55,018 bases of DNA from Pseudobdellovibrionaceae bacterium (GTDB lineage Bacteria > Bdellovibrionota > Bdellovibrionia > Bdellovibrionales > UBA1609): contig JABJQG010000063.1 of the NCBI GenBank assembly GCA_018663505.1, positions 1-55,018 on the forward strand. Direction: 5' to 3'. Below the pieces are notes generated by a model. That model saw only the letters and a list, made by a program, of their open reading frames with translations, was not told the origin of the DNA and did no database searches. Every line of letters begins with the position of its first letter. The stretch's first letter is position 1. The translations under genes and the position numbers were made by a program. Positions 1 through 55,018 of this stretch are shown piece after piece.

Positions 1-175
1 CTCGATTCTTGAAAACTGTGTTTGGGATGAACTGATTTAAACCTAATGATTTTTGTAAATTAATTGATCTCAAACACAAGCTTTTCACCCACAGGACCTT
101 TCGAGAAGAATTCCAAGAGGTCTGTATTGCGAGAAGTGCCAAGCTGACTCTTGTTATACCCTTTGGAAAACAGCA
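1..175. other. Non-coding flank downstream of the GNAT gene
   Basis: No convincing reading frame is visible here. The stretch lies 3' of the minus-strand GNAT gene. It holds a CACCCACAGGACC...GTGCCA arrangement that weakly resembles the intergenic elements at 960-1157 and 1665-1809, but the match is too poor to call a copy with certainty. Confidence 0.3.
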
Positions 176-601
176 TTATATATGCCCTCTAGAAATAGCA
201 TGTTCTTCATTTTTAATTTTTGCCATTCCCGATTTTAACTTCTTAAAACCTAATTTTTCGTAAAAATTTTCACGCCCAGGAGCTACGAATAGAGTAATGT
301 ACCCACATTTTTCAACTCTATTAATAATGGATTCCATCAACGCTCTGCCTACTCCTTGATTTTGGTACTCAGGTAATACTGCGATATCATAGATTGCAGC
401 ATAAGCAAAAAAGTCGGTAAAGGCTCTTCCAAATCCTATTAGTTTATTGCCATCCCAAGCACTCACTATAACTGGTGAATATTTACACGCCTCTTGAAAC
501 ATGGAAGCCGATCGGGCACCAAGAGGAGCTTTGGTAAAAAGTTGGTCAACTTCATCCCAATCTAGTCCGTCAACACCGTAATTAATTTTAAATCCGTTCA
601 T
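176..601 (-). CDS. GNAT-family N-acetyltransferase
   Basis: A protein of about 141 residues with the GNAT fold. A beta-4 strand (YIAVLPEYQ-like segment) is followed by the acetyl-CoA pyrophosphate loop QNQGVGRAL, and the C-terminal part reads NFYEKLGFKKL, typical of small single-domain GNATs. The family moves an acetyl group from acetyl-CoA to an amine; the substrate cannot be told from sequence. I chose the ATG at 601, which has GGAAAT just upstream; an in-frame TTG lies 15 bases earlier. It is the last gene of a minus-strand run of small accessory genes and sits 37 bases downstream of the next gene. Cytosolic, with no signal peptide. Confidence 0.85.
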   Translation of the reverse strand: MNGFKINYGVDGLDWDEVDQLFTKAPLGARSASMFQEACKYSPVIVSAWDGNKLIGFGRAFTDFFAYAAIYDIAVLPEYQNQGVGRALMESIINRVEKCGYITLFVAPGRENFYEKLGFKKLKSGMAKIKNEEHAISRGHI

Positions 602-638
602 ACTATTTCCAGCCAAAATCTAATATTAAACCAGGGGC

Positions 639-914
639 TTAATTATCAGGGTTAATCTTTTCTATCTTATCTTCAATTCGTTGCTCTAATGTCTTACCGT
701 TAACCTTTGCACGATCACACAGATCTTGTGCATTTGGCTCGTCACCACGACAAACTTTATCAACTCCATCCCAACACTTCCCAGAGTCGATACAGCGATC
801 AATTTGATAATAGCTAGGATCACGGTCAAGAAATTGATAGAGTACAAACTCGTAAACAAGAAGTAGACTTAGGATAATTCCTATTGCCAATAATATTATC
901 TTACGTTTGCTCAT
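639..914 (-). CDS. Small membrane-anchored protein of unknown function
   Basis: A 91-residue protein. After MSKRK comes one hydrophobic segment (about residues 6-28), then a hydrophilic tail with four cysteines (CIDSGKCW, VCRG, LCDR) that would lie in the periplasm, where they could form disulfides. The tail is acidic and ends in a possible short helix (LEQRIEDKIEKI). I do not recognise a family. The gene is short but has a clean start and typical composition, and it lies between a GNAT gene and an intergenic element shared with the next gap. Confidence 0.6.
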   Translation of the reverse strand: MSKRKIILLAIGIILSLLLVYEFVLYQFLDRDPSYYQIDRCIDSGKCWDGVDKVCRGDEPNAQDLCDRAKVNGKTLEQRIEDKIEKINPDN

Positions 915-959
915 ACTTTTAATCTAAAACTCCTATAGTTTTTGGTCACTAAAAATCAA

Positions 960-1157
960 TGTAATGAGATGAAAATTGCACAACAAGTCAGTGCTCTACC
1001 TATTGAAATACACCCAGGACCAAGTTTAAAATAACGCCACAGACGAGACCTGGTCTAGAGACAGGAAATATGTGCCACGTTAGCATCTTACTTGGCTGAC
1101 ACCATCTGAGCCTTTTCTGTGGATCTCCAGTTACATAGTATTCTATTGGGTTTATTT
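960..1157. repeat. Intergenic element, copy A
   Basis: This gap resembles the gap at 1665-1809 over most of its length. Shared blocks, in order on the plus strand, are GAGATnAAAATTGC, TCAGTGCT, CCTATTnAAATA, AAATAACnCCAC, a CTAGA-containing stretch, ATGTGCCA, TCCAGnTA, and a TTTAAnnGCCAnCAAnGC block that runs into the 3' end of the minus-strand gene. The order is kept while the spacing varies. Read on the gene strand, it follows a stop codon directly, as cassette-associated sites do. Its function is unknown. Confidence 0.5.
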
Positions 1158-1610
1158 TTAAGGCCACCAAGCTCTATCGATGCCAAAATATATTTCTGTG
1201 GATTTAAGAGTCCAGGTTTTGTCAAATAGCGCCTCAATAAAAGTATAATTCCCCCAATGGAAATACATTAAAATGAAGAAAAAAATTGTAATACTTAGCC
1301 CAATAATATTTAGAAAATTTTTTAATTTAGTATTTGATGAAAAATTCTTTGTGGGTAAAATTCGGTTAAGCACCAGGATTATAAAAAAACAAACAGCAAG
1401 ATTGAGTGCTAAGTTAAATAAGTGAAAAACGTACTCTCCTGAAGATACATTGCCAAATTTAAGCCAAGGCCAAGGTAAGCCATATCCGTAAAGAAAAGAT
1501 CCATCATTAAAATATAATCTTCTGATTGTAACTAAATTGGTGAATAATAGAGATAATCCAAGGTAAAAGGGCGTCAAATTAGATTTAAAATGCAAAAATC
1601 GTCTCATCAT
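1158..1610 (-). CDS. Small multi-pass membrane protein of unknown function
   Basis: 150 residues with about four hydrophobic segments (roughly residues 13-30, 60-80, 98-118 and possibly 35-50) and a short C-terminal tail ending in AWWP. No motif identifies a family. The gene lies between two copies of a shared intergenic element and on the same strand as its neighbours, which fits a cassette-like gene. Two adjacent ATG codons are possible starts; there is no strong ribosome binding site. Confidence 0.55.
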   Translation of the reverse strand: MMRRFLHFKSNLTPFYLGLSLLFTNLVTIRRLYFNDGSFLYGYGLPWPWLKFGNVSSGEYVFHLFNLALNLAVCFFIILVLNRILPTKNFSSNTKLKNFLNIIGLSITIFFFILMYFHWGNYTFIEALFDKTWTLKSTEIYFGIDRAWWP

Positions 1611-1664
1611 ATTTCAAAATATTAAATTAAAAAATAGAAATAGTGTATAGAAAATAAATGATTT

Positions 1665-1809
1665 GAGATAAAAATTGCCGTCAGTGCTTTGTCCTATTAA
1701 AATATCTTCAGAACCTTACCCAAGGCGAAATAACACCACCGACACGACCCCTAGACTCAATAGGATCGATGTGCCAAACTACAATTATTTGTACTTCCAG
1801 GTAACCAGT
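1665..1809. repeat. Intergenic element, copy B
   Basis: The counterpart of the element at 960-1157, with the same ordered blocks but a shorter distal part. The core on the plus strand, ACACGACCCCTAGACTCAA at 1742-1760 followed by GTGCCA at 1771, also has weaker counterparts at 3401-3439 and 3831-3879. The gap sits just 3' of the secreted HExxH gene. Confidence 0.5.
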
Positions 1810-3300
1810 TTAATTTAAAAAGCCAACAAAGCGTGACTTTGCTAACCTTAATCTTTTGAATTCTAACTCAATATTTGATGAAGAGCCTCCACTGATAACA
1901 AATGTATAACCAAGATCTTTTCTTAAAACTGAGTACACAAAAGGTTTCTTCTTTTTAAAAAAAGAACTCATACTCTGTAGATCTTTATCAAAAATGAGTT
2001 TGTTCTCTTTTAACTTGTTTAGATCTGATAGAGTAGCAAAGGCAACTACTGTTAATTTAGGAAAATTCTCATATTTTTTTTTAACATATTGATCCTCTAT
2101 TGACCCAGAATACGTACCCCCACGTAATGTTCTAGAAATTTTTTCTTCAAATATTTTAGAATACTTAGGGTTATAGGTATAAATAGTTTCAGATAACAAC
2201 TGTTCAGGCCTTTTTAAAAGGTTAGGAATACGACTTTCGAGTAGCTTTACAAATTTATTTACAAATGTAGGGTGATACATAGTTTTTTTCTCAGACAGCC
2301 ATTTCTCTAAGAATGGGATTAAAGATTTGGCAGCCTTATCAATTGCTTCATTGTTATAAAAGCTATTTTTCTTTTTAAGCTTTTCAGAATAGCGTTTCTG
2401 GTTCAATATCAATTTCGCGAAAATGCCATTGCCAAATGCGGTAGCCAAAGCTTCATTTGAAAGATTATGTGCTGCAATTGCGTATTGGTTGTTTGATTTT
2501 GCGAATCGGCTAACAAAAGCAGCTTTCTTTTTATCTGTACTAACCATATGAAAGAAATGGCATAATTCATGAATCACAACGCCTATACTCTCCTTGGCGG
2601 GTTTTCCTGGAATAAACTCTACAAGAGCATGGTTTTCATAAACTGTTGCTTTTGTACCTCTCGTACCTAATTCTGGCCTATAAAATAAGTTTATATAAAT
2701 AAGATATTTTTTAGGTAAGCTAGCATCATAAAAATTAGCAAACTCTTTTATTCTTTTTTGGATCTTAGGTTTTTCCAATAAATTTTGAGTTTCAGTTATA
2801 TTTTTTTGAACTTTGTTTTTTACATTTTTATTCCACCAGGATGAAAATCGAGGGGAGAAGTGGTCAATGACCTCATCAATTCTTTGCATATCTTCTGGGG
2901 CTACAATAACTTCCAAAAATCTCTTTAATTGTTCTCTACTATCTGCATGAGTTGTAGCTATTGAAAATTTATGTCCAATTTGAATACCTCTGGGTCCACT
3001 CCAAGGTAACGCCATTGGAGAAGCTTCTTTCCCATTAAGCTTTATTTCTCCTCGGTATTTCTTTCGAAGTAGAGACCATTTTTTTAGGTTTAGGTCATCA
3101 CTATCATTCCAATTTAATTGTTGCTTCCAGAGCTTCACGTAAGCTTCTCTACTACAATTTTTAATTTTTGCCATACAATCAAGTTGATAAACCAAATTAC
3201 CCAAGGGGTAAGACCTCACTTTAAAATCTAAATTTTCGACACTGTAAGCTGTTGAACTATAGGCAAATAAAGCTACAAATAAAATAAAACATATCCTCAT
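1810..3300 (-). CDS. Secreted protein with HExxH zinc-peptidase-like motif
   Basis: About 496 residues. The chosen ATG at 3300 gives a clear Sec signal peptide (MRICFILFVALFAYSSTAYS) and is preceded by AAAAGGATCAG; an upstream start would spoil the signal. A HELCHFFH motif lies near residue 244, and a later NEALATAFGNG segment could hold a third zinc ligand, an arrangement seen in gluzincin-type peptidases. The long C-terminal part has no recognisable domain. It is probably exported to the periplasm or outside. The peptidase assignment rests only on HExxH and its context; the family is not identified. Confidence 0.65.
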   Translation of the reverse strand: MRICFILFVALFAYSSTAYSVENLDFKVRSYPLGNLVYQLDCMAKIKNCSREAYVKLWKQQLNWNDSDDLNLKKWSLLRKKYRGEIKLNGKEASPMALPWSGPRGIQIGHKFSIATTHADSREQLKRFLEVIVAPEDMQRIDEVIDHFSPRFSSWWNKNVKNKVQKNITETQNLLEKPKIQKRIKEFANFYDASLPKKYLIYINLFYRPELGTRGTKATVYENHALVEFIPGKPAKESIGVVIHELCHFFHMVSTDKKKAAFVSRFAKSNNQYAIAAHNLSNEALATAFGNGIFAKLILNQKRYSEKLKKKNSFYNNEAIDKAAKSLIPFLEKWLSEKKTMYHPTFVNKFVKLLESRIPNLLKRPEQLLSETIYTYNPKYSKIFEEKISRTLRGGTYSGSIEDQYVKKKYENFPKLTVVAFATLSDLNKLKENKLIFDKDLQSMSSFFKKKKPFVYSVLRKDLGYTFVISGGSSSNIELEFKRLRLAKSRFVGFLN

Positions 3301-3400
3301 AACTGATCCTTTTAAGCTAGCCAAACATAACATCTAAAATAAATTTGTTGAACAAGAAATTGAACTAAATAATTATCGTCTGCTTTATAGGATAGAATGT

Positions 3401-3439
3401 ACAAGACCAAGACCTCAAATCGAACTGATTAAAGTGCCA
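3401..3439. repeat. Intergenic element core, partial copy C
   Basis: On the plus strand ACAAGACCAAGACCTCAAA is followed by GTGCCA at 3434. This matches the core of the elements at 1742-1776 and 3831-3879. The flanking TATCGTCTGCTTTATAGGATAG also resembles part of copy B. It lies in the gap 3' of the DUF192 gene. Confidence 0.4.
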
Positions 3440-3441
3440 CC

Positions 3442-3783
3442 TCATAGTGTTATTAGTTTGTCTCCAATAGAAATTGAAGAATCAATGGTCCCGGCAGGAA
3501 ACTCTAACACGTGAGAAGACTTGAAATATATTGCTGAAAATCTCCAAGGCCGAAACCCCCTCAATATTTTCACAATTTCCCAATTTTTATCTATAAAAAC
3601 CACATCAATTGAAAATCTGACGAAACAGTTATGAACGCAACTGCTTTGTGGAAAAAATATACCATCAAAACTTAGTTTTGGACTTTTATAAAACATATAC
3701 CCTCGAAGCCTCCGCCAAAAAGAAGTTGCCTTAACAATGTTATTTCCAAGGATAGTATTTGTATTTTGATGGATGACTTTCAT
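3442..3783 (-). CDS. DUF192 (UPF0127) family protein
   Basis: About 113 residues. The diagnostic segment runs FWRRLRGYMFYK, then FPQSSCVHNCFVRFSIDVVFID, KILRGFRPWRF and VLEFPAGTIDSSISIGDKL, which is the DUF192 layout: a truncated beta-barrel with a conserved motif before a hydrophobic strand and a final G-x-G-D-like turn. The biochemical role of the family is not established. I prefer the ATG at 3783 (MKVIHQ); an ORF start 51 bases upstream would overlap the shared intergenic element. The usual N-terminal signal peptide seen in many homologues is absent. Confidence 0.8.
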   Translation of the reverse strand: MKVIHQNTNTILGNNIVKATSFWRRLRGYMFYKSPKLSFDGIFFPQSSCVHNCFVRFSIDVVFIDKNWEIVKILRGFRPWRFSAIYFKSSHVLEFPAGTIDSSISIGDKLITL

Positions 3784-3830
3784 GATTATATTTTGACCCA
3801 ATTTTTCAGAACCTTCTACTAAATTATTCA

Positions 3831-3879
3831 ACAAGACCTAGACGCTCAAAACCTGTTCTAGAATTGCCATCCTCATTTT
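3831..3879. repeat. Intergenic element core, partial copy D
   Basis: On the plus strand ACAAGACCTAGACGCTCAAA is followed by TGCCA at 3875, matching the cores at 1742-1776 and 3401-3439. It lies in the gap 3' of the class D beta-lactamase gene. Confidence 0.4.
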
Positions 3880-3911
3880 ATTTGGGTCATCTGTAGTGGG
3901 TGGAGTATAAA

Positions 3912-4682
3912 TTATAATCCCATATCTTGTAATATTGATATTGCTACGCTTTTCAGTCTACTACCAGACTCACCTTGGCCTTTACTATTTATCACAAAGA
4001 CGTATTGATCTTTCCCTTTTCTCACATGACCAACAAACCAGCCAAAAACAAAATGTCCTTTTTTATACTTTGAGCCGGTTTTTCCACTTAATATTCTTGA
4101 TGGTCCTTTTTCATTAATCAATATCTCCTTAACAAAACTTTGATGCTCTTTTTTAAATGGAAGCTGGTTCCGGTATAGTTTTTCAATGAAGTTAAGTTGT
4201 TCGGATGCTGAAATTTGAATTGGTCCATCGAGCCAAAATCTATCAATTCTATCACCAACTTTTTTATTGCCATAATCCACTAAATTAATATATTTTTGCA
4301 TTCTATTTAAGTTAATCCTTCGGGCTAATTCTTGATAGAAAGGTACTACTGAGTTTTTTATAGCAGATTTTAAAGTATGGTCTTTCTCCCAAGCCTTAAG
4401 AAACTTCTTTTTTTTATCCCAGGGGATAATAGTTAAAGAGTTAATTGCAGCAGTTTCAAGCCCTATAAGCGAATTTAAAATTTTAAATGTCGAATATGGT
4501 TCATTTCTCAAATCGCATTGTTTCATATTAAAGGATTGAACTTTCAAACCCCCAACTCTTTTAATCAAAAAACAACTTGAATGATTTTTATTAAAATATG
4601 TACCCATGTCTTTAGGTAGCTTAACTTCTGCGTTTGCAAAAAATGGAATGATTGCAAGTAAACTAATAATTAGTTTTATCAT
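3912..4682 (-). CDS. Class D (OXA-type) beta-lactamase
   Basis: 256 residues with a signal peptide (about residues 1-18, cleavage after FANA). All class D landmarks are present: S64-T-F-K67 (nucleophile and the lysine that is carbamylated in the family), S111-V-V with VPFYQELARRI following, Y137-G-N, W150 in FWLDGP, and K201-T-G. The length is normal for OXA enzymes. The protein should hydrolyse beta-lactams in the periplasm by an acyl-enzyme route. The C-terminal motif is followed by GWFVGHV, also typical. It sits in a row of small accessory genes separated by shared intergenic elements. Its spectrum cannot be told from sequence. Confidence 0.93.
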   Translation of the reverse strand: MIKLIISLLAIIPFFANAEVKLPKDMGTYFNKNHSSCFLIKRVGGLKVQSFNMKQCDLRNEPYSTFKILNSLIGLETAAINSLTIIPWDKKKKFLKAWEKDHTLKSAIKNSVVPFYQELARRINLNRMQKYINLVDYGNKKVGDRIDRFWLDGPIQISASEQLNFIEKLYRNQLPFKKEHQSFVKEILINEKGPSRILSGKTGSKYKKGHFVFGWFVGHVRKGKDQYVFVINSKGQGESGSRLKSVAISILQDMGL

Positions 4683-4790
4683 GACAGAATCCTAAATTAA
4701 GTATATTAACCATCGAAGCACGCTATAAAAGTTTAAAGGACTGTGGTTTGGACTCATATAGTTCAAAACAAAATCATTTATGAAAATCTG

Positions 4791-5498
4791 TTATTTTTGA
4801 AGCAGAAAGGCAACCGACCAAGGTTGTTTTCGATAACTTTCTTTCCACTCTTCTTTAAATCCTGAAATACTGATGTCCTGAATTACGAGTTCATCAAAAT
4901 CTTCAATTGAAAAACCGGCATTCTTAAAACTTTTCCAATATTGACTCAATGGGCGATGAAAATATATAAAGTCTGTATCGAAAGGGCCCCAGCGATCAGT
5001 TATTTTATTTTCATCGAAATAATTTTTGTCCTTTGGAAGATCACCATTACACGGGTGCCCTATTATGCAAATAGCTCTGCCATTGGATTTGAGTACTCGA
5101 TAAAAATTTTTAACAGCTCCTACAAGGTCAGGGAGGTCCATCAGAACATAGTTAGAGACTATGATATCTATTGATTCATCCTCTACAGTCTTTAAATCTG
5201 AAGCCGAATCTACATGAAATGTAACATCAATGTTTTTGTCTTCTAAAGATGTTTTAGCTTCTTGTATCATCTTTTCTGAAATATCAATACCAATAACCGA
5301 TGCCGATTTTTCAGCAAGAAGAATCGAAAGATAACCAGTACCACAACCCGCATCCAAAACTGTTTTTCCAATCACATCTCCCGCAAATTTCCATATTACC
5401 GGGTCTGAGTTAAACCGCCTATTATTATCACCATTTTCCCCAACCCAATCTTTCCATTGGCTTGCTTTTTTATCCCAACAATCAACAACTTCTTGCAT
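4791..5498 (-). CDS. Class I SAM-dependent methyltransferase
   Basis: About 235 residues. Motif I is VLDAGCGTGYLS, followed by the acidic SAM-ribose residue in VIGIDISEKMI, then a post-II segment DIIVSNYVLMDLPD. The C-terminal region (YFHRPLSQYWKSFKNAGF) resembles small-molecule methyltransferases of the Methyltransf_11/25 type. I chose the ATG at 5498 because AGGGAGA lies six bases upstream; the longer ORF start lacks this. Cytosolic; acceptor unknown. Confidence 0.85.
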   Translation of the reverse strand: MQEVVDCWDKKASQWKDWVGENGDNNRRFNSDPVIWKFAGDVIGKTVLDAGCGTGYLSILLAEKSASVIGIDISEKMIQEAKTSLEDKNIDVTFHVDSASDLKTVEDESIDIIVSNYVLMDLPDLVGAVKNFYRVLKSNGRAICIIGHPCNGDLPKDKNYFDENKITDRWGPFDTDFIYFHRPLSQYWKSFKNAGFSIEDFDELVIQDISISGFKEEWKESYRKQPWSVAFLLQK

Positions 5499-5625
5499 AA
5501 TAATCTCCCTGCTAAATGGCCTTACTTTTACCACAAATATTTATAATACGAAAGAAGATGAGCCCTGACACTTTGTGTTTAAACTATAAGAAGAGCCTTA
5601 GTTATCTTATTTGGCACCTTCACTT

Positions 5626-7194
5626 TTACACTCCCAATAGACTTTTAGGGAAAAGTTTAACTTCAAGCCTTTTACACTCCCTTTGAACTTTTGGGTCTTG
5701 GAAGCTGTTGCTTACCAGGTGACAGTTTTGATGATTCGCCAGTTTTTCCGCAACATCTAGGCCTGTTTCAGTTTGGCCTCGTAGTTCATAATCCAAAAGA
5801 AACAGTGTGTTTTCTTTAAACTTAGTTAAGTTTTTAGCAAGTTCTTGAGCATGAGTAAACTTATAAATAGGTGCTTTGGTTTTACTTTTAAGTTTTTCTG
5901 TCCATATTTCGTGAATGGACTCGTCATCATCTAAAATTACTACTTGATTTATGTTTTTGTAATTTATTTCTGAGCAGGCCCACTTAGGTTTTACTGCCCC
6001 AGGGAGCTTGATTTCAACGGTGGTTCTTGTGTTTTCTACGGAGTTCACTGCGATTTCACCTCCCCAGCGATTGGCTTTTTGTATGGCTGAATATAAGCCA
6101 AGTCCTTCACCATTTTTTTTGTTAAAACTGAAGCCTTTTGTTCCTATCTTTTGTAATTGATTTTTTGGAATGCCTTTGCCGCTGTCTTGAATTTCAATTT
6201 TTAAGATGGTGCCTACCGTGTGAAGATGAATAATTATAATGCCTTCATCATCAATGGCTTCTATGGCATTTTCCACTAAGTTTGAAATAACTCTTTCTAG
6301 TTCTGTATCATCTATTAAAATATAAGCGCGTTTATCTTCAATATTGCACTTAAACTGAATTTTCTTTTTTGAGTTATAGCCTAATCTAGCTCTTTTTTCT
6401 TCCACGGTGTTTAGTATTGTGGAATACACATGGGTCAGTGCTTTAGCTTTTTTCTTTTTTATTCCATTTTTTAAAACATCTTGAATATTTTCTTGGGAAA
6501 GATCCCTGAGCATAGTAATCATTTTATTATAAGCCACTGAAAGTGTTTTTCGCTCGGCTTCGTCTATATTTGTTGATTTTTCTATTACCGAATTAATTGC
6601 TGTCAGAGGGGATTTGTAATCATGCCGCACTTGTCGTGCAAGCTCAGTAATAGATTCTGTTTGTGCTTTTATAGCTTCATTTTTGAAACTTTCTAAAAGA
6701 AGAGCCTTATGGTTTCTTACTAGTGGATATGTGACTAAGGCTGCAATTGAAAAAATTAAGAGAGTCATGGGCAGCAGTTGAAAAATACCAAAGGTAAAAA
6801 CCACTGTAGCTGCTATCTCATTTTTTTTAAGGTCATAATAAATTGGCTTTTCGTAGGTTGCCTGGGTAAGACTACGCCATATTTTTACTGCTGGACTTAC
6901 TTGTCGTCTAAATTGTGTGGGAAAGGTAAGTTGGAGCTTGCCGTTTCGGTCATATAAATCAACAGCTCTGAAATTATTTTCTTTTAAATCAGACAGTATA
7001 TTTACAATCTCCCTTTTGTCTTCACGTTTAATTTTCCCTTCAAGTGTGCGGCCTACTTGATCTGCCAGCTCTGTTTTTAATGAGTAAGTGGATAACACCA
7101 TAAGTTCAATGAGTACAAATAATGAAATCCCTAGAACTAATAAAATATTACGCCTCATTTTTTTTGAAATATCTTTGAGCTTTTTATCGTTCAT
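5626..7194 (-). CDS. Membrane histidine kinase with C-terminal receiver domain
   Basis: 522 residues. Two membrane segments (about 16-36 and 130-157) bracket a periplasmic sensor region of about 90 residues. The phospho-acceptor box is RHDYKSPLTAI with H191. The ATPase domain has the N box NLVENAIEAI, the G1 box DSGKGIP and the G2 box GEGLGLY. A receiver domain (about 411-522) has the acidic pocket LDDDE, a phospho-acceptor in FLLDYEL, and the conserved lysine in FPKS. It is the last gene of a five-gene minus-strand operon; its ATG lies 4 bases after the YcaO stop. It most likely signals to the NtrC-type regulator at the head of the operon. The receiver may tune the kinase or pass phosphate to another protein. 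Confidence 0.9.
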   Translation of the reverse strand: MNDKKLKDISKKMRRNILLVLGISLFVLIELMVLSTYSLKTELADQVGRTLEGKIKREDKREIVNILSDLKENNFRAVDLYDRNGKLQLTFPTQFRRQVSPAVKIWRSLTQATYEKPIYYDLKKNEIAATVVFTFGIFQLLPMTLLIFSIAALVTYPLVRNHKALLLESFKNEAIKAQTESITELARQVRHDYKSPLTAINSVIEKSTNIDEAERKTLSVAYNKMITMLRDLSQENIQDVLKNGIKKKKAKALTHVYSTILNTVEEKRARLGYNSKKKIQFKCNIEDKRAYILIDDTELERVISNLVENAIEAIDDEGIIIIHLHTVGTILKIEIQDSGKGIPKNQLQKIGTKGFSFNKKNGEGLGLYSAIQKANRWGGEIAVNSVENTRTTVEIKLPGAVKPKWACSEINYKNINQVVILDDDESIHEIWTEKLKSKTKAPIYKFTHAQELAKNLTKFKENTLFLLDYELRGQTETGLDVAEKLANHQNCHLVSNSFQDPKVQRECKRLEVKLFPKSLLGV

Positions 7195-7198
7195 TTAT

Positions 7199-8182
7199 TC
7201 ATCCTAATGGGTGCGGCAATAGGTTAAGATCATTTAATTCTATGGGATTATTTGAAAACACTTGGAGCCTATTAAGATTTATGTACTTTTTGTCAAATTC
7301 ACCGTAAAACGACTTTTGGAAATGAGGATTTTTACATCTAATAGCCGTTAGTGGACTATTTTTAAGTATTTTATGATTTGAATTTAAAATTTCATATTTA
7401 AAGCTGCTTTCTTCTGCAAACTCAGGGTTTTGTTTTTTGATATTGTCTCGATTATTTTTATCTTTATAAATCCAACTATTTTGTTCAATTAGTTTTGATG
7501 TGGAAGAATATAAGCGACGGTGGTCATCGGGCTCTACAATTTGCTTTGAGTAAAAATCATCTAAACTCAGTGGCTCTATAAGCTGGTTAATGGCAGCTAC
7601 AGTATTAGTTAAACACTCTGTAAATGCTTTTTTGGCGGCTATGTCTATATTTTCTGATGCTCCTAAACCTAGAACTAAACCCGAACTTATACCTTTTGAA
7701 ATGCAAACCACTGACTTTGTTTTATTTAAGCTCGTCATTTTAAAAAACTGAAGGTCAACACCATAGGAATTTAACTTAGCTAAAATATATTCTAGATTGA
7801 TCTTGGCTAATTCTATATTTATTTTTTGAAATGGTGTTTTAGTGAGGTAATGACAAAAAAAGCGATCTCGTTCTATTAATTCATTTTTTGCATTTAATTG
7901 AGCCTTTTCTAAATATGTATGTACGGCCACACCACAAGAGCCTATGCTGTTTTCAACACAAATGGCTCTTTCAATGGCTTCAGCTCCGGCCTTAGTGAAA
8001 GCTAAATCCATATTTTCAGCAAGACCTCGCCCAATATGAGTTTTATTGTTAATTGATAGGGACACTTGAAAATCATAAAAGCCTGGCAGCCATTCTTTAA
8101 CCCAAGTGACTTGAGTGGCTTTAAGGCCTAGTTCTTTATGGTGGTCTAACAACCAACGATTTAATTTTTTCTGATTTTCCAT
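7199..8182 (-). CDS. YcaO-domain protein
   Basis: 327 residues from the ATG at 8182 (an in-frame TTG lies at 8191). The YcaO ATP-binding signatures are present: GRGLAENMDLAFTKAGAEAIER (about 51-72), then SCGVAVHTYLEKAQLNAKNELIERD (about 82-106) and GASENIDIAAKKAFTE (about 174-189). YcaO enzymes activate peptide amide bonds with ATP to make azolines, thioamides or amidines. The C terminus, PHPLG, is proline-rich like the PxPxP tail of azoline-forming members, but it is short and its codons overlap the ribosome binding site of the kinase gene. There is no E1-like partner, dehydrogenase or RRE domain in the operon. It overlaps the upstream solute-binding gene by about 22 bases. The substrate is unknown. 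Confidence 0.85.
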   Translation of the reverse strand: MENQKKLNRWLLDHHKELGLKATQVTWVKEWLPGFYDFQVSLSINNKTHIGRGLAENMDLAFTKAGAEAIERAICVENSIGSCGVAVHTYLEKAQLNAKNELIERDRFFCHYLTKTPFQKINIELAKINLEYILAKLNSYGVDLQFFKMTSLNKTKSVVCISKGISSGLVLGLGASENIDIAAKKAFTECLTNTVAAINQLIEPLSLDDFYSKQIVEPDDHRRLYSSTSKLIEQNSWIYKDKNNRDNIKKQNPEFAEESSFKYEILNSNHKILKNSPLTAIRCKNPHFQKSFYGEFDKKYINLNRLQVFSNNPIELNDLNLLPHPLG

Positions 8183-9693
8183 AATGGGCAATTAGCAAAA
8201 AGTTCTGAAAGTTGTGGCACCCAGGGTTTATTAGCAATGGCCACATAGGGTGTACTTACCAGTGGAATCATTCGCCCCTCGGTAAGGGACTCTAAATGCA
8301 TTTTTTTAAGATTTTCTAATCTTTCCTCTCTTTTTTCTGTGTTCATATAATTTTTTAACCATGTTTTCCCATCTTCTTTAGAGAATCCAAATATTCCGGC
8401 TGCCATAGAGTAAGACAAAAGGCTAATGTTTTCTAAAAACCCTGAATCCGTAGATACTATTATAAAATCGGGCATATCTTTGTCAGAAAGCTGAGTAAAA
8501 GCTGGTATGCCATTAGCCTTATCTACTCGTAATTCAGGCATTTGTTTTTTGAGGATTTGTGAGTACTCATCCACTTGGCTTTGATGAAAACTATAAACAG
8601 CGAGGTGCATACCTTCTCCTGAAGCTTCAGCTTCTATACCAGCCATAGTTTTCAATAATTTCTGATCATCGTCTTTTGAAAATCCACCTTCGCTAAAGGG
8701 TAAGAAAAATTGAGTGGCAGGTTTATAGGGTTCTTTATTTTTAAAATGGGTGTGAAATGAACTTTGTAGAGCTTTAGCAAAAGCAAGTCGTTGATTAGCA
8801 TCAAATCTTTGCATACCTTTTTCTGTTACAAAAGCCACTTTTGTTTTTATGTGAATGGTTTCATGAAAGTTTACTTGGCCACGATCAAGCTCCTTAAAGT
8901 CCTCCACATTAAGTCCTTCAATAGTGGTGACCAGGTCTAATTCTCTTTTTTTAAATAAATCTACAATTTTATTTTTTTTAAAGCCTTTTGTTGGGATCAA
9001 TTTAATTTGAGTCGCCATTTTATTTGAATACAAATAATGTTGCGGATTTACCTCCAGTAAAATTTCCCCACCACCTAGGTCTTCTTTAACAAAATATGGG
9101 CCTGATGTGTTTTTATAGTCTTTAATTTTAAGGCTATAAGGTTCTACAGCTATTTTTGGAATAATAGCAAAATCAATAGAAGCAAGCATTGTTAATAAAA
9201 AATCTCTTTTAGCTGCTAGTTTTAAAATTAAGGTATTTCCACTTTTTATAATACCAGGGCAATGATCCTCTACAGTTTTTAAATGTATATTTGGACAAAC
9301 CAGGCTTTTAAAATCGCCATGTGTGTTTTCAGATAAAACTAAAACTCGTTTTAAAGAAAATATCACATCATCAACTGTAATCTTATAGCCTTCAATTGTT
9401 TTTAAATTTTCTCTGATCACCAAATGTAAATCATTACCTCTCCAAAAGTGTTCTTTAGCAATGGAGGCAATAGGTGCGCCTTTATCATCTGAAAGATCAA
9501 TTAAAGGACTATAAATAGTTTCTAATAAAATATATTCATAATCCAGGTGAATACGGGTGGGCTCGTATTCACTGATACTTTGCTTACTTGGGAAGGCCAC
9601 TTTTAAAAAATCACTTGTGGACTGTTCTTGACTCATATTTGTTCTCCAAAAGATAAAAAGTAAAATTGTTATACAAAATACTAAGTACTTCAA
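8161..9693 (-). CDS. Family 5 (peptide-type) solute-binding protein, orphan
   Basis: About 510 residues. I prefer the TTG at 9693: it forms a TTGA overlap with the stop of the upstream gene, has GGTGGTGGAGAAG just before it, and yields a good signal sequence (MKYLVFCITILLFIF). The body follows the SBP_bac_5 pattern of oligopeptide- and dipeptide-binding proteins: YEYILLETIYSPLI near the start, YKITVDDVIFSLKRVL, and a SGPYFVKEDLGGGEILLEVNP segment. No lipobox cysteine is seen, so it may be a free periplasmic protein or stay anchored by an uncleaved segment. No permease or ATPase gene accompanies it. Its place between YcaO and kinase genes suggests ligand sensing rather than transport. Confidence 0.82.
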   Translation of the reverse strand: MKYLVFCITILLFIFWRTNMSQEQSTSDFLKVAFPSKQSISEYEPTRIHLDYEYILLETIYSPLIDLSDDKGAPIASIAKEHFWRGNDLHLVIRENLKTIEGYKITVDDVIFSLKRVLVLSENTHGDFKSLVCPNIHLKTVEDHCPGIIKSGNTLILKLAAKRDFLLTMLASIDFAIIPKIAVEPYSLKIKDYKNTSGPYFVKEDLGGGEILLEVNPQHYLYSNKMATQIKLIPTKGFKKNKIVDLFKKRELDLVTTIEGLNVEDFKELDRGQVNFHETIHIKTKVAFVTEKGMQRFDANQRLAFAKALQSSFHTHFKNKEPYKPATQFFLPFSEGGFSKDDDQKLLKTMAGIEAEASGEGMHLAVYSFHQSQVDEYSQILKKQMPELRVDKANGIPAFTQLSDKDMPDFIIVSTDSGFLENISLLSYSMAAGIFGFSKEDGKTWLKNYMNTEKREERLENLKKMHLESLTEGRMIPLVSTPYVAIANKPWVPQLSELFANCPLWKIRKN

Positions 9694-9971
9694 TTCTCTT
9701 CTCCACCACCTATACAAATAGAACTGGTTACATTTTCAATTTCATCTAAAATGCCACGATCTAAAAGCTCATCAATTAAGCTCTCTTCACTTATGGCTAA
9801 CTGGCAAGGATGTGCTTTTTTTACAAGTTCATGACTCACCAAAAAGCCACACAGTTGTTTTACTTTTAATCTTTTTTCTAATTTTTCTTCTGAAACTTCT
9901 AATTCAGTATTTTCAGCCAGTGATGTTACCGAAGTAAAAAACATTGTGATAATTATAAATATTTTTTTCAT
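9690..9971 (-). CDS. Small secreted protein of the YcaO operon, possible peptide precursor
   Basis: 93 residues with a Sec signal peptide (MKKIFIIITMFFTSVTSLA, cleavage before ENTELEV). The mature part is about 74 residues, acidic and helical at first, then LCGF, HPCQLA and a C-terminal TSSICIGGGEEN. Three cysteines lie in the mature part. The terminal Gly-Gly-Gly-Glu-Glu codons double as the ribosome binding site of the next gene, so the glycine run may not be functional. It could be a substrate of YcaO, a co-sensor, or a chaperone-like partner of the binding protein. I do not recognise a family. It starts 14 bases after the NtrC-type gene ends. Confidence 0.65.
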   Translation of the reverse strand: MKKIFIIITMFFTSVTSLAENTELEVSEEKLEKRLKVKQLCGFLVSHELVKKAHPCQLAISEESLIDELLDRGILDEIENVTSSICIGGGEEN

Positions 9972-9985
9972 ATTTCTCCCCTTGA

Positions 9986-11422
9986 TTAATTTATAGCTAG
10001 CTGCGGTTCTTGAGCCATGCTTAACTTATTTTTTGCTTCATAAAGATCATAAATTTGTAGATCTTTTAAAACCCATATAAAAGTGCTACGCTTCATACCT
10101 AATAATTGCGCCGCTTTTGTTTTATTGCCCTCTGCCTGTACCATCACAGACTTTATCAATGATCTTTTTTGTTGGCGTTGTCTTTTATCTAAATCTCCCA
10201 TAGTCATTCCCTCTTGAATATCAACCACCTGAGTGCTTTCTAAAATCACCTTTGGTAAGTCGGCAGATTCTATGGCGTTTCGATCCACCACAAGATAAAG
10301 TTCACATATGATTTTTTGTAGTTCTCTTACGTTACCTGGCCAGTGATAGTCTTTTAGTTGTTTAAGTGCAGTGGGGGTGAAGCGTTTAAATTTACCTATT
10401 GTTTTTTCCATATTTTTTTGAAAATAATTGATTAAGGGCTCAATATCATCTCGACGAGCTTTTAATGGGGCCAATTCAATATTTAATGATGAAATCCTAA
10501 AGTAGAGATCAATTAAAAATTCATTTTTTAAGGACAGTTCTCTTAAATTAGGCTTACTGGCACAGACCAATCTAAAATCCACTCCATGTTCTGTACGGTC
10601 ACCCACCGGTTGCACTCGCTTTTCTTGAATCACACGCAATAACTTTGCTTGTTGCTCTAAACTTAGGTGATGAATTTCATCTAAAAATAACGTTCCGCCA
10701 TGGGCTTCTCTAAATTTTCCTAATTTATTTGTTTCAGCCCCCGTGAATGCACCTTTAGTGTGACCAAAGAGTTCACTTTCAAATAAGCTTCCAGTAATAG
10801 CAGCACAGTTTAAAGCTATAAAAGGCTTATTTCTACGTTTTGATTGTTTATGAATACTATGGGCCACTAATTCCTTACCGGTGCCAGTTTCTCCCATAAT
10901 TAGTACTGCCTCATCCGATGGGGCAAACTTTTTTGAATACTTAACTACTTTTTTTAAATTCTCAGAAACTCCCACTAAGCCATAGTGGTTAATCAGTTGA
11001 GTGTTTAAGTGAGGGTGACGTTCCTTATATTGGGCTAAAGCAAATTCTGTAAACGTATGAAGCAATTCTTCTCTTAAAGGCTTGTATAAAAACTTCTCAA
11101 CCCCAGAGGAAAGCCATTGATTTAAAGCCTCTTTAGAATCATCCCCAGACATCATTACAACGTAAAGGCTTGGACTAATACTTTTAAGTTCTTTTACAAT
11201 TTCATGACCGATGGCCTCTTGTTCACCAAACTCATTTACAAGTTGATAATCAACAAAGGCACAGGCATAACCCTGAGGAGCAATACGAAATTCATCTACA
11301 GCTATATCTGCTGAAGATCTTAAAACTAATTCTATAGGCTGATCCTGAAAATAAATTTGAAAAGCACTTAGTACTGACAAATCATCATCAATGACTAATA
11401 TCTTTGGATTTTTAATACTCAT
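9986..11422 (-). CDS. NtrC-family sigma-54-dependent response regulator
   Basis: About 478 residues from the ATG at 11422, preceded by AGGGGGG. The receiver domain comes first (ILVIDDD, phospho-acceptor aspartate in AFVDYQL near residue 58, lysine in FLYKP). Next is the AAA+ domain with Walker A GETGTGKE, the sigma-54 contact loop GAFTGA, Walker B GGTLFLDEI and the R-finger region. A C-terminal Fis-type helix-turn-helix follows (NKTKAAQLLGMKRSTF). It should bind enhancer sites and open sigma-54 promoters when phosphorylated. It leads the operon containing the kinase, so the two are a natural pair. A consensus sigma-54 promoter lies just upstream, which indicates autoregulation. Confidence 0.95.
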   Translation of the reverse strand: MSIKNPKILVIDDDLSVLSAFQIYFQDQPIELVLRSSADIAVDEFRIAPQGYACAFVDYQLVNEFGEQEAIGHEIVKELKSISPSLYVVMMSGDDSKEALNQWLSSGVEKFLYKPLREELLHTFTEFALAQYKERHPHLNTQLINHYGLVGVSENLKKVVKYSKKFAPSDEAVLIMGETGTGKELVAHSIHKQSKRRNKPFIALNCAAITGSLFESELFGHTKGAFTGAETNKLGKFREAHGGTLFLDEIHHLSLEQQAKLLRVIQEKRVQPVGDRTEHGVDFRLVCASKPNLRELSLKNEFLIDLYFRISSLNIELAPLKARRDDIEPLINYFQKNMEKTIGKFKRFTPTALKQLKDYHWPGNVRELQKIICELYLVVDRNAIESADLPKVILESTQVVDIQEGMTMGDLDKRQRQQKRSLIKSVMVQAEGNKTKAAQLLGMKRSTFIWVLKDLQIYDLYEAKNKLSMAQEPQLAIN

Positions 11423-11468
11423 CTTGGCCCCCCTAAAACAAAAGCTACAATGTTCTCTGTCCTCCATC

Positions 11469-11483
11469 GCAACTTAAGTGCCA
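11469..11483 (-). promoter_or_regulatory. Sigma-54 promoter of the YcaO/kinase operon
   Basis: On the minus strand the sequence reads TGGCACTTAAGTTGC, a full match to the -24/-12 consensus TGGCAC-N5-TTGC with correct spacing. Transcription would start near 11457, about 35 bases before the ATG of the NtrC-type gene. Confidence 0.85.
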
Positions 11484-11490
11484 ACAAAAC

Positions 11491-11513
11491 TAACCTGAAG
11501 AAATCACAGGTTA
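11491..11513. promoter_or_regulatory. Inverted repeat next to the sigma-54 promoter
   Basis: TAACCTG, nine bases, then CAGGTTA: a perfect 7-bp inverted repeat lying about 8 bases upstream of the -24 element. It is too close to be a typical enhancer for an NtrC-type protein, so it may be a repressor site or a second regulator site. Confidence 0.5.
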
Positions 11514-11582
11514 ATTTGCACATCCCACAAAGTGAGACTACGTGCATCATTACCACAAAGCTTATAAAAGAGCTAATAGCCG

Positions 11583-11594
11583 TCAAGATCTTGA
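11583..11594. promoter_or_regulatory. Palindrome TCAAGATCTTGA, candidate enhancer site 1
   Basis: A perfect 12-bp palindrome centred about 131 bp upstream of the predicted sigma-54 start site, a normal enhancer distance. The same palindrome occurs at 11759 and 14881. Confidence 0.6.
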
Positions 11595-11680
11595 TAACTT
11601 GTAAGTTAAACAGCGATGCATTCTTTTTAAGCAGTTTGAATCACTAAGAAAACTTTACATTTACTTTTAAATTAGTATCG

Positions 11681-11692
11681 CCAAGATTTTGA
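11681..11692. promoter_or_regulatory. Degenerate copy of the palindrome (CCAAGATTTTGA)
   Basis: 10 of 12 bases match TCAAGATCTTGA. It lies between the two perfect copies, 98 and 78 bases away, and may be a weak binding site. Confidence 0.3.
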
Positions 11693-11757
11693 GGGCAAAT
11701 CTATGAGGCTCTTTTAACAGACTGGTTTCACTAAAGAAAAGTAAAATCTGTAAAACC

Positions 11758-11771
11758 ATCAAGATCTTGAT
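11758..11771. promoter_or_regulatory. Palindrome ATCAAGATCTTGAT, candidate enhancer site 2
   Basis: A perfect 14-bp palindrome containing the same 12-bp core as the sites at 11583 and 14881. It is centred about 307 bp upstream of the predicted sigma-54 start and 38 bases past the end of the Xre gene. The gap 11423-11808 has no supported gene and is filled by these regulatory sites. Confidence 0.55.
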
Positions 11772-11808
11772 ATTATTATTTTTTTGAAAAATTTTCTTTT
11801 AAAATAAA

Positions 11809-12045
11809 TTATTTCTTTAGAAGATCTAAGGGGTCAGTCTTCTTTAAAGCCTTACCTAAAGCATCGATGGTGTCTAATGTTGGGTTTTCAATACTTTTTT
11901 GTTCAATACGCGTAATGGTGGCTAAAGACAATCTAGTTTTTTCGGCAAGTCCAAGCTGAGATAGCTTTAACTTAGCTCGTTCATTTTTTAAGTTTCTTGC
12001 TAGGTTGTCTAGCCATTCTTTTTTCTTCATTAGGTCTATAATCAT
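11809..12045 (-). CDS. Xre-family DNA-binding regulator
   Basis: 78 residues, almost entirely one helix-turn-helix domain: RNLKNERAKLKLSQLGLAEKTRLSLATITRIEQ followed by NPTLDTIDALGKAL. It is a small cytosolic repressor-type protein without an extra domain. It is divergent from the gene at 12115, with a 20-bp near-palindrome between them, so it probably controls both. The start may be the ATG at 12045 or the one at 12030. It could be the antitoxin-like half of a pair, but the partner does not look like a known toxin. Confidence 0.85.
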   Translation of the reverse strand: MIIDLMKKKEWLDNLARNLKNERAKLKLSQLGLAEKTRLSLATITRIEQKSIENPTLDTIDALGKALKKTDPLDLLKK

Positions 12046-12067
12046 ACTGTGAAGTATTGACTTTGTT

Positions 12068-12087
12068 CATAGTCATATATGAGTATG
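12068..12087. promoter_or_regulatory. Operator-like palindrome between divergent genes
   Basis: CATAGTCATATATGAGTATG is symmetric at 18 of 20 positions (one mismatched pair). It lies between the divergent Xre gene and the gene at 12115, where an Xre dimer would be expected to bind. Confidence 0.6.
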
Positions 12088-12114
12088 ATTTAATGAGTAC
12101 ATCACGGAGGAGTT

Positions 12115-12441
12115 ATGAAAATATCAACACAAGAACTTAGAAATGAACTAACTCAAAAACAAGGTGAACTAAAACATCATCTCCCTTCAAGAATTAGCCT
12201 GCTACTTGATGAGCTTAAGGATAAAGAACTCAGCAAAGTATCTGAAATATCCATATTTGAACTTCTTGTGCGTATTATATTGAAAGCTGATGAGGAGCCC
12301 GCCCAGAATATTGCAGATCTTTTAATACCTTTAAATGGTGAATCTTCACTTCAACTTGATAATTTGACTATTTCAAGCTCCGCTGCTTTTTTGAGTGATT
12401 ATTTGAAGAAGGACCAGTTGTTATTAGCTATTGAGAGTTAA
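12115..12441 (+). CDS. Unknown protein divergent from the Xre regulator
   Basis: 108 residues, mainly helical and charged at the start (MKISTQELRNELTQKQGELKH), then LLLDELKDKELSKVSEISIFELLVRIIL. A strong GGAGG-type ribosome binding site precedes the ATG. No domain or membrane segment is recognised. The divergent layout and the shared operator suggest joint control with the Xre protein. Confidence 0.6.
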   Translation: MKISTQELRNELTQKQGELKHHLPSRISLLLDELKDKELSKVSEISIFELLVRIILKADEEPAQNIADLLIPLNGESSLQLDNLTISSSAAFLSDYLKKDQLLLAIES

Positions 12442-12519
12442 GGAATATATTGTAGAAATTTGTTAAGGTAGTACACTAGAATAGGCTAATGGTTTTTCTA
12501 ATTAATTTCTGGAGTAAAA

Positions 12520-13041
12520 ATGACTGATATTGAAACTAATAACTTGATTGTTAGACCTTTTATTATGAGTGATCTAACTAAGGTTTTTCAACTTAGCCAA
12601 GAATTAAGCCTAGCAAAATGGATGCCTGACCAGGTATATAAGGACGAGGAAGAAACGGCAGGCGTTTTAGATTTTCTAATAACACAGTATCAAGGCAGCC
12701 TTAAACCAGATGAAAAGCCATTAGTTTTAGCTATTGTTTTAAAAAATACAAATGAATTAATTGGTCATGTTGGATTAAGCCCATATAAAAATAATATTGA
12801 AGTGGGTTATGCTATTTCTGATGAATATTGTGGAAAGGGTTATGCAACAGAAGCTGTTACGTCTCTTGTAAATTGGGCTTTGTCAAATTTAGAAACCCAT
12901 AAGATCTTAGGTGTTGTTGCAAGTGAAAACATAGGCTCAAGAAGAGTGCTAGAAAAATCTGGTTTTCTTTTTAATAATGAATCTAAACAAATTTATCATG
13001 GTCAAATGAGACTTTGCCGCAAATACTCTCTTTCAAAATGA
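12520..13041 (+). CDS. GNAT acetyltransferase, RimJ/RimL type
   Basis: 173 residues. It starts with the RimJ/L-like TNNLIVRPFIMSDLTKVFQL. IEVGYAISDEYCGKGYATEAV contains the acetyl-CoA loop (CGKGYATEA), and the end, KILGVVASENIGSRRVLEKSGF, is the classic helix-turn of this subgroup. The family acetylates N-terminal amines of proteins or small molecules; the target is unknown. GGAG lies upstream of the ATG. A second RimJ/L-like gene lies 630 bases downstream. Confidence 0.9.
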   Translation: MTDIETNNLIVRPFIMSDLTKVFQLSQELSLAKWMPDQVYKDEEETAGVLDFLITQYQGSLKPDEKPLVLAIVLKNTNELIGHVGLSPYKNNIEVGYAISDEYCGKGYATEAVTSLVNWALSNLETHKILGVVASENIGSRRVLEKSGFLFNNESKQIYHGQMRLCRKYSLSK

Positions 13042-13136
13042 TATATATATACCTAGCTTCTATTTTCATCCTTAGCTTAAGTTGCATAGCCATACAAAGT
13101 AGTGACTAAAAAAACATTCTATGATAAGAACTTATT

Positions 13137-13646
13137 GTGAAGTACAAATCTACAACAACAATTTATGCTATGCTCGGCCCTATGGGGTCAGGGAAAACTA
13201 CTTTTGCTCTTAAAATATCTAATGATACTGGGGCTATTTTTTATTCTTTAGATAAAACAATCAAAGAGTTTAATTTACCTATTTATAGCTTTAAAGATTA
13301 TGAGTCAAATGTTGAGAAAGCTCTTGGTCTTCTAAGGGCCAAAGCCATTCAATCTTTGAACAAAGGCCATTCTGTTGTTTTTGATTTTGGTGGGGGGACA
13401 GCTCACTGGAGCTGGCTTAAAAATATTTCTGACTCAGCAAAGGTAAATATTGAAATTTATAGCTTTGAAGTACCAACTGAAGAAAGAATAAGTCGAGTAC
13501 GAAAAAGAAACAGAGAAAAACCTAAGGATATATACTATTTTACTATGAGCGATGAAGAGTTTTATCAAAGTAAAAATAAATGTGAAACACCACCTCCAAA
13601 TGAAAATCTGAAAATAACAAGAGTTTCCAACTTTATTGCAAATTAA
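13137..13646 (+). CDS. P-loop kinase-like protein (AAA_33 type)
   Basis: 169 residues starting at a GTG. The Walker A motif is GPMGSGKTTFA near the N terminus. It is followed by SLDKTIKEF and a strand VVFDFGGGTAHW, where similar small kinases carry D-x-[GN]-x at the substrate site. The lid-like segment is VPTEERISRVRKRNREK. Such proteins phosphorylate small molecules, including antibiotics and nucleosides. The substrate is not predictable. It lies between two GNAT genes, which suits an accessory or resistance-type set. Confidence 0.75.
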   Translation: MKYKSTTTIYAMLGPMGSGKTTFALKISNDTGAIFYSLDKTIKEFNLPIYSFKDYESNVEKALGLLRAKAIQSLNKGHSVVFDFGGGTAHWSWLKNISDSAKVNIEIYSFEVPTEERISRVRKRNREKPKDIYYFTMSDEEFYQSKNKCETPPPNENLKITRVSNFIAN

Positions 13647-13669
13647 TATCTAAAAGAGTATAAAAGGCT

Positions 13670-14296
13670 GTGAGAAAATTAATTAAATATCCAAATGTTC
13701 CACTATCCACAAAAATAAATACCCGACGATTAGTTATTCGCCCTTATGTTCTTTCTGATTATAAAAATTGGTCTCAATCAAAAGGAAAGCAACAACCATC
13801 CCTTAATGACTTTGATTTTGGGTGTCCAGAAAAAAAACAGTTAACAAAAATTATCTATAAAAAATCTATACAAGAACACAATGCAAACTGGAAAGCAGAT
13901 AAAAAATATGTTCTTGGTATTTTTCTAAAAAAGAATGGTCTAAATGTAGGAACTCTAGATCTTTCTATATTTGACCGCACGGACATTCAAAGTGCGAATT
14001 TTGGATATTATATTTATAATCACTCATGGAGAAATGGTTATGCTTATGAAAGTGCAAAATCACTTATTCCTTTTGCTTTTAAAATCTTAGCTCTCCATAG
14101 GTTAGAAGCTGGGATCAAAAAAGAGAATAAGGCCTCAATTTGTTTAATCAAAAAACTTGGGTTTTTATATGAATCAGAAAGGAAGAATTTTTTGTATATC
14201 AACAATTCTTGGATAGACTTAAGGTACTTTGTTTTAACTCCAGAAATTTTTAACAATAAATATCAAAACCCTTTGATACGAAGAGAGTCTGTATGA
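13670..14296 (+). CDS. GNAT acetyltransferase, RimJ/RimL type
   Basis: 208 residues starting at GTG with AAAAGG close upstream. TRRLVIRPYVLSDYKNW opens the domain. The acetyl-CoA loop is replaced by SWRNGYAYESAKSLI, in which the usual Q/R-x-x-G-x-G/A pattern is only partly kept (RNGYA). The end reads LHRLEAGIKKENKASICLIKKLGF, typical of the subgroup. The loop change makes substrate or activity uncertain. It is adjacent to the kinase gene and on the same strand. Confidence 0.85.
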   Translation: MRKLIKYPNVPLSTKINTRRLVIRPYVLSDYKNWSQSKGKQQPSLNDFDFGCPEKKQLTKIIYKKSIQEHNANWKADKKYVLGIFLKKNGLNVGTLDLSIFDRTDIQSANFGYYIYNHSWRNGYAYESAKSLIPFAFKILALHRLEAGIKKENKASICLIKKLGFLYESERKNFLYINNSWIDLRYFVLTPEIFNNKYQNPLIRRESV

Positions 14297-14371
14297 GCTG
14301 CTCTCTTTAGATCTTTTATTAATTCTTTGAGTGCAGAAGAAAAAGGTCAACTTGCATAGTTAATTTTGGAT

Positions 14372-14713
14372 TTAATCATAGCTCATAACCTTGTCCCTAA
14401 ACGATTTGCTAAAATCATCATCCTGGATATTACACATCAATTTAGGGTGTAGTTTGTATTTTGCCCAATATTCACCAACAAGTTGATCACTTGTAAAAAA
14501 GCATCTACCTAAATACATCCCATCTTTGGGTTCGGCTGTTAATTTAACAAAATAACAGTCCTTTAAGTCAGATAATTTTATAAGAAGTTCCATTAAGAAG
14601 TTTTTGTCAGTAGACACAAAACAAAGTTTTTTATTTGAATGGGAGCCAGAATTAGACCTGGCTTTTCCATCTCTATTTAAAAAGGAACCTTTTCTTGTGA
14701 AATCTTCAATCAT
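14372..14713 (-). CDS. Unknown protein
   Basis: 113 residues with no signal peptide or membrane segment. The middle reads KKLCFVSTDKNFLMELLIKLSDLKDCYFVKLTAEP, then a GMYLGRCFFTSDQLVGEYW stretch; the fold is probably alpha/beta. I do not recognise a family. The gene is convergent with the GNAT gene, and its start faces the regulatory region of the conjugative element. Confidence 0.5.
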   Translation of the reverse strand: MIEDFTRKGSFLNRDGKARSNSGSHSNKKLCFVSTDKNFLMELLIKLSDLKDCYFVKLTAEPKDGMYLGRCFFTSDQLVGEYWAKYKLHPKLMCNIQDDDFSKSFRDKVMSYD

Positions 14714-14880
14714 TAATCATCCTCTACTTTAAATAACAGTACCCCATATGTTTATTTTGGTCATCCAGATAATACTTTAGGTTTTAAATAATTATTAGGA
14801 CTAACAATATCTTAATTTTGAGTATCAATAAACTGATACCTTATAACTCCCCATAAACACACAAATTATTATTTTCATCT

Positions 14881-14892
14881 TCAAGATCTTGA
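14881..14892. promoter_or_regulatory. Palindrome TCAAGATCTTGA, third copy
   Basis: Identical to the core at 11583 and 11759. It is centred about 120 bp upstream of the start predicted from the sigma-54-like site at 14981, nearly the same geometry as site 1 of the YcaO/kinase operon (131 bp). Confidence 0.5.
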
Positions 14893-14980
14893 TGAAAAAA
14901 TCTAACCCACAAAATTTTAACAAAAACACAAATTTTATTAATTCTTTTTAAATTCAAGTACTTAATCAAATTTATATTTT

Positions 14981-14995
14981 TGGCACAGCCTATGT
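14981..14995 (+). promoter_or_regulatory. Possible degenerate sigma-54 promoter
   Basis: TGGCACAGCCTATGT has a perfect -24 half (TGGCAC), but the -12 half is ATGT instead of TTGC. If used, transcription would begin near 15007, just before the hairpin at 15013. The -12 mismatch makes this tentative. Confidence 0.35.
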
Positions 14996-15012
14996 AATAG
15001 ATGCTTCTCGAA

Positions 15013-15043
15013 AACATTCCCTCTCACTTATAGGGGGAATGTT
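15013..15043 (+). promoter_or_regulatory. Leader hairpin upstream of the first element gene
   Basis: AACATTCCC and GGGAATGTT form a perfect 9-bp inverted repeat with a 13-base loop. Its last three bases (GTT, 15041-15043) are also the first bases of the GTTGCC stem in the following element, so the two hairpins cannot both form fully. Confidence 0.55.
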
Positions 15044-15099
15044 GCCTTTGTCGCCCACGGCAACTAAGGCAACAAATTTACTATAAGTAGGGAGGTAAA
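15041..15099 (+). repeat. Structured leader element, copy 1
   Basis: GTTGCCTT pairs with AAGGCAAC (15041-15048 with 15066-15073), enclosing an internal GGCAAC. The element ends in the ribosome binding site GGGAGG next to the ATG at 15105. The last 47 bases match copy 2 at 43 positions. The paired ends differ between copies in a compensating way (T-A here, C-G there). Confidence 0.65.
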
Positions 15100-15104
15100 A
15101 AATT

Positions 15105-15656
15105 ATGAGTACAAAAAAAACAAAAAAACCATGGGTCAAAGAAAATGGAAAACCACTTGATGATAAGGAGCTTGAAGTGAATTGTAATCAATGGTCACCA
15201 GAAATATGGGAAGATTATTTATCAACTTTTGAAAAGAAACAAGATGAACTTCTTTTTGATAACCCTATAAATGCGGAAGAGTATTCACAAGATTATCATA
15301 ACCAGTTTTATAAAAATATCTTTACTGAAAAAGATCTACCACAGCTTAAAAAAATAACCAGCGCCTTAATGAGAGAGCTTTCAGACAAACAACAGCTTAT
15401 TCTGTATTCAATATTTTGGAAAGAACAAAAGTTAAGTGAAATAGCTGAATATCTCAATTTACATAAAAGTTCTGTTTTAAAAATTAGAGATCGTGCTTTA
15501 AAGCAATTGGCAAAAAAACTAGTTAGCCATGTGGCACAAGCTTTTACTGAAACTCAAAGCAATAAAGGTCAAACACCTGATGCCATAGTTGCCCCCGGCA
15601 ACAAGGGCAACAAATTCACTATAAGTAGGGAGGTAAATTTTGAAAACAACATATAA
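15105..15656 (+). CDS. Sigma-70 region 4-like regulator, first gene of the element
   Basis: 183 residues. Residues about 88-140 form a region-4 helix-turn-helix: ALMRELSDKQQLILYSIFW, then LSEIAEYLNLHKSSVLKIRDRALKQL. Region 2 is missing, so it is not a full sigma factor; it could be an anti-terminator, a Crp-independent activator or a partial sigma-like regulator. The N terminus is charged and unassigned. About residues 162-178 are encoded by copy 2 of the leader element, so the tail sequence is dictated by that element. The start has GGGAGG at good spacing. It overlaps the next gene by 17 bases. Confidence 0.7.
   Translation: MSTKKTKKPWVKENGKPLDDKELEVNCNQWSPEIWEDYLSTFEKKQDELLFDNPINAEEYSQDYHNQFYKNIFTEKDLPQLKKITSALMRELSDKQQLILYSIFWKEQKLSEIAEYLNLHKSSVLKIRDRALKQLAKKLVSHVAQAFTETQSNKGQTPDAIVAPGNKGNKFTISREVNFENNI
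15588..15637 (+). repeat. Structured leader element, copy 2
   Basis: It lies inside the 3' end of the preceding gene and directly before the TTG start at 15640. GTTGCCC pairs with GGGCAAC (15588-15594 with 15604-15610), and an alternative tight hairpin GTTGCC-CCC-GGCAAC is also possible. It ends in the same GGGAGG ribosome binding site as copy 1. Confidence 0.65.
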
Positions 15657-15822
15657 AGCAAAAAGAATAAGGAAAAAGCTAATCATAACATTAAAAAAAA
15701 TTTCAAAGAATATTCATAGGATCTTGTTTGAAGGAAGAATTGATGAAGCGTATTTAGAAAAAATAAAACAAGAACATCTTGAGCGACTAGCTAGAGCTGG
15801 ATATTGCCAACATCACTTATGA
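15640..15822 (+). CDS. Small basic protein of unknown function
   Basis: 60 residues, starting at a TTG directly after the second leader element. It is strongly basic at first (KTTYKAKRIRKKLIITLKK), then helical (DEAYLEKIKQEHLERLARAGY), and ends CQHHL. The basic helix could bind nucleic acid. It overlaps the 3' end of the sigma-like gene, so translation may be coupled and controlled by the leader fold. Confidence 0.55.
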   Translation: MKTTYKAKRIRKKLIITLKKISKNIHRILFEGRIDEAYLEKIKQEHLERLARAGYCQHHL

Positions 15823-15844
15823 TTTTTAAAAAGGGAGTGTTATT

Positions 15845-16249
15845 TTGAAAACTGTAAAAATTAGTATCAGAGAACAAATACCAATGAAAATAAACTGCAC
15901 AGGGGTAAATTATGAAGATACACATAAATTATCTGTTAAAGAACTTTTACTGTTTATTGAACGTGATTTAAGGTGTCTGTCTTTAGAAAATGGACAAATC
16001 TTTTCACTTATAACAGTTAGACTTCAAGAGAATAAATTTGGTCAAATTCCAAAGATTGAGGTTAAAGTCAGTGGGGATGATCATGCTGCCTACTGGGCTT
16101 TGCTTGAGGATCTAGAAGGTATTCTCTGGAGCTATAACAAACAAATTTTTTATCAAAACGCAGGTTCCTTAAACAAAGTCTATCACCGCTTTGATTATCA
16201 GATTCATTTTGAAAAAAATAAATCCGGACAACTTGAACAAGCAAGCTAA
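15845..16249 (+). CDS. Unknown protein of the element's regulatory head
   Basis: 134 residues from a TTG start with GGGAG upstream. Its composition is mixed alpha/beta: KTVKISIREQIPMKI, then ELLLFIERDLRCLSLENGQIFSLITVRL, a central GQIPKIEVKVSGDDHAAYWALLEDLE and an aromatic tail. No membrane segment or known motif. It is in line with the regulatory genes before virB2. Confidence 0.55.
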   Translation: MKTVKISIREQIPMKINCTGVNYEDTHKLSVKELLLFIERDLRCLSLENGQIFSLITVRLQENKFGQIPKIEVKVSGDDHAAYWALLEDLEGILWSYNKQIFYQNAGSLNKVYHRFDYQIHFEKNKSGQLEQAS

Positions 16250-16285
16250 TTTTAAAAAAATAATTTTTAACATAAAGGAAAAATT

Positions 16286-16585
16286 ATGAAAACAGAAAAC
16301 CTAGAAGCATCTGACTTATTAGAGGTCAGTGATGTTCTTGAGTATATAAAAAATAATGAGCATTTTAATGAAGTTTTAAGAGATATAATCACAGAGCTGC
16401 CAGCTCTGGAGCAATCCATTGTCTATATGCGATTTTGGGAAGATAAAGACCCTTATGAAATCAGTTATGAATGTGGCTTTAGTGTAAACACCGTTTCTGA
16501 CATTTTGGAAGGCTCTTTTGATTTTTTGAAAGATCGTGTTTTGTTTGAATTTCAAGAAGGTCAAGCCTCTTTGCTTACGGCTTAA
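16286..16585 (+). CDS. Second sigma region 4-like protein
   Basis: 99 residues. The pattern IITELPALEQSIVYMRFWEDKDPYEISYECGFSVNTVSDIL matches sigma-70 region 4 (L-P-x-x-E/Q-x-x-x-V-x-x-R-F, then a helix-turn-helix). It lacks region 2. It is shorter than the protein at 15105 and shares only the domain type. GGAAAAATT precedes the ATG. Both proteins lie upstream of the secretion genes and probably regulate them. Confidence 0.65.
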   Translation: MKTENLEASDLLEVSDVLEYIKNNEHFNEVLRDIITELPALEQSIVYMRFWEDKDPYEISYECGFSVNTVSDILEGSFDFLKDRVLFEFQEGQASLLTA

Positions 16586-16614
16586 TAAAACAAACTTAAC
16601 AAAAGGACATTGAG

Positions 16615-16749
16615 ATGAATATTCATGAAATCAAAACAATTCTCAGGGAATGGTTTGGTATATTATCTATCGAAGAAATTATTGAAAACCAAAAATTAAT
16701 TTCAATTTATAAATGTATCGAATCTATTTTACTTAAATTATCTCAATAA
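16615..16749 (+). CDS. Very small protein
   Basis: 44 residues: MNIHEIKTILREWFGILS, then a helical IEEIIENQKLISIYKCIESILLKLSQ. It starts at ATG after AAAGGACATTGAG and lies in a tight series of same-strand genes. It is amphipathic and helical. No family is known to me. Confidence 0.4.
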   Translation: MNIHEIKTILREWFGILSIEEIIENQKLISIYKCIESILLKLSQ

Positions 16750-16766
16750 AAAGTAGGAGGATTAAA

Positions 16767-16943
16767 TTGAACACTCAGCTTATAAAAAAACTTGAAGCTC
16801 TACTTGATACGGTTTCAGAAAAAGAAAAAAGAAAAAACAAACGGCTTTATCATAAAACCAAGCAACTTATAAGAGTCACACAGTATTTAAAAACCATTGT
16901 GGCACAAAATAAAACCAACAGATATAAAAAGGAGTCTGTATAA
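16767..16943 (+). CDS. Small coiled-coil-like protein before virB2
   Basis: 58 residues from a TTG start with a strong TAGGAGG upstream. It is rich in lysine and glutamate (LEALLDTVSEKEKRKNKRL) and likely a single long helix. Its stop overlaps the virB2 start (TAATG), which supports its reality and co-translation with the secretion genes. Confidence 0.5.
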   Translation: MNTQLIKKLEALLDTVSEKEKRKNKRLYHKTKQLIRVTQYLKTIVAQNKTNRYKKESV

Positions 16944-17245
16944 TGATTAATATAAAACAAATTAATTTTTTTAACTTATCGATTTTGATAGTTTGTAGCT
17001 TAACTTTCTGTTTTTTCCCAGAATTTGCCATGGCCAGCGTAGAATCAAGCTTAAATGCTATTCAACAAAAATTTATTGGCACCATCTTGCCGGTCCTTGC
17101 TGTTATTGGATTATTAATCGCTGGATTTAGCTTCTTAATGGGTAGTGCCAACGCTAGGTCGCATTTAATGCTTGCTATCTTAGGAGCCGTTATAGGATTT
17201 GGAGCCCCTTCCATTGTTGGGTTTATTAGTGGTCTTGTTCACTAG
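16943..17245 (+). CDS. virB2: VirB2/TrbC-type pilin subunit
   Basis: 100 residues. A long signal segment ends near ALA/MAS (FFPEFAMAS), then comes VESSLNAIQQKFIGTILPVLAVIGLLIAGFSFLMG and a second hydrophobic helix AILGAVIGFGAPSIVGFISGLV. Two membrane helices after a signal peptide, with the size seen here, are the VirB2/TrbC pattern. The product would be the major pilus subunit of the conjugation system. It is followed by virB3 and virB4 in the standard order. Confidence 0.85.
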   Translation: MINIKQINFFNLSILIVCSLTFCFFPEFAMASVESSLNAIQQKFIGTILPVLAVIGLLIAGFSFLMGSANARSHLMLAILGAVIGFGAPSIVGFISGLVH

Positions 17246-17257
17246 GAAGGATTGTAT

Positions 17258-17581
17258 ATGAGCTTAACTGCAACCCCGGTGAGTAAGTGCCTAGATAAAA
17301 AAACATTAATCTTTGGCTTTGAAATGCCAGACCTACTGTTAACTTTTATTTTACTAGCCGTTTTAAACCTAGTTTTTGGTAAAACACACCAGAAGTTTCT
17401 TCTGGTGTGGCTGCCTCCCATAGTATTAGGCTTAACCCTTAAATATGGTAAGAAGGGCAAACCTGAAAACTTTTTGGTTCATTGGATTAAATATCAGATT
17501 AGTCCTGGGGTTTATTCAGCCTTTAAAGAACCCACAGAAAACCCATTTCCACCAAAAATTAAAAAGGAGACTATTTTATGA
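17258..17581 (+). CDS. virB3: VirB3-type inner-membrane protein
   Basis: About 107 residues from the ATG at 17258, with AAGGA upstream. One or two hydrophobic segments (LLTFILLAVLNLVFG and FLLVWLPPIVLGLTL) follow a short cytosolic start containing CLDKKTLIFGFEMPD, as in VirB3/TrbD. Its stop overlaps the virB4 start (ATGA). VirB3 works with VirB4 at the inner-membrane complex. Confidence 0.82.
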   Translation: MSLTATPVSKCLDKKTLIFGFEMPDLLLTFILLAVLNLVFGKTHQKFLLVWLPPIVLGLTLKYGKKGKPENFLVHWIKYQISPGVYSAFKEPTENPFPPKIKKETIL

Positions 17582-19974
17582 GTGCTGTACTTGCCGATAA
17601 ACTTCAAGTCTGGGGCATGGAGGATGACTTTATTATTTATTCTGATGGCAGCCTAGGCTTTTGCTTAGAAACCCTTCCCATAGATGTAAGCTGTTGGGAT
17701 GAATATGCCCTGAATGATTTTCATGATAAACTCTGTCAGCTTTTAAATGCTTTACCGATAAATATTGACGTTCAGTTTATTCAGAGCATTTGTTCTGGGA
17801 ATGCTCAAACACTTTTAGATAACGAGACTTTATGCAAAGCCTCTAAAAATGAAAAAATACAAAAACTTAGTTTAAAACGAGTCAGTCATCTACAAAATAT
17901 TGATAAAAGTGGATACTTACCCGTACACAAACTTAAGATTTTAGTGCGAAAAAAACTAACTAAGTCTTTAATGAATAAAACAAGTATTTTTTCTGGCACA
18001 CAATTGTTTAATGAAATGAGTGAGGCGAATCTAAAGACCGAACTTAAAAAATGTGCTCGTATAAAAGATGACCTTATGGGTGTTTTAAATAATCTGGGAT
18101 TAAATACTCGTCAAATAAAGGCTCAAGACATTGTTGAAGAACTCTATATGCAGTGGAACCCTGTACGTGATGAAGAGCTTAAATCTTATGACCCTTCAGA
18201 TATTAGAAATTCAATTTTATTTACAGATACTGTTATTGCTGAGGATAGTTTTTCTTTAGGTAAGATGAATTATAAGGTCATCTCGCTTAAAATATTACCA
18301 AGTCAAACTTTTGCCACTATGGCCTCAGTTTTAAGAACACTGCCTTTTAATTCAAAACTTTTTTTATCAATCAATGTATCTGATCAAACAAAAGAAATCG
18401 AAAGCCTGCAAACTCAAAGACGCGTGGCTTTTTCTATGGTTTACGGCAAACAGTCTGGGGTTTCAGATATTGAAAGTGAAGCAAAACTAAATGATCTTGA
18501 GGGCCTGGTGGAAGAGCTTATCGCACAAGGGGAAAAAGTATTTCACTTTGGTTTGAATGTACTTCTACGTTCAACATCAAAAGACGCCCTCGATGATCAA
18601 GTTTCACAAACTTTAATGACACTTCGAGATTTAGGTGGATCTGAGGGGATGGAAGAAACCATAGCCGCCTTTGATATTTACTCCCAATTTGCCTTTCCTA
18701 ATACCAGAGTGGCAGAGCGCACAAAAAGAATTAAAACATCAAACCTTGCAGACCTTCTGCCTGTATATGGCCCTTGGGTTGGTCACAAAGAAGCTAAAAT
18801 TTTATTACGCTCCCGTATGGGAAGTCTGGTAAAATTTAACCCCTTTTCAAATTCTTTAACCAATGCCAATCAAATTGTTTCTGGCGGTAGTGGTAGCGGT
18901 AAATCTTTTTTAACTAATCTACTTTTAATTCAAATGCTAAAAGAAGACCCCTTAGTATTTGTAGTAGATATTGGGGGTTCGTATAAAAAGGTTTGTGATA
19001 ACCTATCAGGCCAATATATTCCGCTGGGCTTAGACTCGAACCTTGCAATAAATCCATTTGACCTAGCCCCTGGTGAGACACAGCCTAGCAGTGAAAAAAT
19101 TAAATTCTTATTAGCTCTTATTGAAAGTATGACTAAAGAAGAAGCTGATTCTGGTCTTAAAAAACTAGAGCGTTCCGAAATTGAAGAGGCCATTCAACAG
19201 GTTTATGAATCAAGCCCTTGCCCCACACTTTCAGATCTTAAAGCTAAACTCATTGATCATCCAAATATTGAAATCAAACGCATTGGTCGTATATTAAATG
19301 CCTGGTGTGGTAACACGCCTTATGGGCAATTCTTAGATCGTCCAACCAACGTGGATTTTAATAAGTCCGTAGTGTGTTTTGATTTAAAGGGTCTTGAGTC
19401 TTACCCTGATCTTCAAAAATCATGTTTGCTCATTATTTCAGACCTAGTATTAAGAACAGTACAAAAAGATCGCTCAAGAATGAAATTTTTAGTCTTTGAT
19501 GAGTGCTGGGCTTTGCTTGAAGGTGAAGGCGCAAGTTTTATAGGCTCAATCTTTAGAACCTGTCGCAAGTATTTTATGAGCTGTATTGCCATTTCACAAA
19601 ACATTGATGACTTTGCTAGAAGCTCAGTCTCAGCCGCCATAATGACAAATTCTTCTATAAAGTGGATCTTAAGACAAAAAGGCGCTGATAAATCAAGATT
19701 AAAAGAAGTGTTAGAACTTAACGATACCGAAGTGGCTTTAATCTCATCCCTACACCAAGAAAAAGGTGTTTACTCTGAAGCATTTTTAATGTGCGAAGAT
19801 CAAAAATCAGTGGTTGCTATTGAATCTACTCCAGAGGAATATTGGCTGGCTACTACAGATCCCAAGGATCTTAGTTTAATGGATGAGGTTCAGGATAAGT
19901 ATCCTGAATTGGATGCCATGGAGTTAATTTTTAGGTTGGCTGTGGATTATCCACAAGGTGCAGTTGATTATTAA
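17578..19974 (+). CDS. virB4: VirB4 ATPase of the type IV secretion system
   Basis: 798 residues. The N-terminal part is the CagE/TrbE-VirB-type domain. Walker A is GGSGSGKSFLTNLL near residue 435 and Walker B is FLVFDECWALLEG near 637, followed by CRKYFMSCIAISQNIDDFA. The length is normal for VirB4. It powers pilus assembly and substrate transfer at the inner membrane. The usual next gene (virB5) lies 3.8 kb away, because cargo genes separate them. Confidence 0.95.
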   Translation: MSAVLADKLQVWGMEDDFIIYSDGSLGFCLETLPIDVSCWDEYALNDFHDKLCQLLNALPINIDVQFIQSICSGNAQTLLDNETLCKASKNEKIQKLSLKRVSHLQNIDKSGYLPVHKLKILVRKKLTKSLMNKTSIFSGTQLFNEMSEANLKTELKKCARIKDDLMGVLNNLGLNTRQIKAQDIVEELYMQWNPVRDEELKSYDPSDIRNSILFTDTVIAEDSFSLGKMNYKVISLKILPSQTFATMASVLRTLPFNSKLFLSINVSDQTKEIESLQTQRRVAFSMVYGKQSGVSDIESEAKLNDLEGLVEELIAQGEKVFHFGLNVLLRSTSKDALDDQVSQTLMTLRDLGGSEGMEETIAAFDIYSQFAFPNTRVAERTKRIKTSNLADLLPVYGPWVGHKEAKILLRSRMGSLVKFNPFSNSLTNANQIVSGGSGSGKSFLTNLLLIQMLKEDPLVFVVDIGGSYKKVCDNLSGQYIPLGLDSNLAINPFDLAPGETQPSSEKIKFLLALIESMTKEEADSGLKKLERSEIEEAIQQVYESSPCPTLSDLKAKLIDHPNIEIKRIGRILNAWCGNTPYGQFLDRPTNVDFNKSVVCFDLKGLESYPDLQKSCLLIISDLVLRTVQKDRSRMKFLVFDECWALLEGEGASFIGSIFRTCRKYFMSCIAISQNIDDFARSSVSAAIMTNSSIKWILRQKGADKSRLKEVLELNDTEVALISSLHQEKGVYSEAFLMCEDQKSVVAIESTPEEYWLATTDPKDLSLMDEVQDKYPELDAMELIFRLAVDYPQGAVDY

Positions 19975-20048
19975 TTTTAATTTATATGTGAAATCTTAAA
20001 ACAAACCTTAAAACCAGGTTTAATTTGTTCTGACAGTCTATTAAAGTA

Positions 20049-20063
20049 TGAGATGACTTGTTT
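20049..20063 (+). repeat. 15-bp direct repeat, left copy
   Basis: TGAGATGACTTGTTT occurs here and again at 20860-20874, bracketing the nitrilase gene exactly. It may mark the ends of an inserted unit. Confidence 0.6.
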
Positions 20064-20116
20064 TGTATTAATATGTACTAGACTCTTTGCATGTTGTTTA
20101 ATACATTTCTATTATA

Positions 20117-20854
20117 ATGAACTCTATTATTGTGGCCTCTTGCCAAGCACCTTATATCAAAAATAATCCTGAAAAAGCTTTGGAGTTGATGATTAACTAT
20201 TCATCTAAAGCTGAAGAAGACGGTGCCAAAATCATTTGTTTTCCTGAGTGTTTTTTACAAGGCTATGAGCTCAATATTGAAACACGAAAATTGGGTATGA
20301 ATTTATCCTCAATACAATTTAGAGATTTGTTAGAAGGGTTAAAGAGTATTCAACTTATTTTAGTATTTGGACTTATTGAAATTGAAGGTAAGAATACTTT
20401 TAACACAGCAGTCGTCATACAACGTGGAAAACTGTTAGGAAAATACCGTAAAAATAATCTAATTGGAATTGAAAGAAGTATTTTTAATCAAGGTAGCAAT
20501 TATCCCGTCTTTGAAGTTGATGGACTTAAATTCGGAATCAATATTTGTTACGATCTCAACTTTTCTGCATCTGCTGAAGCGGTTTCAAATCAAGATGCGA
20601 AGTTATTGATATGCCCATCAAATAATATGCTGGAAAACTCTGTTGCAGAAAAATGGAAGTTAAAACATAATTCAATCCGTTCTCAAAGGTGTATTGAAAC
20701 TGGCTTATGGCTCATTTCATCTGATGTTACAGGGAGAATAGATGGAAAGGTTAGCTATGGTCCTACAGCAGTCATTAACCCAAAGGGAAAAGTGGTTAAG
20801 CAATTACCCCTAATGCAACCTGGCTTACTTATTCATGAAGTGATGATTAACTAA
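20117..20854 (+). CDS. Carbon-nitrogen hydrolase (nitrilase superfamily)
   Basis: 245 residues with the full catalytic set: E44 in CFPECFLQGY, K112 in KYRKNNL, and C144 in GINICYDLNF. The start has the usual IIVASCQAPYIK. Members hydrolyse nitriles or amides, or act as amide-forming enzymes; the size suits an omega-amidase-like or carbamoyl-type enzyme, but I cannot narrow it. It is on the transfer-gene strand, after virB4 and within the cargo. There is no strong ribosome binding site, and a 15-bp direct repeat lies on each side. Confidence 0.9.
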   Translation: MNSIIVASCQAPYIKNNPEKALELMINYSSKAEEDGAKIICFPECFLQGYELNIETRKLGMNLSSIQFRDLLEGLKSIQLILVFGLIEIEGKNTFNTAVVIQRGKLLGKYRKNNLIGIERSIFNQGSNYPVFEVDGLKFGINICYDLNFSASAEAVSNQDAKLLICPSNNMLENSVAEKWKLKHNSIRSQRCIETGLWLISSDVTGRIDGKVSYGPTAVINPKGKVVKQLPLMQPGLLIHEVMIN

Positions 20855-20859
20855 TCGTG

Positions 20860-20874
20860 TGAGATGACTTGTTT
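20860..20874 (+). repeat. 15-bp direct repeat, right copy
   Basis: An exact copy of TGAGATGACTTGTTT at 20049-20063, placed just after the nitrilase stop. Confidence 0.6.
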
Positions 20875-20995
20875 AATAAATGCTGAATTCCTGGAGCAGT
20901 GTGATTTAATCCTATTGAGGCAAAGCTTATAAATTGAAAATTTTTTTTCAAGTTATTAGTGATGACCTATGGGTTAATTTTTGATAGAAAAAAGT

Positions 20996-21820
20996 ATGAT
21001 TCAATCAGAAGCCTTAAAGTATATGAAAAATCTTCCTCAGCACAATGAGCTTTGCAAAAAAATTCTGAACTTTTTTTATGAACAACCTGAAGTTGTATCT
21101 GCTTTTGTTAGTGGTACCTGTGCTTCAGGCAATATGGATGAATATAGTGACTTGGATCTGGGATTTGTTTGTACTAGTGAAGAAAGCAAAGATAAAATTT
21201 GGGCTCGACGGTTTAACTGGCCTTTGTCTGATTGGTTTCATAGGATGGATGCTGACCATGTTAAACCATATTTTATTATTTACCTTTTTGAACCACATAT
21301 TCATGTTGATGTATCGTTTTATACAGTTGAAAATTTACCACCGCAGGCAGGTGGCCCATATGAAGTTGCATATAATAAAAGTGTTTCTTTGGATTCGTGG
21401 CTAAAGAAGGTAAATTCACCATATAAATTGAGTCCTGATTGGTCTAATGTTATCCATGAAGAGGAAAGGTTCTGGACTTGGGTGCATGCCTCATGGGGAC
21501 ATGTGGCTCGTGGAGAATATTATGAGGAAGTTCACTTCATTGCTGATATTCGTAAAATAATTCACAAATGGCATGCTCGCTTGAACGGTGAAGATAATTT
21601 TAATATGCGTAGGCTTGAGCAGCGTGGAGAAACTCAGTTTATTGAGGCAATGAGTCCGAGCTTCCCAAAGCCTAATCGAAAAGAAATGAAAAAAGCATTA
21701 TTAAATCTTATCCAAATTCACAAATTACAGCGTAAGGAGATTGATAAATTATTTGATACTCAATGGAAAACGAGCCAGAAAGCAAAAGAAAAAATTACTA
21801 ATCTGATAATGGATGTTTAA
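20996..21820 (+). CDS. Nucleotidyltransferase-fold protein (aminoglycoside adenylyltransferase-like)
   Basis: About 274 residues from the ATG at 20996 (a TTG at 20981 is also in frame). The catalytic pattern is VSGTCASGNMDEYSDLDLGF, with paired aspartates D52 and D54, and a third acidic strand in HIHVDVSFYTV. The overall length and the helical C-terminal half match antibiotic nucleotidyltransferases such as ANT(6)- or Lnu-like proteins. The usual GS-x-A-x-G loop has GTCASG instead. Resistance activity is possible but not shown by sequence. It lies within the cargo between virB4 and the virB5-like gene. Confidence 0.75.
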   Translation: MIQSEALKYMKNLPQHNELCKKILNFFYEQPEVVSAFVSGTCASGNMDEYSDLDLGFVCTSEESKDKIWARRFNWPLSDWFHRMDADHVKPYFIIYLFEPHIHVDVSFYTVENLPPQAGGPYEVAYNKSVSLDSWLKKVNSPYKLSPDWSNVIHEEERFWTWVHASWGHVARGEYYEEVHFIADIRKIIHKWHARLNGEDNFNMRRLEQRGETQFIEAMSPSFPKPNRKEMKKALLNLIQIHKLQRKEIDKLFDTQWKTSQKAKEKITNLIMDV

Positions 21821-22004
21821 GAACTCACTGAGTTTTCAATATGATAGAGTGTATGACACCAATAGTATTGGACAGATTTTTTTCAGTTGGGATTTTTTCC
21901 TAAAAGTATACTGACTTACTGAGTAAAAATAAAGATATTTGTTTTATATACAAAAAGCCACCCCTCATGTTACGCCTGAGCGTGGCAGTATCTGGGGAGA
22001 TATA

Positions 22005-22610
22005 ATGAAGTTATATGAATTTAAAAGAACAAGATCTTATAAAATACGTTGGCTTTTGAAAGAACTCGGAGTTGATTGCGAATATAAAACAGTCAATCTA
22101 ATGGAAGGCGAGCATCAAAAAAGTGATTTCTTGAAGCTAAACCCTTTTGGAAAGGTTCCGACCTTTGTTGATGGTGACTTAAGATTACATGAGGCATCGG
22201 CTATCTGTAACTATTTGGCTGATAAATATCCCAATAAAGGATTAATACCAAAACCAGCTACGAACTTTCGTGCAATCTATGATAAGTGGAACTTCTTCGC
22301 TTCTAATGAACTTGAATGCCATTTATGGACTTGTGAAAAACATTCTTGGTTTTATCCTGAAGAAAAAAGGAGCTCGCTTGCTATAGAAATGGCAAAGTCA
22401 GATTTTTCTAAAGCAATAAAAATAGTAAATGATACTTTAAGTGATAAAAAATTTCTTTTAGGAACAGATTTTAGCGTTTTGGATATTAATTATGCGTATT
22501 TAATCCGATGGGGAAAATCTCATAATTTAATTCAAGAGTACCCAAGGCTCATCGAGTACTTAAATGGTTTAATCGACCGACCAGCTTATCCTCGTGAGTT
22601 ATTCGATTAA
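22005..22610 (+). CDS. Glutathione S-transferase
   Basis: About 201 residues from the ATG at 22005, with GGGGAGA close upstream; the longer ORF start is unlikely. The N-terminal thioredoxin-like domain reads MKLYEFKRTRSYKIRWLLKELG, then the glutathione-binding segments NPFGKVPTFVDGD and LHEASAICNYLADKY. The all-alpha domain follows, with KFLLGTDFSVLDINYAYLIRW. It detoxifies electrophiles with glutathione; the substrate is unknown. It is the third plus-strand cargo gene. Confidence 0.9.
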   Translation: MKLYEFKRTRSYKIRWLLKELGVDCEYKTVNLMEGEHQKSDFLKLNPFGKVPTFVDGDLRLHEASAICNYLADKYPNKGLIPKPATNFRAIYDKWNFFASNELECHLWTCEKHSWFYPEEKRSSLAIEMAKSDFSKAIKIVNDTLSDKKFLLGTDFSVLDINYAYLIRWGKSHNLIQEYPRLIEYLNGLIDRPAYPRELFD

Positions 22611-22706
22611 TTTCATCCAAAATTATTTTTTTTGATCCATATTTAATAATAATTTTACTATTTAAACTTTTCAAAATAAATTCCTTATGAAGTATATATT
22701 TATAAA

Positions 22707-23510
22707 TCATAAAATTCTTTTTCCCTCTTGAGCTAGCCATTTCCCAGAGTTCCACTCATGAATATCAATTTCCTCATTGTACCTTAGGTCAAAACGAAAT
22801 GTAACTCCCGGCCACCATGTATTCACAAAAATTGACCTAAAATATTTTTCCAATCCTGAAAAACAAATGCCAACAGGATCTGGGAATAATTCTAATAACT
22901 GTTTCTGAGTATACTCTGTTTCCATATCAATTTGAATTATAGTGGACATGGTATTCTTCATATGAACAAGTTCAAACTTAGGCAATCTTTTTTCTTCAAA
23001 TATTTCAATATTATTTGTAAATTCCATTTTTGTAGCAGGCAACATAAATGGCCAATCTTCACCCGTAGGATAGCTATAAAAATTACTATGAGAGCCAAGA
23101 GTATCCATTAAATTATCCCATTCTACTCTACTTATTTTATCTTCAGAAATTACTAATCCTGTATGGTCTATTTGTCCTAATCCTTTTGGTAAAAGCTTAG
23201 AAAATTGTTTTAGATTAAGGTGAGAAAAGCCATTCTTAACAATATTATCTTCAAATATGTTACTCCCAAACTCATAAAGCACAGTGCCATCGCACAAAAT
23301 AAACTTAACGCACATCTGTGAGCCATCTGAAAGTTCAAATGTAGTAAGTGGTAGTGACTCCTCTTTAAGTGTTGAATGTAAAACTATTTGCTCGCCTATA
23401 ATATCAACTTTAGAATTTTTAAAAATATCTTTAAGGAAATTGAAGTCTTCAATAGAGCTATGATTAAATCGAGGTAATGAAAACACTATTTTTTCGATTC
23501 TACTTCCCAT
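22707..23510 (-). CDS. Unknown protein in the cargo region
   Basis: 267 residues, no signal peptide or membrane segment. It looks mixed alpha/beta, with GSRIEKIVFSLPRFN at the start, LTTFELSDGSQMCVKFILCDGTVLYEFG in the first third, and tryptophan-rich pieces near the end (NTWWPGVTFRFDLRYN, HEWNSGKWLAQ). I do not recognise it. It is convergent with the GST gene, against the direction of the transfer genes, and its start overlaps the remnant at 23486. Confidence 0.6.
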   Translation of the reverse strand: MGSRIEKIVFSLPRFNHSSIEDFNFLKDIFKNSKVDIIGEQIVLHSTLKEESLPLTTFELSDGSQMCVKFILCDGTVLYEFGSNIFEDNIVKNGFSHLNLKQFSKLLPKGLGQIDHTGLVISEDKISRVEWDNLMDTLGSHSNFYSYPTGEDWPFMLPATKMEFTNNIEIFEEKRLPKFELVHMKNTMSTIIQIDMETEYTQKQLLELFPDPVGICFSGLEKYFRSIFVNTWWPGVTFRFDLRYNEEIDIHEWNSGKWLAQEGKRIL

Positions 23511-23641
23511 AAATTAATCCTTATTATGAAATACACAGCAAACAGTTGGTTCTGAGACTCATTATTTTCTATACGCATTAAATTAAAATAGCCAATAGCT
23601 TCATGATACTCACCAACATAAGAAACAAAGGTCCCTAAAGC
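23486..23641 (-). pseudogene. Remnant of a truncated gene at the cargo edge
   Basis: A frame of 51 codons reads ALGTFVSYVGEYHEAIGYFN and continues to INLWEVESKK before a stop, with plausible protein composition but no start. Upstream it meets a stop at the perfect palindrome CTTAACGTTAAG (23641-23652). Its 3' end overlaps the start of the gene at 23510, as an upstream operon partner would. It is probably a gene cut off where the cargo joins the transfer region. Confidence 0.35.
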
Positions 23642-23819
23642 TTAACGTTAAGTAAAATTATCATAATTAAAAATAATTTATTTAACATTTAGCCCCCTCA
23701 AATAGCACGTTCTTTACCTACCTTACAAAGTAAATTCAGGCAAGCCTTAGGCCTACAAATGCAAAATTGAATAAGAGTGTAAAGCTCCATTTATACAAAT
23801 ATATAAAAAGGAAAATTAT
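23511..23819. other. Junction between cargo and the virB5-like gene
   Basis: Apart from the remnant at 23486-23641 and the 12-bp palindrome at 23641-23652, this AT-rich stretch has no supported gene. A TTGAAT...TATACA pair before the ATG at 23820 is a weak promoter candidate, so the second block of transfer genes may have its own promoter. AAAAGGAAA is the ribosome binding site. Confidence 0.35.
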
Positions 23820-24530
23820 ATGTATCTACAAAAGATTAAAAATTATATTTTAATAGTCAATATAGGGTTCTTTTTAAGCTTTAGTGCTCCACAACCTACA
23901 AAAGCAGACATATGGGGTGGAGATGTAGCTGTGCTCTTCCAAATACTATCAAACGCCATTCAGCAGCTTGTACGGCTCAAAGAAATTGTAGGAACAGCTA
24001 AAAACAACCTTAATCTTGTACGCGATATTAACCGTGGCATTAACGAAGCCCTTAACTTGGCAAGAACTGTTTACCCTGACCAGAATCTTGAAATCTACAA
24101 AGATTGGAATAACTACCAACAAGCCTTTAGGAAAGCAGAGGCCATCTACGGGCATGCTGTAAATTCAAAAGATGCCGCCGCCCAAGGGCATTTAGACCGC
24201 AGTATTGTTGAGGCCATGCTTATGTTTAATAAACTCAGTAAGCACTCAAAACAAATTGATAATGTTGGTGAGAGCATTAAATCACAAAGCATGCATGTCT
24301 CCCCAAAAGGGGCTGCAAGATTAACAGCTCAGGGTATTGGAGTGGGTTTGCATGTACAGAACCAGTCCTTAAGAACCCAAGGTGCTATTTTAAAATTACA
24401 GGCTCAAAACAGTGCCATAAAAAATAAGAAAGATAAGGATGAAACTCGATTTTTTTTAGAGTCATCAAAAAAACTAAAAAGGAAAATGAAAAACCATAAC
24501 CCACAATATAAAACTCCGAGGTTTAGATGA
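23820..24530 (+). CDS. VirB5/TrbJ-like secretion protein
   Basis: 236 residues with a signal segment (about residues 10-29, ending PTKA-D). The mature part is a long helical region: VAVLFQILSNAIQQLVRLKEIVGTAKNNLNLV is the TrbJ/VirB5 layout seen in many elements. The C-terminal third is basic. These proteins act in the periplasm at the pilus base or tip. Its stop overlaps the next start (ATGA). The assignment rests on the helical pattern and gene order. Confidence 0.65.
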   Translation: MYLQKIKNYILIVNIGFFLSFSAPQPTKADIWGGDVAVLFQILSNAIQQLVRLKEIVGTAKNNLNLVRDINRGINEALNLARTVYPDQNLEIYKDWNNYQQAFRKAEAIYGHAVNSKDAAAQGHLDRSIVEAMLMFNKLSKHSKQIDNVGESIKSQSMHVSPKGAARLTAQGIGVGLHVQNQSLRTQGAILKLQAQNSAIKNKKDKDETRFFLESSKKLKRKMKNHNPQYKTPRFR

Positions 24531-25585
24531 ATGATTTTAGCTGGCTCTCACAAGAGGCCCAAAGTATCCATTTAATATTTGAAAATATATTCTATGCACT
24601 CATGGGCGCACTTTTAGCCATAGGCATATTTTTGGAGTATTTCAAACTCTCCGTGGGTGGTCTACCAGCATTTGGCCCCTTGATTGGCAGATGCTTTATT
24701 GCTGCCTTAATGCTGGTGTCTTTCCCTGAGTTTTTAAACCTATTGGGTGATCTTACAGACACGGTTTCCTTAAGAATCGGTGAACTTAATGAGTTTAAGC
24801 TGGTTCTTGCAAAAATGAGTGAACGGCTTGATGCACTTTCTTGGTCATGGACCTCGGTGAAACAAATGTCCATTGTGGTAATCTCGTTTTTATCATTTTT
24901 TACCTTGTATATTTCGGTGTATATCTCTGAGGCCATATATTTTTATGCCTGGACACTGCTTTATATATTCTCCCCCATATGCTTTGCTCTTTATGTGTTA
25001 CCACAGACCGAAAAAGCAGCTAAGGGTGTGTACAGCTCACTTTTTAAAGTGGCCTCATGGAAAATCATATGGGCTGTGCTCGCCACACTACTATGGAGTG
25101 CCGCTCTTATAGATTTAGAAAAACTAGGACCAGAAGTAGATTTTTTAACTGTAATTTTATTTAACCTAATGCTAGCAGGGTCTTTGTTATTTACTCCATT
25201 AATATCAAGTATGTTATTTTCAGGAGGCTTTGCCCATGCCGCAGCCAAAGTGGGAGGGGCCGCAGTAGGTGGCGCCATGTACGGGGCTTCAAAGCTTATG
25301 GCAACAACCCCTATGAAGAAAATGAGCAGCAATATCAGAGGGCTTCCAAGAAATAGTTTTGAATCCATGCGTAGTGCCAATCGTATGCGCCAAGACAACC
25401 AGGCTATTAAAGAAAATCCTGGGCTAACCCGAACTCCAGAAAAGCTCCCCAGCTATAAAGCAGAACAGAAAAAGCAAAATAAGCAATACGCGAAGATGGA
25501 CAAGGCAGCTATTCGCAAATCACCTTATTTGAAACATATGCCTGGGAAGTTGCCTAGTAATCAAATAAAAAATAGGCAGGTATAA
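24527..25585 (+). CDS. VirB6/TrbL-like polytopic membrane protein
   Basis: 352 residues with about six hydrophobic segments in residues 15-235, then a small-residue stretch (HAAAKVGGAAVGGAMYGASK) and a basic hydrophilic tail of about 90 residues. This is the VirB6/TrbL pattern of an inner-membrane channel part followed by a variable tail. It overlaps the virB5-like gene by 4 bases. The first ATG is used. Confidence 0.75.
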   Translation: MNDFSWLSQEAQSIHLIFENIFYALMGALLAIGIFLEYFKLSVGGLPAFGPLIGRCFIAALMLVSFPEFLNLLGDLTDTVSLRIGELNEFKLVLAKMSERLDALSWSWTSVKQMSIVVISFLSFFTLYISVYISEAIYFYAWTLLYIFSPICFALYVLPQTEKAAKGVYSSLFKVASWKIIWAVLATLLWSAALIDLEKLGPEVDFLTVILFNLMLAGSLLFTPLISSMLFSGGFAHAAAKVGGAAVGGAMYGASKLMATTPMKKMSSNIRGLPRNSFESMRSANRMRQDNQAIKENPGLTRTPEKLPSYKAEQKKQNKQYAKMDKAAIRKSPYLKHMPGKLPSNQIKNRQV

Positions 25586-25625
25586 ATTGTATGTCGGAGT
25601 GTGTAGATTATTTTGTGTAAATGAA

Positions 25626-26987
25626 CTATTTTACAGGCTCAAAACTTTTCCAATCAGACAAGCCTTCATTATACTTCCACCATTTCCCATTTGCTTTGAA
25701 TTTAACTATATTAGAATAATAACCATACTGCTTTGAAGATTTCTCCTCTGTTATATATTTTTCAATATTAGAGTATTTTTTCCTGTCTATAATAAAGAAA
25801 CCCTTTGAAGTTGAAAAGCTCAAGGGCATCATAATCCAACCATAGTTTTTCAAATAACGTATACTACTATCAAGATAGTCACTTTCTTCAAAATAAACAT
25901 CCTTGCTTTGAGTAGTAGTAGTAACCTTCCCATCATTTCCGGGAAATAACAAAATTGCGTTATTAGCTAAGTCTCCAATATCAGGATAGAATCTTCTTAA
26001 ATAAATATCTTTTGAACTTGAAATAGTTTTTATACTCCATAATCTCTGACTATCAAGAACTCTAAAATTAAGCTTAAAAGATGAACTCTCACAGCGTATA
26101 AGCTCTATTGAGTTTATACTTCCATATTCATTATACCCAATACTACCAGTGTATTCCCCTTTGCCGCCACGTCGGCCCGTTAGAGCTGCATCTAAGCAAG
26201 TAATTCCTGGTGCAACCAACTTTGAGTTTAATAGTTCTGTAATAGTTAATCCTTTAGGCAGCCCGTTTGACCATAACTCTATTTGGCCATCCCACTTGCA
26301 GCCACCCCTGCTACACCGAGACTTACCATTACTCGCAACGCCACCACCACCAAATTCCACAAAAGTAAAAGGCATTTGCACCACAATTCTAAAATATGTA
26401 AGCATATCTAATTTTCCACCCATTAAAAATCCTGTAAAATAACGTGTGGGGATAGAATTAATATGTTTTGCTGCTATGGCTTCACGATATACTATTTCAT
26501 GCAACACTAAAGCGGCCTGTTCTTGGGCTTTCATTTTATTCCAATATTTATTATCAATTTCATACCGCTTCACCCCTGGGAAAAGTTCATCGTCAGCTCT
26601 TTGGAGGGCTACTTGCTGAGGCTTACACCCTTCTGGTAAAACCACATTTCCATGATCTGGAATATCTGGGATACTCACGTTATCAGAAAAATTAGCTTCA
26701 GATTTAAATTTATCTAACCAAGAAGTATATAGCGCTACTCTTTTTGGTGCAATATCTTGCCATCGGGACAACTGATCTAAAACTAGCTGGTGCCAACTAC
26801 TACTTTTCCCCCATATTGGTTGCATGCCATAGCGGCTAGCCTCATAACTATCAAGCATTTTTAAGTGATGAGCTGAGCCAGTATTATTACAAACAAGAAT
26901 ATCCCCACCGTTTCCCTTTCTGTCTATTTGTGCAAATACAGAAATTGAAAAAATAACTGGTAGTAGAATTAAGGTTAATAATTTCAT
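25626..26987 (-). CDS. Secreted protein paired with a TIGR02147-type regulator
   Basis: 453 residues with a signal peptide ending near VFAQ. The mature start IDRKGNGGDILVCNN is a pattern I associate with a family of exported Bdellovibrio proteins. A helical part follows (QAALVLHEIVYREAIAAKH, with a HEIVYR that is not a zinc motif), then a glycine-rich FVEFGGGGVASNGK and a beta-rich second half. Function unknown. It lies on the minus strand, overlapping the regulator gene by 4 bases, and interrupts the transfer genes. Confidence 0.6.
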   Translation of the reverse strand: MKLLTLILLPVIFSISVFAQIDRKGNGGDILVCNNTGSAHHLKMLDSYEASRYGMQPIWGKSSSWHQLVLDQLSRWQDIAPKRVALYTSWLDKFKSEANFSDNVSIPDIPDHGNVVLPEGCKPQQVALQRADDELFPGVKRYEIDNKYWNKMKAQEQAALVLHEIVYREAIAAKHINSIPTRYFTGFLMGGKLDMLTYFRIVVQMPFTFVEFGGGGVASNGKSRCSRGGCKWDGQIELWSNGLPKGLTITELLNSKLVAPGITCLDAALTGRRGGKGEYTGSIGYNEYGSINSIELIRCESSSFKLNFRVLDSQRLWSIKTISSSKDIYLRRFYPDIGDLANNAILLFPGNDGKVTTTTQSKDVYFEESDYLDSSIRYLKNYGWIMMPLSFSTSKGFFIIDRKKYSNIEKYITEEKSSKQYGYYSNIVKFKANGKWWKYNEGLSDWKSFEPVK

Positions 26988-27763
26988 AGGTTGTCCTTTG
27001 TTACTGGAAATAATTGGCTACTAAATACATAAACTTCTTTTTGTGGCCCTTTACTCATTAAAGTATAGAGCTTTTCTTGAAACTCCCTGACTAGGGCTTT
27101 TGCTTCAGGTAATTTAGCTGGGTCTACAGAAATTGTGATTGAGCTATAATCACGCTTATTCACATCAACTTGAATAAGTTTGTCTTTAGCTAGATTTAGG
27201 GTTTCTTCATGAGATTTTTGAAGAGCTTTTGATTCTACATCTTCACTTGTTTCAATAGAGCTTGTAATGCGCTTAAAAATGCCTTTACTATTTTTTTTGA
27301 TAAATTTCAATTTTATCAAATCATCAATAACAACTTCTGACCTTAAATTGGATATTCCAAGCTTTTTAGAAATCCAATTTATATCTGATTTAAAATCATC
27401 TAACTTTAAAAGTTGTAAAAAAGCAAAATATTCCCATTGAGAAATAACTTGATAGTAAATTTCATCAAGAATATATTTTTTAGATTCTTCCTTTACCTCT
27501 ATATCATCAAGGTTCATTTTTTTTCTTAAAGTACTATTAATAAAAAGAGCTGATTCAGTGGGTCCAAGATTTAGAGATTCAGAAATTTTTTGTGCCCTAT
27601 GTGGAGGTAGGTTTCTTTTTTTCTTTAACACAGCACTTAAGTTTGAAGAGTCAATTCCCAAATCTTTTGCAAAAGCTCGAAGTGAATAATGTGAGTTTAG
27701 CTTTTGACGAGAAGCTAGTTCACTTTTCAATTTAGAAAGATAAAAAATTTCATTTATTTCCAT
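26984..27763 (-). CDS. TIGR02147/DUF4423-type transcription regulator
   Basis: About 259 residues. An N-terminal helix-turn-helix reads YSLRAFAKDLGIDSSNLSAVLKKKRNLPPHRAQKISESL. A conserved helical body follows (KYILDEIYYQVISQWEYFAFLQLL) and a C-terminal ITISVDPAKLPEAKALVREFQEKLY. This layout belongs to the TIGR02147 group, common in Bdellovibrio and Fibrobacter. I prefer MEINEIF (27763) as the start. It forms an operon with the secreted protein downstream and is divergent from the VirB8-like gene. Confidence 0.75.
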   Translation of the reverse strand: MEINEIFYLSKLKSELASRQKLNSHYSLRAFAKDLGIDSSNLSAVLKKKRNLPPHRAQKISESLNLGPTESALFINSTLRKKMNLDDIEVKEESKKYILDEIYYQVISQWEYFAFLQLLKLDDFKSDINWISKKLGISNLRSEVVIDDLIKLKFIKKNSKGIFKRITSSIETSEDVESKALQKSHEETLNLAKDKLIQVDVNKRDYSSITISVDPAKLPEAKALVREFQEKLYTLMSKGPQKEVYVFSSQLFPVTKDNL

Positions 27764-27814
27764 ACAACAATCTATAGCAAAGCATATTAAAAGGATCAAC
27801 CTATTTGACTACAA

Positions 27815-27840
27815 AGTGCGCCAATCCGTTGGCGCACTTA
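27815..27840. promoter_or_regulatory. Strong inverted repeat between divergent genes
   Basis: AAGTGCGCCAA, TCCG, TTGGCGCACTT: a perfect 11-bp stem with a 4-base loop, GC-rich for this region, 72 bases before the VirB8-like ATG. No U-run follows on either strand, so an operator or leader hairpin is more likely than a simple terminator. Confidence 0.5.
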
Positions 27841-27911
27841 ACTTGCCTAAAAAATCTAATAATTTTAAGTCTATTTCTTTAAACCAACACCTAAACCGAA
27901 AGGAACCACCC

Positions 27912-28457
27912 ATGAAATTCACTCATGCCTGGGCGAATATCGCCAAAGAAAATCTAAACCTTAAAGCCGCTTTATTTATCACCTCAGCCTGTGTTTTATT
28001 ACTCGGCTTTGCCACGGCTCGATTAGCTTTAAAAGAACCGCTTGTTATAGAGCGAAGCTGTTACTCAAAAAATATCTCTTTAGCAAATAGTAAACCCAAC
28101 CTTAATGAAATGAATGTCTTTATAGAAATAGCCTTAGAGCAAAGGTTTAATTCTGAAACTGTAATCACTGAAGGCTACCTATCCTTAGAAGAAAAAAATA
28201 ATAAAAAGTCTGAGCAAAGCGTATTAGAAAAAAAATCTATCTCTCAGTTTTTGATTGTAAGAAAAATTGATTATTTAAATAGTGAGGTCATTGTTGAGGC
28301 TGACAGGCTTTATTCTGTGCAAAAGGTGCGATCTAGCTTTCCTATAAAGCTTAAACTAAAACTTGAATCAAAAACTCGTACCGCCACAAACCCCTATGGT
28401 TTGATTTTAGTTAAAACCCAAGAAATTAAAAAAAGGAGTGAGAATGTCAAAAAATAA
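27912..28457 (+). CDS. VirB8/TraE-like inner-membrane protein
   Basis: About 181 residues from the ATG at 27912, with AAAGGAACC upstream. A short cytosolic start is followed by one membrane helix (AALFITSACVLLLGFATA), then a periplasmic domain with MNVFIEIALEQRFNSETV and late strands, as in TraE/VirB8. It would bridge the inner membrane and periplasm in the secretion complex. The family call rests on topology, size and position before the VirB9- and VirB10-like genes. Confidence 0.65.
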   Translation: MKFTHAWANIAKENLNLKAALFITSACVLLLGFATARLALKEPLVIERSCYSKNISLANSKPNLNEMNVFIEIALEQRFNSETVITEGYLSLEEKNNKKSEQSVLEKKSISQFLIVRKIDYLNSEVIVEADRLYSVQKVRSSFPIKLKLKLESKTRTATNPYGLILVKTQEIKKRSENVKK

Positions 28458-28827
28458 ATGGGCATGGATAAATTGTTTTATAATCCTGCTCTTATTTACC
28501 AGTGAGGCTTATTCAAAAGCCCGATATGTGTTTTGCCCACAGAAATACCCCGCTGTTATTAGAGTGCCCTTTGCTAATGTAATGGTTATGGAGTTTCCTG
28601 AAAAGCCAAAACATTCTTTAGCTGGGCGAAACAGCTTTGATTTTCAATATATTGGAAATGACATTGGCATTAAAGCATTAACGGCTGGTGGTCATGCCAA
28701 CCTGTTTATTTATCTTGGTAAAAAGCGATGTGCTTTTAAGCTTGTAACCACAAAATCAAGGGCTGATGACATTGTGGTAATTAAATATTCAAAAGAAAAA
28801 AATATTGAGGTGAACTATGTCCAGTGA
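28444..28827 (+). CDS. Short VirB9/TraK-like periplasmic protein
   Basis: About 127 residues from the ATG at 28444, with AAGGAG just upstream. A signal peptide ends at EAYS-KA. The beta-rich mature part starts YVFCPQKYPAVIRVPFANVMVMEFPE and lacks the C-terminal domain of full VirB9. It overlaps both the upstream gene (14 bases) and the VirB10 gene (11 bases). The role is inferred from gene order. Confidence 0.55.
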   Translation: MSKNKWAWINCFIILLLFTSEAYSKARYVFCPQKYPAVIRVPFANVMVMEFPEKPKHSLAGRNSFDFQYIGNDIGIKALTAGGHANLFIYLGKKRCAFKLVTTKSRADDIVVIKYSKEKNIEVNYVQ

Positions 28828-29680
28828 TGAGGTGGAGATTATTCGTGACAAAGGTTATAAAACTCAATGGGCAAAAGGGCTTTTTTACCGTAAAGAAGGT
28901 AATAAGTTCGTATTTAAATCTGAAAAACTAAAAGGTGCTCTAATAGTTATTTCAGTTTTAGGGCTTTGTGTTTTAGTTTTACAAGATAATGGCACCCAGA
29001 CGAAAAAAGACACTAGTATTCAGGGGGCTAGTAATATCTCAGGTTATGCTGCTCCAATAGTTATTGATCTTTATAACGAAATTAAAGCCAAAGCTAAGGT
29101 TAAAAAAAGGGTTTATAAAGTAGAGCGTCTTTCTTTGGTATCCAGGAAAGGATATTTAGATATTCCACTTGGCAGTCAGGCAAGGGCTCGGTTAATGACA
29201 GGGGCTTCAAATGGTCCTGTGAAGGCTCAACTATTAGAAGACCTAGAGTATAGTGGTGAAGTTTTTATCAAAGAAGGAACTATTCTTTGGGGTAAGGGCA
29301 CATCAACCACTGAACGTTTAATGGTGAGCTTTTCAAAATATGTGGGTGTATCTGGCCAGGCCATAAATGTAAGTGCTAATGCATATGACAACAGTGATCA
29401 AATAATAGGGCTAAAAGGTTCTGCCATTGGACGTATGTCAAAAAAAATTATGGCAGGTGCGGGAATAGGTGTGGCAAGTGCCTTAAAGACTATGCAAAAA
29501 GCTGAAAACCTAGGTGGCATAGCTGTTGTTAAACCCTCTTTAGAAAATGCTCTTTTAAATGGGGCCGCTGATGCCACTTTAAGTATCGCCGAGCAAGAGT
29601 TTGAAGAACTTAAAAATAAGCAAACCATTATTGAGGTGAAAAAAGGTACAGAGATCTTAGTGGTCTTTGGAAAGGAATAA
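28817..29680 (+). CDS. virB10: VirB10-type scaffold protein
   Basis: 287 residues. One membrane helix (ALIVISVLGLCVLVL, about residues 35-50) follows a cytosolic start. The C-terminal domain has the VirB10/TrbI features: IPLGSQARARLMTGASNG, VFIKEGTILWGKG, then a small-residue helical antenna region AGAGIGVASAL and EVKKGTEILVVF at the end. It spans from the inner to the outer membrane and gates the channel. It is shorter than typical VirB10 (about 380 residues), mostly in the proline-rich linker. Confidence 0.8.
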   Translation: MSSDEVEIIRDKGYKTQWAKGLFYRKEGNKFVFKSEKLKGALIVISVLGLCVLVLQDNGTQTKKDTSIQGASNISGYAAPIVIDLYNEIKAKAKVKKRVYKVERLSLVSRKGYLDIPLGSQARARLMTGASNGPVKAQLLEDLEYSGEVFIKEGTILWGKGTSTTERLMVSFSKYVGVSGQAINVSANAYDNSDQIIGLKGSAIGRMSKKIMAGAGIGVASALKTMQKAENLGGIAVVKPSLENALLNGAADATLSIAEQEFEELKNKQTIIEVKKGTEILVVFGKE

Positions 29681-29684
29681 TAAA

Positions 29685-31154
29685 ATGGCAAGTAAAAAAA
29701 ATAAATCAAATCTAGACCAAGTAGACTTGGCAAAACTTTTTAAAAATCTAAATTTAATTTTTATCCAGCCCTTTGTTGAAATCTTTCATGGGTTATATTC
29801 AAAAAGACTGCCCTTGTATTTATGCTTAAGTGTAAGTTGTTTTTTGCAAGTAATTTACTTTTTAGGAATCGACTACCTCATTATAGATTACTTTGGTATG
29901 GCAGCTCTTTACCCCATGGGTTCATTTCATTTTTTCTATAAGCTATTTCTAGTTGTTTGGTCTCCATTTTTAATCTGGGGTTTTGTGCAGGTAGGCTTAA
30001 AGCTAAGACTAATTAAAAGGCTTACAGAGGTGTTTTTAAATGCAGGGTTAAAAAGCGCAACTAGCAAATTGCCAGCCTTTATTTTTGATAAGCCAGTGGA
30101 TAATTACACGCGTCGTCTAAGAGTTGCAAAAAATGGTCAAAGCTTAAAATCCTTTGAGGGAGCTAAGGATTCTTTAGAAAGTGGACTTCAAGTTTACATT
30201 GATGAATTTAGCGAAGACCGTAGAAACAATACGGTGGATATTGTTTATTCCCATAAACAGCTTGAAGAACATTTTGATATTAAAGATTTTCAAGAAGTGC
30301 ATAAAAACTCATTTTTAATTGGCAAAGGTCGATCAAAAGTGCTTTATGGCGATCTTGCCGATACCCCCCATTTATTAGTGGCTGGTCAAACAGGTATGGG
30401 GAAATCCACTTTTTTAAGGCAGTTTATTACATCTCTATATTTAAATAATAAAAACTACTCCTTTGATTTAATAGATCTTAAAGAGGGGTTGGAGTTTCAG
30501 ATTTTTGATAAACTGCCTAGAGTTCAAGTGCAGTCAGATGTGGGATCATCTATTAACATATTAAAAAAGCTAGCAACCAAAACCATTAAAGAGCGTTCAG
30601 AGCTATTAAAATTAAATAGCTGCAAGGATATTGATAGCTTTTTAAAAATTCCAAAAAATACAAGAACGTACCCAGAAGGTGTGAGTCAAAATATTAAATT
30701 GGATCGTCATGTGGTGGTTGTGGATGAAGCCTTTGATCTATTTATGGCAGGCCCCTACGCTGATGCCAGTTCTGTTAAAAACTCAAGGCAATATGCTTCA
30801 AAAATTGCAGCTCAAGGTCGTGCAGTTGGCGTGCATATCGTAATCGCTACCCAAAGGCCAGATCGGTTTGCAGTTGACCCTCAAACAAAAGCCAACCTCA
30901 CTGGTAAGTTGTGCTTTAGAGTGCCCAACATTGCCACAAGCATGACAGTAATGGATAGCCGTAGAGCTTTAGACCTCCCCAATATAAAGGGCCGTGCCGT
31001 TTGGCAAAACAGTTCTGAAAGCTTTGAAGTGCAAACACCATTTTTTGGTGAAGATCAGGCCATGGAGATTTTGAAATCTAGCTATATAAATCAAAAAAAA
31101 GAGAAAAACAACTCAGAAAGATCAAGTGATGAAATCCAAGGTGAGGAATTCTAA
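29685..31154 (+). CDS. FtsK/SpoIIIE-type coupling ATPase
   Basis: About 489 residues from the ATG at 29685. Two membrane helices (about 38-58 and 78-98) precede the motor domain. Walker A is GQTGMGKSTFLRQF near residue 233, Walker B HVVVVDEAFDLF near 341, then GRAVGVHIVIATQRPD, the FtsK/HerA sensor pattern. It should deliver DNA to the secretion channel, as TcpA proteins do in Tn916-type elements. This is not the VirD4/TraG-type coupler normally found with a VirB system. Confidence 0.88.
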   Translation: MASKKNKSNLDQVDLAKLFKNLNLIFIQPFVEIFHGLYSKRLPLYLCLSVSCFLQVIYFLGIDYLIIDYFGMAALYPMGSFHFFYKLFLVVWSPFLIWGFVQVGLKLRLIKRLTEVFLNAGLKSATSKLPAFIFDKPVDNYTRRLRVAKNGQSLKSFEGAKDSLESGLQVYIDEFSEDRRNNTVDIVYSHKQLEEHFDIKDFQEVHKNSFLIGKGRSKVLYGDLADTPHLLVAGQTGMGKSTFLRQFITSLYLNNKNYSFDLIDLKEGLEFQIFDKLPRVQVQSDVGSSINILKKLATKTIKERSELLKLNSCKDIDSFLKIPKNTRTYPEGVSQNIKLDRHVVVVDEAFDLFMAGPYADASSVKNSRQYASKIAAQGRAVGVHIVIATQRPDRFAVDPQTKANLTGKLCFRVPNIATSMTVMDSRRALDLPNIKGRAVWQNSSESFEVQTPFFGEDQAMEILKSSYINQKKEKNNSERSSDEIQGEEF

Positions 31155-31175
31155 TAAAGAGAGGATGTATTTTAA

Positions 31176-32042
31176 ATGAAAAAAAGAATTAAATTAAACC
31201 ATTATAGAGATTTGCCTATGCTGCTTTACATTTGGAAATGGAAAATTGCCACAACAGCAGCTCTTCACCACAAGTTTTTTCCTAAATGTAATGAACGAAC
31301 AGGCTACTTTCGGTTAAACCGCTTAAAAAAAAATAATTATATAATATCTCGCACAGACAAATTTGGACAAAGGCCAGCATGGATGCTCACCCGAAAGGGT
31401 TTTGAAGTGGTTAAAGATTCATTACCTGATTTAAAAGAACTAGGGTTTAGGTCAGAATACCATTGGCATGACCTACTTTGTTCAGCCCTTCAACAAGGTG
31501 ATTATTTTATAAATAAACCAAAAAATGTGGCTATGGTTTCAGAACAACAACTAAGACGATACAGAGAAGAGGATTTACCAGCTTGGGTCCCCTCCCCTGA
31601 TCTTCATAGACCTGATGGCTACATCCGTATTAAAGATGGTAATGATTCAATGACAATATCCTTAGAGGTTGAAAAAAGTCGCAAGGCAACTTCTAAGCTA
31701 TTAACTCTTATTAATTATTATGCCGACTTTGATGCTAATTTTAGAGTACTTTGGGTTTTAGATGGCAAAGGCTTAGTTCAAAGATTGCAGTCTTGTATGA
31801 AAAAATCCTATCAAGGCCATGATATTCACAACATTGTTTTGCTTAAGGATTTTTTAAATTTAGGATGGCAATCCAAGATCATCTCTGGGCCAGAAGAAAA
31901 TCAAAATATCCAGAAATTTATTTGTAACAAAGCCCGAACATTCCCGCAACAAACCCACAACACATGTTCACATAATGTTATCCTAGATAACCGCTTATGT
32001 TACCAAAAAGACAAGCTATTTTCAAATTCAACAAATCTATAA
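31176..32042 (+). CDS. Replication-relaxation family protein
   Basis: 288 residues. A winged-helix start (LLYIWKWKIATTAALHHKFFP, then YFRLNRLKKNNYI and AWMLTRKGFEVV) is followed by a nuclease-like core with HRPDGYIRI, SLEVEKSRK and KLLTLINYY, the arrangement in Replic_Relax proteins and PD-(D/E)XK-like folds. Members are tied to plasmid and conjugative-element DNA processing. It is a candidate nicking or accessory factor here, since no standard relaxase is present. It starts 21 bases after the coupling ATPase. Confidence 0.75.
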   Translation: MKKRIKLNHYRDLPMLLYIWKWKIATTAALHHKFFPKCNERTGYFRLNRLKKNNYIISRTDKFGQRPAWMLTRKGFEVVKDSLPDLKELGFRSEYHWHDLLCSALQQGDYFINKPKNVAMVSEQQLRRYREEDLPAWVPSPDLHRPDGYIRIKDGNDSMTISLEVEKSRKATSKLLTLINYYADFDANFRVLWVLDGKGLVQRLQSCMKKSYQGHDIHNIVLLKDFLNLGWQSKIISGPEENQNIQKFICNKARTFPQQTHNTCSHNVILDNRLCYQKDKLFSNSTNL

Positions 32043-32069
32043 AAACTGCGACTGTATAAGGTGTTATAT

Positions 32070-32468
32070 ATGTATATATGGAAAAACTCAGAATTAATCA
32101 CTAAAAAACACAACCAATTTGCTCCTGATTCCTACTGGAACTTATCTAATGAAGATAAAAATTTTATAAGCAACGGTTGTGGACCAAAAGCAATTTCACT
32201 TCTACCAGTACCTGATCACCTATTCGGTACAAAAATTAAATCAGCATGTTCAATCCATGATTTCATGTACTCAAAAACTACAAATCACAAAGAACAAGAA
32301 ATTGCAGACAAAATATTTTTAGAAAACATGAACGCTCTCATTGAAAATGAATGTACTTCGAAACTTTTAAAAATGCTAAAAAAAGCCAAAGCTTATGCTT
32401 ACTATTTTGCAGTAAGCCTCTTTGGAGGATTGTTTTCTAATACCTCTTCCAACATTTCAAACAATTAA
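32070..32468 (+). CDS. Phospholipase A2-like protein
   Basis: About 132 residues from the ATG at 32070 (AAGG upstream). The segment has a calcium-loop-like NGCGPK (G36-C-G), a conserved PVPDHLFG, then AC-SIHDFMY with a His63-Asp64 dyad, and EIADKIFLENM. This is the order of the phospholipase A2 core. A hydrophobic C-terminal stretch (YAYYFAVSLFGGLF) could touch membranes. There is no signal peptide. It could modify membranes during transfer or act as an effector. DUF1353-type proteins also carry HDxxY, but they lack the GCGP loop. Confidence 0.6.
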   Translation: MYIWKNSELITKKHNQFAPDSYWNLSNEDKNFISNGCGPKAISLLPVPDHLFGTKIKSACSIHDFMYSKTTNHKEQEIADKIFLENMNALIENECTSKLLKMLKKAKAYAYYFAVSLFGGLFSNTSSNISNN

Positions 32469-32485
32469 AACCAAAGGAGTTTAAA

Positions 32486-32881
32486 TTGAAAAAACTAATT
32501 ACAATAATAACAGCTCTCTTTTTTATGTCCGGCTGTGCCACTATGAAAGAGAGTTTAATCACCGGAGCAACTATTGGTGCATCTGGTGGTGCTCTAATTG
32601 GTAACAGCCGAGGCACTGGCGCTGAAAGACACCGCAACACCAACAAGGGCCTTTTAATTGGTGCCCTCATTGGAACAGGTATAAGTTACCTTGCCTTTAA
32701 AGACAAAAAAAAGAAAAAGCATAGAAAGACTTCTAAAAACAAAATTCCAATAAATAATGTGCCTCAGTTAACAAGGCCAAAAGTAAAGCGTGTATGGGTT
32801 GAAGATAAAATTCAGGGCAAGCGATTTATAAAAGGCCACTGGGAATATATAATTTTAGAGCAATCAAACTGGAGTCAATAA
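32486..32881 (+). CDS. Glycine-zipper lipoprotein
   Basis: 131 residues from a TTG start with AAAGGAG upstream. The lipobox is FMSGC (Cys17). A glycine-zipper follows (GATIGASGGALIGN, GLLIGALIGTGI), then a lysine-rich stretch and a tail VKRVWVEDKIQGKRFIKGHWEY. It is likely an outer-membrane lipoprotein; in a secretion locus it may take the place of VirB7 or serve as an exclusion or stabilising factor. It overlaps the next start by one base. Confidence 0.75.
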   Translation: MKKLITIITALFFMSGCATMKESLITGATIGASGGALIGNSRGTGAERHRNTNKGLLIGALIGTGISYLAFKDKKKKKHRKTSKNKIPINNVPQLTRPKVKRVWVEDKIQGKRFIKGHWEYIILEQSNWSQ

Positions 32882-33300
32882 TGATAAATGAAAATATCGA
32901 AACTAAAGTAAAGGTAAAAAATAAAAAAAACATTCATTCCACAAGTAGAATTACTTTGTCAAAGGCAGCCTGTGAAAAAGTAAACTTGTGGATGAACCAA
33001 ATTAATGAACAGTTTAAGGGAATGATTAATTTAAAACGAAATGATCTGGTCTCGATATTACTTGAAGAATTTCATGGTAAATTACCATTTCAAGTTTTTG
33101 ATAAAATAAAATCTGAAAAGCTCACCGATGTGCAAAAAGCAAAATGGATATATCTCCAGTTAAAAAATGCTGAAAGCAATAATGAAAGTATAAGTTTTGA
33201 TAGCCTTTTGAAATCTACAAATAAAAATATACGACTGAAAGAAAAGAAGAATCATAAACTACCAATTAGTAACAATGCTAAAATCGATATCTATTCTTAA
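32881..33300 (+). CDS. Possible ribbon-helix-helix accessory protein
   Basis: 139 residues. After a basic start, STSRITLSKAACEKVNLWMNQINEQF and then INLKRNDLVSILLEEFHGK could form a ribbon-helix-helix DNA-binding unit, as in MobC/TraY-like accessory factors. The rest is helical (LTDVQKAKWIYLQLKNAES), then basic. The fold call is tentative. Its place after the replication-relaxation gene suits a DNA-processing role. Confidence 0.4.
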   Translation: MINENIETKVKVKNKKNIHSTSRITLSKAACEKVNLWMNQINEQFKGMINLKRNDLVSILLEEFHGKLPFQVFDKIKSEKLTDVQKAKWIYLQLKNAESNNESISFDSLLKSTNKNIRLKEKKNHKLPISNNAKIDIYS

Positions 33301-33491
33301 AACTGAAACTGTATTTTAAAAATAAGTAATGTGGGAAATAATAATAAGTCAATTGTGTTACTGATTTTTAAGGTATTAACCAGAATCATTAGTTTATTTT
33401 TAACCTACACATTTTTAAACATATTTCAAAATTATTTACTTAACTAATTTAATATAATTTCCGATAGTTCAAAAACTAATAGGAGAGAATT

Positions 33492-34052
33492 ATGAATTTA
33501 ATCGGTGTCTTCCACTGGAATACCTCTAGTGGTTCAGTAGAGTATTTTGCTATTGAAAAAGGGACTCATAATATTATTGTTCCATTTCGACAAGTTAAAT
33601 TGTTTAGTCAATCTCAAGTAACACAGCTGGTTGATGATTTTCATGATGCAGTAATAAATTTATGTAACCAGAATAAAATAAAGGTAATATATAAAATTAA
33701 ACATAGTTCTCCTGTATCTCAAGTTCCCGGTACATTCAGAGGAAATAAGAACCAATATAGTGGTCCTTTATTAACTTATTTTAGAACTAAATTTAAAAGA
33801 ATTCACATAATACAAAGAAAAAGTAAAGTATCGGCTAATTGTCTCACTCTATGCAAAGCAGGTCTAACTCATCTAAATATTTGGCAACCAAATAATGGAG
33901 CCTGGCAATTTCACCTTTGGACTTTTGCGTTTAAATACTCTACAACAGATGCAAATGCGAACTTGAAGAAAAATTGGAAACTTTTCCACAATTTTCAAGC
34001 ATTATCTCCTCAGAGAGAAGTACTTTTTCAAGCATGGGTTCAAGGACTTTAA
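33492..34052 (+). CDS. Unknown protein
   Basis: 186 residues with no signal peptide. It starts NLIGVFHWNTSSGSVEYFAIE, then SQSQVTQLVDDFHDAVINLCNQNKIKVIYKIK, a strand-helix order that faintly recalls RNase H-like DUF3010 proteins. The end is rich in aromatics (WQFHLWTFAFKY). AGGAGAG precedes the ATG. Its last 113 bases overlap the convergent gene at 33940; one of the two may be wrong at its end. Confidence 0.45.
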   Translation: MNLIGVFHWNTSSGSVEYFAIEKGTHNIIVPFRQVKLFSQSQVTQLVDDFHDAVINLCNQNKIKVIYKIKHSSPVSQVPGTFRGNKNQYSGPLLTYFRTKFKRIHIIQRKSKVSANCLTLCKAGLTHLNIWQPNNGAWQFHLWTFAFKYSTTDANANLKKNWKLFHNFQALSPQREVLFQAWVQGL

Positions 34053-34278
34053 TGTCAGCCTCACAACGTTCATACCAAATTTTAGCCACAAGGCTTTGAG
34101 GATCTAGATTAGCAGACTTAAATTCTTCTAAAAGACGTTGTCCTCGATTAAATTCTGACCTTAACATTCTTTGGTATCCGTTTTTTTTTCTTTGAAGTAG
34201 TAGTTCTATAGCCCTGTGGCAACCTTGTATATTCCCGCTGAGTAGCCCTATCATTGTAAATTGCTTTTTTTTAGCCAT
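33940..34278 (-). CDS. Unknown small helical protein, convergent overlap
   Basis: About 112 residues from MAKKKQF. Rich in helices (AIELLLQRKKNGYQRMLRSEFNRGQRLLEEF) and charged. It ends in a serine-rich NFSSSSHLHLL, which lies in the overlap with the plus-strand gene and may not be real. It resembles small phage or element proteins in composition, but no family is recognised. Confidence 0.45.
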   Translation of the reverse strand: MAKKKQFTMIGLLSGNIQGCHRAIELLLQRKKNGYQRMLRSEFNRGQRLLEEFKSANLDPQSLVAKIWYERCEADIKVLEPMLEKVLLSEEIMLENCGKVSNFSSSSHLHLL

Positions 34279-34435
34279 ATACTTGTTTACCAAAAATAGT
34301 TTGATTTGATAAGTAAAATAGAGAGAATTGAATAATATTCCTTAAATAAACTAGCAAAAACTTAAACTTATCCTATAAAAACTAAGTCAACTTTCCCTCT
34401 CATTCTCCAAAAATTCTCTTGAACAAAGGCCCTTC

Positions 34436-34672
34436 ATGAAAGATATTAATACCTGTGGTGAACCGTATTTATACGACCACAAAAAGCTCTTTGAAAACCA
34501 AATAACTGTAGAGTGGTTATCAACTATTGAGGCTGCTAAACATTTATGTATAACCCCCAATGCTCTAAGAATTTTAGTGCACCGGGATCAAGTTAAAGCA
34601 TATAAGTTTGGTAGTCGATTAAGATTTCGTTTGAAAGACTTAAACGCTCTCCTTTTTAAAAAGGAGGCGTAA
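34436..34672 (+). CDS. Excisionase-type DNA-binding protein
   Basis: 78 residues. The domain reads WLSTIEAAKHLCITPNALRILV, then KAYKFGSRLRFRLKDLNALL, the HTH_17/excisionase pattern of a helix-turn-helix with wing. It lies directly before the integrase (stop and start adjacent), the usual place for a recombination directionality factor. Confidence 0.85.
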   Translation: MKDINTCGEPYLYDHKKLFENQITVEWLSTIEAAKHLCITPNALRILVHRDQVKAYKFGSRLRFRLKDLNALLFKKEA

Positions 34673-35969
34673 ATGTCTAATAAAAATATCAAGCTAAATA
34701 AAGATGATGAACTTTGTACCGAAAAATACACTTTTCAAGGAAAAGTGTATTTAAAGATCATAGTTCAAAAAAGAAATAAAGACGGTAAGATGATTAAAAA
34801 ATCAAGTCGTTTTACTAAATCTGGAAATCGTATTTTATCTATTAAATCTGCTGAAGCTGTAAAGTATTGGCTTAAGAATCAACTGGAACAAGTTGTTGAT
34901 GAAAAATCAATTTACACATGGCAGGCTTGGCGAGAAAAAACTGTTCATGAGATGCGAAAAGATGGCTACATGGAAAGCACACTTAAAACTTACGAGGGGA
35001 CTTTAAACAAATGGATTGATCCTGCTTGGCTAGATAAAGAACTTTCTTCATTTACTCGCGATGATGTTTTTGAATTTATTCATGAATATCTTGTAAATAA
35101 AGAAGCCACTAGCTGGACTAGAAAAAACATTTGCAAAAAAGTACATAAGCTTTTTGAACTTGCTGTGGACCATGGGGAACTTTCTAGAAATCCATGCCGT
35201 GGGATTAAAGTAGATGCAAAAGCCAGTGAAGGTCTTGCCTTGACTCCAGGGGAAGTAGAAATACTTTTAACTAAAGCAAAAGCTATAAACCATGACTATT
35301 TCCCACACTGGGTCTTAGCTTTAATGACAGGTATGCGTTGCGGTGAACTTTACGCCTTAAGGTGGAGTGATATTGATTTTGAAGCCGGAGTTATTCGTGT
35401 TCTTAGACAATACACATCTAAGGACGGCCTTCACCCTCCCAAGCGCGGAAAAACAAGGCCTATTGATCTAAGCCCCGAGCTAAAGTCTTTTTTAACTGTG
35501 CTTAAGCAAAAACATGGCTTAGCCCAGCAAAAACTCTGGACCTGGAAGAGTGAACGACAAATGGTAGATGAAATTGTCTGCGGAAGAAAAACCGGCAAAC
35601 AAATCTCAAAGCTTAATAAGGTTAAAGACTACATAACACTTGATGATCTAGTTTTGCCCCGCGTGCGTTCTTGGATGATGGGTATGCAAGCAAAAAGATC
35701 TCCGGGAATTTTGTAAGCTAATAGGAATTAGAGAAATTCAATTTCACGATCTAAGAGCTACCCATATCACCAACCTTTTAGAAAATGGAGCCTCTATTAG
35801 CAAAGTAATGAAACAGGTTGGCCACAGTAAAATGTCCACAACAGACGGCTATCACAGGCTCACAGGAGTGAAAGTAAAAGGATTAACTAATCACCTTAGC
35901 TTTATTCCACCTAAAGATGAGCTACCTGAAAATGTGGTTGCATTATTTCCAAAAAAGGTTTCAAATTAA
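34673..35969 (+). pseudogene. Tyrosine integrase, split by a +1 frameshift at 35692
   Basis: The first part (34673-35716) contains the Arm-like start, SAM-like core-binding domain and R in TGMRCGELYALRW. It stops early at GIL. In another frame the protein goes on: DLREFCKLIGIREIQFHDLRATH, VGHSKMSTTDGYHRL, then ends at 35969. All catalytic residues (R, H-x-x-R, H, Y) are present across the two parts. The shift lies in a run of five A (35692-35696); one A too many breaks the frame. It is either an inactivating mutation or a sequence error. A programmed -1 shift would not restore the frame. Confidence 0.9.
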
Positions 35970-36069
35970 AAACACTGAAGCCTTTTGAAGCCCCTACGGT
36001 TAAAAAGGTGAATGATATTCATTGATTGGAACCTGTTGGGTTTTCCGACCAATTTTCAAGGGTCCATAC
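35970..36069. other. Gap between integrase and insertion sequence
   Basis: About 100 bases without a gene. The right attachment site of the element would be expected here, but I could not match it to a left copy. It holds a local direct repeat (TGAAGCC-TTTTGAAGCC). Confidence 0.3.
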
Positions 36070-37344
36070 CGGACACATGGGTTACATATTATACCGAAGA
36101 CATAGGTAACACTTTTGCTCCAAAGGGATCTTTCCCTGCTTCAACTCTTTCGGCTTTATCATCAAAATACCCTATGTCATAATCCATAAAACTTACCTGC
36201 CATATCTTATCATCAACTTGTCTAATTCCAACATCCTGACCTGCAAAAACTCTACTAAGGTTAATCTTCCTCCCTCCTAAACATTTTCGACCACAATTGG
36301 TTACTGTTATTACTTTATCGTGCAAAGGGTACTCTAGGTTCGGTAACCCCTCGTACTTTCGCAATGATGGTTTATAAACCTCGCCTGGATATTTCATTTC
36401 TAATGCTTCATGCGGTCGCTCTTGATTATATTCATAAATAAATTCATCAAACTTTTCCTGTTGTTGAAGTAAATTATTGCCAGCGGGTTTTGTAGCCTCT
36501 TTTTTTAACGTTAAGTGCATTCGCTCATGCCTTCCATTTTGCTCCGGATGACCTGGTTGTATGCGTTCGATATTTATACCCAATCGCAACCACCACACCG
36601 ACAAGCGACTTAACCCAAATATAGCCTGTACATTTGAAAATGGGTTACCATTATCAGTTCGTATGGCATTAGGTAAACCAAATTCTTTAAATGCGCTTTC
36701 AAAAACTGTAAATGCATACGGATATTTCGTTGTTTCTAAAGCATCACAAGCTATTAAGTAACGGCTACTAAAATCAGTAATTGTCAGTGGGTAACAATAA
36801 ACTTGGTTGCCCATTAGAAACTCACCTTTATAATCTGCACACCAAAGCTCATTGGGAACACTTGTATAACTTAATGCTGTCCCCTTAGCTTTGTACCGCC
36901 GTTTCTTTCTCGTATTAACTAAGCCATGACGATCTAGAACAGCATGAACAGTGCTCTTTGCAGGAAGTTTAATTCCGGGAAACTTTCTTCTGATTCTTTC
37001 TCTAATTTTTCTAGCACCCCAACTTGGCTTTTCTTTTTTAGCTTGAATAATTACTTTTTCAAGCTGCATTGGTAGTTGATTAGCCATGCGGTAGGGCTTA
37101 CGACTTCTATCAGTGAGCCCCTCAACACCACAGGTTTTATACCTATCTCTAATTTTGTAACCCGTTTTTCTTGAAATACCAAATTCACGACACAAAGATG
37201 CCATTGATTCACCATCAAGTAACTTAGCTATAAATTTAAGCTTCTCATCCATTTTTTTACACTCCATCCATGGCATAAGACTTCCCTCCTTATGCCAAAA
37301 AGTGTAACCTATGTGTCCGGTACAAAGTGTGACCCATGTGTCGG
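36070..37344. mobile_element. IS481-type insertion sequence
   Basis: About 1.28 kb. The left end reads GGACACATGGGTTACA, then a second similar block ACCGAAGACATAGGTAACA. The right end, on the other strand, reads CCGACACATGGGTCACA followed by ACCGGACACATAGGTTACA. Each end thus carries two related repeats in the same order. The single gene lies inside. No clear target duplication was found. Confidence 0.8.
36089..37276 (-). CDS. IS481-family transposase
   Basis: 395 residues from MPWMECKK at 37276; the longer ORF would run through the terminal repeats and is rejected. A helix-turn-helix start (SMASLCREFGISRKTGYKI) is followed by the rve/DDE core: NELWCADYKGEF, IRTDNGNPF, and GHPEQNGRHERMH with the final glutamate. 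A C-terminal Mu-type part follows. The frame is intact, so the element may be active. Confidence 0.92.
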   Translation of the reverse strand: MPWMECKKMDEKLKFIAKLLDGESMASLCREFGISRKTGYKIRDRYKTCGVEGLTDRSRKPYRMANQLPMQLEKVIIQAKKEKPSWGARKIRERIRRKFPGIKLPAKSTVHAVLDRHGLVNTRKKRRYKAKGTALSYTSVPNELWCADYKGEFLMGNQVYCYPLTITDFSSRYLIACDALETTKYPYAFTVFESAFKEFGLPNAIRTDNGNPFSNVQAIFGLSRLSVWWLRLGINIERIQPGHPEQNGRHERMHLTLKKEATKPAGNNLLQQQEKFDEFIYEYNQERPHEALEMKYPGEVYKPSLRKYEGLPNLEYPLHDKVITVTNCGRKCLGGRKINLSRVFAGQDVGIRQVDDKIWQVSFMDYDIGYFDDKAERVEAGKDPFGAKVLPMSSV

Positions 37345-37468
37345 GCCGCTCAACCTGGAGAAAATAGGTGAGAGATTGAAATTCCAAGAAAAGATGCAAA
37401 GAACCCCGCATAGATCCTTAGCTCTTGTTGTAGTCGATGCAGAAGAGCCATCATGGATGGCTAAGTAA
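37345..37468 (+). pseudogene. 3' end of a gene cut by the insertion sequence
   Basis: An open frame beginning at the right end of the insertion sequence reads LNLEKIGERLKFQEKMQ, then HRSLALVVVDAEEPSWMAK and a stop at 37466. It has good protein composition but no start. It is presumably the tail of a gene whose 5' part was lost when the insertion sequence arrived. No 5' part is found left of the insertion sequence. Confidence 0.5.
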
Positions 37469-37504
37469 GTTAAATACTAAAATTCAAATATAATCACAAA
37501 TTTA

Positions 37505-38491
37505 CTAACTCAAATTGTTGGGGATTAAGTGATCTTGCTCATCGTAAATTTCTAAACCGAGCATGTGCTCTATAAGGTCTTCTAAGGTTAAAACTCCTAC
37601 AAAGTTTTGGTTATCATCAACAATGGAGCAAATATGTTCTCGCCTTTTTAAAAGCTTATCAAAAAGTATGGGCAGAGAAACAGATTGATGTAAGACCATC
37701 AAAGGTAAGATAAGATCTTTTACTTTTTCCTTATCTTTTTTTATGAAAGCACTTTGAACACTCGTTCTAAGGACATATCCTAATACGGCGTCGCCCGTTG
37801 GATCCAATACCACTATTCTTGAATAAGGATGGCTTTGAATTGCTGAATAGGCTTGATCAATGGAAAGATCATTTTGAATATTAGCGACTTTATCTTTTGG
37901 AGTCAGGATTTCAAGAGCACTTACTTTTTCAAATTCCATTAAGCCTTTGAGAGCCCGATGTTCTCCAGATTCTAAAGCACCATCACGTAAACCAATATCA
38001 GCCATTGCTGATATTTCGCCTTTAGAAATAGTCTCGGGTCCCTTTTTAAAAAGAGAAGAAACAATATTAGAGAGCCACACCAATGGATAAGAAATAAAAA
38101 CCATTGGCACTAAAATTCTGGCTGAAACAGGTAATAAGGCTTTCCAAGAATTGGCACCAATAGATTTTGGTATAATTTCGCTCAAAAACAAAATGGCTAA
38201 TGTTAAAACTGCTGAGAAGACAGCTAAAATTTCACTTCCAAATAAACGTTGAGCTTCTGCGCCAGCTCCAGCAGCTCCAATGGTATGAGCTATGGTATTA
38301 AAAGTCAAAATCGAAGCCAAGGGTTTTTCGATGTCTCTTTTAAGATGTTGAATTCTTTGAAACAAGTTCGGCTGGGTTGCTTGTAAAGAAGCTAAATAGG
38401 TGGGAGTTACACTTAAAATTACAGCTTCTAACATTGAACATAAAAAAGAAACTCCAATAGATAAAACAATAAAAAAAACTAACAAACTCAT
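37505..38491 (-). CDS. CNNM/CorC-type membrane protein (DUF21 + CBS)
   Basis: 328 residues. The first half is the DUF21 domain with three to four membrane helices (LVFFIVLSIGVSFLCSMLEAVIL, then IGAAGAGAEAQRLFGSEI and FLSEIIPKSIGANSW). The second half is a CBS pair (LEILTPKDKVANIQ, RIVVLD, and VGVLTLEDLIEHMLGLEIYDE). It lacks the C-terminal CorC-HlyC domain. Related proteins take part in magnesium or cobalt handling. Single gene on the minus strand. Confidence 0.9.
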   Translation of the reverse strand: MSLLVFFIVLSIGVSFLCSMLEAVILSVTPTYLASLQATQPNLFQRIQHLKRDIEKPLASILTFNTIAHTIGAAGAGAEAQRLFGSEILAVFSAVLTLAILFLSEIIPKSIGANSWKALLPVSARILVPMVFISYPLVWLSNIVSSLFKKGPETISKGEISAMADIGLRDGALESGEHRALKGLMEFEKVSALEILTPKDKVANIQNDLSIDQAYSAIQSHPYSRIVVLDPTGDAVLGYVLRTSVQSAFIKKDKEKVKDLILPLMVLHQSVSLPILFDKLLKRREHICSIVDDNQNFVGVLTLEDLIEHMLGLEIYDEQDHLIPNNLS

Positions 38492-38639
38492 ATGTTCAAC
38501 CTTTCTACAGATGCTAGCATAACTTCAACTTTTACTCAGCCTAAAATGTTTTTTTCAAATCAAGACCATAACTGATAATGGCGGCATGACCAAAGGTTAT
38601 TACAAGCCTATCTAACCTTAGTTCTAATTGAACAAGGAA

Positions 38640-39701
38640 TTACTGTATATTGTATTGATCATGATACATTTCAACGATAGTTAAAAATAAAATCCCAATA
38701 ATGGGTCCATAAAAAATACCACCCATACCGAAGGCCCCCATACCACCGATAATACTTAGAAGCACAAAAATGGTATTGATTTGAATGCGACCCCCTATAA
38801 AACGAGGCTTGAACCAATTTTCAACAATCAGACTAACAGTTCCTGTAAAAACAAACAGTGAGAGCCCTGCCACCATCTGTCCTGTTAAAACCAAATAGAG
38901 ACTTGCCGGAATAGCTACTAAGGAAATACCCACAAGAGGTATGAATGCCAATATGATCATCACAAATGTCCATAACAAAACTGATTCAATTCCAGCAGCC
39001 CAGAGTGCCAATCCTCCAAGTCCACCTTGAATAACACCACCTAATCCATTACACACCAATGTCACATAGTTCATCTGGTTGAATGTTTTTAAAAAGATGT
39101 CCTCTTGGTGGGTAGGAAGCGGAGAAAGCTCAAAAATATACTTCTTTAAGTTTTCACCTTCCACTAAAAGACCAAAAACCACAATTATCATGATTATAAT
39201 ATCAAACATAAAGCCAACAATATCTCCCACGAAGCGATTGACTCCAGCTAGTAAATAACTCGATGCCTCCCTAGTAGCTTCAAGAAGTTTGGACTTGATC
39301 ATTTCTAAGTTCACTTCCATATTGAAAAACTCTGCCAAGCTCTTAACCGTAGATGCGGCCCACCCGTCACCAAAAAAGAAACCACTGACTTCTTCATGAC
39401 CTAATCCTATGACAATCCCTTGATAGAGCCCTGCGGCCTCCTTACCAACACTTATTACTATGAAAGATAAAGGGACTAATACCCCTACAAAGATGATCAG
39501 GCTGGTTAGACCGGCGGCTTTATGGCGACTGATCCTCAATTTTTCCTGAAATGCCATATGGAGAGGGTAAAAAACACCTGAAATGATGAGTCCGAAAATA
39601 ATGGGCTCAATCATTTGACGAGCCATAAGCCACAATAGATAGATAATGAGGAGAAAAATAAGACCAAAAAATGCTGGGCTATATTTGTTGCTAGATTCCA
39701 T
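38640..39701 (-). CDS. AI-2E family transporter
   Basis: 353 residues with about seven to eight membrane helices. The start is AFFGLIFLLIIYLLWLMARQMIEPI, then VFYPLHMAF. The C-terminal GGIQINT-like stretch is typical of the family (FIGGRIQINTIFVLLSIIGGMGAFGMGGIFYGPIIGILF). Members export small molecules or ions (PerM, TqsA). It is near the CNNM gene on the same strand, though 148 bases apart. Confidence 0.92.
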   Translation of the reverse strand: MESSNKYSPAFFGLIFLLIIYLLWLMARQMIEPIIFGLIISGVFYPLHMAFQEKLRISRHKAAGLTSLIIFVGVLVPLSFIVISVGKEAAGLYQGIVIGLGHEEVSGFFFGDGWAASTVKSLAEFFNMEVNLEMIKSKLLEATREASSYLLAGVNRFVGDIVGFMFDIIIMIIVVFGLLVEGENLKKYIFELSPLPTHQEDIFLKTFNQMNYVTLVCNGLGGVIQGGLGGLALWAAGIESVLLWTFVMIILAFIPLVGISLVAIPASLYLVLTGQMVAGLSLFVFTGTVSLIVENWFKPRFIGGRIQINTIFVLLSIIGGMGAFGMGGIFYGPIIGILFLTIVEMYHDQYNIQ

Positions 39702-40186
39702 AACCTACTTTACCTTTAAATTGAGAAGATCTAATCCGTTTGTGTAACTCCTTAGTTATCAATATGGTTAAAGCCATCGTAAGAAGCTTAACCCATATAT
39801 TCATAACTCAAAGACTTCCTGTCTCAGGATAAATTTCAAAGCGAGATTGCCGTCTCCCATTTTTCGTTATTATAACCTGAAAACTGCATAAGCTAAGGTG
39901 AAAAAGTCTCTTTACGCACCCCACCTGAGCTAGAAATTTAAAAAAATCATTTTTTTCATTCAAAAAGCTCAGAATTCCAAAAACATACGATATTAATAAA
40001 TATAGGGTTAAATGTCTTTGACCTTTTTTACTCACTCAATTTACTTGAACAAAACGTCTGGATGCACATCCTGTCTCCCCGACCAATTTCACTACAAAAT
40101 TTTATTGGCGTTCCACTATGAACCGGGGAGAGCCGAAGTTCTGGATCCTCAAGACAAGATCAGAAAGAAGCCCTAGCCTTTATTTT
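39702..40186. other. Gap with one weak ORF
   Basis: A minus-strand ORF at 39808-40035 (75 residues, MSKKGQRHLTLYL..., one hydrophobic stretch) is possible but has no ribosome binding site or family support. Nothing else is evident. At 40078 CCGACCAATTT repeats a string at 36045, probably by chance. Confidence 0.25.
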
Positions 40187-41017
40187 TTATCGAACTTTTT
40201 TAAGCTCCTCTATCATCTCTCTAAAGTAAGGTCGCTCTAGTTTTGACTTTTTGTAGACGACCTGTACGGGACGAAATAACTTTGGCTTCAAATGATGAAT
40301 GCAGCTCTTTTTAATTCCCAAGGCTTCAGCCACTCCAATCGGAATCAAGCCAACTCCATATCCAGCTATCGATAGCTGACCTATCGAGAAAAATGACTCT
40401 ACCTCTTTGCTTGGATTCAAGTTTCTTTTTTTAATATCATTCTGTACAGACTTCCAAGTTGCGGAACTCTTTTCAATCGACAGAATGTCCTTAACCTTGG
40501 CTTGGAACTTTTTAGGGCTATCAGCTACAAGAACCAGCTCCTCTGAACCTAATGACTCAGATATGAGTGATCGGGGATTGCTAATTTTGCCAGAACAAAA
40601 TCCCACATCATAAATTCCAGCCTCAACTTTCTCTATAACAAGTGGGCTTCTGTGACTATGGTACTCCACCTCTACCTCAAGTTTACGAAAAACCCTTTCA
40701 AGCTTTACCGCCCCCCAAGATGACAATATCGACTCAGATACCCCTAGAACTATTTTCTTTTTGGTTACCTCTTTTCTCTCGCTCATTGCATCTCTTAATT
40801 CAACAAGCAGTGGTCCGAGTCTCTCAACTAGACTAAGGGCTTCACCCGTCAAAGATACATTACGTCCAGACTTCTCAACCAGTTTAGCTCCATAGTAACT
40901 TTCGATCGCTGCTATTCTCTTGCTAACAGCCGATTGTGAAACCCTGAGAACCGTACTAGCTTTCGCCATTGTTCCCTGTTTATGTAGCTCCAATAAGGTC
41001 TCTAGGCTCTCAATCAT
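40187..41017 (-). CDS. LysR-family transcription regulator
   Basis: About 276 residues from MIESLETLL (41017); the longer ORF start is less likely. The winged helix-turn-helix is LLELHKQGTMAKASTVLRVSQSAVSKRIAAIE, followed by KLVEKSGRNVSLTGEAL. The effector-binding domain follows, with AGYGVGLIPIGVAEALGI near the end. It is divergent from the TauE/SafE gene, which it probably controls. Both genes look richer in GC than most of the window. Confidence 0.92.
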   Translation of the reverse strand: MIESLETLLELHKQGTMAKASTVLRVSQSAVSKRIAAIESYYGAKLVEKSGRNVSLTGEALSLVERLGPLLVELRDAMSERKEVTKKKIVLGVSESILSSWGAVKLERVFRKLEVEVEYHSHRSPLVIEKVEAGIYDVGFCSGKISNPRSLISESLGSEELVLVADSPKKFQAKVKDILSIEKSSATWKSVQNDIKKRNLNPSKEVESFFSIGQLSIAGYGVGLIPIGVAEALGIKKSCIHHLKPKLFRPVQVVYKKSKLERPYFREMIEELKKVR

Positions 41018-41032
41018 ATCAATGACTATAGG

Positions 41033-41047
41033 GAATGTATTGCATTC
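41033..41047. promoter_or_regulatory. Candidate LysR operator
   Basis: GAATGTATTGCATTC, a nearly symmetric 15-bp site (one mismatched pair) in the gap between the LysR gene and its divergent neighbour. A second CATTCCC at 41052 pairs with GGGAATG at 41031. Confidence 0.45.
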
Positions 41048-41107
41048 TGTCCATTCCCTTTTTTCATCATTAAAAATAGACGATAATATTGAAAATGGAG
41101 GAAGCAT

Positions 41108-41845
41108 ATGGTGTGGATTGTATTGGGTGCAATTATATTTACGAGTTTCATTTCAGGAATTCTTGGAATGGCTGGTGGAATGATTCTAATTGGAGTCTTG
41201 AGCATACTTCTTCCCGTAACAAGTGCAATGATCCTACACGGAGTGACTCAAATGGGGTCCAATGGATTCCGAGCATACCTACTAAAGGAACACATCAAAT
41301 TTAGGGTTCTACCAACTTACATTTTAGGCGCAATTGTCGGGTTTGGCATTTTCTCTGCCCTTGGTTTTGTTCCCTCAAAAGGCTTGGTGCTTATTGCCGT
41401 TGGCCTCTTCCCCTTTTTAACAATCTTAACCCGCAAATCGATCCCCTTTAACATAATGAAAAGTAAAAACTCTTTTGCCTGCGGAATTATAGTTACCGCA
41501 GCCCAAATCCTTGCTGGTGCTTCGGGACCAATTCTGGACGTCTTCTTTATCAAGAGTTCTCTAAATAGACATGAGATCATTGCCACAAAAGCCATTACCC
41601 AAACAATCGGTCACCTTATCAAGCTAATTTATTATGGTCAGATTCTGTACTATAGCACCAGTGAGCAGCTAGAAGTTCCATACCTTCTCTTCCCAGCAGC
41701 TGTCGCCTGTGCATTTACAGGAACCAGAGGGGGCAAGGTGGTACTTGATAGACTTTCTGAGCTTCAATTTCAAAGGTATAGCCGTATCGTGATTGCGCTC
41801 ATCGGTTGCCTCTACATCTTAAAAGGACTGGTAATGTCACCTTGA
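41108..41845 (+). CDS. TauE/SafE family exporter
   Basis: 245 residues with about seven hydrophobic segments. The start is IISFISGILGMAGGMILIG-like (SFISGILGMAGGMI), the family signature. ILGAIVGFGIFSALGFVP follows, then a second repeat (AAQILAGASGPILDVFFI). These proteins move sulfur-containing organic anions. GGAGG precedes the ATG. It is divergent from the LysR gene. Confidence 0.9.
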   Translation: MVWIVLGAIIFTSFISGILGMAGGMILIGVLSILLPVTSAMILHGVTQMGSNGFRAYLLKEHIKFRVLPTYILGAIVGFGIFSALGFVPSKGLVLIAVGLFPFLTILTRKSIPFNIMKSKNSFACGIIVTAAQILAGASGPILDVFFIKSSLNRHEIIATKAITQTIGHLIKLIYYGQILYYSTSEQLEVPYLLFPAAVACAFTGTRGGKVVLDRLSELQFQRYSRIVIALIGCLYILKGLVMSP

Positions 41846-41933
41846 GACATAGTCAAATCTATTTGTGCCCGCTTTTTCAAGAGGCAACTCCATATGCTAT
41901 ATGCACCCTTTTAACTCATTCTCCTATGCTAAT

Positions 41934-44777
41934 TTAATCAATTACCTCAATTATATTAGCATTCACCCAGCCATTAAAGCCTGTGCTTGCATCGTAAATG
42001 TTAAAATAGATGGTGTCTCCACTTTCATATTGATCTATCGCAATTGGACTCCAGCCTAGAGTGCGATCATCGAGCACCATGTTCTTTAATTTTGCAGCAT
42101 ATACTTCAATTTCAGAATAAGATGAGCCTGATGATGAGATAAAGTAACTTATTAAATAGGATTTTGGATCTCCAACACTATTATTAATACTTACCTGATC
42201 AACATGGGGACCAAATGGAGCTAAACTACTATCTAAGCTAATATTACCATAGCTAGAGTTATAATTTTGAGGGTCATATTCATCCCCACTAAAATGCGTA
42301 ATTATTGGAGGGGGCAGTGTTGCATCACCCTGATAAACAATAGTTGTCGGGGGGAAGTTGTAATCCCAATGAGAGTGAAGGTCTCTTCTTAAAAAGAACA
42401 TATCGGTACCATAGGGTTGGAAAAAATTCTCTTCTCTATAATTTGCAACACTAACAGATGGATCTGTTGTAGAATCTGCTATCAAACTTCCATAAACTAT
42501 ATATACAACTCCAAAGTCGGGTATCTCATAGCCTTTGTGATCTTTATGATACTCGCGATACCCATATCTATCATCAATTGAATAATAGCCTGAAACATGT
42601 GCCATTCTTCCTGGTTGAAAATTTAGAGTTAGAAGATCAATTTCATATGTGAGAGGTTCACTCTCAATCATTCTATTGAAATCAGATTGTACAACGATAA
42701 GCGCATATCTGCTCTGAGCTTCAAATGTAAGTGTGCTTGAGGAATGATTGTGATCAAATGTATCTATTAGCTGCCTAGTTGAAATGTATGGGCCACTACT
42801 ATTTGGACCTTCAATTTTATATAATTTTGCTAAAAACTCTCCACCAGAAGAAATTGGAGTTTTACTAAAAAAGGGTTGGATATTAAGCGTAACACTTGTT
42901 TCAGATTCCGAATAGAATTCACGAACAAATCCACCCGGCACATTAGCTGCTCCCGCTGAAGTTGAACTACTAATATTAATACTGAATGGTTGAAATGCCA
43001 CAGCTTGTAGGTACTGCATTTCAGGAAAATTTATGGTGTCTTGGTAACTGTACTCAAGGATATATTCAGCGTAAGCCTCGGTAAGTTTTGTGAGGTTTCC
43101 ATTGCCATTCAAAGCTCTGTCTAGGGGAGCATATAAGGAGTCTTTAGTTTTAAGGCTATTCTCATATACATCTTTAATATGAGCCGTTTTATATTCATCA
43201 TTTTTTATAAAATCACAAATATTTAATGGGCTGTTTCTGCGACTAGAAATAAACTCTAAAAATAAAGATTGTTGATATTTGCGTACTATACCAGTTCTAA
43301 GGCGATCAGCACTAGCATTTGGAAATTGATTTTTATTATAGGATGTTAATCCATCAAGAATAAGAGCTTCATTAAAATAACTGAGCTTATCCGAAAGATA
43401 CACATTGTTTGGAAAAACTTTGTTAGCAGCGTAATCAGCAGTGCTTTCAGTAATCCATTTGAGCGGGCCATCCACCGGTAGCTCAAGAAGATTGCTGTTA
43501 TCACTTTCTGCTTGGTAGGCATGGAAGTACTCGTGAGCAACTACGTGGCTTCGCATTTCGTTTGCCACGTTTTGTAATTGGGTGGCTAATGGTTCGGCTT
43601 CTTGACTACATGTGTTTGCTCCCCAGTCATTTATACAGCGGGATTGTATTGAGATAAATGTTCGTGGAAATATCTCAAAAAAGAAAAATCTTGTAGAAAT
43701 TTTTCGAGTAAAATTCTTAAAATGAGGATTTACAAAAACTTTTACAGAGTTTGGAGAAGTACAGCCCATATTTTCGTAAGCAGCTTTTGAGGTTTCAAAA
43801 TCAATGTAGGCTTTTTCTAAGTAAGCGTTTACAGCCTCTTTCGCTCCAGGTTGATCTACATCAGATGGCTTTGAAAACACCCAATAAATATCATAGCTTG
43901 AGCTGAGCCCATCATAAAGGAGAGCTTTAGATTTAAATAGTTGGCCAACAAATTTAAGGTCTGTATTAGAATAAGGGTTATTTATGGCCTGTAAAAAGCC
44001 ATTAAGGGTGTTGTTGTCCTCATTCATCTGAATAATGTTAAATCCAGAATCGTCATCAGAGCTTTGCCCATCGCTTTGTTGCCATTGACTTACCAAGTAA
44101 TAAACTTCATCATCTGCAGCTGGCGAAAGCCCTGCTTCAGTTAAGTTAATTTTTAGGGCAACTCCAGCACCGTCTTTTGTAGCTAGGTTACCACCACTGA
44201 GTTCTAAAACAAAAGCTGGGGATTGTTTGCCTTCAAATTGACCACTAGTAAGGTTTACATTTGTAAAGCTAAGCTTGGTAGCTACTTCTTGTAGTTCATT
44301 TGTACTGGGAATTGTTAGCTGATAGCCTTTTAGTTCTGTTAGCTTTTCAAAAACAAAATCATCACCATTAATTTCACCAGTTTTTATCTCCTCAGGGTTA
44401 ACAACCTGGACTCTCCAGGTATGCTTCAGATTTATAAAATCACCAGAAGTTACATTTACTGAAAACTCAATTTCCTTACCAATGTCTGAAGATAGTGGTG
44501 TCCAAGTGATTTCTTTATTTCCAGAAAATTGCATACTAAGATCTACACCGTCAATAACTGCTGATAGGATATAAAAATCTTCATTAAAAAATGTATCTTT
44601 TGGTATTGGTGAATATGAATATGTATTTCCAATAAGTACAAAGTTTGTAGGAGTACTTTTAAACTGGAATACCTGGGTGGGGGCATATTGTTTTGGGGGG
44701 GTGTCGTCACTACTTCCACCCCTACAACCCATAAGACTTAAACAAATTGTGATTATTAAAATAGACGCAAACTTCAT
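41934..44777 (-). CDS. Large secreted lipoprotein with HEYFH motif
   Basis: 947 residues. The lipobox is SLMGC (Cys18) after a signal peptide, followed by a serine- and aspartate-rich linker. Residues about 35-130 may be a cadherin-like or Ig-like fold (ITWTPLSSDIGKEIEFSV). A HEYFHAYQ motif lies near residue 415, followed by WITESTADYAANKVFP, a zinc-peptidase pattern (HExxH with a downstream glutamate). The C-terminal half is beta-rich. It has a paralogue at 45459-48473. It probably acts at the outer surface. Confidence 0.75.
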   Translation of the reverse strand: MKFASILIITICLSLMGCRGGSSDDTPPKQYAPTQVFQFKSTPTNFVLIGNTYSYSPIPKDTFFNEDFYILSAVIDGVDLSMQFSGNKEITWTPLSSDIGKEIEFSVNVTSGDFINLKHTWRVQVVNPEEIKTGEINGDDFVFEKLTELKGYQLTIPSTNELQEVATKLSFTNVNLTSGQFEGKQSPAFVLELSGGNLATKDGAGVALKINLTEAGLSPAADDEVYYLVSQWQQSDGQSSDDDSGFNIIQMNEDNNTLNGFLQAINNPYSNTDLKFVGQLFKSKALLYDGLSSSYDIYWVFSKPSDVDQPGAKEAVNAYLEKAYIDFETSKAAYENMGCTSPNSVKVFVNPHFKNFTRKISTRFFFFEIFPRTFISIQSRCINDWGANTCSQEAEPLATQLQNVANEMRSHVVAHEYFHAYQAESDNSNLLELPVDGPLKWITESTADYAANKVFPNNVYLSDKLSYFNEALILDGLTSYNKNQFPNASADRLRTGIVRKYQQSLFLEFISSRRNSPLNICDFIKNDEYKTAHIKDVYENSLKTKDSLYAPLDRALNGNGNLTKLTEAYAEYILEYSYQDTINFPEMQYLQAVAFQPFSINISSSTSAGAANVPGGFVREFYSESETSVTLNIQPFFSKTPISSGGEFLAKLYKIEGPNSSGPYISTRQLIDTFDHNHSSSTLTFEAQSRYALIVVQSDFNRMIESEPLTYEIDLLTLNFQPGRMAHVSGYYSIDDRYGYREYHKDHKGYEIPDFGVVYIVYGSLIADSTTDPSVSVANYREENFFQPYGTDMFFLRRDLHSHWDYNFPPTTIVYQGDATLPPPIITHFSGDEYDPQNYNSSYGNISLDSSLAPFGPHVDQVSINNSVGDPKSYLISYFISSSGSSYSEIEVYAAKLKNMVLDDRTLGWSPIAIDQYESGDTIYFNIYDASTGFNGWVNANIIEVID

Positions 44778-45428
44778 ACAAACCTCTTTGCTAAATTAAA
44801 TTTTTGTATAACTAAAACAATTATTTACTTGTCTCAATGCCTGATAAAACTATTGCTGTGGCAAAAATTGCAGGACCTGGGTTAAATGTAATATGAAGAT
44901 CTAGACTTAATACACTAGTAGTTTTATTTAAACTCCAAATATTTTCTTGATCACCAGATAGAACAAAATTCAACGCTTTATTTACAAATTCTATATTTCA
45001 TATTTTTGATTAATGTTCAAAAACCCTCAGAAACCATTCTCTATTTAGCTACCAAACACAGTGGCAGTTATATCAATAAACTTCTATTATTGTGGAAATA
45101 ATTAAGAAATTGAAAAAAAGTAATGATTAATTAAAAGCTGAATAAAGCCAAAATATGAGCATTTTACTCAGGGACTCAAAAAAATAGAAAATTATGAATA
45201 ACCTAGGAAGGTTTTGTGCTCAAACCAAGGAATATAGAACTATTGTGTATTATGGATCACGACTTTGTCTCAAAGCCCTAGTCTCACAAACTCCTTAGCT
45301 ACCTGTGAGCTTAATACGACCACAGGAATTAACACAGGTACGCCACTCTATGTGATTTAGATAGCGTATAGATATTACTAATAGGGCTATTTTAAGAATA
45401 AATTTTCTAATTTTTTATGCTAAGCCAG
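44778..45428. other. Gap between the paralogous lipoprotein genes
   Basis: Mostly without genes. A short minus-strand frame at 44821-44973 reads LNFVLSGDQENIWSLNKTTS and ends GIETSK; it has no proper start and may be a remnant. The remaining 450 bases show no supported gene or strong repeat. Confidence 0.3.
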
Positions 45429-45455
45429 ACCAAAAGGTACTTCGTACCTTTTGGT
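45429..45455 (-). terminator. Hairpin after the large lipoprotein gene
   Basis: ACCAAAAGGTAC, TTC, GTACCTTTTGGT: a perfect 12-bp stem with a 3-base loop, starting 4 bases after the stop of the minus-strand gene. A clear U-run is missing, so termination is likely but not certain. Confidence 0.6.
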
Positions 45456-45458
45456 TAT

Positions 45459-48400
45459 TTATAAAACTATTAAAGAAACGGAAAAATAATATGTATCTGC
45501 AAATAAGAAGCTATTTCCTGACCCCGTTGGCGAAGCCAGTACTTTAACGTTGTATAAATAATAATCCCCAACAGAAGAGTCATTGCTATATCTCCGGCCT
45601 TCTTCCCAGTTTACAGCACCTGACCTAATATCAGCAAGTATACCATCAATATGTTTTTGGATTTCAGAATCAGGCGGCTTAACAGCAACCATTGTGTCTT
45701 CAGCTTGAACAATATTAAAGTTAAACTCCATAAGTACCTTAATTGAAGGATCTCCATTAATACTAATAGTTTCAATATAGGGCCCTGAAACAGATTTTTC
45801 AGGAATATCCGCTGAAGCAAGAGTTGTGTTTGCATGTGTTGCCCAAAGGTCCTCAATCCCTTCTAGACTTAATATTTCACCTTTGCCTAAGGACAAAGGA
45901 CCATCATCATAAGTTATTGTTTGATTAAAATACTCTTCCTTTATACGGTTACCAGCAACAGAAAGGGTATGACTATTAATGCAACTTACAGCATAGAGAT
46001 CATTTTCACTACAAAGCTCCCCAATTTTAGTATTAAAACCAGAGACACCAAGTTTTTCAATATCTAAAAAAACTGTTGTTGACCTTCTTGTCTGTGAGTC
46101 TGAAAATTTGAATTTGTAAGTGGAGGAATAATACATTTTACTATGAATATCCTGTTCAATCTTCACAAGTAAGCGCCGGCCTAATTTCATATAGGTGGTA
46201 TTTGAGCTTGTCTCGTAAAAATCTATACCTTGAAATCTGGTCGGGGTATAACTGTGATATTCTTTTTGACTTAAAAACGCTTTTAAAGGAGCTGGTTGAG
46301 TTACTGTAAAACCAAAATTTACAAGTTTATTATCTAATTGTGCTGAAAAATCAGATTGAGAAAAAATTAACGCATACTCTTTTCCGGCATCTAAGGAGAC
46401 TTGTTTTATCATATTATTTTCATCAAATTCTTCTATGGGGTCTGATTTTAAAACCACACCATTGGCATCTTTTATGATAGGATACAGCTCTACAAAAAAA
46501 ATTGCTTTTGAATCTGCAACATTGTCTGGCTCAGCCAATGCTTCAATGTTTACAAGCCCATCAAAATCAGCTATGAAGGTGATCGATTGTCCCCCTATTA
46601 CACTGTCATTTAGCCATTGAGTTAAAGGCAACAAATTTTCAGATAACACGATTTTCTGTAGATCTTCTACAAAATTAAATTCTGATAATTCATCTATATA
46701 TGGTATCAATTCAGGCACTTGATAGTTATAGGCAAAAATAAAATTTGAAAATCCTTTTTTTAAACCATCCATTTCTGGGTCAGAAAAATTACGCAATAGA
46801 TTATCAAGAGGTTTCAGATATTTTATTTTTTCAGCATAAGTATTAAGGTAAGAGTAATGCAATTCATTAACATTGAAGTATTCCGTACTTTTGATAAACT
46901 CACAAATATTTAGATGACCTCCACGTTGTTTTTTAATATATTCAAAAAATAAACTTAATTTATAATTTTTGTGTAAATAATCAGGAAACATTGTTAATAA
47001 TTCGTGATTAATTGTAGTTAGCCCACCTCTAACAAGTTCATTCTTCCATTTAAAGCCGGCCTCCTTACCAAGTATAGCTAATGTGGGAAAAACCTCTTCG
47101 CTGGCAAATTCAGCACTACTTTCGGTGATCCAAGTTCTTGGATCACCGGCATAAATATAGCCCAATCTGGAGTTTGGAAGTTGAGCTACATGAAAATACT
47201 CGTGTGCCACAGCATGTTTTAACTCGGTAGTCCCAGGACCATTCTCACCTAAGCCATCAAAATAAGGGTAACTACAAATCCGATTACCATAGGACCAACT
47301 TCTACAATCAGAGAAGCTAATATAAGGTACGGTGAAATTATCAAGGTTTTTATATACATGAGTAAATGTTTCTAAATGTGGACTAATAAAAATCTGCGTA
47401 ACAAATGGTTCTGTGCAACCCAAGCTTGAATATTTAGCTTGAGAAGTCACTAAATAGTCCAATAATTTATTTATAAATTTCTTTACGTATACTTTTCGAC
47501 TTTCACTATTTTCTTCATTCTCAAATAACCATATAAGTTCAAAGTTATTATTTTTCTCATTCATATCACTATTAGGTCTTACTGCTAAAGAAGGGGATTT
47601 TACTAATTGTGCCATAAAAAATCTTTGTGTTTCGGGAATGGCTTCATCACTAAAAGTATGGGTAAAAAATGCTGTTAAAATTCCTTCTTTTTCAAGTACA
47701 GGAATAACTTTTAACCCGTTTTTATTCTTATGTCCTGGAGCTCCAAGGGAGGCCATAGTATCTACAACTATAAAATATTGTTCATTTAATTTCGGAGCAG
47801 GGGGCGAAAATGGGTTTTTATCAGATTTAGTTTTAATTGATATTTTTAGTTCAAAGCTTTTTCCCGAAAGGTTAAAGTTTTGATTTAAAGATATTTTTTC
47901 AGAAGGGTCAAATTCTAAAACTAATGCGGGTGAGGCCAGTCCTTCTTTAAAGGCTCCATTGGTTAAATCAACGTCTAGCATGTTTGCCGAAAGTTGGACC
48001 TCTTTTAAGTCAGTCGTAGGTGATATATTAATGCTGTATCCAGGTACAAACTTATCAATGGGCAGGGCAATTCCATTTTCAAATTTTGCATCTAAATTTA
48101 TGGGTATCTTAGTTTTTTGAAGTACGTTGACTCCCCATGAAAACACAATGTTTTTATTACCAGAAAGAACTTCAATTTGTAAATTCTGTTTTCCAATATC
48201 ATCCACAGTGGGTGTCCAGTAGATGGCTTTTTCTGTTTTATTTCCTCCAGTGACTCCTGTGAATCTTTCTACACTAAAATCTTCGTCATAATACTCTTCT
48301 TTAGGAATCGGATTATATACATAAGTTACGCCAACCACCGCATAATTTTTTGGTTGATTTACAAAACTTTCACTTTCAACAACAACTTCAACAGGCGAAT

Positions 48401-48473
48401 CTCCTCCAAGTTTGCAACCAAGAAAGTTAACAATAGCGACAAAGGCCATAAGTTTTAGCATAATTTTTAGCAT
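45459..48473 (-). CDS. Large secreted lipoprotein with HEYFH motif, paralogue
   Basis: 1004 residues. The lipobox is NFLGC. As in the neighbour, an early segment reads IYWTPTVDDIGKQNLQIEV, and a HEYFHVAQ motif near residue 423 is followed by TWITESSAEFASEEVFP. A conserved HLNICEFIKSTEYF (neighbour: PLNICDFIKNDEY) follows. The ends diverge. The two genes are a tandem duplication. The function is inferred only from the motif. GGAG lies 8 bases before the ATG. Confidence 0.75.
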   Translation of the reverse strand: MLKIMLKLMAFVAIVNFLGCKLGGDSPVEVVVESESFVNQPKNYAVVGVTYVYNPIPKEEYYDEDFSVERFTGVTGGNKTEKAIYWTPTVDDIGKQNLQIEVLSGNKNIVFSWGVNVLQKTKIPINLDAKFENGIALPIDKFVPGYSINISPTTDLKEVQLSANMLDVDLTNGAFKEGLASPALVLEFDPSEKISLNQNFNLSGKSFELKISIKTKSDKNPFSPPAPKLNEQYFIVVDTMASLGAPGHKNKNGLKVIPVLEKEGILTAFFTHTFSDEAIPETQRFFMAQLVKSPSLAVRPNSDMNEKNNNFELIWLFENEENSESRKVYVKKFINKLLDYLVTSQAKYSSLGCTEPFVTQIFISPHLETFTHVYKNLDNFTVPYISFSDCRSWSYGNRICSYPYFDGLGENGPGTTELKHAVAHEYFHVAQLPNSRLGYIYAGDPRTWITESSAEFASEEVFPTLAILGKEAGFKWKNELVRGGLTTINHELLTMFPDYLHKNYKLSLFFEYIKKQRGGHLNICEFIKSTEYFNVNELHYSYLNTYAEKIKYLKPLDNLLRNFSDPEMDGLKKGFSNFIFAYNYQVPELIPYIDELSEFNFVEDLQKIVLSENLLPLTQWLNDSVIGGQSITFIADFDGLVNIEALAEPDNVADSKAIFFVELYPIIKDANGVVLKSDPIEEFDENNMIKQVSLDAGKEYALIFSQSDFSAQLDNKLVNFGFTVTQPAPLKAFLSQKEYHSYTPTRFQGIDFYETSSNTTYMKLGRRLLVKIEQDIHSKMYYSSTYKFKFSDSQTRRSTTVFLDIEKLGVSGFNTKIGELCSENDLYAVSCINSHTLSVAGNRIKEEYFNQTITYDDGPLSLGKGEILSLEGIEDLWATHANTTLASADIPEKSVSGPYIETISINGDPSIKVLMEFNFNIVQAEDTMVAVKPPDSEIQKHIDGILADIRSGAVNWEEGRRYSNDSSVGDYYLYNVKVLASPTGSGNSFLFADTYYFSVSLIVL

Positions 48474-49108
48474 TGTGATACTCCAAGTTGAGGGTATTGT
48501 GCTATGAATACATTTAACGGTAATCTGTAGAAAACATATAAATGGGTCCTAGTACGAATTATTTTAATATTTGTCATAAGCTTAAAAAACATATTATATT
48601 CTTGTTTATCAACCTTAGAATTTACCTTTAACAACTTTACACGATTTATGATTAGCTAGTCTTTAAAATTAAAAATTCTACAAAAAGGAGGACATTCTTA
48701 GGGCACAATACCTGTTGCTTCAGCTACACACACCCAAGCTAAAATTCAAAGCTTCTTGAGCATCTTATCCAGACACTAAATTTTGAAATTTATTCAAAAT
48801 CATCCAAATACTTCACTTAGAATAGATACCTTATCTAAAAAACGAAATGCCTTTATTTCTTATTTTCAAATTATAATTTTTTTCACATAAGTTTTAAAAT
48901 TTAGTAATATTTTTGAGACGTTATTAAACCAGTTTATTACTTAAATAGAGAACGGTCTCCAATGGCTTCTGGACGTTACCGAATCTTGTGGTGAGTTACA
49001 CATAAAGTTAGGTTACCAAATCGATGCTGCGTGGGATTGAAATCTTTAAAAAATCTAGGAGGTAATATTTTTAAATTTAAATTATCAGCTCATTAAACAC
49101 AGAATTCA
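48474..49108. other. Long gap without a supported gene
   Basis: 635 bases of AT-rich sequence. I see no convincing reading frame, RNA gene or strong inverted repeat. An AGGAGG at 49060 and another at 48697 resemble ribosome binding sites but lead to no usable frame. Confidence 0.35.
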
Positions 49109-49606
49109 TTAAATCCTGAAAATTCTATTTTGTAGGTTGGTTAATTCCATTTTTCTTTTTTTCAAGCTATTTCGAATGCAGCCTTCTTCCATTTTTTTAT
49201 TATTAGATAAAACCTTACACTCTTTAAATGCCTTTATATAATAAGTTTCACAATCTGTTGTGAAACTTTTATCGGCCTTTTGAATTGGAATAGCTAATTT
49301 ATTGTAAACTGAAAACATACTTTGAAGGGAGTCTTGAGAGGATTTTTTATTTTTTCTGTTTTCAGCCACAACAGATGAGTATTCTAGAGTTATTCGTTTA
49401 CTCAATTTTACATTATTAAACAATGGTTTCAATTTATTTTTTTGCTTGGACTTTACTTCATGAATTTTAGAAACCGTGTAAATCAAATTCATACATGATA
49501 TACTACCCATCGTTTTTATGTCATCCATTTGCAAAGAAGTGGAGGCATTTGCCATATTCATACTCAAAAAAATAAAAACCTGAGTTATTACACTGAACTT
49601 ATTCAT
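49109..49606 (-). CDS. Small exported protein
   Basis: About 165 residues from the ATG at 49606, preceded by GGGAGAGACAGA. A signal peptide ends at ANA-STS. The mature part is helical and basic, with cysteines in SISCMNLIYT, TTDCETYYIKAFKECKV and EGCIRNSL. It follows the next gene closely on the same strand, so the two are an operon. No family recognised. Confidence 0.55.
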   Translation of the reverse strand: MNKFSVITQVFIFLSMNMANASTSLQMDDIKTMGSISCMNLIYTVSKIHEVKSKQKNKLKPLFNNVKLSKRITLEYSSVVAENRKNKKSSQDSLQSMFSVYNKLAIPIQKADKSFTTDCETYYIKAFKECKVLSNNKKMEEGCIRNSLKKRKMELTNLQNRIFRI

Positions 49607-49624
49607 ATTCTGTCTCTCCCTCAA

Positions 49625-50371
49625 TTATTGTACCGCTCTTGAACTATTATTATTTTTTGGAATTTTATATTTTGGAACATTTGTTTTTGGCATGATTGCA
49701 TACAGTCTACCCTCAAGTGTCTCTAGCCGTCTAAGTATAGGGTCATCATCACTCCCCCCACAGTTTTGTTTTTTTGAGTGCTCTATAAAAAGCATAGTAC
49801 TACGAATTTCACTCTCTTTGATGCCTAAATTACTGAGTAACTGTCTATCACTGCTATTTTTTATGTTGGAAGTAGAAACTTCACCACTAATAACCTTAGA
49901 GAAGTATCGAATATTATTTTTAACTAGTTCTGGCTCCACCCTTATGGATTGCCACCAATCATCGCGCTCCAATCCATCTGGATTCCAAGCAGGTTTCGAA
50001 ACACTATTGCCTGTGCCATTAAGTATACCATCCATTCCAGGAGCTAATTTACCATCGTTCCCACCTTTTCCCCCACCTTCATCAGGAAATGCATTAGGTC
50101 CAGGTGGCAATACGGTCACTTTCACCTCTTTTGTTTTATTTAAGTAGGCATCACTTAGGTGCTCAGCTGTATAACTAAGGGCAGCTCCAACTGCAACCCC
50201 ACCCACCAATGTCCAGGGAGTAGTTTTTAACCAAGGAGATTTGCAAATTTTTGATCCAACATTTAATACATCTACAGTGGTTGCTACAAATGCTGTGGAC
50301 GCATATACATTAGTGCCAAGAAAACAACAACATACGAAATAAGTCTTAAATTGATTCAAGAATTTTTTCAT
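49625..50371 (-). CDS. Exported protein with Gly/Pro-rich centre
   Basis: About 248 residues from MKKFLNQ at 50371, with AGGGGTGGAAG upstream. A signal or anchor segment (TYFVCCCFLGTNVYAS) is followed by a small-residue hydrophobic stretch (WTLVGGVAVGAALSY), a Pro/Gly-rich linker (VLPPGPNAFPDEGGGKGG) and a helical end with LRRLETLEGRLYAIMP. Function unknown. In an operon with the small exported protein downstream. Confidence 0.55.
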   Translation of the reverse strand: MKKFLNQFKTYFVCCCFLGTNVYASTAFVATTVDVLNVGSKICKSPWLKTTPWTLVGGVAVGAALSYTAEHLSDAYLNKTKEVKVTVLPPGPNAFPDEGGGKGGNDGKLAPGMDGILNGTGNSVSKPAWNPDGLERDDWWQSIRVEPELVKNNIRYFSKVISGEVSTSNIKNSSDRQLLSNLGIKESEIRSTMLFIEHSKKQNCGGSDDDPILRRLETLEGRLYAIMPKTNVPKYKIPKNNNSSRAVQ

Positions 50372-50525
50372 CTTCCACCCCTTATTCTTTATAAGCTTTA
50401 TTTTATCATTTATGTGATTGTTGACAATGGCTATGTTGTTCAAAAAAAAATACAAACCTTTATCTAGTTAGGCTGACAAATGTGAAATATATTAGCACTT
50501 TACAAACAAACCTCTCTCAATTTGC

Positions 50526-50672
50526 ATGCGATATTACTATCCGGGTGAATTTAAAAATTTAATCGAAAGTGAGGGTTTTAAAATTACCAATTCATGGGGT
50601 GGCTATAATGATGAAGAATATGGAACTGGCCGCGAACTTGTTGTGGCGTTAAAGAGTTTTCAAATTTTATAG
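50526..50672 (+). pseudogene. C-terminal remnant of a methyltransferase
   Basis: A frame of 48 codons reads MRYYYPGEFKNLIESEGF, then WGGYNDEEYGTGRELVVAL and a stop. This is the usual end of a class I SAM methyltransferase (Pro-Gly-Glu-Phe, a helix, then Glu-Gly-Phe). The SAM-binding part is missing. It lies alone on the plus strand between minus-strand genes. Confidence 0.55.
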
Positions 50673-50699
50673 GGAACTCACTAAAAGTTCCTCTATCAT

Positions 50700-52895
50700 T
50701 TAATTACAAATATTTGTGGGGCAAGCATTACCATTGATTTCCCATAAGTACTTAGTTAGGCTCTTGCCAGATTCACACCAAGCGGCTGCATTAGTGCCTG
50801 TGCGGTTATACTTAGTGAGTGTTGCTGAACTACAAAGGTCCGATTTAATAAGAGCTTCGTTGGGCCATGGCCATAGAGGTATATTTGTTAATATACCATC
50901 TTTATAACGATTAATGATTTTTGCACCTCGAGATTCACCGTCATCACCAAGATTAATACTGGCATTCAGTGTTGTGGTATCATTGTCTAAAATATATTGT
51001 AGATCAGGGTTGGCGTTAGTTATAGACCCTGCCCCCCAGCCACTGGGTGTGTACTTAGGGTCGTTGGATTCATTATTATAAAATAAGTTATAAGATGATT
51101 TCATATCATTAAAACTTCCATTTTCATTAAAACCACCGCCTTTTGTGTGGTTGGCTATAATGCTATTTTTTACTTCCACTCGAATCCCATCGGCCCAAGA
51201 ACTCACACCAGAAGGGTTATTGTTTAATATAGATATATGATTAAATAAATTATCCCCTACAAGTTTGTTAAAATTTAACCCCCCATTGTTATTATAAACC
51301 ACATTGTGCTCAAAGAGATTATTTTCGTGATACTCGTGACGAGATTCTAAATCAATTCCCACACCCACATTATTCACCACAATCATTCCAAAAAACTTAT
51401 TGTTTTTAGAGGACTTTTGATTAGGCAGGTCTGAATCGCCATTGTCTCCACCAGCTAATGTCATACCACCTTTATCACCGCTGCCATTTGTGCTTCCTGA
51501 GTCAATAATGATTACGTTTTCTAGAGTACTATTGTGATTATTATAAAGTGATACCGCAAAGCGAGGGTCGTTCACTTTATATTGCGAACCATCCCAATAA
51601 TCCCAGCGTACCACCGATCGACGAACAGTAACATTATAGGCGCTATACAAAGCAAAAACATAACGACTGGCTCCGAAAAACCAAGAGTCTTCCACGAGTA
51701 TATCTCTTGAACGTGATATACTTGCAGCAATACAGTTATGAGAATTACACGAACCTTCCACCGAAATATTGCGGATAATAATATTATGAGTAGGTAAAGT
51801 GGCTACACTTGTAGGGCCATCAGGTGAATTTATTTCTAAAACGCCACCCGATGAGCTTCCATTGATTAAACGAAAACCGTCAAATATAAAGTGATGAGTG
51901 CTATGCACACTTAATGCTGCCCCCTGCCCTTGAGCGTCTATGGTTACAGATCCAGGGTTGATGGCTACTATATTTGTATGAGTATTTATACTATTATCTC
52001 TTGCCGGTGCGATGATTCGTTGCTGGTAAGTTCCATCTTTAACTCTTAAAGTATCACCAGGTCCAATTTGAGTAAAAGCAAAAGAGAATAATTTCCAGGG
52101 TAGGTCAAAGGTTCCTGGGTTGAAGTCACTTCCGTTAACCGCTAAATAGAATGCATCACCACTGGGTTCTGTGGGCGGCTCTTTTGCCACACAGGAGCCA
52201 CCACTAGAAAGTTCAAAACCTGGGTCACAATCACTGATTTGGCAACTGCCATAGCTATAACCCACACGGTCCTCATCACAAGATTTTGATTGCATGGCCA
52301 CAGCTGCAGAGACATCCACTTGATCTAAACAACTCACCATCTGAGAGGAAGGAAACTCGCAAACATAAGTGGGTTTATCAACACAAAGATTGTTATCAGA
52401 GTCCAAATCATGATCCGTATCACACTCTCGAATAACACAAAGGTTACTTGTGGTATAACTCAATCCTCCCAGGTCACAAGATCTTGTTCTTGTAGCATCT
52501 GTGGCAAAATTAGCATCACAAGGGATTTCATCATCTGTGCCCTCTACACAGATAGGCTCTGGAGCAACGATGGTGGATTCACAGCGATTATCTACAATTT
52601 GAAAATTGGGGAGACAAGATTTGAGTTCACAAAAGTTGCCAAAAACAAATGATGAACCATCAGATTTACAAATCTTCACTCTTTCAGCAGAGGTAGCGTT
52701 GGCAATTTCTAGTGAACAATCATTGATTATTTGCTTGTTGGGTACACAATATAATTCTTTTGGAGTTTGACTCGAAAGATTGGTAGGGTCTTCTACTTGT
52801 GCTTCAAATTTTCCCTTACAGTTTTGAAAGCCAAAAAGGAGAAAACTAGCGAACACTATATAAAATAATTGTTTTAGATGTCTTTTTTTTGCCAT
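50700..52895 (-). CDS. Cysteine-rich beta-helix surface lipoprotein
   Basis: About 731 residues from MAKKRHL at 52895. The lipobox is FGFQNC. The first 230 residues hold four to five cysteine modules of about 50 residues (for example CDLGGLSYTTSNLCVIRECD). The rest is a right-handed parallel beta-helix of the pectate-lyase/NosD type, starting FYLAVNGSDFNPGTFDLPW and DTLRVKDGTYQQRI, with repeated N-N-x-x-x-x-N strands. It could bind or cut polysaccharide at the cell surface. No catalytic residue can be assigned. A paralogue lies upstream. Confidence 0.75.
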   Translation of the reverse strand: MAKKRHLKQLFYIVFASFLLFGFQNCKGKFEAQVEDPTNLSSQTPKELYCVPNKQIINDCSLEIANATSAERVKICKSDGSSFVFGNFCELKSCLPNFQIVDNRCESTIVAPEPICVEGTDDEIPCDANFATDATRTRSCDLGGLSYTTSNLCVIRECDTDHDLDSDNNLCVDKPTYVCEFPSSQMVSCLDQVDVSAAVAMQSKSCDEDRVGYSYGSCQISDCDPGFELSSGGSCVAKEPPTEPSGDAFYLAVNGSDFNPGTFDLPWKLFSFAFTQIGPGDTLRVKDGTYQQRIIAPARDNSINTHTNIVAINPGSVTIDAQGQGAALSVHSTHHFIFDGFRLINGSSSGGVLEINSPDGPTSVATLPTHNIIIRNISVEGSCNSHNCIAASISRSRDILVEDSWFFGASRYVFALYSAYNVTVRRSVVRWDYWDGSQYKVNDPRFAVSLYNNHNSTLENVIIIDSGSTNGSGDKGGMTLAGGDNGDSDLPNQKSSKNNKFFGMIVVNNVGVGIDLESRHEYHENNLFEHNVVYNNNGGLNFNKLVGDNLFNHISILNNNPSGVSSWADGIRVEVKNSIIANHTKGGGFNENGSFNDMKSSYNLFYNNESNDPKYTPSGWGAGSITNANPDLQYILDNDTTTLNASINLGDDGESRGAKIINRYKDGILTNIPLWPWPNEALIKSDLCSSATLTKYNRTGTNAAAWCESGKSLTKYLWEINGNACPTNICN

Positions 52896-52954
52896 CCCAT
52901 ACCTTACCACGTCTATTTTTTTTCTTATTCCTCTGAAAACCTTTTAATTATTCT

Positions 52955-54706
52955 TTAATTCTCCAAAGCTCCTTGGTCCACCTCTGAGCGGGTCTTGCCG
53001 TTTAAGTCATCAACGGGTGCTTGAACACCTTGGTAACTTGAAAGCCCCGCATTCACAGCATCACTTTCAGGTAATATACTAAAAATCAGCTGCGAAGGAT
53101 TTGTAAAAAGAGTGTCACCTTGTGAGGAGACTAAGTTATTGGACATTTGAGTATTGGAACCATTGATATTGTCAGAATAAAATTCATTAGTGTCATTTTC
53201 GACAAAAAGATTATTAAAAATAATATGTCCACCTTCATCTTCAGTGAACTTGGAGTGATCTTCGGCACGATAAAAAGTATTGTTATATATTTTTAAGTTT
53301 TTTGGACCTTCTTTGGCATCAATAGAATAACCACGAATGGGGTGCTTGGTTATGTTTGCAACAATATTGTTTCTTATGGTTGAATCTTGCACACCATCAA
53401 AATTAAGAGCATTGCCTTTGCAGTTAGTCATAACATTTTTTTCAATAATTAAACCCGTGATAATGCCTTTTGGGCCAGAAGTAAGGCTATGGTCACCATT
53501 AAAATGTAAACAGGTGGTAGCGCTATTTGTAAAAGTATTGCGAATGATAATTACATTTTCGCAACCAGAATTGGACAGATAGAAAATGGTGCCTCGAACA
53601 GCTCCATCAGAGTGCACTGAACCTGAGTTGGTGTCTAAGATGTTTGAGTCAAATAAGGAATCCGCCACTTGTGATAAATAAACACTAGTGGCACCACCGT
53701 TTAAAAATGTATTTTTTCTTATGATCAAGCCGCGCATAGGATCAAAGGCCGTGGCATTTCTTGCCCGTAAAATACTATCATCATAGGCTGTAGTATACCT
53801 TGGCGTATTACCATTAAAATCACGAGGTTGACCATTAACAGTAGTGTATCCCTGGTTCAGAGTAAATCCCTCAATAGTAACATAGCTAGTGTCATTAATG
53901 AAAATACCTCGTGCACCAGGAGTAGCACCTTGATTAATGATCACATCCCCATCCATGGCAATGACTTCTATACGATTGTCAGCAGAGGTATTATTTTTAT
54001 CCAACTCAAAGCCGGCGTAATTACCAGAAAAAACTAATACAGCGCCGCCTGCAGTTACTGCATTCACAGCAGCTTGAATACTACTATACTCATCAGGTAC
54101 GCAACGAACATTGGTTTGTGAACAAGAATCTAGTGAGTATTTATCTTTTGTTAATTCAAATTTTTCACTTGAACCATCATTGTTGCTTCCGCCTCCATTA
54201 CCAAGTACACATTGACCGTTAATAAGCTCGTGTGTACTTATACACTCAGTGATATTGCACTCAAGACCAATGGTGTAGCCTAGTCGATCTTCATTACATG
54301 TTTTTGTTTTTGTGGCTACTATGGCATTATTAACTTCATCTACACAACTTATCAGTTCAGCAGGACCTACTTCGCAAACAGGCTGAGGATTTATAGCTAC
54401 GCATTGATTACCAGAAAAATTATAACCAGCTCCACAAGAATCTAGTTCGCAGGATTCACCAAAGATATAAGCCGTTCCTTGTGCGTTACATGTTTTTGTT
54501 CTGTGTGCAGCCGATGCGCCTAGTATTTCTATGGAGCAATCTGGAGTCTCAACTTCACCAGCTACACAATAGGGTATTAATGGGTCTTTTGAGGACTGAC
54601 CTGTGGTGGCAGCATCACTTGGCACTGACTTAAACTTTGTGGGAGTACAATTTTGATAAAAACTGATTAAAACTATCAAGCTCAAAGCTATAAAAAACTT
54701 TTTCAT
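52955..54706 (-). CDS. Cysteine-rich beta-helix surface lipoprotein, paralogue
   Basis: 583 residues. The lipobox is FYQNC. Cysteine modules come first (about 45-175), such as CNAQGTAYIFGESCELDSCG. A beta-helix follows from SIQAAVNAVTAGGAVLVFSGNY, with NTFLNGGATSVYLS-type rungs and a DLNGKTRSEVDQGALEN end typical of secreted beta-helix proteins. It shares domain order with its neighbour, but the helix sequences differ. The ribosome binding site lies in a run of nine to ten G before AAT-ATG, which is unusual. Confidence 0.75.
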   Translation of the reverse strand: MKKFFIALSLIVLISFYQNCTPTKFKSVPSDAATTGQSSKDPLIPYCVAGEVETPDCSIEILGASAAHRTKTCNAQGTAYIFGESCELDSCGAGYNFSGNQCVAINPQPVCEVGPAELISCVDEVNNAIVATKTKTCNEDRLGYTIGLECNITECISTHELINGQCVLGNGGGSNNDGSSEKFELTKDKYSLDSCSQTNVRCVPDEYSSIQAAVNAVTAGGAVLVFSGNYAGFELDKNNTSADNRIEVIAMDGDVIINQGATPGARGIFINDTSYVTIEGFTLNQGYTTVNGQPRDFNGNTPRYTTAYDDSILRARNATAFDPMRGLIIRKNTFLNGGATSVYLSQVADSLFDSNILDTNSGSVHSDGAVRGTIFYLSNSGCENVIIIRNTFTNSATTCLHFNGDHSLTSGPKGIITGLIIEKNVMTNCKGNALNFDGVQDSTIRNNIVANITKHPIRGYSIDAKEGPKNLKIYNNTFYRAEDHSKFTEDEGGHIIFNNLFVENDTNEFYSDNINGSNTQMSNNLVSSQGDTLFTNPSQLIFSILPESDAVNAGLSSYQGVQAPVDDLNGKTRSEVDQGALEN

Positions 54707-55018
54707 ATTCCCCCCCCCTTACAAATAATACATTCAAAAAGCATGCCTGAGCTTATTTGAAAAACCTAAATTTAACTTGTATTTTCAGTAGTTTACTTTG
54801 TCTAAATTCAGTAATCTCAAAATGAGTGACTATATCTTGAGAACGTATAACAGATCTACACTTATAAGACCTATAAACATATGTACTATACGGGAACATC
54901 GGCAACAGATTTCAGTAAGTCTTTTTAGTTATTAAACAATATTAGCGGGAATAGAATTTGCTGATAAAATAGTGACAAATCCACCCATCCTAGGTTTGAT
55001 AAATTTGAGAAAAAACCA
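54707..55018. other. Upstream region of the last lipoprotein gene
   Basis: 312 bases, AT-rich, with no supported gene. Its only clear feature is the C-run at 54710 that forms the ribosome binding site of the minus-strand gene. Confidence 0.3.

Follow-up and report, generated by a model that had tools for sequence, protein, structure and literature searches.

The window, which is the whole 55,018-nucleotide stretch of DNA analysed here, is contig C42 of a 3.8-Mb genome and carries an integrative conjugative element (ICE) that spans about 12 kb to 36 kb. The ICE encodes a TrbC/VirB2 pilin, TraL/VirB3-like and TrbI/TraM-like proteins, an FtsK-like ATPase and a tyrosine recombinase, together with a VirB4-like ATPase in a long open reading frame (ORF) that was named from its motifs. 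The tyrosine recombinase (34673-37411 region) covers only positions 8-87 of the 172 in the Phage_integrase domain, and a transposase-like ORF comes after it on the opposite strand; a truncated integrase, and hence an ICE that is stuck, is possible. Outside the ICE, large genes for lipoproteins or surface proteins that look alike stand side by side in two pairs (41934-44777 with 45459-48473, and 50700-52910 with 52955-54706).

According to our analysis, orf1 (15105..15656, plus strand) encodes a predicted regulator whose C-terminal part is a sigma-70 region 4 and whose N-terminal part has no known domain. Pfam PF04545 matches residues 89-136 only, at 29.3 bits (cut-off 24.1), no other sigma region was detected in the protein, and among solved structures FliA region 4 is the nearest to it in sequence (A1 profile, E 3e-9). 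With region 4 and without region 2, the protein has the make-up of a sigma-region-4-only regulator. The first gene after it, orf2 (15640..15822, plus strand), encodes a 60-aa basic protein with a homologue on another contig of the same genome, C55, and a second sigma-region-4-like protein is encoded at 16286..16585 (plus strand). Fusions of the two sigma-region-4 proteins, of roughly 270-340 residues, were found at L040, L044, L047, L048, L076, L078 and L019. Since they are fused in several relatives, it is suggested that the products of 15105 and 16286 work together, with 16286 as the likely partner.

Two copies of one element before orf1 and orf2

The stretches 15053-15099 and 15591-15637 are identical at 43 of 47 bases without a gap, at an offset of exactly 538; when the comparison is widened to 15041-15099 and 15579-15637, 51 of 59 bases are identical, the match being weaker outside the 47-base core. 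The best pair in shuffled versions of the window reached 29/47 and BLAST in the whole genome gave an E value of 2e-14, so that the duplicated element before two different genes, described earlier in a sequence-only reading of this DNA, is real. Both copies also end, as had been noted there, in the same ribosome binding site, GGGAGG, located 6-10 nt before the start codons ATG 15105 and TTG 15640.

Copy 1 (15041..15099, plus strand) precedes orf1 and contains the repeats GGCAAC at 15059-15064 and 15068-15073 (plus strand, 9-bp period), followed by a box, ACTATAAGTAGGGAGG (15080-15095, plus strand), which doubles as the Shine-Dalgarno (SD) sequence of orf1. Copy 2 (15579..15639, plus strand) precedes orf2 and lies inside the end of orf1; its repeats GGCAAC are found at 15597-15602 and 15606-15611 and its box, which doubles as the SD of orf2, at 15618-15633, all on the plus strand. 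In the window, copy 2 does lie in coding sequence, as previously claimed, and encodes the tail of the protein of ORF 15105-15656, but this holds for the window only: in the two other ICEs that carry the pair, orf1 stops before the second copy.

An inverted copy, GGCGAC-N3-GGCAAC-ATTCCCC-CTATAAGTGAGAGGG, overlaps copy 1 (15019..15055, minus strand). Its box was supported at p=0.007 in a leave-one-out test and fits the phylum-wide box consensus better than do the boxes of copies 1 and 2, and the covariance model also matches the opposite strand at 15012-15074 (minus; E 6.5e-6).

The two copies had been credited with a paired change, GTTGCCT/AGGCAAC in one and GTTGCCC/GGGCAAC in the other, that would keep an outer stem. 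This turned out to be an error of register, the two 5' arms not being homologous. In the ungapped register, GTTGCCT of copy 1 (15041-15047) is aligned with GATGCCA of copy 2 (15579-15585), and GTTGCCC of copy 2 (15588-15594) with GTCGCCC of copy 1 (15050-15056). Read in this way, the outer helix of copy 2 has two non-pairs and the inner helix of copy 1 has one, so that each copy shows small stem defects of its own.

Copies and related boxes in other conjugative elements

The genome contains another ICE, a diverged one on contig C55, that has the same layout, with one copy before orf1 and one before orf2; its orf1 is 45% identical to that of the window in the aligned region. A DNA-pattern scan of 84,980 genomes returned one further ICE with the pair, in a Halobacteriovorax metagenome-assembled genome (MAG), and the same scan of IMG/VR returned nothing. 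The orf1 domains of the three ICEs are only 39-45% identical. The proposal of a cis-acting element that couples two genes is thus borne out as far as conservation goes, with further copies before the same two genes in C55 and Halobacteriovorax. The covariance-model search that had been suggested as a check, run on 369 genomes, recovered the pair in the three ICEs and nothing believable outside them; the one extra match (G186, E 0.0065) falls within an ATPase gene, in its coding sequence, and was rejected as chance.

All six copies share GCAAC-N4-GCAAC and ACTATA-N2-TA-N-GGAG, with the box at exact SD distance, and vary in their 5' arms. The first repeat base differs between genomes, GGCAAC being found in both ICEs of this genome and TGCAAC at both Halobacteriovorax sites, including the orf2 copy, which carries it even though it is without the pairing arm. 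As for the RNA stem as the conserved object, the claim holds for the three orf1 copies, where the stem is intact or nearly so and where C-G to A-U changes on both sides occur in Halobacteriovorax, but it fails in the orf2 copies, which have decayed: most pairs are gone in Halobacteriovorax and the outer stem is gone in C55. Across the copies, 81% of cells were paired with 3 double changes in total, which falls short of a conserved helix.

In order to place these copies in a wider family, we relied on about 45 relatives retrieved by an orf1 profile search of 369 genomes of the phylum; a search for the ORF1 protein in the contig collection of 84,980 genomes and in IMG/VR yielded no confirmed relatives. 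A box with the core WTTWRTGAGRGG, related to ACTATAAGTAGGGAGG, is located at the orf1/orf2 junction in most relatives, which amounts to some 30 other ICEs of the phylum. It was evaluated in 40 non-redundant relatives, leave-one-out, against dinucleotide-preserving shuffles. The box cores were picked by eye, so that the enrichment p-values that follow are guides only: downstream of orf1, Fisher p=4.5e-18 on the sense strand and p=0.012, which is not convincing, on the opposite strand; upstream of orf1 in inverted orientation, Fisher p=1.7e-5, contributed by the window, C55, Halobacteriovorax, L083 and L086. Depending on the element, the box falls in non-coding DNA or in any one of the three reading frames; fusions of orf1 with the second sigma-4 protein retain it in their linker (L040, L047, L048, L076, L078), and in other ICEs it is far from any SD. 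Given these frames, the non-coding contexts and the survival in fusions, neither the protein sequence nor the starting of orf2 explains the box, and protein constraint was rejected as its cause. Two other candidates were dropped, namely a T7-promoter-like look of the box (CTATAGNTAGGGAG), since the phylum-wide core differs, and CsrA-type GGA motifs, since many boxes are without GGA.

Significant direct repeats precede the box in 10 of 33 relatives (Fisher p=2.4e-6), with periods of 9-12 and mostly 10-12 bp. The repeat units differ between lineages and match within an ICE wherever both sites carry repeats; no copy with repeats was found near other transfer genes. When inverted copies are compared with forward ones, the repeats and the box are the same and the spacers have drifted (in L087, TTTTTTC versus TGAATCC), which is expected for recognition by a protein and not for pairing. 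Direct repeats with helical spacing, a unit common to the sites of one element and, at the sequence level, occurrence in either orientation are all seen here, as would be expected for the operator of a regulator that binds in tandem. Some relatives have neither direct repeats nor a clear box. Moreover, a hairpin directly follows the box in about 10 of 33 relatives (Fisher p=2.6e-6); it is absent from the window's lineage. Where it was seen in L046, L057, L067, L068, L073, L074 and L079, this hairpin is AT-rich with covarying G/C ends, as in GGGCAAAAAATTTTTTGCTC.

DNA site, RNA leader and other readings

What the sequence itself shows is that the repeats, the box and the inverted copy are present, conserved and adjacent to orf1. 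We interpret copies 1 and 2 as two instances of one protein-binding DNA control site, or operator, of the ICE, a reading to which we give a probability of about 0.52. The unit of the site would be the two 6-bp direct repeats GGCAAC, 9 bp apart, with the box at a near-fixed distance after them. DNA is favoured, since what is kept is sequence and not pairing, since the repeats are mostly spaced by about one helical turn, and since the sites occur in both orientations with drifting spacers. Some observations count against it: the repeat period in the window's lineage is 9 and not 10-11, the box there is always at SD distance, which implies that it is read as RNA too, the stem of the orf1 copies shows compensatory changes, some relatives have neither repeats nor a clear box, and the hairpin after the box is left unexplained by a pure DNA site. 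On balance, we put the odds of DNA against RNA at roughly two to one.

The strongest alternative, which we regard as unlikely but well worth weighing, is an RNA leader in which mRNA folding, together with a trans factor or with temperature or a ligand, would gate the GGGAGG sites of orf1 and orf2. In each of the six copies the box does serve as an SD, be it of orf1 or of orf2, and the copy 1 mRNA is self-complementary, CCTCTCACTTATAG with CTATAAGTAGGGAGG, in a fold that puts the SD in a 14-bp stem. However, shuffled sequences pair their SD just as strongly as copy 1 does (p=0.33), and the SD of the C55 copy is mostly free (p=0.83), whereas that of Halobacteriovorax orf1 is paired beyond chance (p=0.010). 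Across the family, orf1 leaders pair their SD a little more than expected by chance (p=0.03, against 0.98 for control genes), a seemingly strong sequestration having shrunk to this marginal level once tested against shuffles. The stem with its double changes in the orf1 copies and the hairpins after the box in relatives speak for a leader; the loss of the stem in the orf2 copies, the copy on the antisense strand and the ICEs with a box far from any SD speak against it. Rfam gave no covariance-model match at gathering score in the window, with only chance-level matches near 15000-16000, and 17 related loci gave no match with an E value of up to 1. RNA thermometers and ribosomal-protein leaders hide a ribosome-binding site, and copy 1 can likewise cover its SD, but they differ from the present case, which has no Rfam match and loses the stem in the second copy. 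If the operator reading holds, the copy 1 hairpin is probably a by-product of two face-to-face sites, which may secondarily hide the ribosome-binding site.

Less probable still is a promoter in which the repeats would be activator sites and the box the -10 region from which the transfer operon starts. The near-fixed distance between repeats and an AT-rich box (TATAAG, TATTAG, TATTAT) and the location before transfer genes in most relatives would suit it, and the hairpin just 3' of the box could then be a 5'-terminal hairpin. The layout recalls the T4 middle promoters (MotA box, sigma appropriation; PMC6755090), where a binding box for an element-encoded protein likewise precedes another conserved box by a fixed distance; those promoters differ in that the box here is unconvincing as a -10 element, the repeats are in tandem and the proteins are others. 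The conserved stretch includes GAGRGG and mostly has T where a -10 element would have A; the box is a poor -10 element and so lends no support to a promoter function. In addition, a start inside the box would remove the SD in the window's lineage, and inverted copies are not consistently oriented towards a gene.

That the site serves in DNA processing, for example as an origin of transfer or in recombination, is very unlikely: inverted and direct repeats do adjoin a conserved core on a conjugative element, but with 2-3 copies in each element, in both orientations about a single gene, recombination or loss would be expected, and no repeat-bearing copy lies near other transfer genes. A recent tandem duplication without function, to which only the high identity of the two copies points, is hardly credible, being contradicted by conservation and by a layout common to three ICEs with diverged flanks and proteins.

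A proposed transfer switch

A sigma54-like -24/-12 promoter of orf1, TGGCACAGCCTATGTA, is predicted at 14981..14996 (plus strand; p=0.037 in the window). The motif (TGGCAC...) recurs upstream of orf1 genes with a family-wide Fisher p=6e-10, so that the promoter is statistically supported across the family and predicted in the window. Its candidate activator is a sigma54-dependent response regulator encoded at 9986..11467 on the minus strand, and a histidine kinase is encoded at 5626-7194. The region 5626-11467, upstream of the transfer genes, brings together the histidine kinase, a YcaO-domain protein, a peptide-type solute-binding protein and the sigma54 activator, and the region upstream in C55 (L007 214-3350) has a kinase and a solute-binding-like gene too; control of transfer by a peptide signal is possible. 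Palindromes, e.g., GTGCGATTTCGCAC, are located upstream of the sigma54-like promoters in L047, L080, L040, L061 and L076 and are likely enhancer sites of the sigma54 activator.

If copies 1 and 2 are operators, a signal through the element's own two-component kinase and regulator would act on the sigma54 promoter and turn orf1 on, and the orf1 product would then act at the sites that precede orf1 and the transfer operon. Copy 1 with its inverted twin would control orf1, and copy 2 would control the transfer operon from orf2 onward. The regulator that binds the repeats would be encoded by the ICE and would most likely be the orf1 product, possibly with its sigma-4 partner at 16286; to name orf1 is a guess which follows from its adjacency and its sigma-region-4 domain. 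That the site acts as DNA, that the orf1 product binds it and in which direction it regulates are points we infer from sequence.

In ICEclc, a cascade of ICE-encoded regulators governs the transfer genes, and a regulator feeds back on its own switch. A cascade encoded by the ICE, control of transfer genes and self-feedback would be common to both systems, the feedback being only inferred here. They differ in their proteins, which are FlhDC-like in ICEclc and sigma-region-4-like here and thus unrelated, and in the sigma54 entry and the tandem-repeat-plus-box sites, which are features of the present system. Two reports (PMC7423338, PMC9286271) describe the ICEclc transfer-competence switch with its BisDC activator and feedback. 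Like SigO of SigO/RsoA and the positive control factors of phages (NCBIfam NF005385), the orf1 product is a small region-4-only helix-turn-helix protein, but it is distinguished from them by an N-terminal part without known domain and a sometimes-fused region-4 partner, with no region 2 found. A literature search, to which most subscription papers were out of reach, found no description of this regulatory system. We propose, tentatively and with less confidence than for the operator itself, a transfer switch new for conjugative elements of Bdellovibrionota, in which paired sigma-region-4-only proteins, separate or fused and induced through sigma54, would act on sites of the tandem-repeat-plus-box type on either side of the regulator gene, which persist even in coding sequence in any frame; the element-specific repeat units may set specificity.

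If this reading is true, it would also show how two DNA sites that face each other can give rise to a plausible RNA stem, and it would provide a case of a regulatory site maintained within protein-coding sequence. Gene transfer in Bdellovibrionota has been little studied, and the finding would supply the control site and the likely master regulator of a family of conjugative elements in predatory and related members of the phylum, along with a DNA signature by which such elements could be found.
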